This document shows positions 1 to 38,375 of a stretch of DNA of 38,375 nucleotides, piece by piece. The notes under the pieces are model-generated. The model searched no databases. It had not been told where the DNA came from and was given only the letters and a program-made list of their open reading frames with translations. The stretch lies in NCBI GenBank assembly GCA_013151775.1, contig JAADHO010000335.1, positions 1 to 38,375 of the forward strand, given 5' to 3'. Origin of the DNA: Deltaproteobacteria bacterium. Lineage in GTDB: Bacteria > Myxococcota_A > Polyangia > Polyangiales > Houyiibacteriaceae. How positions within the stretch are numbered: position 1 is the stretch's first letter; every line of letters starts with the position of its first letter. The position numbers and the translations under genes are program-made.

Positions 1-2
1 AC

Positions 3-1568
3 AGCGGTCCCGTCTGCATGGACGGCGACGGAGATGGAGTGACCGACTGCGCGGGCGACTGCGACGACGGTGACCCGACGACCTACCCCGGCGCTCCGGA
101 GATCTGCGGTGACGGCATCGCCAACGATTGCGGCGCGACGATCGACGCGGGCTGCGGCGGCATCGGCACCTACGTCGCGAAACCCCCCGTGGGCAACGGC
201 GCAAACCCTGGCACGCAGGCGTCTCCCGTGGCCACCATCGGGCAAGGCATCGCGAACGCCATGACCATCGGAGGCGGCGTGGACGTCTATGTCTCTGCGG
301 GCACCTACGCGGAGGACGTGCAGATGATCGAGGGCATCACCCTCTGGGGCGGATACGAGAGCGCGGGCTGGACGCGTGACCCGACGGCGAACGTCACGCG
401 CATCTCCGCGACCACGAACGCGGGCGTGAATTTCCGCCACGGCCTCAGCAGCGCGACGGTGATCGACGGCTTCGTGATCCTCGCGCGCATGGGCGGCAGC
501 GGCTCGAGCGCCGTGACCATCGCCGACGGCTCTTCGCCTGTGGTTCGCAACAACATCATCCGTGGGCGATCCACCTCGGGATCGAGCTATGGCGTGAACA
601 TCAACCCAGCGGATCGCGTGAGCGGCGGCACTCCGCTGATCGACAACAACGACATCTTCCTCGGCGCCGCCGGCGGAGGCTGGGGTGGCGGCAACGGCGC
701 CTGGGGCGTGCGCTCCAGACGCACGGCCGTGACGGCGCTCAACAACCGCGTGACCTTGGTGAACGCCGACATCGTCCAGCGCGGTATCGAGGTCTTCAAC
801 TCTCCCGCGGGCACCCTGATCGAAGGCAACCTGGTGCGCGGCAGCGGCAACGCAGACGTGGCCTTCGGGGTGCGCGCCGCCAGCAGCGCAGCCGACATCT
901 TCGACAACGACATCGACGTGGGCCGCTGCAGCCGCTTCTGCATCGGGATCGAGGTGGGCGGCAACGCCACCACCGTGAACATCCTCAACAACATCGTCTT
1001 CGGCGGTGGCGGAGGCGACAGCGCGAACGTCGGTTTGAGCCTCGCCTTCGAGGCACTGCCCTCGACGACGCCGAACATCTTGGTCGAGAACAACTTCCTC
1101 AGCGGCGGCTCCGGGGGCTCGGGGGCGTCGGCGGGGGTCGCGCTCGGAGATCGTCCAGCCGCTCCCTTCATCGTGGGTCGCTTCCGCAACAACGTGATCT
1201 ACTCGGGCACCTCGCCCGTGCGCTACGCGATGTTCGAGAGCGATCGAAACATCGATCCGGAGCTTTTCGAGAACAACGCCCTGCACCTCGAGACACGAGG
1301 CGCGACCGCCGCCGGGGCGCTCTATCTCGACGAGGGAAGCACTCCGCTAACGAACGCGGCCATGATCAACGCCCTACCGACCTACTCCGGAAACATCGAG
1401 GACGACTGCAGCGTGGTCTCGCCGACCGTCGGAGGTGACCTGCACCTCGGCGCGGGCAGCGTCTGCATCGACGCGGGCAGCACCACGGAGGCGCCCGCCA
1501 TGGACTTCGAGGGACAGGCGCGGCCCATGGGCGCAGGCATCGACATCGGCCCAGACGAAGCGAGCTGA
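3..1568 (+). CDS. MopE-motif / parallel beta-helix surface protein, 5' end outside window
   Basis: The reading frame is open to the left edge (the codons before the ATG at 18 are in frame and stop-free), so the gene probably begins upstream and at least 516 residues are visible. The start shows an Asp/Gly/Cys-rich stretch (DGDGDG, CDDGD, PGAPEICGDG, NDC) typical of the putative metal-binding motif first noted in the copper-binding protein MopE. It is followed by a DUF1565-like block and many NN/DN-turn repeats of a right-handed parallel beta-helix (NNII, NNDIF, NNRV, DNDI, NNIVF, NNFL), ending in a CIDAG...DIGPDEA tail common in these proteins. Such proteins are secreted or surface-bound in Myxococcota; the ligand is unknown. 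A hairpin follows the stop codon. Confidence 0.8.
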   Translation, partial: SGPVCMDGDGDGVTDCAGDCDDGDPTTYPGAPEICGDGIANDCGATIDAGCGGIGTYVAKPPVGNGANPGTQASPVATIGQGIANAMTIGGGVDVYVSAGTYAEDVQMIEGITLWGGYESAGWTRDPTANVTRISATTNAGVNFRHGLSSATVIDGFVILARMGGSGSSAVTIADGSSPVVRNNIIRGRSTSGSSYGVNINPADRVSGGTPLIDNNDIFLGAAGGGWGGGNGAWGVRSRRTAVTALNNRVTLVNADIVQRGIEVFNSPAGTLIEGNLVRGSGNADVAFGVRAASSAADIFDNDIDVGRCSRFCIGIEVGGNATTVNILNNIVFGGGGGDSANVGLSLAFEALPSTTPNILVENNFLSGGSGGSGASAGVALGDRPAAPFIVGRFRNNVIYSGTSPVRYAMFESDRNIDPELFENNALHLETRGATAAGALYLDEGSTPLTNAAMINALPTYSGNIEDDCSVVSPTVGGDLHLGAGSVCIDAGSTTEAPAMDFEGQARPMGAGIDIGPDEAS

Positions 1569-1574
1569 GCCTCC

Positions 1575-1611
1575 GCTCCCGTCGCCAGCTTCCGGAGAGC
1601 TCGACGGGAGC
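1575..1611. terminator. Hairpin between convergent genes, possible bidirectional terminator
   Basis: GCTCCCGTCG (1575-1584) pairs perfectly with CGACGGGAGC (1602-1611) around a 17-nt loop. It lies 7 nt after the beta-helix gene stop and just before the stop of the convergent membrane-protein gene. There is no T-tract, so intrinsic termination is plausible but not certain. Confidence 0.5.
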
Positions 1612-1620
1612 CGCGTGGCT

Positions 1621-2139
1621 CTAGGGCACGGCGGCTCGGTCGTCTTCGAGGGCTCGCTCGAGGAAGCGCCGAAGCGCGTACATCTGCTCGGCGCTGAGGC
1701 CCTGGCCCACGAAGGCCAGCGCCCACACCAACGCCGCGAGGACGGGCGACGCCGGCAGCGCCCAGAGAGCCCAGGGTGAGCCGCCCGCGAGGTATTGGGA
1801 GAAGCCGAAGATGCCCGCTCCGAGGGTCGCGAGGGCGCCCAGAGCGTGCACCGCCACGTAGAAGGACCAGACGTGGGGATGGGGTGCGAAGCGCACTCGG
1901 ACGTGAGTCGACTCGGGTGCGTCGAGCGCGGACGCAGGACACGCCTCGATGTCGGCCTCGAGCTGCGGCGACCAGAAGTGCTGCACAGCGGGATCCGGCA
2001 CGAGCTCGATGCGGCCTCGAGCGAAGAGCCCCCTCACCTCTGCATCGCACCTCAGCGCCGCCTTCACGCGCACCACGACCTCGTCACAAGAGAAGGGGAC
2101 GACCAGCTCGAACTCGGGACGAACGCGGGGTGTGGACAT
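1621..2139 (-). CDS. Small membrane protein of unknown function
   Basis: 172 residues; the family is not recognised. The N-terminal ~90 residues are soluble, with beta-strand-like character and repeated motifs of charged and hydrophobic residues (FELVVPFSCDEV, RIELVPDP, HVRVRFAPHP). Two hydrophobic segments follow at roughly 95-115 and 125-148, then a short cytoplasmic-looking tail rich in Arg/Glu. The ATG at 2139 is preceded by GGAG at about 8 nt, supporting this start. It is a stand-alone gene convergent with the beta-helix gene and in the same direction as the lipoprotein gene upstream, 191 bp away. That gap shows no gene-like frame. Confidence 0.65.
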   Translation of the reverse strand: MSTPRVRPEFELVVPFSCDEVVVRVKAALRCDAEVRGLFARGRIELVPDPAVQHFWSPQLEADIEACPASALDAPESTHVRVRFAPHPHVWSFYVAVHALGALATLGAGIFGFSQYLAGGSPWALWALPASPVLAALVWALAFVGQGLSAEQMYALRRFLERALEDDRAAVP

Positions 2140-2330
2140 GACTCGGCTCCGTCGTGCGTTCCAGACGACTCGCCTGCCAGGAGGCGCCGGCCCATCACGG
2201 CGCGCAGCCTATCAAATTCTGCGCCACGCCGAGCGACGCCGGACGTCAGGGCACACGCAGAACCGCGACCCGCACGTCGTCGTCGGACGAGCGCGAAGGC
2301 CTCGAGACATACGCCGCGCACGAGCGAGCG

Positions 2331-2975
2331 CTACGGACCGCAGGTGCCGGTGCCGCCCGTGGTGTCGCCGAGGTAGGTCTCGCAGGTGCCAGTGGCTGCG
2401 TCCGCGGGGATGTTGCAGCGCACGTGGATGCGAGTCGGATCGTCGGTGGTGTCCCCCGTGTCGAGAGTGATCGGGCCAGCCGAGCAAGGCGCCGGGGTGT
2501 CGTACATGCCGCGACAGGTGGCCTCCGCGGGACAGAAGGCCGTGCCCACGACGCCGTGATTCATGCCGAGGGCTCGCATCGTCCCGCAGCAGTCGGTCTG
2601 ATGTAGCTCCGCCGCGCAATTCACGTCCGCCCCGTCGGCTCCGAGGGTGCAGCCTCGCTCGACGGTCGTCGGGAATCCAGTGCACTCCACACCAGCACAA
2701 GCTGCGGTCGAGCCGTCGGGCGTCGTCGAGGCGTCGCCGGAGGCCGCGTCGGGCGTCGTCGAAGCGTCGCCGGGGGCCGCATCCGCCGTCGTCGACCCGT
2801 CACCGGGGGCCGCGTCCGCCATCGTCGACCCGTCGGCAGGGGCCGCGTCGAGCGTGCCGCTGTCCGCCCCAGAGCCCGAGTCCGTGCCACCGCCCGAGTC
2901 GGGCTCGTCGCCACCAGACCCACCACCGCACGCCGCCAAAGCGACGCACAAACCAAGAAGAAAAGTCATTCGCAT
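2331..2975 (-). CDS. Cysteine-rich lipoprotein with Asp/Ser/Ala repeat linker
   Basis: 214 residues. A lipoprotein signal peptide with lipobox ALAAC (Cys16) is followed by a Gly/Asp/Ser stretch and four 11-residue tandem repeats of the type AAPGD(G/A)STT(A/P)D at residues 44-87, a disordered spacer typical of Myxococcota surface lipoproteins. The C-terminal ~120 residues contain about ten Cys, including CAGVECTG, TDCCGT and two Cys near the C-terminus, suggesting a small disulfide-rich exported domain. No enzymatic motif is visible and no function is assigned. The two in-frame ATGs at 2975 and 2969 are both possible starts. It is divergent from the electron-transfer operon, sharing the region 2976-3318. 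Confidence 0.75.
   Translation of the reverse strand: MRMTFLLGLCVALAACGGGSGGDEPDSGGGTDSGSGADSGTLDAAPADGSTMADAAPGDGSTTADAAPGDASTTPDAASGDASTTPDGSTAACAGVECTGFPTTVERGCTLGADGADVNCAAELHQTDCCGTMRALGMNHGVVGTAFCPAEATCRGMYDTPAPCSAGPITLDTGDTTDDPTRIHVRCNIPADAATGTCETYLGDTTGGTGTCGP
2715..2846 (-). repeat. Four 33-bp tandem repeats inside lipoprotein gene
   Basis: Four consecutive 33-bp units encode the 11-residue spacer repeat of the lipoprotein. Units differ mainly at synonymous or Ala/Gly/Pro positions, so this is a low-complexity linker that could vary in copy number between strains. Confidence 0.7.
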
Positions 2976-3066
2976 GCCGCAAGCATAGCGTCGATTCGCC
3001 CAGACCCCAACATCGCCGAGGCGCCGAGCGACACGTCCACCTCGAAGGGATTCGGTGGGGGACCAC

Positions 3067-3132
3067 GGTTACCGCTCGGTAACGGCTCGACGGGTGAGGG
3101 AGCATCGCCCCGTAACGTTCCAGGTCGGGGAC
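3067..3132 (+). promoter_or_regulatory. Predicted activator-binding region (UAS) of the electron-transfer operon
   Basis: A perfect inverted repeat GTTACCG-CT-CGGTAAC lies at 3068-3083. Starting 33 bp after its first base is AGCATCGCCCCGTAAC (3101-3116), and abutting this a weaker element GTTCCAGGTCGGGGAC (3117-3132). The first two elements recur with almost the same spacing upstream of the cytochrome-porin gene (20432-20480). They end 41 bp upstream of a sigma-54 -24/-12 element, the usual arrangement for an NtrC-family activator, and such an activator is encoded at 17578-18951. Binding by that protein is inference. Confidence 0.65.
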
Positions 3133-3156
3133 GGCAGATTTTGGCCGTTCAGCGCA

Positions 3157-3172
3157 TGGCACGACGCTTGCG
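3157..3172 (+). promoter_or_regulatory. Sigma-54 (-24/-12) promoter of the electron-transfer operon
   Basis: TGGCACG-ACGC-TTGCG matches the sigma-54 consensus TGGCACG-N4-TTGCW at every conserved position, including the invariant GG and GC pair with correct spacing. It lies about 146 nt upstream of the ATG at 3319, giving an untranslated leader of roughly 135 nt. Confidence 0.8.
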
Positions 3173-3318
3173 TTGTACGGGGGCAAGTCGCAGCGCGCAT
3201 GACTCGTGGGTCGAATCCACCCGCTACGAGCCGTCCGCAACGCACACCGAGCGCCGACGCCTTCGGTGGACAGCCCGCAGCCCGCCATCACGGCGGCAGC
3301 ACCCAAGGAGAAACAGCC

Positions 3319-3915
3319 ATGTCCAGACAAATCCGCACACGCCTGATCGCCGCGCTCGCCGTGGTCGGCTCCCTCGTCGCCTTCTCGACCATCGCCATGG
3401 CGGGAGACGTAACAGGCACCGTCACCCACAGGCGAGGGACAGAAAACTTGGTCGTCTATGTGACCCAAGTCGCGGGCCACTTCTCTCCCACGCCGCATGC
3501 GGTCATGGACCAGAGGCGCATGCGCTTCTCGCCCTTCGTGCTGCCCGTCGTCGTGGGCACCACGGTCACCTTCCAGAACAACGACTCGGTCGTGCACAAC
3601 GTCTTTTCGCCTGACAACGAGGCCTACAACCTCGGCACGTGGCCCGCGGGCGAGTCCCGCTCTCACCGCTTCACGAGGGCCGGTGTCTACACCCAGGCGT
3701 GCTCACTCCATCCAGAGATGGAAGCCTATATACTCGTTCTTCAAAACCCATACTTTGCGGTCACCGCGGCTGACGGCAGCTTCACGATTCCCAATTTGCC
3801 TGATGGCCACTATCAGGTTCAGGTCTGGGGCAAGCGACTCACAAGCTCCGACAAGCGCAGGCATTTCCCGTTGACTGTCACGAACGGCACAGCCACTGCC
3901 AACATCACATTCTAG
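3319..3915 (+). CDS. Periplasmic cupredoxin with C-terminal regulatory-like beta domain
   Basis: 198 residues. The ATG at 3319 is chosen because AAGGAG lies 8 nt upstream and a clean signal peptide begins there (cleavage likely after AMA at 28); the frame is open further upstream but that stretch is promoter DNA. A cupredoxin fold is indicated by His93 (VVHNVFS) and the loop C128-x2-H131-x2-M134, the four ligands of a type 1 copper site. Residues ~143-198 resemble a carboxypeptidase-regulatory-like beta domain (DGSFTIPNLPDGHY). It is the first gene of the operon and a candidate soluble electron carrier for the complexes downstream. A paralogue with the same architecture is encoded at 10931-11611. 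Confidence 0.85.
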   Translation: MSRQIRTRLIAALAVVGSLVAFSTIAMAGDVTGTVTHRRGTENLVVYVTQVAGHFSPTPHAVMDQRRMRFSPFVLPVVVGTTVTFQNNDSVVHNVFSPDNEAYNLGTWPAGESRSHRFTRAGVYTQACSLHPEMEAYILVLQNPYFAVTAADGSFTIPNLPDGHYQVQVWGKRLTSSDKRRHFPLTVTNGTATANITF

Positions 3916-3965
3916 TGATATCGACACACCCTGCATCACTACTCACCACCGGAAATGTGGTGCCT

Positions 3966-4466
3966 ATGTTTTCTAAACTCGTAAGCGGCGTTCTGCTGCT
4001 AACGTGTGTGGCGGCTTGCGACTCCACAAGTCAAGAACCAGTGGACACGCAAGATCCAGACGCGTCCATCCCGTTCGACCACACGATACACGCCGGCACC
4101 TACGAAATGCCCTGCCTTTCGTGCCACGTCTTCGCAGACAAATCGCCAGTCGCTGGCGTACCATCGCTGCGTCGATGCATGGGTTGCCATCGGTTCGTCG
4201 CTAGCGATCAGCCCGATATTCAGAGGATGGCTCAAATGTATCAGGACCAGCGAGCTCCGTCCTGGACTCGCGTATATGATCTACCTGACCACGTCTACTT
4301 CTCACATCGCATGCATGTACGTGCAGACGTGCAATGCTCCGAGTGCCACGGCGATGTAGCAAGTATGGAGCACGTGGTACGCGTCAATACACTGAATATG
4401 GGATGGTGCATGACATGCCACCGAGAACGATCCGCCTCCATTGAGTGCGTCACGTGCCACAAATGA
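3966..4466 (+). CDS. actA: Pentaheme cytochrome c lipoprotein, ActA-like subunit of alternative complex III
   Basis: 166 residues from the ATG at 3966, which gives a clean lipoprotein signal (VAAC, Cys18); an in-frame ATG at 3915 would add 17 residues without a signal. Five CxxCH motifs are present (CLSCH, CMGCH, CSECH, CMTCH, CVTCH), and extra His residues such as FDHTIH and FSHRMH can act as distal ligands. ActA of alternative complex III is also a small pentaheme periplasmic subunit, and the next gene is ActB-like. The protein is expected to carry electrons from the membrane complex to a periplasmic acceptor. The gap to actB is 9 bp. GC is visibly lower here than in the flanking genes. Confidence 0.85.
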   Translation: MFSKLVSGVLLLTCVAACDSTSQEPVDTQDPDASIPFDHTIHAGTYEMPCLSCHVFADKSPVAGVPSLRRCMGCHRFVASDQPDIQRMAQMYQDQRAPSWTRVYDLPDHVYFSHRMHVRADVQCSECHGDVASMEHVVRVNTLNMGWCMTCHRERSASIECVTCHK

Positions 4467-4475
4467 GAACGTTGC

Positions 4476-7313
4476 ATGATTATCAAAGATAACATCACTC
4501 GCCGTAACTTCATCGCGACAACTTCCGTGGCTGCCGCTGGAGCCGCCACTCTCACAGGCTGTCGCGAGCGAGCCATTCGACACATCGTGCCGTGGGTAAA
4601 CCCTCCGGACGATGCTATTCCTGGCATCCCACTCTTCTACAACACGATTTGTCGCGAGTGCACCGCCGGATGCGGCATGAGCGCGCGCACACGTGAAGGA
4701 CGCGTGGTGAAGCTGGAGGGAAACCCCGAGCATCCGATCGGCCGCGGCGCCCTCTGCGTCCGAGGCCAGGCCGCCATCGAGGGCCTCTACCACCCCGAGC
4801 GCCTAGGCGGCCCAATGCTGCGCGCGCAAGACGGATCGGAGCAGAGCAGCGTGACCTGGGACGCGGCCGAGGCCGCCCTGGGTGACGCTCTGAGCCGCGC
4901 CATCGACCACGACGCACCGATCTATGTGCTCACGCGCCCGGAGCCCGGCGCTTTGGGCGGACTCTTCGGCGCCTGGCTGACTGCCCTCGGGCAACAGCCT
5001 GACCAACAAATCAGCTTCGACCCCCTCGAGCCAACTTGGACGCGTGAAGCGGGCCAGCGAACCTTCGCCGCGTCCGATCGGCCGAACTACAGGCTGGGTC
5101 GAGCACGCATGCTGCTGTCGATCGGCGCGGACTTCCTGGAAGACTGGGGCTCGCCGGTAGAGCATGCCCGCGGCTTGGCCGACATGCAGGCTGGCCGCCG
5201 CGAGGGCGAGACGCGCTTCGTCTATGTAGGCCCACGGCTCTCGCTCACCGCTGCCGCCGCAGATCGTTGGCTGTCCGTGCGGCCCGGCTCCGAGATCCAC
5301 CTGGTCCTCGGACTGGCGCGCTACGTGCTCGAGCAAGGTGGGGCTGGGGTGTCGTCGCTGCCTGGGCCTGCCGCGGCCAGCTTGGCGCGGAAGCTCGCTG
5401 GCTACACGCCCCAAGGCACAGCCGAACGAACCGGTCTCGACGCCAGCGACATCACGTCTCTCGGGCGTCAGTTGGTGCGAGCACGGCCCAGCCTAGTCCT
5501 CGGACCGGGGCGTTCCGTCGCCGGCAGCAACGCGGTCGCGCTGGCCTCCGCGGTCCATGTTCTCAACGCACTGACAGGCGCCATCGGCGACACCGTACGA
5601 TGGCCCCAACGCGTCGAAGAGACGCAGCAGGGCGCGGAGAGCGAGTTGACTCACCTGGTCGAGCGCGCGCGACGCGGACGGATCGGTGTTCTCGTGGTCC
5701 ACCACACGGACCCCTTGCGCTTCGGCGCGGCCTTCGATCAGTTCGAGCGCGCCCTGGAACAGGTCGACTTCCTAGCCGTCATCGGCCATCGCCTCGACGG
5801 CCTCGCTCGACGCGCGAACGTCGTGTTGCCCGACCACCACTTCCTAGAGAGTTGGTCTACGCTGGAGACGCGTCCAGGGGTGATGGGCATCCAGCAGCCG
5901 ACCATGACGCCCCTGCTCGAGACCAAGGCGGCCGCCGACGTACTGATCGCCGCCGCCCGATCCATCGAGCGCGCCGACGGACTGCCCTACGGCACCTTCG
6001 CCGAGTCGATCCACGACGAGCATGACCCACAGGATCTACAACGTGGAGGCGTGTTCGAACAGGCGCCCCTACGGGTGGTGTCTCTCACGGACGACCCCCT
6101 GCCAATGCCACTCGAGGACGCGAGCCTCGAGGGCCCGGATGACGGTCTCGCGCTCAGCGTGTTCCCATCTCTTCGCCAGACAGGCGACGGGCGTCCAGCG
6201 GACGACCTTCTGAGCGAGATCCCGGATCCGCTGACGCTGATCTCGTGGAGCGGCTGGGTGGAGCTTCATCCCGCAACGGCCGCGACCCTTGGGCTAGCGA
6301 CACGGGACGTGGTGCGCGTGGACGCCGGGCAACGACAGCTGGAATTGCCGGTCTACGTGCATCCCGGAGTCCGCGAGGGCATCGCGGGCATCCCCGCGCC
6401 CTTCGCCACCGATCTACTCACCAGTGGAGCCCAACCGGCCTTGGGCCTGGTGTCCCGAGTGAGCCTCTCCAAGACCGGCGCCGTCGCGCTGCTTCCTCGC
6501 AGCCAGACCACGGAGAATCAGGCCGGCCGAGAGCTCGCCATGACCACACGAGAGCTGACTGCCAGAGGGCGCCACGTGAGACGCCTGAGCATGTATCCCA
6601 CGCCTGAGCGCGGCGCTCACCGCTGGGGCCTGGTAGTCGACCTCGATCGCTGCAACGGCTGCTCGAGCTGCGTCGCGGCCTGCTACGTGGAGAACAACAG
6701 CGCGATCGTCGGACCCGAGGAGACCGCCAACCGCCGAACCATGAACTGGATGCGCATCGAGCGATTCATGGAGGGCTCGCCCGAACACCCGGATGCACGC
6801 TTCATGCCGGCCATGTGCCAGCAGTGCACGAACGCACCGTGTGAATCGGTCTGTCCTGTCTACGCCACGTACCACACCTCCGACGGCATCAACGGTGAGA
6901 TATATAATCGATGTGTTGGCACTCGCTACTGCGAGAACAATTGCCCGTATCAAGCGCGTCGTTTCAATTGGTATGATCGACCACGTTCGGAGCGCGCACG
7001 GCTTGCACTCAACCCTGATGTTACTGTGCGCGAACGCGGCGTGACCGAGAAGTGCACTTTCTGTATCCAACGCATTCGTGCGGGCAAGGAGCAGGCAAAG
7101 ATTGATGGCAAGCCCATCCTCGACGGCGACATCACGCCGGCATGTGCGCAGACATGCCCAACAGGTGCGCTGGTATTTGGCGACCTACAAGACCCGGCTT
7201 CCCGCGTATCACGTCTGGCCGCCGGAGACCGCGCATATCATCTATTCGAAGAACTCAACACAATTCCCGGTGTCGTCTATCTGGCACGACGGCGAGTGGA
7301 GATCGAGCGATGA
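4476..7313 (+). CDS. actB: ActB-like fused molybdopterin-oxidoreductase-fold / Fe-S subunit of alternative complex III
   Basis: 945 residues. The N-terminus has a Tat-type motif (TRRNF, Arg9-Arg10), a hydrophobic stretch and a lipobox-like LTGC (Cys29). Residues ~50-690 are a molybdopterin-oxidoreductase-like domain and ~705-930 a four-cluster ferredoxin domain (CNGCSSCVAAC; CQQCTNAPCESVCP; CVGTRYCENNCP; CTFC with CAQTC). This fusion is the hallmark of ActB, which in characterised complexes has no molybdenum. Unusually, the N-terminal domain keeps a full Cys59-x2-Cys62-x3-Cys66-x27-Cys94 set able to hold another Fe-S cluster. The stop codon overlaps the start of actC (ATGA). GC drops after about 6890. 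Confidence 0.9.
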   Translation: MIIKDNITRRNFIATTSVAAAGAATLTGCRERAIRHIVPWVNPPDDAIPGIPLFYNTICRECTAGCGMSARTREGRVVKLEGNPEHPIGRGALCVRGQAAIEGLYHPERLGGPMLRAQDGSEQSSVTWDAAEAALGDALSRAIDHDAPIYVLTRPEPGALGGLFGAWLTALGQQPDQQISFDPLEPTWTREAGQRTFAASDRPNYRLGRARMLLSIGADFLEDWGSPVEHARGLADMQAGRREGETRFVYVGPRLSLTAAAADRWLSVRPGSEIHLVLGLARYVLEQGGAGVSSLPGPAAASLARKLAGYTPQGTAERTGLDASDITSLGRQLVRARPSLVLGPGRSVAGSNAVALASAVHVLNALTGAIGDTVRWPQRVEETQQGAESELTHLVERARRGRIGVLVVHHTDPLRFGAAFDQFERALEQVDFLAVIGHRLDGLARRANVVLPDHHFLESWSTLETRPGVMGIQQPTMTPLLETKAAADVLIAAARSIERADGLPYGTFAESIHDEHDPQDLQRGGVFEQAPLRVVSLTDDPLPMPLEDASLEGPDDGLALSVFPSLRQTGDGRPADDLLSEIPDPLTLISWSGWVELHPATAATLGLATRDVVRVDAGQRQLELPVYVHPGVREGIAGIPAPFATDLLTSGAQPALGLVSRVSLSKTGAVALLPRSQTTENQAGRELAMTTRELTARGRHVRRLSMYPTPERGAHRWGLVVDLDRCNGCSSCVAACYVENNSAIVGPEETANRRTMNWMRIERFMEGSPEHPDARFMPAMCQQCTNAPCESVCPVYATYHTSDGINGEIYNRCVGTRYCENNCPYQARRFNWYDRPRSERARLALNPDVTVRERGVTEKCTFCIQRIRAGKEQAKIDGKPILDGDITPACAQTCPTGALVFGDLQDPASRVSRLAAGDRAYHLFEELNTIPGVVYLARRRVEIER

Positions 7314-8668
7314 CCACTGCAACTCTTTCGGATACGATCGGCGCAGATATGGAGGCGACCATAGCGCGAACGACATGGCGCTACTGGCTCGCATTGCTCT
7401 TCGCCGCCGGAATGACCGCACTCGGTATCTGGGCGTGGGTGCAGATCCTACAAGATGGCTTCGGTCTCACGGGACTCAACACCCCTGTCATGTGGGGCTC
7501 ATTCATTACGAACTTCGTATTTTTCATCGGAGTGAGTCACGCAGGAACGCTCGTGTCGGCGATTCTGTATTTCACAAAGTCGCCGATACGCGCGGGTGTA
7601 GGCCGCTCGGCAGAGGCGATGACTGTCATCGCGATTATGACAGCTGGTCTATTTCCCATCATTCACTTGGGGCGTGCCTGGTTGGGTTTTTGGCTGATGC
7701 CCTACCCGAACCAGCGGCAGCTCTGGCCAAACTTTCACTCTCCGCTCATCTGGGACGTATTTGCCATAAGTTCGTACGTTACGATCAGCGCGCTCTTCCT
7801 CTACATGGGCATGCTTCCCGACCTGTCCTCCCTCAGTCGCCGCGTGCGCGGAGTACGCAAATATGTGTACCGCGTATTGTCACTCGGATTCTCTGAATCC
7901 GATGGCGAGTGGGCACTATTCGAGCGCGCATATCCCATCTTTGCACTCGTGGTCATCCCCCTCGCCGTCTCTGTTCACAGCGTCGTCTCATGGGATTTCG
8001 CGATGGCTTTGACACCGGGATGGCACTCGACGATCTTCGCGCCCTACTTCGTCGCTGGAGCGATCTTCTCTGGTGTCGCGATGGCCATCATACTGCTATC
8101 GCTCCTGCGACGCGGATATAAGCTTCAGGCCTATATTCAAGAGAAGCATTTTGACGCGCTAGCGAAGCTGATGCTCTCCATGTCGCTGATCATGACCTTC
8201 GTCTATTGCACGGAGATCTTCATGGCCTTCTATCACGGAGAATCAGTAGAAATAGATCTGTACATATGGCGCATGACAGGCCCTTCTGCACCACTGTTCT
8301 GGAGCGTAATCTTCTGCAACTCCGTTGTTCCTCTGGCATGTTTCTGGCGCAAGATACGGTTCGATTTGCGTGCCTTGATCGCGATCTCTGTGCTGGTGAC
8401 CATCGGCATGTGGTTGGAACGCTATATGATCGTCGTAACTAGCCTCTCACATGGCGCAGATCCAGCGACCTGGGGAAGTTACTTCCCATCGTTCCACGAG
8501 ATCCTCATCACGGTGGGTGCCTGCGGTTGGTTCGCACTGTGGTTCATGGTCTTTGTGAAGTTTTTTCCATGTATTTCTATATCTGAGACAAAGCAAGCGC
8601 AGGTGGCGTTCTCCACCGTGCCTTCTGCTGGTACTGAAGATTCATCTGAGGAGCCGCACGATGCCTGA
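7310..8668 (+). CDS. actC: NrfD/PsrC-like quinone-binding membrane subunit, ActC-like
   Basis: 452 residues from the ATG at 7310, which overlaps the actB stop; an upstream in-frame extension lies inside actB and is rejected. About ten hydrophobic helices are visible, with motifs of the NrfD/PsrC family (FFIGVSHAGTLVSAILYF, HLGRAWLGFWLMPYPNQR, WPNFHSPLIWD, SVHSVVSWDFAM, FAPYFVAGAIFSG). ActC is the integral membrane subunit that binds quinol next to the ActB clusters. The last ~25 residues are polar. Its end overlaps actD by 8 bp. The gene has markedly lower GC and AT-richer codons than actD-actF. Confidence 0.9.
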   Translation: MTTATLSDTIGADMEATIARTTWRYWLALLFAAGMTALGIWAWVQILQDGFGLTGLNTPVMWGSFITNFVFFIGVSHAGTLVSAILYFTKSPIRAGVGRSAEAMTVIAIMTAGLFPIIHLGRAWLGFWLMPYPNQRQLWPNFHSPLIWDVFAISSYVTISALFLYMGMLPDLSSLSRRVRGVRKYVYRVLSLGFSESDGEWALFERAYPIFALVVIPLAVSVHSVVSWDFAMALTPGWHSTIFAPYFVAGAIFSGVAMAIILLSLLRRGYKLQAYIQEKHFDALAKLMLSMSLIMTFVYCTEIFMAFYHGESVEIDLYIWRMTGPSAPLFWSVIFCNSVVPLACFWRKIRFDLRALIAISVLVTIGMWLERYMIVVTSLSHGADPATWGSYFPSFHEILITVGACGWFALWFMVFVKFFPCISISETKQAQVAFSTVPSAGTEDSSEEPHDA

Positions 8669-9164
8669 GCCTTCCATGATTCTATTCGACGATCCACATC
8701 ATGCGGAGGACGTGGTCCGGCGACTGCGCGAGTGCGGGGTGGATGATGTTCATGTGACGAGCCCCGCCGCATATCCAGTGACGGAAGAGACGAAGCCGCC
8801 CTTCGGATGGCGCCTCTTCGGGTTGTTGGCGCTCACAGGCGGACTGACAGGGCTCGCCACGGCTATTGCGCTCGTGGTCCACGGCTCCGAGACCGTGCCG
8901 TTGATCGTGGGCGGCAAGGCCGTGTTGGCATGGCCCGCGTTTTCGGTCGTGATGTTCGAGCTCACCATGCTTGGCGCCGGTGTCGCGAATTTCCTCGGCG
9001 TCATCGTGCTGTCCGCCGTCGCTCGACGAGGCCTTCCGAAGCGCGCTCGCATGGCGGCCGCCGAGGGGCATATCGCGGTGCTGATCCCTGCGGGAGAGCA
9101 CTCGGCCGAGCAGCGTGAGGAGATCCGGCGGGTGCTCGAGGACGAGCATGGGGTGGCCGCGTGA
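8661..9164 (+). CDS. actD: ActD-like membrane subunit (DUF3341)
   Basis: 167 residues. The N-terminal ~50 residues form a small alpha/beta domain (LFDDPHHAEDVVRRLRECGV; MTSPAAYPV-like segment), followed by two transmembrane helices at ~52-75 and ~88-118 and a soluble C-terminal domain ending near VLEDEHGVAA. This is the layout of DUF3341/ActD, a structural subunit of alternative complex III without cofactors. It overlaps actC by 8 bp and its TGA overlaps the GTG start of actE, indicating translational coupling. Confidence 0.88.
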   Translation: MPEPSMILFDDPHHAEDVVRRLRECGVDDVHVTSPAAYPVTEETKPPFGWRLFGLLALTGGLTGLATAIALVVHGSETVPLIVGGKAVLAWPAFSVVMFELTMLGAGVANFLGVIVLSAVARRGLPKRARMAAAEGHIAVLIPAGEHSAEQREEIRRVLEDEHGVAA

Positions 9165-9790
9165 CCGGGCGTAGTTGGCTGGTGGTCGCTGCGTGTCTGG
9201 TCCTGACTGGTGCGTGCGACGCCTCTTGGCCTGCGAGTATGGCTGATCAGCCTTCGGTGGGTCCTCTCGACGCTCCCCGTCCGCCACCTTTCGGTTCGGT
9301 AGCTGTCGGAGTGGACGTGGTGGAGACACGTGAAGACGTGGAGGACATGCTGAGTCCCGTAGCGAACGATGGACACTCGGCCGAACGGGGCGCTGCGCTC
9401 TTCGGGATTCACTGCGTGGCATGTCACGGCAGCGACGGACGCGGCGGCGGCAAGGTCTCGGAAAAGATGCCTCCCGCTCCTGACCTGCGACACATCTCGA
9501 TCTGCCGTCGAACGGACGGCTTCATCTATGGCACGATCACGGCGGGTGGCCGGGCCATGCCGTCCCTGCGTGAGGGGCTCAGCACGCGAGATCGCTGGGA
9601 TCTCGTCTCCTTCGTGCGCGAGCTGCAGAGCGCTGGTTGTGAGGGCAGCGCCGCGGGAATGGGGAGTGCCACGGAGCCCGATGGCGCTGGCACAGACACG
9701 GGCGAGGCTGATGGCACCGGGCCAGACACGGCGGGGTCCGAAGCCGGCACGGTGGCGCCTGACGCCGCGACTACTGGAGATGCACAATGA
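9161..9790 (+). CDS. actE: Monoheme cytochrome c lipoprotein, ActE-like
   Basis: 209 residues, GTG start overlapping the actD stop (GTGA). A signal peptide with lipoprotein-like LTGAC (Cys19) is followed by one class I cytochrome c domain: heme motif CVACH near residue 86, GSDGRGGG, and a distal Met in RAMPSLREGLS. ActE in characterised alternative complex III is also a monoheme lipid-anchored cytochrome. The final ~45 residues are an acidic Gly/Thr/Asp/Ala linker, an extension I do not know from ActE and likely disordered. The TGA overlaps the actF start (ATGA). Confidence 0.88.
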   Translation: MTGRSWLVVAACLVLTGACDASWPASMADQPSVGPLDAPRPPPFGSVAVGVDVVETREDVEDMLSPVANDGHSAERGAALFGIHCVACHGSDGRGGGKVSEKMPPAPDLRHISICRRTDGFIYGTITAGGRAMPSLREGLSTRDRWDLVSFVRELQSAGCEGSAAGMGSATEPDGAGTDTGEADGTGPDTAGSEAGTVAPDAATTGDAQ

Positions 9791-10875
9791 AGGCTTGGCT
9801 CGTTCAGACCGAGGGCGTGCTCGGACGTCCCATCACCCTCAGCTGCCTCTTCGCGGTCGGCGCCGGCATCGCGGCGTTTGGCTGGGGAGCTGCCAGCGCT
9901 CGAGCACCTGGGGTGTTCGGGGCCTTGATCGCCAGCTGGCTCTTCTTCGCGGGGACCGCGATGGGTGCGGTCGCCTTTCGCGCGTTGCTCGGCGGCGTGT
10001 TGCGAGCGCGCTGGGCGAGGGAACTCGAACCGACCGCTTCGACACTCATGGCCTTCGTGCCGGTGGCCTCCTTGCTCTTGGCCGTCCCCTTGATCGGCCT
10101 GTGGATCTGGGCGCCTTGGACAGCGCATGCACCGCCTGCGAGAGCGTTCTGGCTGAACGCCCCGTTCTTCTACATCCGGGAGGTGCTCGGCACAGCGGCC
10201 CTCTTCGGAATGGCGTACTACAGCCATCGCTCTCGAGGCCGTGGCGAAGGCCGGTCCAACTCACCCATGAGCACGAGCTTCGCTGTGGGCTTCTGCCTGG
10301 TGTACGCCGTGGTGCTTTCGATCTGGTCCTTCGACTTCATCCTGGCAGCGGACACCGAGTGGGTCAGCTCCTTGATCGGACCGCACCTCTTCGTAGGCGC
10401 GTTCTCCTCTGCCGTTGCGGTCATCACCCTGTTGGCGGTCGCCCAAGGTCGCACATCGGTGTTTCAGCGAGACGCCCTCGCGAAGCTCATGTTCGCGTTG
10501 TCGGTCGTCTGGCTCTATTTCTTTTGGTCCCAGTACTTGCCCATGTGGTACGGGAACCTACCCGATGAGATCAGTTTTCTGCTAGCCCGCAGCACTGCGC
10601 CATGGAGCGAGATCTTCTTCTTCGTTCTCGCGACGGTCTTTGCGCTTCCCTTCTTCCTCTTGCTCTATCCACCGACGCGGAGTTCTTCACGTGTCCTCAT
10701 CTGGGTTGCCTGCCTGGTACTCCTTGGGACATTTGCCGAGCGCTTCTTGCTCGTCGTTCCGTCCTTACACAGCGCGGGGACTCCGGCGATCGACGCTCGA
10801 GAGCTCGTGGTCGCCATAGGCGTACTAGGCGCCTTCGTGCTGACCGTGGGTCGCTCGCAAAGAGAAGTCGTTTGA
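9787..10875 (+). CDS. actF: ActF-like integral membrane subunit
   Basis: 362 residues with about ten hydrophobic segments and no signal peptide. The pattern fits ActF, a distant NrfD-like relative of ActC (RALLGGVLRARW, WLNAPFFYIREVLGTAALFGMAYYS, IWSFDFILAADTEWVSSLIGPHLFVGAF, FWSQYLPMWYGNLPDE). FWSQYLPMWYGNLPxE is a characteristic ActF stretch. Position immediately after actE with a 4-bp overlap completes the canonical actABCDEF order. Canonical clusters often continue into a small actG and oxidase genes; here a cupredoxin gene and a Rieske/cytochrome b module follow instead. Confidence 0.88.
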   Translation: MKAWLVQTEGVLGRPITLSCLFAVGAGIAAFGWGAASARAPGVFGALIASWLFFAGTAMGAVAFRALLGGVLRARWARELEPTASTLMAFVPVASLLLAVPLIGLWIWAPWTAHAPPARAFWLNAPFFYIREVLGTAALFGMAYYSHRSRGRGEGRSNSPMSTSFAVGFCLVYAVVLSIWSFDFILAADTEWVSSLIGPHLFVGAFSSAVAVITLLAVAQGRTSVFQRDALAKLMFALSVVWLYFFWSQYLPMWYGNLPDEISFLLARSTAPWSEIFFFVLATVFALPFFLLLYPPTRSSSRVLIWVACLVLLGTFAERFLLVVPSLHSAGTPAIDARELVVAIGVLGAFVLTVGRSQREVV

Positions 10876-10930
10876 CTTCCATCATGCACCCTCCATTGCG
10901 CGAATTCTGGTCGCACCGTAGTGTGCCTAG

Positions 10931-11611
10931 ATGGGCGACGCTCGGCGAGTTCGTTGGCTAGCATTCCGCACTCCGGAGGCGACGCGCCGTCCGAGCTACA
11001 GCACGCTTGGCGCGCTACTCGTGTGGGGTGGGTGCTTGGTCGCTGCGCTCAGCGCAGGCAGTCACGGTGGGGCGCAGGCCGGCGGTACGCTCGATGGAGA
11101 CCTGCGCGTCCGGGCCCACGGTCGACTCGAACACGCGGTGGTCTACCTCGAGAGCGTACCGCCCTCTCCCTGTCGCCCAGGGCAGACGGCCGTGCTCGAT
11201 CAGCGAGGCATGAAGTTCGTGCCACCGGTACTTGCGATTGCGCGCGGGACCACCGTGTCCTTCACGAATCACGACATCGTTTCGCACAACGTGTTCAGTC
11301 CAGACGGGGAGGGCTATGAGCTCGGCACGTGGACACGCGGAACCGTGAAGCACCGCCGCTTCACTCGCTTGGGTGTGTATCGCCAACTGTGCCGCCTTCA
11401 CCCAGAGATGACCGCAGATATCGTCGTGCTACCGAGCCCATATTTCGCGGTCACTGGCCCCGATGGTCACTTTCAGATCCTCGGCGTTCCCGCCGGAACG
11501 TACAGGCTCGAGACCTGGGCGCGTGGCTACGCACCCGTGCGACGCCCGATCCACATGGCCGGGGCACAAGTCCAACACATCGCCCTCACCCTCGACCGGG
11601 AACGCCGCTGA
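10931..11611 (+). CDS. Second cupredoxin with C-terminal regulatory-like beta domain
   Basis: 226 residues, paralogue of the gene at 3319. Type 1 copper ligands are His119 (VSHNVFS), Cys154, His157 and Met160 (CRLHPEM), and the C-terminal ~60 residues repeat the beta-domain pattern (DGHFQILGVPAGTYRLETW). The N-terminus has a long charged lead (about 20 residues) before the hydrophobic signal core (LGALLVWGGCLVAAL), so the start is uncertain; no good ribosome-binding site precedes 10931. It lies 55 bp after actF and 57 bp before the flavoprotein gene, at the junction of the ACIII block and the Rieske/cytochrome b block, consistent with a carrier between the two complexes (inference). Confidence 0.83.
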   Translation: MGDARRVRWLAFRTPEATRRPSYSTLGALLVWGGCLVAALSAGSHGGAQAGGTLDGDLRVRAHGRLEHAVVYLESVPPSPCRPGQTAVLDQRGMKFVPPVLAIARGTTVSFTNHDIVSHNVFSPDGEGYELGTWTRGTVKHRRFTRLGVYRQLCRLHPEMTADIVVLPSPYFAVTGPDGHFQILGVPAGTYRLETWARGYAPVRRPIHMAGAQVQHIALTLDRERR

Positions 11612-11668
11612 CGTGCCCTCGAGCGATGCACGCGGCGCGGCGCTCCGACGAGTTCGGTCACACGGCCG

Positions 11669-13522
11669 ATGAGAAACACGGCAACCTGGTGGAGAGGGAA
11701 ATCCCTGGCGCAGGCCGAACATCTGCGCTCGGGCGTCCCCTGTCGAGCGGCGTGCCCGGTGGATACGAACGCCGGGGCCTATGTCGGGTTGACCGCACAC
11801 GGACGCTATGAAGAGGCCTACGCGCTGTTGCGCCGGAGAAACCCCTTCGCGTCGGTCTGTGGTCGCGTATGCGCGGCCCCGTGCGAGACCGTCTGCCGCC
11901 GCGCCGTGGTCGACGCTCCGATCAAGATTCGCGCGATCAAGCGCTTCGTGAACCAGCGGGTGGGCATCGAGAGCGGCCGCTCCTTCGAGCGCATCTCGGA
12001 GATCGTCGAGCGCCCGCGGCCCCGCGCCACCGATGCGGGCTCGGTCGCCATCGTCGGAGCCGGCCCCGCGGGCCTCGCCTGTGCGCACGACCTGGCCTTG
12101 ATGGGTCACGAGGTGACCGTGTTCGACGCCGCGCCCGTCGCCGGCGGGATGATGCGACTCGGGATCCCCGAACACCGCTTGCCACGGGCTGTCCTGCAGG
12201 CCGAGATCGAGTTCATCGAATTCCTCGGCGTGGAGATCCGACTTGGCGCCGAGATCGGACGCAACGTGCTCTTCGAGCAGCTCGCTCAGGACTACGGCGC
12301 GGTGTTCGTCGCGGTGGGCTGCCGCAAGGACGCGCAGCTCGGGATCCCCGGCGCAGAGCTCGACGGAGTGCTGACGGCGGTGAATTTCCTGGCGCATATC
12401 AACATCGGGATCCCCATGGAGGTCGGGGAGCGTGTGGTGGTGATCGGCGCAGGCAACGTGGCGTACGACGTGGCGCGCACAGCACAGCGCTTCGGCGCCG
12501 TCGCCCCGCTCGAACGCGAGCGCCACCTGCTCGCCCTCGAGGCGGCGTTCGTCGCCGCCCGTGTACTCGGCCGAAAGGTGACCATCGTGACGCTGGAGTC
12601 GCGCGCCGAAATGCCAGCCGACCCTAGCCAGATCGAGGAGGGCATTCGTGAGGGCATCCTGCTCGCCAACCGCCGCGCGCCGAAGGCAATCCTATCGGAT
12701 CGAGGTCACGTTCGCGGCCTGCAGACACTCACCGTCCGGCGTCTCTTCGACGCCCAGCATCGATTCGCGCCGGAGCTCGTGGAGGGAAGTGAAGAAGAAT
12801 TCCCGTGTGACACGGTCATCACCGCCATCGGCCAGATCGCGGACCTCTCATTCCTCGGCCCAGACCATGGTCTCGCGGTCACGCCCGAGAGCACCATCCG
12901 CGTCGACTCACAGACCTTGGCTACGAGTCGCACCGGAGTGTTCGCTGGCGGCGACGTGGCCTTCGGACCCCGAATCGTCATCGAGGCCGTCGCCGACGGA
13001 CGACGCGCCGCACTGTCCATCGACACGCTGCTCACCGGCCGCGCCGACGAGCCCTCTGCGACTTGTTACCGAACCTTTTCTACCTTCGGCTACGAACACC
13101 CCTTCGCGTTGGGTGACTACGAGAAAGTCCCTCCGCGACGCGTGCCCTTGATCCCGATCGAGAACCGCACTCTCCGAGCCGAAGTGGAGTCGGACCTCGA
13201 CGAAGCGGACGCACGCGCGGAGGGCAGCAGGTGTCTGCACTGCTGGGTCGAGCCCGTGTTCCATGTGGGTCAGCCCAGTGGCAGCGAGTGCATCACCTGT
13301 GGTGGCTGCGCCGACGTTTGCCCACAAGACTGCCTGAGTCTCGTCTCCCGCCCGAGCAGCGACGGCAGCGGCACACCCGCGGTGGTGGTGCTCCTAGACG
13401 ACTCCACCTGCATCCGCTGCGGCTTGTGCGCACGCCGCTGCCCAACCGCGGTGATCACGATGCGGGCTTCCTATGAGCAGGGTGAGGTGGATCTAGTTAG
13501 AATGGCCGACCAAGTCTTTTGA
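11669..13522 (+). CDS. GltD-like FAD/NAD(P)-dependent oxidoreductase with C-terminal 2[4Fe-4S] domain
   Basis: 617 residues, predicted soluble and cytoplasmic (no signal, no membrane helix). Order: N-terminal Fe-S domain as in GltD/dihydropyrimidine dehydrogenase (Cys25, Cys29, Cys64, Cys68, Cys72, Cys76; the first two Cys of the usual eight are absent); FAD dinucleotide fold ([14 protein letters not shown], ~residue 127); second GxGN motif for NAD(P) ([17 protein letters not shown]) followed by an unusual ~25-residue insertion and LESR where GltD has YRRS; FAD-contacting [12 protein letters not shown]; then [12 protein letters not shown] and [12 protein letters not shown], two [4Fe-4S] sites. 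The gene ends 10 bp before the Rieske gene. It may connect the Rieske/cytochrome b complex to NAD(P)H; not a glutamate synthase because no large subunit gene is nearby. Confidence 0.85.
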
Positions 13523-13532
13523 GGAGTCTCCT

Positions 13533-14021
13533 ATGGCGCTGATTGACGATCTCGATGTGCCCATGACCGAAGCCGAGCTCGAGCGGCGCCGGTTTCTGGG
13601 CTTGCTAGGCTCCGGCGCCTTGGGACTCGCGGGCATCGGGACCATGGTCGCCGGCGTGGGTTACCTCGAGCCGAACGCACCCTACGAGCAAGCGACCCGC
13701 TTCGTCGTCGGCCGCCCCGAGGCGATCGTTCCCGGTGGGGTGCTGACCTTGAGGGAACAACGCGTCTACGTCGTACGGGGACAAGCTGGCGTCTATGCGC
13801 TGAGCTCCGTTTGCACACACCTCGGCTGCGTCACGCGGCACGGACTCGGTCAGTCTGAAATCGTGTGCCCCTGCCATGGCAGCGCCTTCGACATGGAAGG
13901 TCGGGTCCTCAGCGGTCCCGCACGCAAGCGACTTCCGCGTCTCGAGCTCACGCTCGAACGAGGCGAAATCGTCGTTCACACAACGTCCCAAGTCGACGAT
14001 GACACTCTGCTCGAGGTCTGA
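13533..14021 (+). CDS. Rieske [2Fe-2S] protein of a cytochrome b complex
   Basis: 162 residues. The N-terminus has a Tat-like ERRRFLG followed by one hydrophobic segment ([23 protein letters not shown]), an uncleaved signal-anchor as in bc-type Rieske proteins. The cluster motifs are Cys94-T-His96-L-G-Cys99 and Cys112-P-Cys114-His115-G-S: Cys94/His96/Cys112/His115 ligate the cluster and Cys99-Cys114 form the disulfide that marks high-potential Rieske proteins. GAGGAG lies 6 nt before the ATG and overlaps the stop of the flavoprotein gene. The protein takes electrons from quinol at the Qo site of the cytochrome b encoded next. Confidence 0.92.
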
Positions 14022-14023
14022 CG

Positions 14024-14842
14024 TTGCGCAAGATAGCCACCGCTCTGACACGCAGCCGGGTATGGCGCTCGGTATTTCGCCATGGGTTTCCAGATTCCAA
14101 TCGGAACCGCTCGCTAGCTATTTTCTCCAGCTTTTTTCTGCATTTCCATCCGGTAAAAGTTCGGGTTCGAGCGATAGCATTCACACGCACATTCTATCTC
14201 GGCGGACTCGCTCTGGCATGCTTTTTCATCCTGACGGTTACCGGAACATTTCTCATGTTCTACTACCACCCTATCGTACCGAGCGCGTACAATGACATGA
14301 AGGATCTTCAATTTGTCGTGTCCTACGGAATGTTTTTACGTAATCTGCACCGGTGGACATCGCGTACAATGATCGCCCTCGTGTTCGTGCATATGGCGTG
14401 GACATTCATGCGTGGCGCATACAGGCACCCACGTGAATTCAACTGGACAATTGGAGTCGGCCTTCTTGTAATAACAGTGCTACTATCATATACAGGCACT
14501 CTTCTTCCGTGGGATCAGCTGTCGTACTGGGCGGTCGCTGTTGGCACCAACATTGTTGGAGCCATCCCGATTATTGGGGCTAAGGTAAAACTCCTACTGC
14601 TCGGAGGTCATGAGATAAACGACAACGCTCTCCTACGTTTCTATGTTCTTCACTGCGTGGTGCTACCTTTGACTCTTGCCTTTGGTGTCGGACTGCACCT
14701 GTGGCGTGTTCGCAAGGACGGCGGAATCCATCTGCCCGAGCTGCCCCCAAGACGCGATGACGTAGGTGACGAGAACTACGCCTCGACGCGCGCCGATGCG
14801 GGTTCGCCAGAATCTTCCGATGCCCCGCATGAAAACGCATGA
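14024..14842 (+). CDS. petB: Cytochrome b6-type subunit
   Basis: 272 residues with a TTG start 2 bp after the Rieske stop. Four core helices carry the heme ligands: His109 and His123 in helix B (LHRW...FVH) and His210 and His225 in helix D. The helix D ligands are separated by 14 residues, as in b6-type proteins, against 13 in mitochondrial-type bc1. [11 protein letters not shown]-like [16 protein letters not shown] and [16 protein letters not shown] match the b6 Qo loop. The Cys that binds heme cn in b6f (YCLGG) is Tyr58 here (FYLGG), so a covalent third heme is unlikely. A ~45-residue basic N-terminus and a polar tail are extra. GC is the lowest of the operon (about 45% in places). Confidence 0.9.
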
Positions 14843-15582
14843 GCGATGCCATGAGCGAACCCACGCCAGAATCTGCGCCGGAGCGAGGGGAAGAAGAGTC
14901 TCTCGGCAGCGTCGGCGCTGCACGAGTGGTAGTCGAAGAGCATGTGTCAGACTGCAGGACATCTGACTTCGTAGACGAGCCGATGCTGATGACGTTTCCG
15001 CACTTGTTGGTGCGAGAGTGCGTCGCGTTTCTTGGCCTGTCGATATTCTTAGTGGTGATGTCACTGTGTTTCGACGCACCACTCGAATCTATCGCCGATC
15101 CGACACGAACGCCAAACCCTGCAAAGGCACCTTGGTACTTTCTTGGGATGCAGGAACTCCTTCAGTATTACCCGCCAATCGTAGCGGGCGTTCTGTTTCC
15201 AGCATTGCTGATCATCGCGCTCGCCATCATCCCGTACTTCCGGGTGAACATCGAGCGGCCACCTCTTTGGAAGTCTGCACCTTGGACTCAGGTCGCCTCG
15301 CTCTGGGGCGTGGTTGCAGGACTCAGCGGCGTTTTCTACTTTACTGGTTCTGTCCCAATTTGGTCTCTCATGGTCCCGTTGTGGGCGGTGGGCCTAGCTA
15401 TGACCGCGGGCGCTCTACCTTGGCGCCGCTCGAGGCTTGGGATCTGGTTGCAAACGCGAAGCCTGGCCTTCTGGATCTTCGCGTGGTTTCTCTTGGCCGC
15501 CACGACGCTGACTGTGATTGGGCTCTGGTTCCGAGGTCCTGGCTGGCGCTTCACACTTCCCTGGTACGATGGATTCTACTGA
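14839..15582 (+). CDS. petD: Cytochrome b subunit IV-type protein
   Basis: 247 residues, overlapping the cytochrome b6-type gene by 4 bp (ATGA). After a polar ~50-residue N-terminus there are five hydrophobic segments (~59-80, 113-133, 150-170, 174-193, 205-226), more than the three of plastid subunit IV. The [17 protein letters not shown] stretch is the Qo motif; the usual PEWY reads APWY (residues 97-100), so the proton-accepting Glu is missing at that place. Together with the preceding gene it makes a split cytochrome b. The C-terminus overlaps the start of the octaheme cytochrome gene by 14 bp. Confidence 0.88.
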
Positions 15583-17551
15583 GAAAGATCTGCCGGGCCG
15601 CGCAGAGCGTGCGGCCAGCGTCAGCATGCTGCGCTTGCTGGTGGTGTTCGCGCTACTCTCGGTCGTCCTGTTCGGCGTGCTGGCGGTTGGCCCCACACGT
15701 CAGTTCTCGGAGTGGCGCACGGTTCAGCAGCGCTACAACCGGCTGGCGAACAGGGCAGGTCTAGCGCCCATCGATGTGCGAATCCGGCAGATCGTGAACC
15801 CCTCCCTCGGCGTGGTGGACCGCTGCGGAAGCTGCCACCTCGGTGCATCGGGGGTAGCGCCGATGGCAAACGATCCATTGTTCCGCGCCCATCCACCCAT
15901 GCCGCACGAGCCTGGGGAGATGGGCTGCACCATCTGCCATGGGGGACAGGGTCGCGCGACCACGGCTCAGGCAGCACATGGCGACGTGCCCCATTGGGAT
16001 GAGCCGCTGATTCCGCGCCGATACATCGAAGCGGGGTGTGGCGTGTGCCATTCCGGGGTGCGCACACCCAACAGCGCCCTGGTCGATCGCGGCCGTGTGC
16101 TCTTCGAGGAGAGCGGCTGTGGAGCCTGCCATCCGCTGAACGCGACTGCTGGAGGGACAGAGCCAGACGTCGACCTCTCGCATGTGAGCTTGAGCGGCTT
16201 CGATCCGCATTGGGCCGATCGACACGAGGAGACTGCGGCGACCTCTGAGGATGCTCGCTGGTTGACGAGCACGCTGCCGACCACCGCCACGCAGCGCCAC
16301 GCCCTCGACGCCTACCTGAATTCCCTGATCGGCGCGCCGCGTCTGATGGCGGGCAAGTTGCTCGCCCATGGACTCGGCTGCTTGGGTTGCCACCGCATCA
16401 ACGGGTTTGGGGGGGACGACGGCCCCGATCTCTCGAACATCGCGGGGCGGCCGGCGACGGATCTCGACTTTTCGGGGGTGGACGGAGAGCACTCGCTGGC
16501 CGGCTGGCTTCGCGCGCTGCTGAAGGATCCTGACCACGTACAGGCCGACAGCAGGATGCCCAACCTCAATCTCGGCGACGGGCAGATCGAGTTGCTCATC
16601 ACCTACTTGCTCTCGCTGCGTACACGAGAGTTGCCCGCGAGCTATTGGCCGCACGACCGGTCACGCGTGGCGGGGCTCGGGACGCGAGAGTTTTCGGTCG
16701 AAGGAGAGCCCCTCTTCGATACGTTTTGCAGGGGATGTCATGGCGCCCGCGGCGAGGGCCGAGTGCTCGGCACGAGTCACGGGCTGATCGTGCCCGCGAT
16801 CGGTGGGGCGACGTTCCTGGCTTTCGCAGACGACGCGTTTCTACGACGTACAGTGACGGAAGGCCGGCCTCAGCATCGCATGCCGGCCTGGGGCACCTTC
16901 GAGGGCGGCCTGACGAAGAACGAGATCCGCTCCATCGTCGGCTATCTCCGCAGCCTCGAGCCGCAGCCACCTAGCCTGGGCGAGGTCATGGAGAGCGAGG
17001 TCGACTCGACCCTTGGGCGAACTGTCTACGGCGACTCATGCGCGCCATGTCACGGCGGGCGAGGCGAGGGCACGATGATCGGACCGCCGCTGGCGGCGCG
17101 CGACAACCCAGTCAGCGGACGCGCAGAGGACGTGTACTCCACACTCGTCCAGGGCATCGAGGGCACGGCCATGGGCTCCTTTCGGAGTCTAGACGCGCGC
17201 ACGATGCGTGCGGTGATCAGCGCGATCGGCGAGCTCGCCCCGGTCGACGTGAGCCGAGCGGATTGGAGCGCCACTGCGGGAGATGAGGAGCGCGGCCGCC
17301 GGCTCTTCGCGCGAGCGTGCAAGCGCTGTCACGGCGCGCAGGCGTCGGATTCGCGGGGCAGGGCAATGGCCATCGAGAGCCCTCGCTTCACCGCCGCAGC
17401 CTCCGAGGGATTCCTGAGCGCCTGCATCGTCCGGCGTCACGACTCCGTGCGGCCGGCGCTCCATCCGAGCGCCGAGCAGGTGGCCGATCTCGTGGCGTAT
17501 CTGCACGGCCGCGCTGCCGACGCCACCTCCAGCGCGAGCCAGACGCTCTAG
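15569..17551 (+). CDS. Membrane-anchored octaheme cytochrome c
   Basis: 660 residues from the ATG at 15569, 14 bp inside the subunit IV gene; an in-frame start at 15518 would add 17 residues but lies deeper in that gene. One N-terminal membrane helix (MLRLLVVFALLSVVLFGVL) anchors a periplasmic part with eight CxxCH motifs: CGSCH, CTICH, CGVCH, CGACH, CLGCH, CRGCH, CAPCH, CKRCH. The first three are close together with intervening His, resembling a multiheme c7/NapC-like segment; the last five look like successive class I cytochrome c domains (for example CRGCHGARGEG with Met in HRMPAWG). It is the last gene of the operon and the probable electron-accepting subunit of the Rieske/cytochrome b complex, replacing cytochrome c1 or f. 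Confidence 0.88.
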   Translation: MDSTEKDLPGRAERAASVSMLRLLVVFALLSVVLFGVLAVGPTRQFSEWRTVQQRYNRLANRAGLAPIDVRIRQIVNPSLGVVDRCGSCHLGASGVAPMANDPLFRAHPPMPHEPGEMGCTICHGGQGRATTAQAAHGDVPHWDEPLIPRRYIEAGCGVCHSGVRTPNSALVDRGRVLFEESGCGACHPLNATAGGTEPDVDLSHVSLSGFDPHWADRHEETAATSEDARWLTSTLPTTATQRHALDAYLNSLIGAPRLMAGKLLAHGLGCLGCHRINGFGGDDGPDLSNIAGRPATDLDFSGVDGEHSLAGWLRALLKDPDHVQADSRMPNLNLGDGQIELLITYLLSLRTRELPASYWPHDRSRVAGLGTREFSVEGEPLFDTFCRGCHGARGEGRVLGTSHGLIVPAIGGATFLAFADDAFLRRTVTEGRPQHRMPAWGTFEGGLTKNEIRSIVGYLRSLEPQPPSLGEVMESEVDSTLGRTVYGDSCAPCHGGRGEGTMIGPPLAARDNPVSGRAEDVYSTLVQGIEGTAMGSFRSLDARTMRAVISAIGELAPVDVSRADWSATAGDEERGRRLFARACKRCHGAQASDSRGRAMAIESPRFTAAASEGFLSACIVRRHDSVRPALHPSAEQVADLVAYLHGRAADATSSASQTL

Positions 17552-17577
17552 CCTCGATGCGCTAGCCTCGCCTCGGC

Positions 17578-18951
17578 TCAGGACTCGATGTCAGCGGCGG
17601 AGACCCCGTGCTGGCGAAGTTTCTCCCACAGGTTTTTGCGCGAAATGCCCAAGAGCTCCGCAGCCTGGGCGCGTTTCCCCTTGGCCGCTTCGAGCGTGCG
17701 CAGCAGATACTCACGCTCGAACTCCTTCATCGCGACCGAGAGCGGACGCACGCTCTGCTCGCTCGTCGGTTCCAAGGTGCCGCCGCAGATGTCGGGGGGA
17801 AGATCCTGCAGCCGCAGCTCTCGCCCGCGACAGAAGACCAGAGCGTGCTCGATGGCGTGCATGAATTCCCGGACGTTCCCTGGGAAGTCATGCCGTTCGA
17901 GGGCCGCGCGCACCGCGGGGGAGACCGAGGGCGGATCACCGGGACCGTTGTAGAAGCGCCGAAGAAAGTGCTCCGCGAGCATGGGAATGTCTCCGCGCCT
18001 CTCCCGCAGCGGCGGAATCCGGATCTCGAGCACGTTGATGCGGTAGTAGAGATCCTCCCGAAAGCGTCCCTCCGCGACCTCGGTCTTCAGGTTGCGGTTG
18101 GTCGTGGAGATCAGGCGCACATCGACCTGTGTAGACGTGTTTGATCCGATGGGCTCGAAGGTCCCCTCTTGAAGAACACGCAGCAGCTTCGCTTGGGCAG
18201 GCAGTGGCAGCTCGCCGACTTCGTCGAAGAGCAGCGTCCCTCCGTCGGCGAGCTTGAACCTGCCGTCTCGCCTGCCGAGGGCGCCGGTGAAGGCCCCCCG
18301 CTCGTGACCGAAGAGCTCGGCCTCGATCAGCGCCTCCGGAAACGCGGCGCAGTTCACCGCCACGAACGCCTTGTCTCGCCGTGGGCTCCTGTCATGGATC
18401 GCCCTGGCGACCAGCTCCTTGCCCGTACCGCTCTCGGCCGAGATCAACACGGAGGCGGAGCTGTCAGCGATGGCGTCGATGCGCTCTTGCAGTCTCAACA
18501 TCGCTGGAGTGTGTCCCACCAGCAGCGCGCCCGACCCCTTGGAGGCGAGGGCCGCCAGCGCGGCGTCGAGGTCGCGGCGCAGATCGCGGCGCTCGGTGAT
18601 GCGCTCCACGGCCATCACGATCTCCTGAACCTCGAAGGGCTTGGTGATGTAGTCGTAGGCACCCTCCTTGATGACAGCGACGGCGTCCGAGAAGGAGCCG
18701 AAGCCCGTGATCAACACGACCTCCGTCTTCGGAGTCCGCTCTCGGATTCGCCGGAACACGCTCAGGCCGTCGAGGGATGGCAGCCGAATGTCGCAGATGA
18801 CGAGATCCAGCACGCGGCTCTCCGCCACCGCTAGCGCCTCGGCCCCGTCGCTGACCGCGATCACCTTGTGCCCACGCGCCCGCAGCGCGTCGCTCACCGC
18901 CATGCGGATCAGTGGTTCATCGTCCGCCAACAGAATACTAAGCATGGGCAT
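17578..18951 (-). CDS. NtrC-family sigma-54-dependent response regulator
   Basis: 457 residues. Receiver domain at ~4-118 with phospho-acceptor Asp54 (VICDIRLPS), Thr81 (LITGFGS) and Lys104 (TKPF). AAA+ domain at ~140-375 with Walker A ESGTGKE (173-179), the sigma-54 contact loop GAFTGA (219-224) and Walker [10 protein letters not shown] Fis-type helix-turn-helix lies at ~415-450 ([23 protein letters not shown]). It is convergent with the electron-transfer operon (26 bp gap) and overlaps the kinase gene upstream by 14 bp, so the two form a cognate pair. Sigma-54 promoters with shared upstream repeats precede both flanking transcription units, making these its likely targets. Confidence 0.93.
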
Positions 18952-20245
18952 GACCTCCAGCGGCCGGCAGCCACAGGGTCACGGTGGTGCCACGTCCGAG
19001 TTCGCTCTCGATGGAGAGTTCTCCTCCGAACGAGTGCATCACGCCATAGCTGATGGCGAGCCCGAGGCCCGTGCCTTCGCCGTGGCGCTTCGTCGTGAAG
19101 AAGGGGTCACGCACCTTCGCCAGGTTCTCCTTCGAGATTCCGGGACCGCGATCTGCGATCGCGATGCCCCACATGGAAGCGCGGCGAGTCGCAGACACGG
19201 ACACCTCGGATCCCCCCGGACTGAAGTAGATGGCGTTCATCACAACGTTGATCAGGGCTTTCTTGAGCTGGGTCGTCTCTGCACGGATTTGCACATCGCC
19301 GACCTCGAGTGACGACACCACCTTGACGTCGGCTTCTTCGCAGAATGGCACCACGCTGCGCAAGCACGCCGACACGAGTTCGGCCGCGTCGATGTCCGTG
19401 GGCACAGCTGACCTGCGACGAGAGTAGTCCCGCAAGCCCTCGAGGATACCCGTCATTCGAGCGCAGGCCTCTAGGATGGAGGAGAGGTATTTTTCTCGTC
19501 GCTCCTCCGGCATGTGTTCTTCACGCAGCGCTCTGGCGCACTGCATGATCCCGGAGAGGGGATTGTTGATCTCGTGCGCGATGCCGGCGGCGAGCACCCC
19601 GGTCGCAGCGTGCTTCTCGAGTTCGATCAGATCGGTCTGCTCTTCGACCAGCCTCTGGTGCGTCAGGGCCATCTCATCGTGGGCGGCCCGCAGGCGACGG
19701 CCGGGACGGGTGGCGAGGTCGAAGAGGACGCCCACCACCGGCCCGTGCAAGACGACAGCAGCGACCACGAAGACCGCAGACCACGGCTGCACCGGCAGGG
19801 GTCCGAGCAGCGCCAAGCTAGCGATCAATCCGAGATTGACCAGCGCCGTCAGGAGCCCCCCGCGCAGTCCGAAATAGGAGGCCACCAGAGCGCTCCACAG
19901 ATACAATGCGGGCACGAAGGGGCTCGAGATTCCGCCCGATACGTACACGAGCGCCGTCACGAACACGATGTCCGAGAGGGAGGCGACGAAGTAGAACGTG
20001 CGCTTCTCCTCGGTGCGCAGGATCCTCCCCCCGGCCAAGTACAAGATGACGCAATAGGGAGCGAAGACCCCGAAGGCCTCCAACACGGCGTGGCGCGTTC
20101 CGCCCGGCTCGAGCGTCAACAGCGCCCACGCAGCGCCTCCGGCGATAGCCATCGTGCGCACCAGCAGGTAGATCAAATCGCGTACGTCGAAGCCGTGGGG
20201 TAGGTCATCGCTCGCGCCTGAACGCTGAATCTCCGAAGGCTCCAT
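18938..20245 (-). CDS. Membrane histidine kinase, partner of the NtrC-type regulator
   Basis: 435 residues. About six hydrophobic segments between ~22 and 178 form the sensor region, with only short loops outside the membrane, so the signal is probably sensed in the membrane (for example quinone state or membrane energisation; inference). A coiled stretch (~182-212) leads to the HisKA domain with His224 (AAGIAHEINNPLSG) and an HATPase domain with VVMNAIYFSP (N box), DRGPGIS (G1), FFTTK and GTGLGLA (G2). No PAS or heme-binding domain is seen. It overlaps the regulator gene by 14 bp. The 447-bp region before its start is shared with the cytochrome-porin gene. Confidence 0.9.
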   Translation of the reverse strand: MEPSEIQRSGASDDLPHGFDVRDLIYLLVRTMAIAGGAAWALLTLEPGGTRHAVLEAFGVFAPYCVILYLAGGRILRTEEKRTFYFVASLSDIVFVTALVYVSGGISSPFVPALYLWSALVASYFGLRGGLLTALVNLGLIASLALLGPLPVQPWSAVFVVAAVVLHGPVVGVLFDLATRPGRRLRAAHDEMALTHQRLVEEQTDLIELEKHAATGVLAAGIAHEINNPLSGIMQCARALREEHMPEERREKYLSSILEACARMTGILEGLRDYSRRRSAVPTDIDAAELVSACLRSVVPFCEEADVKVVSSLEVGDVQIRAETTQLKKALINVVMNAIYFSPGGSEVSVSATRRASMWGIAIADRGPGISKENLAKVRDPFFTTKRHGEGTGLGLAISYGVMHSFGGELSIESELGRGTTVTLWLPAAGGHAHA

Positions 20246-20431
20246 CCAGATCGAGTCTACGCCTCTGGTCGCGATACCGCGAGGTCGAGATTCGTCAAAA
20301 ATGCAGGGTCAGAATGGAACGGCCCGTGAATCTCCCGAGGAGTCTGTGCGACCCGGACGCCCGAGTGGAGCTCCACGGGTCGGCCCGTCGGGCGCGCAAA
20401 CGCGTCCGGCACGCGGGCGAGCGAACGCGCA

Positions 20432-20503
20432 GGTTACAGGTCCGTAACGGAGTCTCGCCCTCGTAGCACCGACCCGTAACGCGCTCGGTTACAGGTTCGG
20501 AGC
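20432..20503 (+). promoter_or_regulatory. Predicted activator-binding region (UAS) matching that at 3067-3132
   Basis: GTTACAGGTCCGTAAC (20433-20448) has the same GTTAC-N6-GTAAC layout as 3068-3083. AGCACCGACCCGTAAC (20465-20480) is identical at 14 of 16 bases to 3101-3116 and begins 32 bp after the first site (33 bp in the other promoter). A third copy of the GTTACAGGTYCG half lies at 20488-20503. The block is about 100-125 bp upstream of sigma-54 elements and lies between the kinase gene and the cytochrome-porin gene. The rest of 20246-20692 shows no gene. Confidence 0.65.
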
Positions 20504-20577
20504 GGAGGTGCGGCGCGATTTCGTGCGCACAAGCCGCACTATCCGCCGCGAAAGCGGTCGTTCCTCACGAACAGGGC

Positions 20578-20593
20578 TGGCTCGTGTGCTGCG
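20578..20593 (+). promoter_or_regulatory. Weaker sigma-54-like element
   Basis: TGGCTCG-TGTG-CTGCG keeps the GG/GC pairs with correct -24/-12 spacing but departs from TTGC at one base. It is an alternative to the better element 26 bp downstream. Confidence 0.35.
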
Positions 20594-20603
20594 AGCTGCG
20601 CGT

Positions 20604-20619
20604 TGGCGCGCCAGTTGCA
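20604..20619 (+). promoter_or_regulatory. Sigma-54 (-24/-12) promoter of the cytochrome-porin gene
   Basis: TGGCGCG-CCAG-TTGCA matches the sigma-54 consensus with only A to G inside the -24 element. It is about 74 nt upstream of the ATG at 20693, and the predicted activator sites lie 100 bp or more further upstream, as expected for NtrC-type activation by looping. Confidence 0.68.
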
Positions 20620-20692
20620 ACCAGCTCACCCGCATTCCCTGAGATCCAAGTCGAACGCAAGCGCTGCCCCTACGTTGGGCAGGAGGAAAATG

Positions 20693-22099
20693 ATGCCCAG
20701 AGTCAACCGCGACCTACGTCTGTTCAGTGCCCTGCTCGCGTGTTCTGCGGGAGTCATCATCGTGCTCTCCACGTCTCCCGCCTACGCGATTCCAGCGTTC
20801 GCGCGCCAGTATGGAACGAGCTGCCAGACTTGCCACACGGTGTTTCCGGCACTCACTCCCTTCGGAGAGGCGTTTCGTCGCAACGGATTCAGGTTTCCTG
20901 GAATCAACAGCGAGGCGCTAGATCAAGAGCCCACATCCATGGGCAGCCCCGCGTTTCGATCGCTCTTCCCCCACTCGGTCTGGCCCTCGTCCGTGCCGAG
21001 GGGAGTGCCGCTCTCGGTCGGCATCAGCGGGTCGGCGGTCGCACATCCCGACGCGAACTCGGGTGGAGCGGCTGCTGACGATGGCGCGGCCTTCACCTTG
21101 GACGGCTTGGCAGCGGAGGCGAGCATCTGGGGCGGCGGTCCCATCGATGATCAGATCACGTTTTTCGTCGAGCTCTCCGCCTCGGAGGAGGGTTTGGAAT
21201 TCGAACACGGCGAGCTGCACTTCGGTGATATCGCCGGACCTCAGCACTGGCTCAACCTCGCCGTCGGCCGGCGCGCGCCGACCCTGTCCAGCTTCGGAAT
21301 GCACAGCTCCTATTTGGTAGACATGCGCTTCACCTCCGCTTCGCTGACGGCGCTCTACGGCGCCGACGAAGGTGCCCTCGACGTGATGGGCGGAAGCACG
21401 GGGATCGAGCTCAACGGCGTGATCGGCGGCTTCTTCGACTACGCCTTCGGCATTCACTCGGGGACGAGCATCGACGTTCGCAACACCCAAGACGCCTACG
21501 CCCAGATCGGCTTCAAGCTCGGAGGCATGCGACTCGACGGTGAGCCAGGAGGCGCGCTCCCGGACGCCACCCATCCCTGGGGAGAGACTGCGCTGACCGT
21601 CGACTTCTTCGCGCAGCGCGCCCAGTCCCAAGCCAGCAACCCCGACGCCACGACCGCAGACCTGACCCTCGACGTTCGAACGCTGGCCTTCGGTGGCGGC
21701 ATTCGCGCGCAGTGGGGCTCCTTGCTGCTCGACTCGGGCGCGCTCCTGCAGATCGACGACCACGCCCAAGCCGACAACCGGGGCGCGCGCATGTTCGTGG
21801 AGTGGAACGAGCTGTCCTACGTGGCGCTCCCGTGGCTCGTCCCGGCGGTGCGCTTCGAGTACATCTCGCTCATGCCCGAGGGCGGACAGACCGTCAGCGA
21901 CTACCGCATCACACCCGGTGTCGCGGCGTTGATCCGGGCGAACGTGAAGGTGGTCCTCGAGGGCTGGTTCGAAGGCGCGAGCGGCGCGCCGCCCGCCGGC
22001 TGGGCGCCCGCCATGGGGCTCGCCGACCCGACGTCCCCCATGACCAACGTCGGCATCGAGAACGAGGGCATCGCCCTGAACCTCGACTACGCTTTCTGA
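20693..22099 (+). CDS. Cyc2-like outer-membrane monoheme cytochrome-porin
   Basis: 468 residues from the second of two adjacent ATGs; AGGAGG at 20681-20686 is 6 nt from 20693 but only 3 nt from 20690. A signal peptide ends at about Ala32 (SPAYA). The mature N-terminus IPAFARQYGTSCQTCH places one CxxCH heme at residues 44-48, followed by FPALTPFGEAFRRNGF. P-FARQ...CxxCH...P-L-FG resembles the start of Cyc2, a heme-porin fusion known for outer-membrane Fe(II) oxidation. The remaining ~400 residues have alternating beta-strand character and end in LDYAF, a C-terminal Phe typical of beta-barrels. It has its own sigma-54 promoter and the operator shared with the operon. Substrate is unknown; distant relatives exist in organisms not known to oxidise iron. 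Confidence 0.78.
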   Translation: MPRVNRDLRLFSALLACSAGVIIVLSTSPAYAIPAFARQYGTSCQTCHTVFPALTPFGEAFRRNGFRFPGINSEALDQEPTSMGSPAFRSLFPHSVWPSSVPRGVPLSVGISGSAVAHPDANSGGAAADDGAAFTLDGLAAEASIWGGGPIDDQITFFVELSASEEGLEFEHGELHFGDIAGPQHWLNLAVGRRAPTLSSFGMHSSYLVDMRFTSASLTALYGADEGALDVMGGSTGIELNGVIGGFFDYAFGIHSGTSIDVRNTQDAYAQIGFKLGGMRLDGEPGGALPDATHPWGETALTVDFFAQRAQSQASNPDATTADLTLDVRTLAFGGGIRAQWGSLLLDSGALLQIDDHAQADNRGARMFVEWNELSYVALPWLVPAVRFEYISLMPEGGQTVSDYRITPGVAALIRANVKVVLEGWFEGASGAPPAGWAPAMGLADPTSPMTNVGIENEGIALNLDYAF

Positions 22100-22229
22100 G
22101 TCGAGCGCGCGGTCGCGCAGCTGCGACGAGACTCTGGTGCAGGTGCGACCTCACGGTGGTCGTTCGCTGCGTGCGCGATCGGCTCGCTGGCTACTGCTAC
22201 CCCTCCCTCGCCGGCAGCGTGCAACCCCT

Positions 22230-22251
22230 CAGTAGCGGCCACTGCTGACTG
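22230..22251. terminator. Weak hairpin between convergent genes
   Basis: CAGTAGC (22230-22236) can pair with GCTGACTG (22244-22251) with one bulged base and a 7-nt loop, 11 bp before the stop of the DUF493 gene. There is no T-tract, so a terminator role is only possible. Confidence 0.3.
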
Positions 22252-22261
22252 GCTCGAGACG

Positions 22262-22531
22262 TCAGATCACCATGCGCACGGCGTCGTGATCACGCAGCGC
22301 GACGTGCAGCGTGTCGCGTTCTTCTTCGGTCTGCACCTCGAGGGTGACGCTGAGGGATCGCCAGCGCTTCTCGCGGCTCTCGTTGCCATCCTGCACCAGG
22401 TGAGGGCGCGCGCCCATGACCTGACCGATGGCCTTGCGCATGGCCGCCTCGTCCGCGCCGATCACGCGGTACTCCCAGCCACAGGGGTAGACCAGATGGG
22501 GCTTCCCGTCATCGTCCAGGGTCATCTCCAT
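22262..22531 (-). CDS. DUF493 (YbeD-like) small protein
   Basis: 89 residues. PCGWEYRVIGADEAAMRKAI, a central SREKRWRSLSVTLEV strand and the terminal DHDAVRMVI match the DUF493/YbeD ferredoxin-like alpha-beta fold, whose members end in a similar VRMVL. YbeD is a conserved cytoplasmic protein thought to act as a regulatory or allosteric domain; the function is not established. It lies 42 bp downstream of the Ser/Thr kinase gene in the same direction, so may be co-transcribed. An in-frame ATG two codons later is an alternative start. Confidence 0.8.
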   Translation of the reverse strand: MEMTLDDDGKPHLVYPCGWEYRVIGADEAAMRKAIGQVMGARPHLVQDGNESREKRWRSLSVTLEVQTEEERDTLHVALRDHDAVRMVI

Positions 22532-22573
22532 CTCTTCAGTGTGTGGGCTGCTGCGGGGGACGCAAGCGCTGGC

Positions 22574-24385
22574 TCAACGACCGCGAAGGCTGAAGCCGAT
22601 GCGCACCCAGCCAGGCTCGCCGGTGAAGCCCTCGAAGCGGTAGCCCGTCCAGAGCCGACTCATGCAGGCGCGCGCGGGCGCGTCGAGGTCGCAGTAGCCG
22701 CGCGCCTGCACATCGCGGACGACACCCTCAGCGTCCAAGGTCAGCTGCCACCAGCGGCCTTGCCGCATGGCGTGCCCACGGTAGCAGGCGGCCACCTCGT
22801 CGAGGTGCGCTCGTGCCTGACGCTTGAGCTCGGTGAGCTCGACGACGTGGTTCCCCATGAAGGATTGCGCCTCCGCCACGTCGCTTCGCCGCACGATCGG
22901 CAGCTCCCGCAGGGTGCCATTGCAGTCGACCATGCGGGTGCGAGCCTGGCGGGTGGCACGTGCGCGCGGCGCGCTCTTGGATGCCCTCGACTCCATCGTG
23001 GGCGGAGCTGCGGACGAGGGTGGGTCGTCGGCCGCAGCGGGCGCCGGGCCGGCGTCCGACGTCGGGGCGATGACGAGGCCCGCGTCCACGGGATCCGCCT
23101 GCACAACCGCCGCGTCCACCAACGCAGCCGGCGGTGCGGACGATCGAGGCACGTCGACGCTCGCCTGAATGCCCTCCGTGGGCGGAGCGGACTCGGACGC
23201 GGGCTCGTTCGTCACGCGCCCGACCATCACGGCGAGCGCCGCGATGGCGAGGCCCGGTAAGAGCCACAGCCATCGTCGCGGCCGACCGCCATCGTTGGAT
23301 GTGGGCGCAGACGCAGGTGGCGGCGGCTCCGTCGCGGGCGTCACCGTCGGTGCGAAGGCTGCGGGTGTCCGCTGCTTCGGCGGATCTGTCGCGGGCGTCA
23401 CCGTCGGCGCGAAGGCTGCGGGCGTCCGCTGCTTCGGCGGATCCGTCGCGGGTGTCACGGCCGGAGCGTGCGCACCGTCGGCGACAGACGCCTCAGCCCT
23501 CGATGCGCGCGGCGTCATGGGCTCGACCTGCGCCAAGGAGAGTAGCGCCTCGCGCATGCTCGTTGCGTCCTCGAAGCGGGCCGCCGCGTCCTTCGCCATC
23601 GCGCACTTCACCACGGCGCAGAACTCCGCCGACAGCTCAGGGCGTAGCTCGCAGAGCTCGGGCGGCTCCTCGCCGACGATCGAGAAGAGCAGCTCGTGGT
23701 AGTTGCCCGTGTCGAAGGGCAGGCGCCCGCTCGTCGACTCGTAGAGGCACACGCCGACGGCGTACAGATCGCTCGCCTCATCCACGGGCCGACCGCGAGC
23801 CTGCTCGGGTGACATATAGGCGGGGGTGCCCAAGACCTGTCCCGTGCGAGTCATGCGCATGGCCTCGTCGCCGCCGCTGTGAGCGATGCCGAAGTCGAGC
23901 AGCCGGACCACGTCACACACGCCCGAGATCTGACTCAAGAAGACGTTGTCGGGTTTGAGATCGCGGTGCACCACGCCACGCGCGTGGGCCACCGCGAGGG
24001 CGTCGAGCATCTGCGCGGCGATGAAGGCCGCGCGAGTCTCGTCGAGCCTGCCTTCGCGGACGAGCAGCTGAGCGAGGGACTCGCCCCGGAGCAGATCCAT
24101 GACCAAGAAGGGCCGCCCCTCGTCGACGCCGAAGTCTGTGACCTGGGCGATGTTGGGGTGACCCAAGGAGGCCGCGAGCTCCGCCTCGCGACGAAAACGC
24201 GCCACGAAGGAGGCGTCCTCGGCCAGCTCGCGTCGCAGCAGCTTCAGGGCGACACGCCTCCCGAGGGGCTCTTGGACGGCCTCGTAGACCACGCCCATGC
24301 CGCCTCGTCCGAGCTCACCGACCACGCGGTAGCGGCCACCGATCAGGTCGCCAGGAACAGCGCCCAGGTTGTCGCTGGTGGCCAC
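22574..24385 (-). CDS. Pkn-type Ser/Thr protein kinase with TonB/AgmX-like C-terminal domain
   Basis: 603 residues, GTG start with GGAG about 6 nt upstream. Kinase domain ~19-285: glycine loop LGRGGMG, Lys48 (VALK), catalytic His140-Arg141-Asp142 (HRDLKPDN), DFG at 164, APE-type MSPEQ. A Pro/Ala/Thr linker with two exact-type 19-residue repeats (PPKQRTPAAFAPTVTPATD) and a partial third leads to one membrane helix at ~372-389. A second low-complexity linker is followed by a C-terminal domain (~515-603) with CYRGH...GVVRDVQ...C...MSRLWTGYRFEGF, resembling the AgmX/PglI or TonB C-terminal fold common in Myxococcota. The C-terminal part is probably periplasmic. The gene starts immediately after the stop of a 35-codon frame in the same reading frame. 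Confidence 0.9.
   Translation of the reverse strand: MATSDNLGAVPGDLIGGRYRVVGELGRGGMGVVYEAVQEPLGRRVALKLLRRELAEDASFVARFRREAELAASLGHPNIAQVTDFGVDEGRPFLVMDLLRGESLAQLLVREGRLDETRAAFIAAQMLDALAVAHARGVVHRDLKPDNVFLSQISGVCDVVRLLDFGIAHSGGDEAMRMTRTGQVLGTPAYMSPEQARGRPVDEASDLYAVGVCLYESTSGRLPFDTGNYHELLFSIVGEEPPELCELRPELSAEFCAVVKCAMAKDAAARFEDATSMREALLSLAQVEPMTPRASRAEASVADGAHAPAVTPATDPPKQRTPAAFAPTVTPATDPPKQRTPAAFAPTVTPATEPPPPASAPTSNDGGRPRRWLWLLPGLAIAALAVMVGRVTNEPASESAPPTEGIQASVDVPRSSAPPAALVDAAVVQADPVDAGLVIAPTSDAGPAPAAADDPPSSAAPPTMESRASKSAPRARATRQARTRMVDCNGTLRELPIVRRSDVAEAQSFMGNHVVELTELKRQARAHLDEVAACYRGHAMRQGRWWQLTLDAEGVVRDVQARGYCDLDAPARACMSRLWTGYRFEGFTGEPGWVRIGFSLRGR
23334..23447 (-). repeat. Two 57-bp tandem repeats plus partial third copy in kinase linker
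   Basis: Units begin at 23334 and 23391 and differ at only four bases; a third, diverged and partial unit starts at 23448. They encode the 19-residue Pro/Ala/Thr repeat in the linker between kinase domain and membrane helix, so copy number could change linker length. Confidence 0.8.
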
Positions 24386-24493
24386 CTACGACTCCGGAAT
24401 CTGGACGTGCTCGACCAGGTCCTCGAGCAAGGCCCGGCGCAGTTCCAGCTCGAAGCGGTGGTCGACGAGCGTGCCTGTGTCGAGGGAGTCCAT
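24386..24493 (-). CDS. Possible 35-residue leader peptide upstream of the kinase gene
   Basis: ATG at 24493 has GGAGG 7 nt upstream. The frame encodes MDSLDTGTLVDHRFELELRR... (35 residues, amphipathic, ending in IPES) and its TAG is directly followed by the GTG of the kinase gene in the same frame. Read-through or a sequencing error would join the two, but no kinase homology is visible in the peptide. It may be a translated leader coupled to kinase translation. No family recognised. Confidence 0.4.
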   Translation of the reverse strand: MDSLDTGTLVDHRFELELRRALLEDLVEHVQIPES

Positions 24494-24700
24494 GGGTGCG
24501 CCTCCGGCAGGGCGCACGTGCGCTCCCGGCGGAGCCGAGCAGTCTACCACGAGCGGACGACGAGACGTGGAGAGTACCGGACGGTCCGCCCTGAGTCTGG
24601 CCACTCGGCCGATTCAGCGTGCGTTCGGACACGGGGGCTTGCGCGCCGGAGGGTGAGTCGGGCTATCTTCGCTCGTCATCCATTGACGAGGAGGTCCGTG

Positions 24701-25696
24701 ATGCCGCTGTCTGACTCCGTGATCCTCTGCGAGTGTTGGGCTCGCGATGGGCTGCAGTCCATGCCGCACGTCGTGCCCACCGAGCAGAAGCTCGAGATGA
24801 TCTCCAACATCATGGCCTCGGGCGTGCAGAAGCTCGAGGTCACGAGCTTCTCCCATCCCAAGCTGTTGCCGCAGTTCGCGGACGCAGAGGAGATCCTGCG
24901 ACGCATGCCGCGACCCTCAGGGGTGAGCGCCGTCGTGCTGATGCCCAACGAGCGCGGCTTCGATCGCTTCGAGATCTGCCAGAAGGAGGGCTACGGCGCG
25001 GACGAGATCATCCTGATGATCTCCGCGAGCGAGGCCCACAACCTCGCCAACTTCCGCATGACGCACAGCCAAGCCAAGCACGTGCACGCGGGCATCATGG
25101 CGCGCGCGGAGAAGCTCGGTGTGAAGGTGATCGGCTGCGCGGGCACGGTCTACGGCTGCCCCATCGCGGGAGACGTAGCCTTCGCAGACGTGGCCGATCT
25201 CGTGCGCTTCTACGTCGACCACGGCGCCGCCACCATCATGCTCGGCGACACCACGGGCGCGGCGAATCCGTTCTTGGTGCGTGAACGCGTCGGCGCCCTG
25301 CGCGAGCTCTTCCCAAAGGTCGAGTTCATCGCGCACTTCCACGAGACGCGAGGCACGGGCATCGTCAACACCTTCGCGGCGCTCGAGCTCGGGCTGCGCT
25401 ACGTGGACGCCTCCCTCGGGGCCATCGGAGGCCAACCGGCCACCAGCCAGGGCCGCTACCAACACGGCTTCACGGGCAACGTCTCCAGCGAGGATCTCGT
25501 GTGCATGCTCGAGGAGTGCGGTGTGGACACCGGCCTCGACCTCGATCGCCTGATCCAAAACGGTCGCCGCGCCGAGGACATCCTCGACCAACGCCTGCGC
25601 TCCAACGTGATCGGCGCAGGCCGCGTCAACCACGACCCGCGCGCCTACGCGCCGCAGGCCGTGGAGAGCTCGCAGGACGAATCGATCCGAGCGTGA
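24701..25696 (+). CDS. HMGL-like (HMG-CoA lyase family) TIM-barrel lyase, catalytic Cys absent
   Basis: 331 residues; the ATG at 24701 has GAGGAGG 6 nt upstream, and the open frame further upstream is only the antisense of the kinase gene. RDGLQ near the N-terminus, TIMLGDTTGAANP and the metal-binding HFHETRG motif match the HMG-CoA lyase/isopropylmalate synthase TIM-barrel family. In HMG-CoA lyase the loop after strand 8 reads GGCP, with the catalytic Cys; here it is GGQP with a longer TSQGRYQHGFTGN loop, so the reaction may differ (another acyl-CoA lyase or aldolase). The following class V aminotransferase gene starts 54 bp downstream and may be co-transcribed. Confidence 0.82.
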   Translation: MPLSDSVILCECWARDGLQSMPHVVPTEQKLEMISNIMASGVQKLEVTSFSHPKLLPQFADAEEILRRMPRPSGVSAVVLMPNERGFDRFEICQKEGYGADEIILMISASEAHNLANFRMTHSQAKHVHAGIMARAEKLGVKVIGCAGTVYGCPIAGDVAFADVADLVRFYVDHGAATIMLGDTTGAANPFLVRERVGALRELFPKVEFIAHFHETRGTGIVNTFAALELGLRYVDASLGAIGGQPATSQGRYQHGFTGNVSSEDLVCMLEECGVDTGLDLDRLIQNGRRAEDILDQRLRSNVIGAGRVNHDPRAYAPQAVESSQDESIRA

Positions 25697-25750
25697 GTTG
25701 ACGCGCGCCCCGGGGCGCCACTCGGGCGCCGTCCCGGGTATGATTCGAGC

Positions 25751-27505
25751 ATGGCAACCACCGACCGCGCCGAGCGCCTGATCGAGACCATCCGTGACTC
25801 CATCATCGGCGACGACCAAGTCCTCGAGGGACCCTATGGGCCCCACCGCATCACCTACGCGGACTACACGGCCTCGGGTCGCTCCCTGACCTTCATCGAA
25901 GACTTCATCCGCCGGGAGGTGATGCCGCGCTACGCCAACACGCACACGGAGTCTTCGGGCACGGGGCTGTGGACCACACGCCTGCGGGAGGACGCACGTC
26001 AGACCATCAAGGCGGCCCTCGGAGCCGACGAGCGCGACGCCTTGATCTTCACGGGCTCGGGCGCGACGGGGGCGATCCACACGTTGATCGAGGTGCTCGG
26101 GCTGCGCATCCCGCGGGAGCTCGACGAGCGCTACGGGCTGAGCGATCGCATCCCCGCCGACGAGCGCCCCGTGGTCTTCATCGGGCCCTACGAGCACCAC
26201 AGCAACGAGCTCCCGTGGCGCGAGTCCATCGCCGACGTGGTGGTGATTCGCGAAGACGCGGACGGCCACGTGGACCTCACTCAACTCGAAGAGGAGTTGA
26301 TTCGCTACGCGGGCCGAGAGCTGAAGATCGGCAGCTTCTCGGCCGCCTCCAACGTCACGGGCATCGGCTCCGACACGGCCACCATCGGCGCGCTGCTGCA
26401 CGAGCACGGCGCCCTCGCCTTCTGGGACTTCGCCGCCGCGGGCCCCTACGTGAAGACCGAGATGAACATGCAGCGCGCGGACGGCGCGCCCGTCTACAAG
26501 GACGCCATCTTCCTCTCACCGCACAAGTTCATCGGCGGGCCCGGCACCCCGGGCATCTTGGTGGCCAAGCGCGCGCTCTTCCAGAACGCCGTGCCGAGCG
26601 TACCCGGCGGAGGCACGGTGGAGTACGTGACCGCCACGAGCCATCACTACCTCGAAGACATCGAGAAGCGCGAGGAGGGTGGCACGCCCGCGATCCTCGA
26701 GTCCATCCGCGCAGGGCTCGTGTTTCAGCTCAAGGAGGCCGTGGGTCACGAGGTGATCCGCGAGCACGAGAGCCGCTTCATCCGTCGTGCCATTGAGCGT
26801 TGGAGTGGGGCCAAGAACCTGTCCATCCTCGGAAACCCCGAGGCGTGGCGCCTCTCCATCGTCTCCTTCGTCGTGCGCCACGGCGAGCGCTACCTGCACC
26901 ACAATTTCGTGGCAGCTTTGCTCAACGACCTCTTCGGAATTCAGGCGCGCGCCGGCTGCTCCTGCGCCGGACCTTACGGCCACCGCCTGCTCGGAATAGA
27001 CCTGGAGACATCCGAAGAATTCAGCCGCGAGGTTCATCGAGGATGCGAGGGTATCAAACCCGGATGGGTGCGGGTAAACTTCAACTACTTCCTCTCGGAA
27101 AGAGTGTTCGAGTTTTTGCTCGACGCGGTCGAGATGGTGGCCACCGAGGGCTGGAAGCTCTTGCCCGACTACCGCTTCTTCGCCGAGACAGGCCTGTGGC
27201 ATCACCTCGGCACGCCTGCGCCCCACGTGATGCGCTTCGACGAGCTGACCTACGAGGCAGGGAAGCTCGAGTACGGCAGACGCCACGCCACAGAGCCCGA
27301 GTCGGCGCTGCGTGGGTATCTGGAGCGAGCCAAGGAGATCATCGCGGCGGCGGAGGCACGGGCCGACGAGGAGCAGGCGGAGAGGCCGGCCCTGAATGAC
27401 GATTTCGAGACGCTGCGCTGGTTCCTGCTGCCCGATGAGGCCGCCGCCGAGCTGCGAGGGGGCTCGAGCCGTGGAGGGCAGAGGCAGGCGCTGCACCCGA
27501 GTTGA
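25751..27505 (+). CDS. Class V aminotransferase / cysteine desulfurase-like PLP enzyme
   Basis: 584 residues, longer than typical SufS (~400) by a C-terminal extension of about 150 residues. N-terminal YADYTASGRSL and the TGSGATGAIHTLIEVLGL stretch contact PLP; LAFWDFAAAGPY holds the PLP-pyridine Asp; FLSPHKFIGGP carries the Schiff-base Lys; ARAGCSCAGPYG matches the catalytic-Cys loop of cysteine desulfurases (RxGxxCA). These place it among the cysteine desulfurase/selenocysteine lyase group, but the substrate is not determined. No Fe-S assembly genes are nearby. The tail is Glu/Ala-rich with a helical character. Confidence 0.85.
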   Translation: MATTDRAERLIETIRDSIIGDDQVLEGPYGPHRITYADYTASGRSLTFIEDFIRREVMPRYANTHTESSGTGLWTTRLREDARQTIKAALGADERDALIFTGSGATGAIHTLIEVLGLRIPRELDERYGLSDRIPADERPVVFIGPYEHHSNELPWRESIADVVVIREDADGHVDLTQLEEELIRYAGRELKIGSFSAASNVTGIGSDTATIGALLHEHGALAFWDFAAAGPYVKTEMNMQRADGAPVYKDAIFLSPHKFIGGPGTPGILVAKRALFQNAVPSVPGGGTVEYVTATSHHYLEDIEKREEGGTPAILESIRAGLVFQLKEAVGHEVIREHESRFIRRAIERWSGAKNLSILGNPEAWRLSIVSFVVRHGERYLHHNFVAALLNDLFGIQARAGCSCAGPYGHRLLGIDLETSEEFSREVHRGCEGIKPGWVRVNFNYFLSERVFEFLLDAVEMVATEGWKLLPDYRFFAETGLWHHLGTPAPHVMRFDELTYEAGKLEYGRRHATEPESALRGYLERAKEIIAAAEARADEEQAERPALNDDFETLRWFLLPDEAAAELRGGSSRGGQRQALHPS

Positions 27506-27583
27506 GGCGAGAGCTCGCGCTCGAGTCGCGCCGGAACGCGAAGGAGCACCCTTGGAAATCGAGAGGCGTGATACGCTCGGTGT

Positions 27584-28417
27584 ATGGTCGGGGGAACGAG
27601 TCAGGATCTGGCGCTGCGTGGCGGGCGCGTGCACTTGCGCGAGTGGGGGGAAGGCGAACCCGTGCTGCTCTTGCACGGCGTGCTGACCCACTCCTTCATC
27701 TTCGAGCCCATCGTGCCGATGCTGGCGGCGCGCTACCGCGTGCTCGTGCCGGATTTGCTCGGTTGCGGCGCGTCGGAGAAGGTCGAGGCGGAGCTCTCCA
27801 TCTCGGCCCACGCGGCGCGGACACTCGCGCTGATGGATGCGCTAAAACTCGAGAAGGTTCACCTCGTGGGCCACGACGTGGGCGGGGGCATCGCCCAATT
27901 GATGGCCCTGAACGCCGAGGCTCGATTCTCGTCTCTGAGCTTGATCAACCCCGTAGGATATGACTACTGGCCCGTGCCCGCCATCGAGACTCTACGTCTG
28001 CCGATCATCCGTCAGCTCGTGATGGCGTCCTTCGACCTCGGCACGCTCAAGGCGCTGATTCGGCACGGGCTCGCCCACCCCGAGCGCCTGGACGCGGCGC
28101 TCTTTGCGCGCTTCGCCGAGCCCTTCTCCACGCAGGCCGGGAGGCAATCCTTCTTGGCCTTCCTGCGGGCACTGAGCGCGAGCGAGTTGATGAAGCGCGC
28201 GAGCGAGTTGACCACACTCACGCTGCCCACATTGGTGCTGCATGGCGCGAAGGATCACTACCTCTCCACGGAGATCACTCGCCGGCTGGCCGAGGACATC
28301 CCCGAGGCCCGGCTCGAGCAGCTGGAGGACGTGGGGCACTTTGCCATGCTCGACGCCCCCGAGGCGGTCGCCGAGGCGCTGCTCACTCTGCTGGACCAAG
28401 CGAGCACAGCGCCGTGA
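27584..28417 (+). CDS. Alpha/beta hydrolase with Asp nucleophile (epoxide hydrolase/dehalogenase-like)
   Basis: 277 residues, soluble. The oxyanion motif LLLHGVLTHS, nucleophile elbow GHDVGGG (Asp rather than Ser), acid Asp in LHGAKDHYLS and the catalytic His in EDVGHFAML form the triad. An Asp nucleophile is typical of epoxide hydrolases and haloalkane dehalogenases. A cap domain lies at about 130-200. Its TGA overlaps the GTG of the following hybrid kinase gene (GTGA), suggesting one operon. Confidence 0.87.
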   Translation: MVGGTSQDLALRGGRVHLREWGEGEPVLLLHGVLTHSFIFEPIVPMLAARYRVLVPDLLGCGASEKVEAELSISAHAARTLALMDALKLEKVHLVGHDVGGGIAQLMALNAEARFSSLSLINPVGYDYWPVPAIETLRLPIIRQLVMASFDLGTLKALIRHGLAHPERLDAALFARFAEPFSTQAGRQSFLAFLRALSASELMKRASELTTLTLPTLVLHGAKDHYLSTEITRRLAEDIPEARLEQLEDVGHFAMLDAPEAVAEALLTLLDQASTAP

Positions 28418-30945
28418 CGCCGAAGAAGGAGCAAGAGCTGGCGAACCTGCGCGCCCGGGTGAAGGAGCTGGAGTCGGAGAACACCCTGCTCACGGAGCGC
28501 GCGGAGACCTTGGTCTTGCTCGGCGCCATGAGGCGAGCCTTCGAGCAAGCGGAGAACCTGGAGGACGCCCTCGGTCGCATGTCCGAGCTGTGCGTCGCGC
28601 TCGCGGGGGTAGAGACGACTTGCGTGATGCTGCACGAGAGCAGCCGTGGCGGCTGGCCGCAGCCGCTGCACTCCCACTGCGGAGGCGGGGATGACGGACC
28701 CTGCCCCGTCTTCTCCCAGCTGTGGAAGAACTCGGACCTCGGGGAGGCGGGAAGCGCACATATCATCGCCGAGCCGAGGCTGCTGGCAGGCTGCCGGTTG
28801 CATCCGAAAGCCTCGATCGCCGCGCCCTTCGAGCGACCGACCTTGGGCCCGGGCGTGATGCTCTTCGGTGGCGACCACGATCCCGAGACATGGGCCGCGC
28901 AAGCTCCACGTTTCGAGGAGCTGAGCGCCATGCTCGCAGACCTGATGGAGGCGCGCGCACTGCGGGACGCGCTCGAGCACGCCAACGAGACCCTCGAGGC
29001 GAAGGTGGAGGAGCGCACGGCGGAGCTCGACCTAGATCGGTCGCGCCTAGCGACCATCCTCGACTGCGCCGCCGGCGGCATCGTCGAGACCGCTGTGGAT
29101 GGGCGCATCCTGTCGGCCAACCAGGCGTTCGCGCAGATGCTTGGCTACGCCAAGGATGAGCTGGAAGCCAAGACCTGGATGGAACTGACGCATCCGGATG
29201 ACGTAACCTCGAGTCGACATGAGGTCGAACGCCTGTCGCGAGGAGAGATCGCGTCCTACAGCGTCGACAAGCGCTACATCCGCAAAGATGGGAGCCACTT
29301 CGAGGGACAGGTGCGCATCTCGGTGACGCGTGACCCGGACGGCAAGCCGGAGCGGCACATCGCCGTGATCCGCGACCTGACGAGGGAGCGCGAGGCCCAG
29401 CGTAGCCTGCGGCGCCTGAACCACGCGGTGGAGCAATCGCGCGACGCCATCGTGCTGACGGATGCCGACGGACGCATCCAGTACGTGAACGCCGCCTTCG
29501 CGCGAGGCTCCGGCTACAGCCTCGACGAGGTGCGCGGCAAGACGCCCCGCGTGCTGAAGAGCGGCACGCAGAGCGACGCCTTCTACCGCAGACTGTGGTC
29601 GACCATCGTCAGCGGCAAAACCTGGCAGGGTCGCTTCGTCAACAAGCGCAAGGACGGCAGCCTCTACACGGAGGAGAGCACCATCAGCCCCGTGTTCGAC
29701 GAGCAGCACGAGATCGAGGGCTACGTCGCCGTGAAGCGCGATCTCACGGAGCGGCTCGCCCTCGAGGAGCAACTGAGGCAGTCGCAGAAGCTCGAGGCCA
29801 TCGGTCAGCTCGCGGGCGGCATCGCCCACGACTTCAACAACCTCCTGATGCCCGTGCTGGTCGACGGCGAGATGCTCACAGAAGAGCTAGCCATGGAAGA
29901 TCCGCGCCGCGAGCTGGCGCAGGAGATCCTCGAGGCGGCCGAGCGCGCCAAGGATCTCACGCGGCAGCTGCTGGCCTTCAGCCGCAAGCAGATGCTCGAC
30001 ATCAACGAGCTGGATCTGGCGCAGGTCGTGTTGAAGTTCGGGCGGGTGCTCGAGCGCATCCTGCGGGAAGACGTGCAGATCGTCTTCGAGACGGGCGACG
30101 CCCCCACTCCCACCGAGGCGGATATGGGGCAGATCGAGCAGGTGCTGATGAACCTCGTGGTCAACGCCCAGGACGCCATGCCCATGGGCGGCGAGCTCTT
30201 GATCCGCGTGCTCCCGAACGCCGACCCACCGGAGGGCATCGAGGGTCCTGGCTGGGTCGCCTTCGAGGTTCGGGACACGGGCACGGGCATGGCCCCCGAG
30301 ACCCTGCGGCGCGCGACAGAGCCCTTCTTCACCACCAAGGATCGCGGCAAGGGCACAGGGCTCGGGCTCTCGACCTGCCACGGCATCGCCAAACAGCATG
30401 GCGGCGGTCTGCGCATCGTGAGCGCGCCCGGCGAGGGCACCTGCGTGCGCGTCACTCTGCCGAGGCTCGAGTCCTCGGAGGGGCGGCCCGAGACCCCCAC
30501 GCGCGCGACCTCGACGCGACCCCGATCGACGCTGCTGCGCGGCCAAGCCGTCTGGCTCGTGGAGGACGACGACGCCGTGGCGAGCTCTACGGCGCGTCTG
30601 CTGCGAGCGGCTGGCGCGGAGGTCCTGCGCTTCTCGACCGCCCTCGAGCTGCTGGACCAGCTGCCCACGCTGAAGCCGGCGCAGGTACTGCTGACGGACG
30701 TGATCCTGCCGGGCATGGACGGACGTGCGCTTCACGAACGCCTGCGGCAGCACCTGCCTGACCTGCCCGTGGTCTACTTCTCGGGCTACCCGGACGAGGT
30801 GCTCGCGCCCCACGGTGTGCTGGTCGAGAACGTGCACTTCGTGCAGAAGCCCTTCACCTCGGAGCGCCTTCTCCGCGAGCTCGAGGCGGCCCTCTTCGAA
30901 GCCGAGGAGGCGCTGCTGTCGGTCGCCTCTTCCCCGGAGCGCTAG
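28414..30945 (+). CDS. Hybrid histidine kinase with GAF-like, two PAS, kinase and receiver domains
   Basis: 843 residues, GTG start overlapping the hydrolase stop; no membrane helix, so cytoplasmic. Order: short coiled coil (~5-35); GAF-like domain (~35-185) with several Cys/His residues (HSHCGGGDDGPCP); coiled coil (~190-210); PAS1 (~215-335, HPDDVTSSRHE); PAS2 (~340-455); HisKA with GGIAHDFNNLL; HATPase (VVNAQDAMP, DTGTGM, GTGLGLS); receiver domain at the C-terminus with phospho-acceptor Asp in LLTDVILPGMDG and Lys in VQKPF. No output domain, so phosphate probably passes to another protein. Its TAG and the convergent helicase stop share CTAG at 30942-30945. Confidence 0.92.
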   Translation: MTPKKEQELANLRARVKELESENTLLTERAETLVLLGAMRRAFEQAENLEDALGRMSELCVALAGVETTCVMLHESSRGGWPQPLHSHCGGGDDGPCPVFSQLWKNSDLGEAGSAHIIAEPRLLAGCRLHPKASIAAPFERPTLGPGVMLFGGDHDPETWAAQAPRFEELSAMLADLMEARALRDALEHANETLEAKVEERTAELDLDRSRLATILDCAAGGIVETAVDGRILSANQAFAQMLGYAKDELEAKTWMELTHPDDVTSSRHEVERLSRGEIASYSVDKRYIRKDGSHFEGQVRISVTRDPDGKPERHIAVIRDLTREREAQRSLRRLNHAVEQSRDAIVLTDADGRIQYVNAAFARGSGYSLDEVRGKTPRVLKSGTQSDAFYRRLWSTIVSGKTWQGRFVNKRKDGSLYTEESTISPVFDEQHEIEGYVAVKRDLTERLALEEQLRQSQKLEAIGQLAGGIAHDFNNLLMPVLVDGEMLTEELAMEDPRRELAQEILEAAERAKDLTRQLLAFSRKQMLDINELDLAQVVLKFGRVLERILREDVQIVFETGDAPTPTEADMGQIEQVLMNLVVNAQDAMPMGGELLIRVLPNADPPEGIEGPGWVAFEVRDTGTGMAPETLRRATEPFFTTKDRGKGTGLGLSTCHGIAKQHGGGLRIVSAPGEGTCVRVTLPRLESSEGRPETPTRATSTRPRSTLLRGQAVWLVEDDDAVASSTARLLRAAGAEVLRFSTALELLDQLPTLKPAQVLLTDVILPGMDGRALHERLRQHLPDLPVVYFSGYPDEVLAPHGVLVENVHFVQKPFTSERLLRELEAALFEAEEALLSVASSPER

Positions 30946-33290
30946 CTCCGAAGGGGCGCGAAGAGCGTCTCGACGTCCGCCTCGCTGAGCTTCGGAGAGC
31001 CGCCCCCTTGACCGAGGATGGCGTCCGCCAGATCCCGCTTGCGGCGCTGCAGCTCGAGCATGCGCTCCTCCACGCTGCCCGCGACATAGAGATCGTGCAC
31101 GAAGACGGGGCGCGTCTGTCCGATGCGGTAGGCCCGATCCGTCGCCTGCGCCTGCGCCTGCGGATTCCACCAGTGGTCGTAGTGGATCACGGTGTCGGCG
31201 CTGACCAGGTTGAGCCCGGTGCCGCCCGCCTTCAGGCTGATCAAGAAGACGTCCGCCTGCCCAGCTTCGAAGGCGTCCACCAGATCTTGACGCTTGCGGC
31301 TCTGGCCCGTGAGCACGAGGTGCCTGACGCCGCGCTGCTCGAGGCTCTCGGAGATCAGCGCGAGCATGCTGGTGAACTGGGAGAAGACCAGGGCGCGATG
31401 ACCGGCGGCGAGCTGCTCCTCGAGCAGTCTCATCAGGCGCTCGTGCTTGGCCGACTCGCGCACGAAGCGCGCCGCGTCGAGCTTCACCAGGCGCGGGTCG
31501 CAGCAGACCTGGCGCAACTTCGTGAGCGCGCCGAGGATCGACACGGCGGAGGCGGCGAGGCCGTTCTTGGCGATCGTGCGCCGCACCTGTGCGTGGGCGG
31601 CGACGCGGATGTGCTCGTAGAGTTCGCGCTGCTTGCCCGTCAACTCCACGGGCACGAGCACCTGCGTCTTGGGCGGTAGCTCCTTCGCCACCTGAGACTT
31701 CATGCGCCGCAGCAGATAGGGCTTCACGCGCTCGCGCAGGACGCTCAGACGCTCGGTGTCCGCCGCCTGCTCGATGGGCTGCCGGTACCAGTGCTTGAAG
31801 TGCTGCGCGCTGCCGAGGAAGCCAGGGCTGACGAAGTCGAAGAGCGCCCACAGCTCGCCTAGATGATTCTCCACGGGCGTGCCGGTCAGGCACAGGCGAT
31901 GGCTAGCCTCCAGGCTGCGCGCGGCGAGGTGCGTGCGGCTGCGCGGGTTCTTGATCGCCTGCGCCTCGTCGAGCACCAGGAGATGAAACGGCTCGCCTTC
32001 GAGGCGCTCCTGATCGCGCACCAGGATCGGATAACTCGTGAGCACGAGGTCGACCTGCGCGAGGCGCGAGTAGAGCGCGTGGCGCCCCGGCCCCTGCAGC
32101 ACGAGCTGCCGCAGGCTCGGCGCGAAGCGAGACGCCTCACGGGACCAGTTGCCGATCAAGCTCTTGGGCGCGACCACCAGCGCCGGCCGGGTGAGCCTGC
32201 CCGCGGCCTTCTCGACCATGATGTGGGCGAGGGTCTGGAGCGTCTTGCCCAGGCCCATGTCGTCCGCGAGCACGCCCCCGACGCCCTCGGCGACCAGGCC
32301 CTGAAGCCAGGCGAGGCCCTGCTCCTGATACGGGCGCAGCGTGGCGTGCAGCCCCTCCGGCGCAGCCTGCTCGAGGGCACGCTGACGACTCGGACGGATG
32401 TGCTTCAAGCTGCTCGTCGTGCCCTCGAAGCGGATGGCCTCACCCTCTTGGGCGAAGAGCCCGTCCAACGCCGCGACCGCGCCCGTGCCCATGGAGGAGC
32501 AGCCGAAGCGCGCCTGCCCCGCGTGCTCACCGTCGTAGAGCTCGACCACGACGCGCATCAGCGCGCGCAGGCGCTCACTGCTGACCACCAGGTGTTGACG
32601 ACCGGCGATCGGGATCGCGAGCAGGCGTTGGCGCGCGAGCAGCGCCTCGAGCCCGCCATCCCCGCAGGCGTCCGCCAGAAGATCGAGCAGCTGAGGCAGA
32701 AGATCGACGCGACCGTGCTCCGTGTCGACGCCCAGCTCGAGCTGAAACCAGTCGACGCGCTCTTCCACCGGGCGCAGCGAGGCGTACCACTCGGGCCTGC
32801 CCGACGTGACCTGATGCGCGTAGCGCGAGTCGATGTCGACGTCGAAGCCCAGCGCCTCGAGCTTGGGCAGAGCCTCCGCGGTGAAGGCGCAGGCGCGGTG
32901 CACGTCGCCGTCGAGACGCACGACGTAGTCGGCCTCGACGTCGGGCGGCACGGCGAGGTGCTCGAGACAGTCGAGCTCCACGGCCCCGAAGCTCTCGAGC
33001 AGGCCACGGAAGTGCGCCTCGGCCCCATAGTCCCGCTCCAGGGCGCGAGCACCTCCCGCCTCGGCGCAGAACACGCGGCTGCGCTCGTCCGAGGCGCCGA
33101 CCTCGAAGCCAGGGTAGGCGAAGGAGAGGCGGATCAGTCCCACCTCGAGCTCCTCGAGGCGCTCACCAAAGCCCAACTCGTCCACGAAGACGGTCTCGGT
33201 AAAGAGCCGCAAGCGAGGCCTCGGCGCGAGCGAGGCGGGAGCGCGGGTGTCGGGCGAAGGGGAAGCGAGGTCGGGTGCGGGGACGATCAT
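30942..33290 (-). CDS. SNF2-family DEAD/H-box DNA translocase
   Basis: 782 residues. N-terminal ~310 residues are a bacterial SNF2-associated region without clear Zn-binding Cys; the ATPase core starts at ~315. Motif I is LADDMGLGKT, motif II VLDEAQAIKN, motif III LTGTPVEN, and the second RecA lobe holds LVFSQFTSML, SLKAGGTGLNL (V) and TDRAYRIGQT (VI). It is shorter than SWIM-type bacterial SNF2 proteins of about 1000 residues and has no SWIM zinc motif. Such proteins remodel protein-DNA complexes. The 191 bp between it and the next gene shows no coding signal. Confidence 0.9.
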   Translation of the reverse strand: MIVPAPDLASPSPDTRAPASLAPRPRLRLFTETVFVDELGFGERLEELEVGLIRLSFAYPGFEVGASDERSRVFCAEAGGARALERDYGAEAHFRGLLESFGAVELDCLEHLAVPPDVEADYVVRLDGDVHRACAFTAEALPKLEALGFDVDIDSRYAHQVTSGRPEWYASLRPVEERVDWFQLELGVDTEHGRVDLLPQLLDLLADACGDGGLEALLARQRLLAIPIAGRQHLVVSSERLRALMRVVVELYDGEHAGQARFGCSSMGTGAVAALDGLFAQEGEAIRFEGTTSSLKHIRPSRQRALEQAAPEGLHATLRPYQEQGLAWLQGLVAEGVGGVLADDMGLGKTLQTLAHIMVEKAAGRLTRPALVVAPKSLIGNWSREASRFAPSLRQLVLQGPGRHALYSRLAQVDLVLTSYPILVRDQERLEGEPFHLLVLDEAQAIKNPRSRTHLAARSLEASHRLCLTGTPVENHLGELWALFDFVSPGFLGSAQHFKHWYRQPIEQAADTERLSVLRERVKPYLLRRMKSQVAKELPPKTQVLVPVELTGKQRELYEHIRVAAHAQVRRTIAKNGLAASAVSILGALTKLRQVCCDPRLVKLDAARFVRESAKHERLMRLLEEQLAAGHRALVFSQFTSMLALISESLEQRGVRHLVLTGQSRKRQDLVDAFEAGQADVFLISLKAGGTGLNLVSADTVIHYDHWWNPQAQAQATDRAYRIGQTRPVFVHDLYVAGSVEERMLELQRRKRDLADAILGQGGGSPKLSEADVETLFAPLRS

Positions 33291-33481
33291 GCTCTCGTGG
33301 GGTGCAGGGAGAGCCGACTAGATCAGACGCTGGATCCCCTGTCGATCCTGAACGTGAGGGCGGATCACGTTCGAGACGTGGCAGCCCGGCCCCGCGGCGC
33401 ACGCTGCCGAGGGCGTCGAAGCGCGCGGTGGGGCCGGGTCACGGAATCTCAGCACAGCTCAACAGGGTTGGCCTGGGACGA

Positions 33482-34060
33482 CTACGCCCCTGCCAGCGCT
33501 TCATCGACGACGCGCTGAACGCTTGCGATGAACACACCAAAGCTCCGTGAACGATTCTCGCCCGCGAGGTTCAGATGCGGCGCGATTGCCCGGGAACCGG
33601 CCACTTTTTGGTAGACCCCCCCTGTGAGTGCATCGAGCTCCTTCGAGGGCGCGTAGACAGCGTCGGGGTCACGCAGCTTCTGGGTATCGCGCTTCGCCGA
33701 CAGGCCAGTAACGTGCAGGCTCCGCTCTACCGCCGCCAGGTCTCCAAGGTACCAGCTCTCCAGCTCGCGACAGGCCACGCGCACAAGCGTCTCGGCATGG
33801 CAGGCCTGCTCGCACAACTCGACCAGCCGCGTCTTCACGTCCTTGCAGTCGGCCGAATCCTGATCGCGTAGCACGACGAAGCGCGTGTTAGGCAGTCGCC
33901 AGAGACGCATCCTGCGGACAAGCTGCTTCTCGAGATCTTGCTTCCCTTCGAAGACGACAAAGCGAAGTTTCACCGACTCCGTGGGGACGAAGCGCGGCAA
34001 GAGGCCCTCGAGCAGCACACGTGCGGACAGCTCCTCGAGGAAGAAGACCAGCGTGATCAT
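33482..34060 (-). CDS. DUF4276 protein, TOPRIM-like partner of the AAA ATPase
   Basis: 192 residues. VFFLEELSARVLLEGLLP near the start (Glu9/Glu10) and VVLRDQDSADCKDV (Asp66, Asp68, Asp71) fit the acidic residues of a TOPRIM-like fold, and ELESWYLGD is typical for DUF4276. Its ATG overlaps the TGA of the ATPase gene (ATGA), so the two are coupled. Pairs of OLD-type ATPase and TOPRIM-like protein act as anti-phage systems (OLD, Gabija, PARIS are related designs); whether this pair does is inference. GC is lower than in the helicase gene. Confidence 0.78.
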   Translation of the reverse strand: MITLVFFLEELSARVLLEGLLPRFVPTESVKLRFVVFEGKQDLEKQLVRRMRLWRLPNTRFVVLRDQDSADCKDVKTRLVELCEQACHAETLVRVACRELESWYLGDLAAVERSLHVTGLSAKRDTQKLRDPDAVYAPSKELDALTGGVYQKVAGSRAIAPHLNLAGENRSRSFGVFIASVQRVVDEALAGA

Positions 34061-35247
34061 CGAGGATCTGCTCCTTCAAAGAACCCCTGTTTCCAGAGAT
34101 AGCCCATTTGATCACCGTCCTCCATGTAGGCTCTGACTTGCCGGTCTTCACGCGCACGCTGCGCTCCGGTATAGCCATTTTCTTTTCGCAACCAGAACAC
34201 CTCATCCAATTCGACGGCGTTGAGAAAATCCGGCGAATGTGTCGAAACGAACACCTGGCCACCTCGCTTGGCATAGGCGCGAAACTCCTCGGCCAACTCG
34301 GCGAGGAGGGCCGGGTAGAGCTGACTCTCGGGCTCCTCCACACAGAGAAGCGGGTGAGGTGCTGGATCATAGAGCAGCACCAAGTAGGCGAACATCTTGA
34401 TCGTGCCGTCAGACACGTATCGATCGATGAACGGCTTGTCGAAGGAGAGGTCCTTGAATCCGAGGAGGAGTCGACCGTCCTGGGTAAGAATCGGTTCCAC
34501 GTCCTCGATACCCGGAACCCGCCGCTTCATCGAGGCGATGATGTCATCGAACACGTCGCGGTGGTTGTCGTAGAGGTTGCGCGCGACGAGCTGAAGGTTG
34601 TCACCCGTAGCAGACAGGTGCTCATCGTAACCCGCCGCGTCCTTCGTCCCGCGCGCAGAGTCGATGTGAAAATCGGACACATGCCACTGTTCGATGAGGT
34701 GGCGAAAAGCACTGGCGGCCTTGAAGCGCGAAAACTGGCCGAGCCCCTTCACTGCGAGGATATCGGGCGCGTCAAGGGACTGCTCCTCACGGGTCAGTTC
34801 TTCGTCGGGTTTGTTGAAGTCCTCTTCATTCGAGATCGCATAGCCAGAACCTCTTCTGAAATCGAGGAAGTGGAAGGGGGAGCCATGTCGGCCGCGCTTG
34901 TAGCGCAAGATCTCTCGCTCGACGATGACGCCTCGTGCGCCTTGACCCACATCGAGCACGTATGTGACCAAGCGGTCCACACCGGATATGTTCATCCTGA
35001 ATTTAATCTCGATTTGCAGCGTAGCATCGCCTGAGCCACGGCTGAGTAGTTCAGCCATGCCTCCCCGCTTCTGAACCGCACTCTTCACGTTAAATGTGAG
35101 GCAGTCCTTGAGGAAGCCGAATACATCAAAGAACGTAGACTTCCCCGTACCATTCGCGCCGACAAGCACGCAGAATGCGGGCACATCATCCATGTCCAAG
35201 TCTTTGAATGCCTTGAAATTCTTGAGGTAAATAGACTCGATCTGCAT
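34057..35247 (-). CDS. OLD-like AAA/ABC-type ATPase
   Basis: 396 residues, ATG with GGAG about 9 nt upstream. N-terminal IYLKNFKAFKD and Walker A GANGTGKST (30-38), a long variable middle region with SGSGYAI-like segments, then LGFKDLSF, SDGTIKMFAYLVLLYDPAP (signature-like), Walker B LLCVEEPES (dual Glu), and the D-loop/H-loop THSPDFLNAVE. This is the AAA_15/AAA_21 SMC-like architecture of OLD nucleases and retron/PARIS ATPases, without its own TOPRIM domain, which is supplied by DUF4276 downstream. AT-rich codons (around 45-55% GC locally) suggest recent acquisition. Confidence 0.85.
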   Translation of the reverse strand: MQIESIYLKNFKAFKDLDMDDVPAFCVLVGANGTGKSTFFDVFGFLKDCLTFNVKSAVQKRGGMAELLSRGSGDATLQIEIKFRMNISGVDRLVTYVLDVGQGARGVIVEREILRYKRGRHGSPFHFLDFRRGSGYAISNEEDFNKPDEELTREEQSLDAPDILAVKGLGQFSRFKAASAFRHLIEQWHVSDFHIDSARGTKDAAGYDEHLSATGDNLQLVARNLYDNHRDVFDDIIASMKRRVPGIEDVEPILTQDGRLLLGFKDLSFDKPFIDRYVSDGTIKMFAYLVLLYDPAPHPLLCVEEPESQLYPALLAELAEEFRAYAKRGGQVFVSTHSPDFLNAVELDEVFWLRKENGYTGAQRAREDRQVRAYMEDGDQMGYLWKQGFFEGADPR

Positions 35248-35417
35248 TGTGCATTCTCCGTATGATCAAATCTGGCAACTTCGATGACGGGAACGGCCAC
35301 TTCGAGCACCAAAAGCCCGCTATGGGTCGAGCGTCGCGATCGTCCCACAGCTGCGGTCCCGACAAGGTCGTCGCCGAACCCGGAGACATTACCATATGGT
35401 CCGAAAGCAGGACGCAA

Positions 35418-35774
35418 TCACGAGGTGCGGTCGTACTCGCGGGCGCCGAAGTGGCTGAGCTTGGTGTCGGGGTCGTAGAGGCCGCTGGCGTAGCCGAAGA
35501 GGGTGGTGCCGGGGGCGGTGTCGCGCAGGACCTGGCCGAAGGGCCCGTAGTCGATCTCCTGCAGCACGGCGCCGGTGGCCACGTCCACCACGCGGCGGGC
35601 GAGGCCGTCGAGCAGGTAGCTCACCACACGCCCGTCGGGCAGCGTGGCCGAGCGCAGATGCCCCAGTGAGCCGTAGCCGTAGGTGGTCGTGCCCGCAGCG
35701 TCCGTGCGCCTCGTGCGGCGGCCGGCCGCGTCATGAGTGCATGCGATGTTACAGTTCTCTTGGCTTTGGCGAGT
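35418..35774 (-). pseudogene. Orphan Rhs/YD-repeat core fragment
   Basis: The frame from 35774 to the stop at 35418 has no proper start and encodes the end of an Rhs core: GRRTRRTDAAGTTTYGYGSLGHLRSATL, then DYGPFGQVLRDT and GLYDPDTKLSHFGAREYD, where the hyperconserved core end normally leads to a toxin tip. It stops at YDRTS, so the tip is missing. It starts in sequence that is 90% identical to 36494-36585, so it is the broken-off second copy of the Rhs core end. The 5' end overlaps nothing else; the next gene upstream begins at 35775. Confidence 0.8.
35641..35732. repeat. 92-bp imperfect direct repeat, copy 1
   Basis: 83 of 92 bases match 36494-36585 without gaps. Both copies encode the same piece of Rhs core. 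They flank the 213-residue gene, so may mark a recombination that displaced an Rhs tip. Confidence 0.8.
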
Positions 35775-36416
35775 TCACTTCGACCTTAGCGTCCGACGCC
35801 AGCGCATCAGCTCTTGAACACTGCGAGGAGGGATCTGCCCCTCGAGATCGGGGTTTCCTTTGACGGTTGGAATCACGGCAGCTGCCTGTTTCCACGCTTC
35901 TATGGAAGGCACGCCCTGCTGCTCGAATTGCGCGCAGAGACGCATCCTGTCGTGGATTCCGTCGTCGAACGGATGCCCCTCGAGGATCCACCGCTGTTCT
36001 GCCTCGACCCAGATCGGCCACTCCCCGCAGATATCTGGAAAGGCTTGGGCCAGCTTGGCGATGATGCGTGTCTCCTCCGCGTGCCACACTCTTCGAGAGT
36101 CGACGTTCTGAGCTTTTCCATCAAGCTCAGATATCAGTGTGATGATCGGTCCTCTGGCAAGCAACCGATAGAGAATCTCCTTATTTCGAGGCGACCGGTA
36201 GAGCACCTCGCTGTGCCCGCGCTCGACATTGTTGATGGTGAAGTCGGTGGCATCGCGTGAGACATAGGTCCTGGGATCGTCGTACCCTGCGGCACGAAAC
36301 GCCTGCGCGCGCGTGCGAAAGGTGACCTCATCAAGATCTACGCCAAAGTAAGCGGCGAGCCGTCGCAAGTCGAGGAAAAGTTGATTCAGATCTCTTGCCG
36401 TGATCTTCTGGTTCAT
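35775..36416 (-). CDS. Unknown protein, possible immunity or orphan tip-associated gene
   Basis: 213 residues; no family recognised. GGAGG lies 5 nt before the ATG at 36416, a strong start. The protein is soluble, Arg/Glu-rich, with an N-terminal helical stretch (DLNQLFLDLRRLAAYFGVD), TRAQAFRAAGYDDPRTY, INNVERGHSEVLYRSPRNKE and a C-terminal PPRSVQELMRWRRTLR. It has lower GC than the Rhs pieces on both sides. Its place between the main Rhs fragment and an Rhs core remnant is where an immunity gene or cargo is usually found, but nothing in the sequence proves this. Confidence 0.6.
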   Translation of the reverse strand: MNQKITARDLNQLFLDLRRLAAYFGVDLDEVTFRTRAQAFRAAGYDDPRTYVSRDATDFTINNVERGHSEVLYRSPRNKEILYRLLARGPIITLISELDGKAQNVDSRRVWHAEETRIIAKLAQAFPDICGEWPIWVEAEQRWILEGHPFDDGIHDRMRLCAQFEQQGVPSIEAWKQAAAVIPTVKGNPDLEGQIPPRSVQELMRWRRTLRSK

Positions 36417-36453
36417 ACCTACCTCCGCTCGAGGGTTCCATTGTCCACGAGAT

Positions 36454-37503
36454 TCACCACAGAATCAGGGAGTTTGTGCTGTGTGCCGAGGCCAGCGTGG
36501 CCGAGCGCAGATGCCCGAGGGAGCCGTAGCCGTACATCGTGGTGCCGGCGGCGTCCGTGCGGCTCGTGCGGCGGCCGGCCGCGTCGTAGCCATAGCTCAC
36601 GGCGCCCTGGCGCAAGAGCCTGTCCTGCGCGTCAATGTCCACGCAGCCGGGCGCGACGCAGCTTCCCTCCGGTGTGCTCCAGCCGATGCGGTGACCCGCA
36701 GCGTCGTACGCATAGTGCCAGGTCGGCGTGGCTGCGCCGTCTTCGTACACCTCGGTCAGCCGGCCGGCGTCGTCGTGGTCGAAGCTCCAGTCCCGCGCGA
36801 AGGCCGCGCCCGTCTCGCGCCAGCCCGCCGCCTGCCCCGCGCGGTCGTAGTCGACGCCCACGTCGAAGCGGCCGCCCGCCCAGGTCGTGCTGCGCGAAGT
36901 CAGCGCGCCGAAGCCGTCGAACCCAAAGCTCGTGCTCACGCCGCCGACGCTCAGCGTGCTGGGCAGGCCGCTCGCCGCGTCACGCGTGAAGCTCAGCGGA
37001 CCCGCCGACATCAAGAGCCCGTCGCGGTCGCGGCCCAGCGTGATGGCCGGGGTCGCGTCCACCGTGACGCTCGACACCCGCCCCAGCGTGTCGTAGCCGC
37101 GCGTCACCATGCCAACGACGCCCCCAGACCACGACTCGCTCAGCAAGAGCGGTCCATCGCGCAAGAAGTGGGTCGCCACCGCGCCCGCAGTGTTCGGCAT
37201 GCTCAGGTCACTGAGCTTGCCGCTCGTGGCGTCGTACCCCAACGTGAGCGTGCCCTCGGCGAGCACGAGGTCCGTCGGCCGGCCGCTCGCCGCGTCACGG
37301 TGCGTGAGCACGTGCACGTCGCCGCTGTCGTAGCCAATGCCGAGGCCGTCGTCGTCGCGTGTGTAGATCGACGGCACGGGCCCGCTCGCCAGCGCCGGAG
37401 GGTCATGCCGGCTCACGAGACCATGGTCGTCGAGCGAGAAGACGTGGTCGCCCGTGCCAAGTGGCGTGATGGAGAAACGCTCGAACTCGGCGAACGTGTC
37501 CAT
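36454..37503 (-). pseudogene. Truncated Rhs/YD-repeat protein
   Basis: 349 residues, an ATG at 37503 directly preceded by an in-frame TGA. It contains repeated YD-type units (YDATSGKLSDL, YDTLGRVSSV, FDGFGALTSR, YDRAGQAAGW, FDHDDAGRLTEVYE, YDAAGHRIGW, YGYDAAGRRTSRTDAAG), the sugar-cage shell of Rhs proteins. Intact Rhs proteins are over 1000 residues, so both ends are missing: there is no N-terminal PAAR or secretion domain, and the core stops after LGHLRSATLA with an unrelated tail ASAHSTNSLILW. The expected continuation is seen at 35418-35630. Likely a remnant. Confidence 0.82.
36494..36585. repeat. 92-bp imperfect direct repeat, copy 2
   Basis: Partner of 35641-35732, at the 3' end of the truncated Rhs gene. 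The similarity ends abruptly after the codons for LRSATL. Confidence 0.8.
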
Positions 37504-37583
37504 TCAGAACGCGCGCCCGCGTCGAAGTCCCTGCGTCGTAGACCGATTGCTCATCGCCCGAAGCTCGCACGGTCGCTCGCGCT

Positions 37584-38138
37584 TCAAGAGTGCCTGCCAG
37601 CCGACCGTGTACGCAGTGCCAGCAGTGCCACCACGAAAAACCCGCCTTCTACGAAGGATAATCCAGACATGATCAGGATTATTCGATACATGGATCTGGG
37701 AGGCCACGCCCAGGGTCGGACGTGGTCGGCGTCGCATCTTCTTCCTGACACCAGAACAGCCATCGGACGCCCGACTTCGGGTGAATCCGATATCTGTTGG
37801 TCAGGCGGACGAGCGTCCACAAGAAGCACGGGTTCGTTGCAGCCTGGAACACGAAGTTGCATGTCATACCCACCTCCGTACTCCGGAGGCTGAGATCCAT
37901 GCTCCGTCGCCTGCAAGACGGTTGCAATACGTATGGTGCCTCCAGCATCACTATCTTCTTCATTTGTTACGACGCCAATAATGGCGGCCGACAGGATCAA
38001 ACAACAGGCCACGGAGGCTCCCGCCGCAGCCAGGACCCACCACCTATTCGTTGGAGAAAGTTGCAGGAGGCGTACGAGTAAGAGCTCGAGCGCGATCGCG
38101 AACGGAATGACTAGGGCGGGTAGAATGCACAGGAACAT
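37584..38138 (-). CDS. Small membrane protein of unknown function
   Basis: 184 residues. Hydrophobic segments at about 5-27 and 33-60 are followed by an extracytoplasmic-looking middle with two Cys (PGCNEPV, GRRCDAD) and a last hydrophobic segment near 150-173. No family recognised. No clear ribosome-binding site precedes the ATG at 38138. It lies 80 bp upstream of the truncated Rhs gene in the same direction, so could be a resident of the Rhs locus, for example an immunity protein, but this is speculation. Confidence 0.5.
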   Translation of the reverse strand: MFLCILPALVIPFAIALELLLVRLLQLSPTNRWWVLAAAGASVACCLILSAAIIGVVTNEEDSDAGGTIRIATVLQATEHGSQPPEYGGGYDMQLRVPGCNEPVLLVDARPPDQQISDSPEVGRPMAVLVSGRRCDADHVRPWAWPPRSMYRIILIMSGLSFVEGGFFVVALLALRTRSAGRHS

Positions 38139-38375
38139 GTGTTAATTGCGGATCCCAAGTAACTGAGATGGTGAGCGTGAATGTATCGATAACTAGAATG
38201 GACTCGGCGGAGTTGACATTGGACCCGACTCGAGGGGGTTCAGGTAGTGGGCTGCTGCGTTGAGATCGTTTGCATCATTTAGCGGATGCGGAACGTGTCA
38301 ACGAGTTTGAGACAGCCATGATGAGAAATCTATGAAGCGATCGCGGCACGGAAGGCCGTGTCGGGCAAAGGGCTG
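38139..38375. other. Right edge, no assignable gene
   Basis: 237 bp at 50-55% GC. A short frame (TTG 38270 to TGA 38335) ends overlapping an ATG at 38332 that stays open to the window edge (MKRSRHGRPCRAKG). Both are too short to support a call. Confidence 0.4.

Follow-up and report, generated by a model that had tools for sequence, protein, structure and literature searches.

The flavoprotein encoded at positions 11669-13522 of the analysed window, a stretch of 38,375 nucleotides from a Deltaproteobacteria bacterium, belongs to a gene cassette with a Rieske protein and a split cytochrome b, and this cassette is seen in many bacteria other than anammox, including cultured Geothrix. The cassette is, on sequence evidence, homologous to the Kuenenia loci Kustd1480-1485 and Kuste4569-4574, for which NAD(P) reduction by quinol bifurcation was proposed (Hauser 2025, PMC12954380, where the same proposal is credited to Kartal 2013). 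With the balance tipping slightly in its favour, we take the flavoprotein to be a cytoplasmic subunit that reacts with NAD(H), part of a complex that would split quinol oxidation between a periplasmic chain and NAD+. The invariance of a histidine in cytochrome b (His40), the loss of the haem cN cysteine, a glutamate in the nucleotide pocket (Glu310), the serine of the Rieske protein and the cupredoxin, Cyc2-like and ACIII neighbours are new here.

The flavoprotein and its gene neighbourhood

The open reading frame starts with ATG on the forward strand and encodes an NAD(P)-binding Fe-S flavoprotein of 617 aa. Its Pfam domains, Fer4_20 (residues 24-96, 6e-15), Pyr_redox_2 (125-444, 6e-29) and Fer4_7 (541-594, 5e-9), and its two C-terminal [4Fe-4S] motifs (C541xxCxxCxxxCP and C581xxCxxCxxxCP) bear out a sequence-only reading that had described FAD and NAD(P) folds, an N-terminal Fe-S domain and two [4Fe-4S] sites at the C-terminus. 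Seventeen cysteines are kept in the alignment of the window protein with 85 relatives, the exceptions being C25 and C29, where two rows have gaps, and C64, replaced by Leu in one. The top NCBIfam model is PRK12771, 'NAD(P)-binding protein', at 451 bits and thus below its cut-off of 516 bits. An AlphaFold2 model from six sequences was poor (pLDDT 51.8), and the model from 61 sequences was used (pLDDT 86.4, pTM 0.88). Searched against PDB folds, it retrieved 9bov (3.6e-47, TMq 0.69), 8oh5 (5.8e-46) and 9n5u (1.2e-45), placing NfnABC/StnABC nearest, NfnL next, and GltD and dihydropyrimidine dehydrogenase further away; a PDB sequence search concurs (9bov 2e-96 versus 3e-48 for GltD 2vdc). NfnABC is described as a near fold of the Kuenenia flavoprotein as well (Hauser 2025, PMC12954380).

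These bifurcating transhydrogenases (9bov, 9n5u, 8oh5) have in common with the window protein the FAD/NAD(P) fold, the N-terminal Fe-S domain and an RCLxC motif, but the genes adjoining the window flavoprotein encode a membrane cytochrome b and a Rieske protein, and none of the annotated window genes encodes a NuoF-like or ferredoxin-like partner of the NfnABC/StnABC type. GltD also combines Fer4_20 with the FAD/NAD(P) fold; the window protein differs from it in lacking the first two cysteines of the GltD N-terminal motif and in carrying the additional C-terminal dicluster. Identity with GltD was rejected, there being no gltB neighbour and both NCBIfam models scoring under their cut-offs (gltA 268 against 471.75 bits, gltD 215 against 482.95 bits).

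The gene lies in a collinear run on the forward strand, 3055-17551, in which all gaps are shorter than 60 nt. The run, which the sequence-only reading had missed, opens with an alternative complex III (ACIII) gene set: a cupredoxin with a carboxypeptidase-regulatory-like domain and a CxxHPxM motif (3055-3915; Pfam Copper-bind 4e-6 and sequence), an ActA/QrcA-like pentahaem cytochrome c (3915-4466; NCBIfam QrcA 1.7e-22, below cut-off, with five CxxCH counted by eye), an ActB-like protein with molybdopterin-oxidoreductase-like and Fe-S parts (4476-7313; QrcC 1e-67 and QrcB 3e-59, below their cut-offs), an ActC-like protein of the NrfD family (7310-8668; PF03916 1e-28), ActD (8661-9164; PF11821 3e-22), an ActE-like monohaem cytochrome c (9161-9790; PF13442 1e-10) and an ActF-like protein, again of the NrfD family (9787-10875; PF03916 1e-8). 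ACIII is a separate quinol:cytochrome c enzyme, and the ActABCDEF-like set stands directly 5' of the cassette. Such pairing is rare: across 86 loci, ActB and ActC both exceed 50 bits only in L076, L038 has a weaker ActB-like match nearby, and a set collinear with the cassette, as at 3055-10875 of the window, occurs in at most two others.

A second cupredoxin gene (10931-11611, motif CRLHPEM) immediately precedes the flavoprotein. The Rieske gene begins 11 nt beyond the flavoprotein, as the sequence-only reading had it when placing the one directly before the other, and encodes a [2Fe-2S] protein with the motif CTHLGC...CPCHGSAF (13533-14021; PF00355 2e-13). It is followed by a b6-like cytochrome b (14024-14842) with haem ligands H109, H123, H210 and H225, an extra H40 and a residue other than Cys where b6 has Cys35; by a subunit-IV-like protein with the Qp motif AKAPWYF (14839-15582; PF00032 3e-4), in which four hydrophobic segments were found as against five helices, a discrepancy counted against the favoured reading; and by a membrane-anchored octahaem cytochrome c with eight CxxCH motifs (15569-17551). 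The split b6/subunit IV, the four haem-b histidines and the Rieske protein are common to cytochrome b6f. Unlike b6f, the window complex has no cytochrome f that could be found, no Cys35 and APWY in place of PEWY, and it adds the N-terminal histidine and the flavoprotein.

Beyond the run lie, on the reverse strand, genes for an NtrC-type response regulator (17578-18951) and a histidine kinase (18938-20245). NtrC-type regulators are a common kind; homologues recur beside the cassette in 21 loci, and the window has one too. A forward-strand gene at 20603-22099 encodes a putative fused monohaem cytochrome-porin that is Cyc2-like: its AIPAFARQY-GTS-CQTCH stretch, PAL and length of 498 aa agree with the strict published features (AXPXFAR[Q/K][T/Y], CXXCH, PXL, at least 365 aa; PMC8406198), and the HMM of neighbour cluster E matches it at 2e-82. 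Elsewhere in the window we note a protein with a MopE copper-binding motif (18-1568), an HMGL-like gene adjoining a class V aminotransferase gene (23879-27505) and, on the reverse strand at 30942-35247, genes for an SNF2 helicase, a DUF4276 protein and an AAA ATPase weakly similar to MADS3 of a defence system.

The cassette across bacterial phyla

An alignment of six flavoproteins was scanned against 84,980 species genomes and returned at least 532 relatives, the best 80 of which were analysed. The query is blind to neighbouring genes, but five of its six proteins came from known cassette loci or the window. Same-strand genes directly adjoining the flavoprotein include a Rieske gene in 78 of these best 80 and a cytochrome b gene in 77; L044 is at a contig edge, and L092 and L109 have neither gene. 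By their record titles, the 80 relatives span 14 named phyla, with Acidobacteriota (45) ahead of Ignavibacteriota (6), Verrucomicrobiota and Chloroflexota (4 each), Bacteroidota (3), Planctomycetota, Myxococcota and Fidelibacterota (2 each), six phyla with a single relative and six records without a phylum. A chance neighbourhood was rejected on this adjacency. Neither of the two patterns that the sequence-only reading had named as contrary to it, homologues always next to gltB or no association with Rieske genes in other genomes, was found: no cassette locus holds a GltB homologue, and the window genome has its GltD/GltB pair elsewhere (C80).

In a sample of the window's phylum, 18 of 282 genomes have a flavoprotein match at 1e-60; ten loci from this sample comprise five with the cassette, one that ends within the gene (L033) and four without the cassette. 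Another 24 more distant flavoprotein loci have no Rieske or cytochrome b gene in the available flank, mostly about 1.5 kb. Conversely, one cytochrome b of the cassette type was found without the flavoprotein: L141 (G322:C18) carries a Rieske/cytochrome b pair of the same clade, no flavoprotein in the 10.5 kb available and Ala for the Rieske Ser, a natural contrast to the other loci.

Several neighbours recur. A cupredoxin gene lies 5' of the cassette within 4.5 kb in 46 of the 74 loci with room for one, and CxxHPxM is kept in 47 of 49 cupredoxin matches. Cyc2-type monohaem porins occur in 39 of the 80 loci, in two BLAST clusters, one of 28 loci and one of 11; most carry the published motif in variant form, two are fragments without it, and the strict motif is present in 11 of 86 loci. 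In L037, from the window's phylum, cbb3-type COX1 and FixO genes (3668-6423) follow directly 3' of the cassette.

The window Rieske protein has Kuste4569 (9rk4, 3e-18) as its best PDB match, with Kustd1480 (9rk3) also among the matches, and the anammox-type gene set of NAD(P) flavoprotein, Rieske protein, b6-like cytochrome b, subunit IV and multihaem cytochrome c is present in the window. As an anammox sample we took 15 genomes with hydrazine-synthase-like matches, all of which have related flavoproteins. From eight of them, 12 stretches were inspected; 11 hold the five genes together, in two gene orders, and the twelfth (L189) has the flavoprotein alone. PF18582 proved unspecific as an anammox marker (76 of 392 genomes), and residue numbers were used to recognise Kuenenia: in one genome the cytochrome b residues fall at the exact published numbers (Kustd1481 H62, R266 and K267; Kuste4571 H43 and R247), and these loci are therefore the Kuenenia complexes or near copies. 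Both Kuenenia complexes resemble the window in the Rieske protein, the b6-like cytochrome b with its extra histidine, the AKAPWYF subunit IV, the multihaem cytochrome c and the flavoprotein; they differ in gene order and, in one of the two, in an additional octahaem cytochrome c.

In quick trees (SH-aLRT only), 52 core flavoproteins form one clade with support 100 and the anammox flavoproteins fall outside it, and core and anammox cytochromes b group together against canonical ones with support 99. A scenario in which anammox bacteria swapped the flavoprotein while retaining cytochrome b was not upheld, as AU tests reject neither a cytochrome b clade of core members alone (p 0.52) nor a joint clade of core and anammox flavoproteins (p 0.06).

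The sequence-only reading had rightly tied the flavoprotein to Rieske/cytochrome b and to anammox complexes; its interpretation was largely right but too narrow, the family reaching far beyond anammox. The literature searched, which included few subscription journals, yielded no description of the flavoprotein-Rieske cassette outside anammox.

Conserved residues and the direction of electron flow

We infer a physical complex in which quinol would be oxidised at the Qp site of the Rieske/cytochrome b part. One electron would leave by way of the Rieske protein and the octahaem cytochrome c, be taken up by a cupredoxin or cytochrome c and end at an oxidase or a different acceptor; the second would travel through haems bP and bN to an extra haem b, for which the two cytochrome b subunits would each supply His40, and then along the Fe-S chain of the flavoprotein to FAD and NAD+. 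Overall, this would amount to 2 QH2 + NAD+ + 2 oxidised carriers -> 2 Q + NADH + 2 reduced carriers. The subunit set, the haem-binding histidine, the tuned Rieske serine and the loss of haem cN all fit this course. The evidence we cite for it comprises the conserved synteny, the residue matches with Kuenenia, His40 and R590 and, further, the cbb3 genes of L037 and COX1, found in 11 of 13 genomes surveyed with the complex (12 and Kuenenia). Its weakest step is the direction of electron flow.

AlphaFold3 models place a novel interface haem b on a cytochrome b histidine in Kuenenia (Hauser 2025, PMC12954380). Window H40 aligns with this residue (Kuste4571 H43, Kustd1481 H62) and is kept in all 83 core rows and all 11 anammox rows; R230-K231 of cytochrome b is nearly invariant. 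The canonical paralogues L142-L147 offer a weak control, since they lack an 11-residue segment C-terminal to His40 and the aligner still puts a nearby histidine in the column; the contrast thus lies in the segment and not in the letter. Position 58, which alignment of PDB chains equates with the haem cN Cys of b6, is Tyr in the window; all 11 anammox rows have Cys here, none of 82 core rows does, and one further core row has a gap. The core clade's N-side quinone site therefore loses an element. Of the two flavoprotein arginines modelled near haem propionates, Kustd1483 R550 and Kuste4570 R511 (Hauser 2025, PMC12954380), the first corresponds to window R590 and is Arg in 85 of 85 rows; the column of the second is mostly Gly in core rows (77 G, 6 R, 2 A), which counts against the favoured reading.

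The potential-raising second-sphere serine of the Rieske protein is found in 82 of 83 core rows as against one of seven canonical paralogues (of the 86 loci, L044 lacks the motif and L092 and L109 the gene), and a high potential is therefore predicted, as bifurcation needs. The window motif CHGSAF pairs Ser with Phe, as in Kustd1480; the potentials of the Kuenenia Rieske proteins are given as +303 and +335 mV (PMC12954380). Wherever the motif search matched, core and anammox sequences have the Qp motif [A/S]KAPWYF, with AKAAWYF in L118 as the exception. To judge by their phyla, the hosts probably use menaquinone. At -70 mV for menaquinone and -320 mV for NAD(P) (PMC12954380), an acceptor above about +180 mV would make bifurcation thermodynamically possible with no proton gradient.

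Glu310, which closes the second strand of the NAD(P) fold, is present in 85 of 85 core rows. Anammox rows, which unlike the core keep the haem cN Cys, have Arg at this position in nine of 11, as part of an NADPH-type Arg-Arg pair, and Glu in two; the latter, L193 and L194, are two anammox-type cassettes of one genome (G621), with CLES/Glu310 instead of YRR/Arg310. By the usual rule for Rossmann folds, Glu at this place goes with NAD(H) and not NADP(H). Owing to E310, the window pocket is NADH-like, which points to a preference for NAD(H) over NADP(H). Such a pocket would fit NADH oxidation equally and thus counts against the favoured direction as well.

Flow in reverse, from NADH through FAD, the Fe-S centres and the extra haem into cytochrome b, would reduce quinone on the N side and make the complex an NADH-fed Q-cycle enzyme. 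We regard this as unlikely, with the invariant Glu310 and the host's physiology speaking for it. A NuoF match is found in all 13 surveyed genomes, above cut-off in eight, so NADH and the quinone pool can react by another route, which counts against the favoured reading, and the candidate role of a stand-in for a missing complex I was rejected. A role in autotrophy is weak, a RuBisCO match being present in one of the 13 genomes and absent from the window genome; the latter also has no NiFe-hydrogenase match (nine of the 13 genomes match, mostly in fragments), so there is no obvious need for NADH from quinol, a further point against the favoured reading. A host with complex I and COX1 and no RuBisCO match looks heterotrophic, and non-pumping NADH dehydrogenases are present in many bacteria. 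Yet an NADH-fed enzyme would be wasteful alongside complex I, the haem cN Cys is lost and the Rieske protein appears tuned high; for Kuenenia, the reverse direction is argued against by Hauser 2025 (PMC12954380).

A role mainly in extracellular electron exchange, with the Cyc2-like porin, cupredoxin and octahaem cytochrome c tying iron or electrodes outside the cell to quinone and NAD(H), seems to us improbable. The recurrence of monohaem porins and 5' cupredoxins agrees with it. Geothrix is a genus of Fe(III) reducers, and in two Geothrix genomes a search for cytochrome b at 1e-8 matches nothing but the cassette copy, which is likewise the sole match in the window genome (E 0.01). The strict Cyc2 motif, however, is confined to a small minority of loci, 41 of the 80 have no porin in their available DNA, and Cyc2 function is putative outside known iron oxidisers. 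That the flavoprotein is a soluble GltD- or NfnL-like enzyme whose gene merely rides in the operon is highly improbable: its fold is that of NfnABC, NfnL and GltD and distant paralogues without Rieske neighbours exist, but the adjacency is kept across 14 named phyla, gltB is not nearby, and the Kuenenia subunits are reported to co-migrate, as cited in PMC12954380.

Consequences for the proposed quinol-driven NAD reduction

Whether a Rieske/cytochrome b complex reduces NAD(P) has hitherto been a question tied to anammox bacteria, which are difficult to culture and manipulate. The same machine in cultured Geothrix and many Acidobacteriota makes the question testable; in the two Geothrix genomes no cytochrome b other than that of the cassette is matched. 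The haem, for which the only other evidence is an AlphaFold3 model, gains independent support at the sequence level from the invariant histidine. The clade without haem cN is a variant made by nature to which one of the objections to the mechanism no longer applies. Tentatively, the cassette may represent a widespread enzyme class that makes NADH from menaquinol without a proton gradient, sends the second electron into a cupredoxin/octahaem chain, dispenses with haem cN and lets electrons leave cytochrome b through a haem b at the dimer interface; in the window it would share one apparent operon with ACIII, beside a Cyc2-like porin. If so, the pairing with ACIII and the Cyc2-like porin would wire two quinol enzymes, NAD and electrons from outside the cell into a single circuit.

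Follow-up and report, generated by a model that had tools for sequence, protein, structure and literature searches.

A Cyc2-like haem-porin gene linked to cupredoxin, alternative complex III and Rieske/cytochrome b genes, with shared regulatory sites, in a Myxococcota genome

Cyc2 is used as a marker for iron oxidation, and most Cyc2-like proteins are uncharacterised. Proteins of the Cyc2 family (Keffer et al. 2021, PMC8406198; McAllister et al. 2020, PMC7029218) are defined by AXPXFAR[Q/K][T/Y] before and PXL after a CXXCH haem-binding motif, a porin part and a length of at least 365 aa (PMC8406198). For one of them, Cyc2PV-1, the same paper names Porin_O_P as the porin family and OprO/OprP as the structural match; the midpoint potential of Cyc2PV-1 is about +208 mV (PMC8406198). 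In Acidithiobacillus ferrooxidans (rus/petI), Cyc2, the blue copper protein rusticyanin and a bc1 complex form a branch point with uphill and downhill electron flow (PMC10654088), and the cyc2 operon is under RegB/RegA control, a RegB-type kinase controlling the Fe(II) genes (PMC5506826). Candidatus Tenderia electrophaga, an electroautotroph that uses the CBB cycle, combines a Cyc2 homologue with alternative complex III (ACIII) in a proposed reverse electron flow (PMC5371394). In anammox bacteria, bc complexes carrying an NAD(P) oxidoreductase are proposed to make NAD(P)H; those of Kuenenia stuttgartiensis (Kustd1480-1485, Kuste4569-4574) comprise a Rieske protein, a b6-like cytochrome b, subunit IV, a hexa- or octahaem cytochrome c and the Fe-S NAD(P) oxidoreductase (PMC12954380). 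None of the three, Cyc2, ACIII or the anammox-type complex, is new by itself; the literature that we searched, mostly without subscription papers, contained no account of all of them together with cupredoxins and a common regulon.

We analysed a stretch of 38,375 nt (the window), positions 1 to 38,375 of the forward strand of contig JAADHO010000335.1 from Deltaproteobacteria bacterium (GCA_013151775.1), in which all three occur together (Table 1). The genome holds 24 matches to MYXO-CTERM, compared with none in 14 control genomes, supporting a host in the Myxococcota.

Table 1. Genes and putative regulatory sites of the locus, in window coordinates
Feature	Position	Strand	Evidence and remarks
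Palindrome GTTACCGCTCGGTAAC, ahead of the cupredoxin-ACIII-bc string	3068..3083		One of two exact genome copies
Sigma-54-type -24/-12 promoter-like site TGGCACGACGCTTGC	3157..3171	+	10/10 consensus; 147 bp before cupredoxin 1
Cupredoxin 1, C-terminal carboxypeptidase-regulatory-like part	3319..3915	+	Pfam Copper-bind above cut-off; type-1 copper ligands H...C-SLH-PEM
ActA-like pentahaem cytochrome c	3915..4466	+	5 CxxCH
ActB (molybdopterin-type + Fe-S fusion)	4476..7313	+	Best PDB matches are ACIII subunit B (6lod, 6f0k, 8k9e, 6btm)
ActC (NrfD-type membrane subunit)	7310..8668	+	DsrP/NrfD-type match; operon position
ActD	8661..9164	+	Pfam PF11821, E 3e-22, above cut-off
ActE (monohaem c)	9161..9790	+	
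ActF (second NrfD-type subunit)	9787..10875	+	
Cupredoxin 2, precedes bc-complex genes	10931..11611	+	
NAD(P) oxidoreductase, GltD/NfnB-type FAD protein, two C-terminal 4Fe-4S motifs	11669..13522	+	
Rieske protein	13533..14021	+	Pfam Rieske; CTHLGC...CPCH
Cytochrome b, b6-type short form	14024..14842	+	Pfam Cytochrome_B; best PDB matches are cytochrome b6
Subunit IV	14839..15582	+	Pfam Cytochrom_B_C, just above cut-off
Octahaem cytochrome c of bc complex	15614..17551	+	8 CxxCH
NtrC-type sigma-54 response regulator	17578..18951	-	GAFTGA
Membrane histidine kinase	18938..20245	-	GGISSPF stretch resembling the RegB motif
Palindrome GTTACAGGTCCGTAAC, ahead of porin; putative activator (UAS) site for the NtrC-type regulator	20433..20448		One of two exact genome copies
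Sigma-54-type -24/-12 promoter-like site TGGCGCGCCAGTTGC	20604..20618	+	9/10 consensus; 74 bp before porin gene; P 0.009 vs first-order shuffles
Cyc2-like fused monohaem cytochrome-porin	20693..22099	+	Motif and CxxCH read directly; 33-member alignment; Porin_O_P profile match 95%

The haem-porin gene starts with ATG, spans exactly positions 20693-22099 (+) and encodes 468 aa. A signal peptide with an AxA site between SPAYA and IPAF, read by eye, precedes the mature N-terminus IPAFARQYGTSCQTCHTVFPALTPFG, in which the motif FARQY-GTS-CQTCH-TVF-PAL-TPFG holds the only CxxCH of the protein. The C-terminus, ...IALNLDYAF, has alternating hydrophobic residues and ends in phenylalanine. A sequence-only reading had reported this frame with its signal peptide, CxxCH motif and terminal phenylalanine and had called the product a Cyc2-like cytochrome-porin; the sequence bears out the first, and the published motif and length definition (PMC8406198) the second. 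AIPAFARQY-GTS-CQTCH matches the pattern upstream of the haem site, PAL follows four residues downstream of it, and a single haem motif, signal peptide and sufficient length complete the likeness. Across an alignment of 33 homologues the N-terminal motif varies little or not at all: A32, P34, F36, C44, C47, H48, P52, L54 and G58 are identical in every one (33/33). Pfam and NCBIfam searches returned no family covering the haem-porin, PDB searches with the sequence and its profile returned no relevant match, and viral contigs scanned for further homologues contained none.

The body of the protein, described from sequence alone as rich in beta structure, matches Porin_O_P in profile-profile comparison over 260 columns (95%, E 3.5e-8); with the porin profile reversed the value is 0.3%, and none of ten unrelated families exceeds 6%. 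This match joins the diverse alignment of 33 haem-porin homologues to a Porin_O_P alignment built from 12 proteins, and comes from that alignment only; an alignment of the close subfamily, too shallow for the purpose, gave 2%. OprO and OprP are porins of the Porin_O_P type. Amphipathicity analysis counts about 16 peaks at one cut-off, weakly (about 2 sd) above shuffled sequences, and an AlphaFold model of the single sequence was uninformative (mean pLDDT 32). The profile comparison supports, short of proof, a beta-barrel related to Porin_O_P. Its probable place is the outer membrane, and the haem would sit in the mouth of the barrel that faces the periplasm.

Within the family, the window protein differs from described Cyc2 proteins in having Y rather than T after FARQ and E59 in place of R/K. 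In our tree, FARQT-type sequences (n = 9) form a clade of their own with support 1.0, which takes in plasmid-borne genes of Caballeronia (annotated 'cytochrome C') and Methylocystis ('hypothetical protein'). The window protein lies outside it, which rules out membership of the FARQT Cyc2 clade, and falls within a clade of 38 sequences, most of them FAR(K/Q/R)Y proteins (support 0.91); a single clade uniting all FARxY proteins has too little support (0.23) to be accepted. FARxY proteins have a distinct invariant residue, Y40, and a nearly invariant E59, and H204 is invariant in 31 of 31 Myxococcota members, where it may serve as haem ligand or metal site. We know of no FARxY protein demonstrated to oxidise Fe(II). 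Because the haem-porin lies outside the classical FARQT clade, Fe(II) oxidation, raised as a possibility in the sequence-only reading, cannot be carried over to it by homology. One homologue (L142, 8869-10401) has the motif AIPSWARKYNTSCYMCH, in which W replaces the F of FAR.

A haem-porin match is present in 38 of 379 genomes of the Myxococcota and in 113 of 396 genomes of a second phylum, that of an Ignavibacteriales genome, with up to four detected per genome. The remark in the sequence-only reading that Myxococcota are a group not known for electron uptake or Fe(II) oxidation needs qualifying: Cyc2 is not absent from them, given these matches and a 2025 tree that already includes Cyc2 from 'Deltaproteobacteria (now Myxococcota)' (PMC12442345). 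This very wide distribution, with the position apart from the FARQT clade and the distinct residues Y40, E59 and H204, would fit a FARxY subfamily devoted to another reductant or role, for example Mn(II), Cu(I) or a soluble mediator as donor, or metal sensing or detoxification in which the same chain would carry the electrons away. We consider such a role unlikely: both the overall architecture and the carriers and complexes to which the genes are linked agree with electron transfer of the Cyc2 type. Should FARxY proteins turn out not to oxidise iron, calls of iron oxidation that rely on the marker and include them would have to be revised in the genomes with a match.

Upstream of the haem-porin gene lies a string of genes in the same direction (3319-17551, +), followed by the regulator and kinase genes on the opposite strand (17578-20245, -). 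The string contains a multihaem ActA and ActB to ActF in order, as in known ACIII, and the best matches of ActB are to that complex; it differs from known ACIII in the cupredoxin gene in front and in regulatory sites shared with the haem-porin. The 'bc-type complex' of the sequence-only reading is real and can be described more exactly as a b6-type Rieske/cytochrome b complex with subunit IV, an octahaem cytochrome c and an NAD(P) oxidoreductase gene. All components of the anammox-type complex (Rieske protein, short cytochrome b, subunit IV, hexa- or octahaem c, NAD(P) oxidoreductase) occur together here, and the set recurs in two further loci (L039, L088); every full-length homologue of the octahaem protein has exactly eight CxxCH motifs. 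The likeness to the Kuenenia complexes is one of gene set, not of sequence, and the window complex differs in its position beside cupredoxin, ACIII and haem-porin genes and in having no hydroxylamine-oxidoreductase-like subunit. Compared with A. ferrooxidans, which shares the haem-porin, a blue copper protein and a bc-type complex, the window has ACIII and the b6-type complex with octahaem c and NAD(P) oxidoreductase, its copper protein, which carries a carboxypeptidase-regulatory-like tail, belongs to another type, and its cluster has no oxidase and is under putative NtrC/sigma-54 control with a unique palindrome. The kinase scores 95 bits against the ActS/PrrB/RegB model (cut-off 350), and its GGISSPF deviates at one position from the RegB quinone motif GGXXNPF; we rejected its membership of RegB.

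A 16-bp palindrome, GTTACNGNNCNGTAAC, has exactly two copies in the 6.05-Mb genome (3068-3083 and 20433-20448), one ahead of each half of the locus. Each is positioned upstream of a sigma-54-like site, and the gene for the NtrC-type regulator (GAFTGA) lies between them. Exact copies are expected by chance about 0.2 times genome-wide and 2.6e-5 times in the two intergenic stretches, and a reversed-pattern control found 0 copies in the genome. As the pattern was drawn from the two window sites, the window count is not an independent test; the independent tests are its absence elsewhere in the genome and its reappearance in a related genome (G269), whose only two exact copies both lie in porin-kinase intergenic regions of its two loci. 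Sigma-54-like sites with at most two mismatches are no more frequent across the window than expected by chance; the weight of the two sites comes from their position and from similar sites ahead of porin or ACIII genes in relatives. We infer that the palindrome is bound by the NtrC-type regulator of the locus.

The arrangement is conserved in relatives. In G269 (L033), porin, cupredoxin and ActA-F genes run in the same direction with no other assigned genes in between, and in G357 (L044) porin, cupredoxin, ActA-F and NAD(P) oxidoreductase genes are contiguous in one direction. In G330 (L039) the order is kinase, regulator, cupredoxin, porin, NAD(P) oxidoreductase, Rieske, b, subunit IV and octahaem c, and in the second phylum (L088) it is the same with porin before cupredoxin. 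A cupredoxin gene is adjacent in 39 of 60 FARxY loci and in 0 of 15 others (Fisher P 2e-6, indicative only, as the loci are related by descent). Within the stretches read for the tree set, Rieske/b genes accompany 15 of 31 Myxococcota FARxY genes and 8 of 29 from the Ignavibacteriales phylum; these conservation counts are lower limits because of contig ends, and the loci were picked by score rather than at random.

Porin genes are common and some homologues have no listed electron-transport neighbours, as would be expected if the haem-porin had a function unrelated to the respiratory genes nearby. Gene order kept across families and two phyla, with a palindrome restricted to two sites in the genome, makes a coincidental neighbourhood very improbable, and we reject it. 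The same evidence bears out the link to ACIII and a bc-type complex proposed from sequence, and linkage and co-regulation of the haem-porin with the ACIII and Rieske/b genes are well supported: the locus is a real, conserved and dedicated module. The parallel drawn earlier with Zetaproteobacteria, in which Cyc2 was said to co-occur with ACIII, is overstated, as few of them have ACIII and its expression is low (PMC7029218).

The genome that holds the window also encodes a second Cyc2-like protein (C274; L046, 8506-18203) with 37% identity, whose gene adjoins a cupredoxin gene, two NtrC-type regulators and kinases and has a 9/10 sigma-54-like site in front. Five FARQT-type genes of the Ignavibacteriales phylum (L098, L099, L101, L102, L130) lie directly beside a gene for an ActE-type monohaem c.

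For the redox partners, direction and substrate of the module, we infer from Cyc2 and the Acidithiobacillus branch-point model (PMC10654088) a dedicated trans-envelope route for extracellular electron uptake into cupredoxins, ACIII and the Rieske/b complex, a proposal about evenly balanced between right and wrong. An extracellular donor, most plausibly Fe(II) in solution, would reduce the haem-porin, which would hand the electrons on to the periplasmic cupredoxins. From there a downhill branch would lead to a haem-copper oxidase and an uphill branch through ACIII and the Rieske/b complex to the quinone pool, where NAD(P)H would be formed by the attached NAD(P) oxidoreductase. Both halves would be turned on by the membrane kinase and the NtrC-type regulator, which would act by way of the shared palindrome on the sigma-54 promoters.

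The main rival reverses the current: quinol would feed ACIII and the Rieske/b complex, then cupredoxins and haem-porin, and finally extracellular Fe(III) or Mn(IV), with the low-potential bc branch making NAD(P)H. Every component could work in this sense, which counts against uptake, and ACIII and bc complexes are normally quinol oxidisers; a dedicated, presumably conditional, regulator would suit export as well. Against it stand the haem-copper oxidases of the genome and the driving force: copper proteins that follow a bc complex in the chain have high potentials, which leaves little toward Fe(III) at neutral pH. The bifurcation scheme for complexes with an NAD(P) oxidoreductase starts from quinol (PMC12954380), in line with export, but the characterised Cyc2 proteins oxidise Fe(II) (PMC8406198). 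We regard export as doubtful.

The genome contains three haem-copper oxidase genes, and RuBisCO was not found in it, pointing to an aerobe that does not use the CBB cycle. It differs in this from Candidatus Tenderia electrophaga, and also in the physical linkage of the genes and their common regulatory sites. Our best guess is electron uptake, from Fe(II) or another donor, by a host that would be a mixotroph rather than a CBB autotroph. We counted against uptake the lack of RuBisCO, the separate FARQT clade, and the wide distribution in a second phylum, with many hosts without known iron oxidation. A broader version, to which we give only tentative credence, is a cross-phylum uptake system in which FARxY haem-porins would feed copper proteins, a reversed ACIII and a bifurcating Rieske/b complex that forms NAD(P)H, all under one dedicated NtrC/sigma-54 switch, as a lithotrophic supplement for otherwise heterotrophic Myxococcota. 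The locus gives the Cyc2 marker named partners, conserved gene strings and restricted regulatory sites, which make its function testable. It also brings the NAD(P)H-type Rieske/b complex, hitherto a topic of work on anammox bacteria, into what may be an extracellular electron pathway, a setting in which the supply of reducing power is the known bottleneck.

Three further features were observed in the window. At its left end, the product of 18-1568 (+) contains a putative copper-binding motif of the MopE type (PF11617), and near the contig end 36454-37503 (-) encodes a fragment of an RHS-repeat protein. A DUF4276 and AAA_21 ATPase gene pair (33482-35247, -) matches the candidate anti-phage system HEC-01 very strongly in PADLOC (E 6e-77 and 1e-210).
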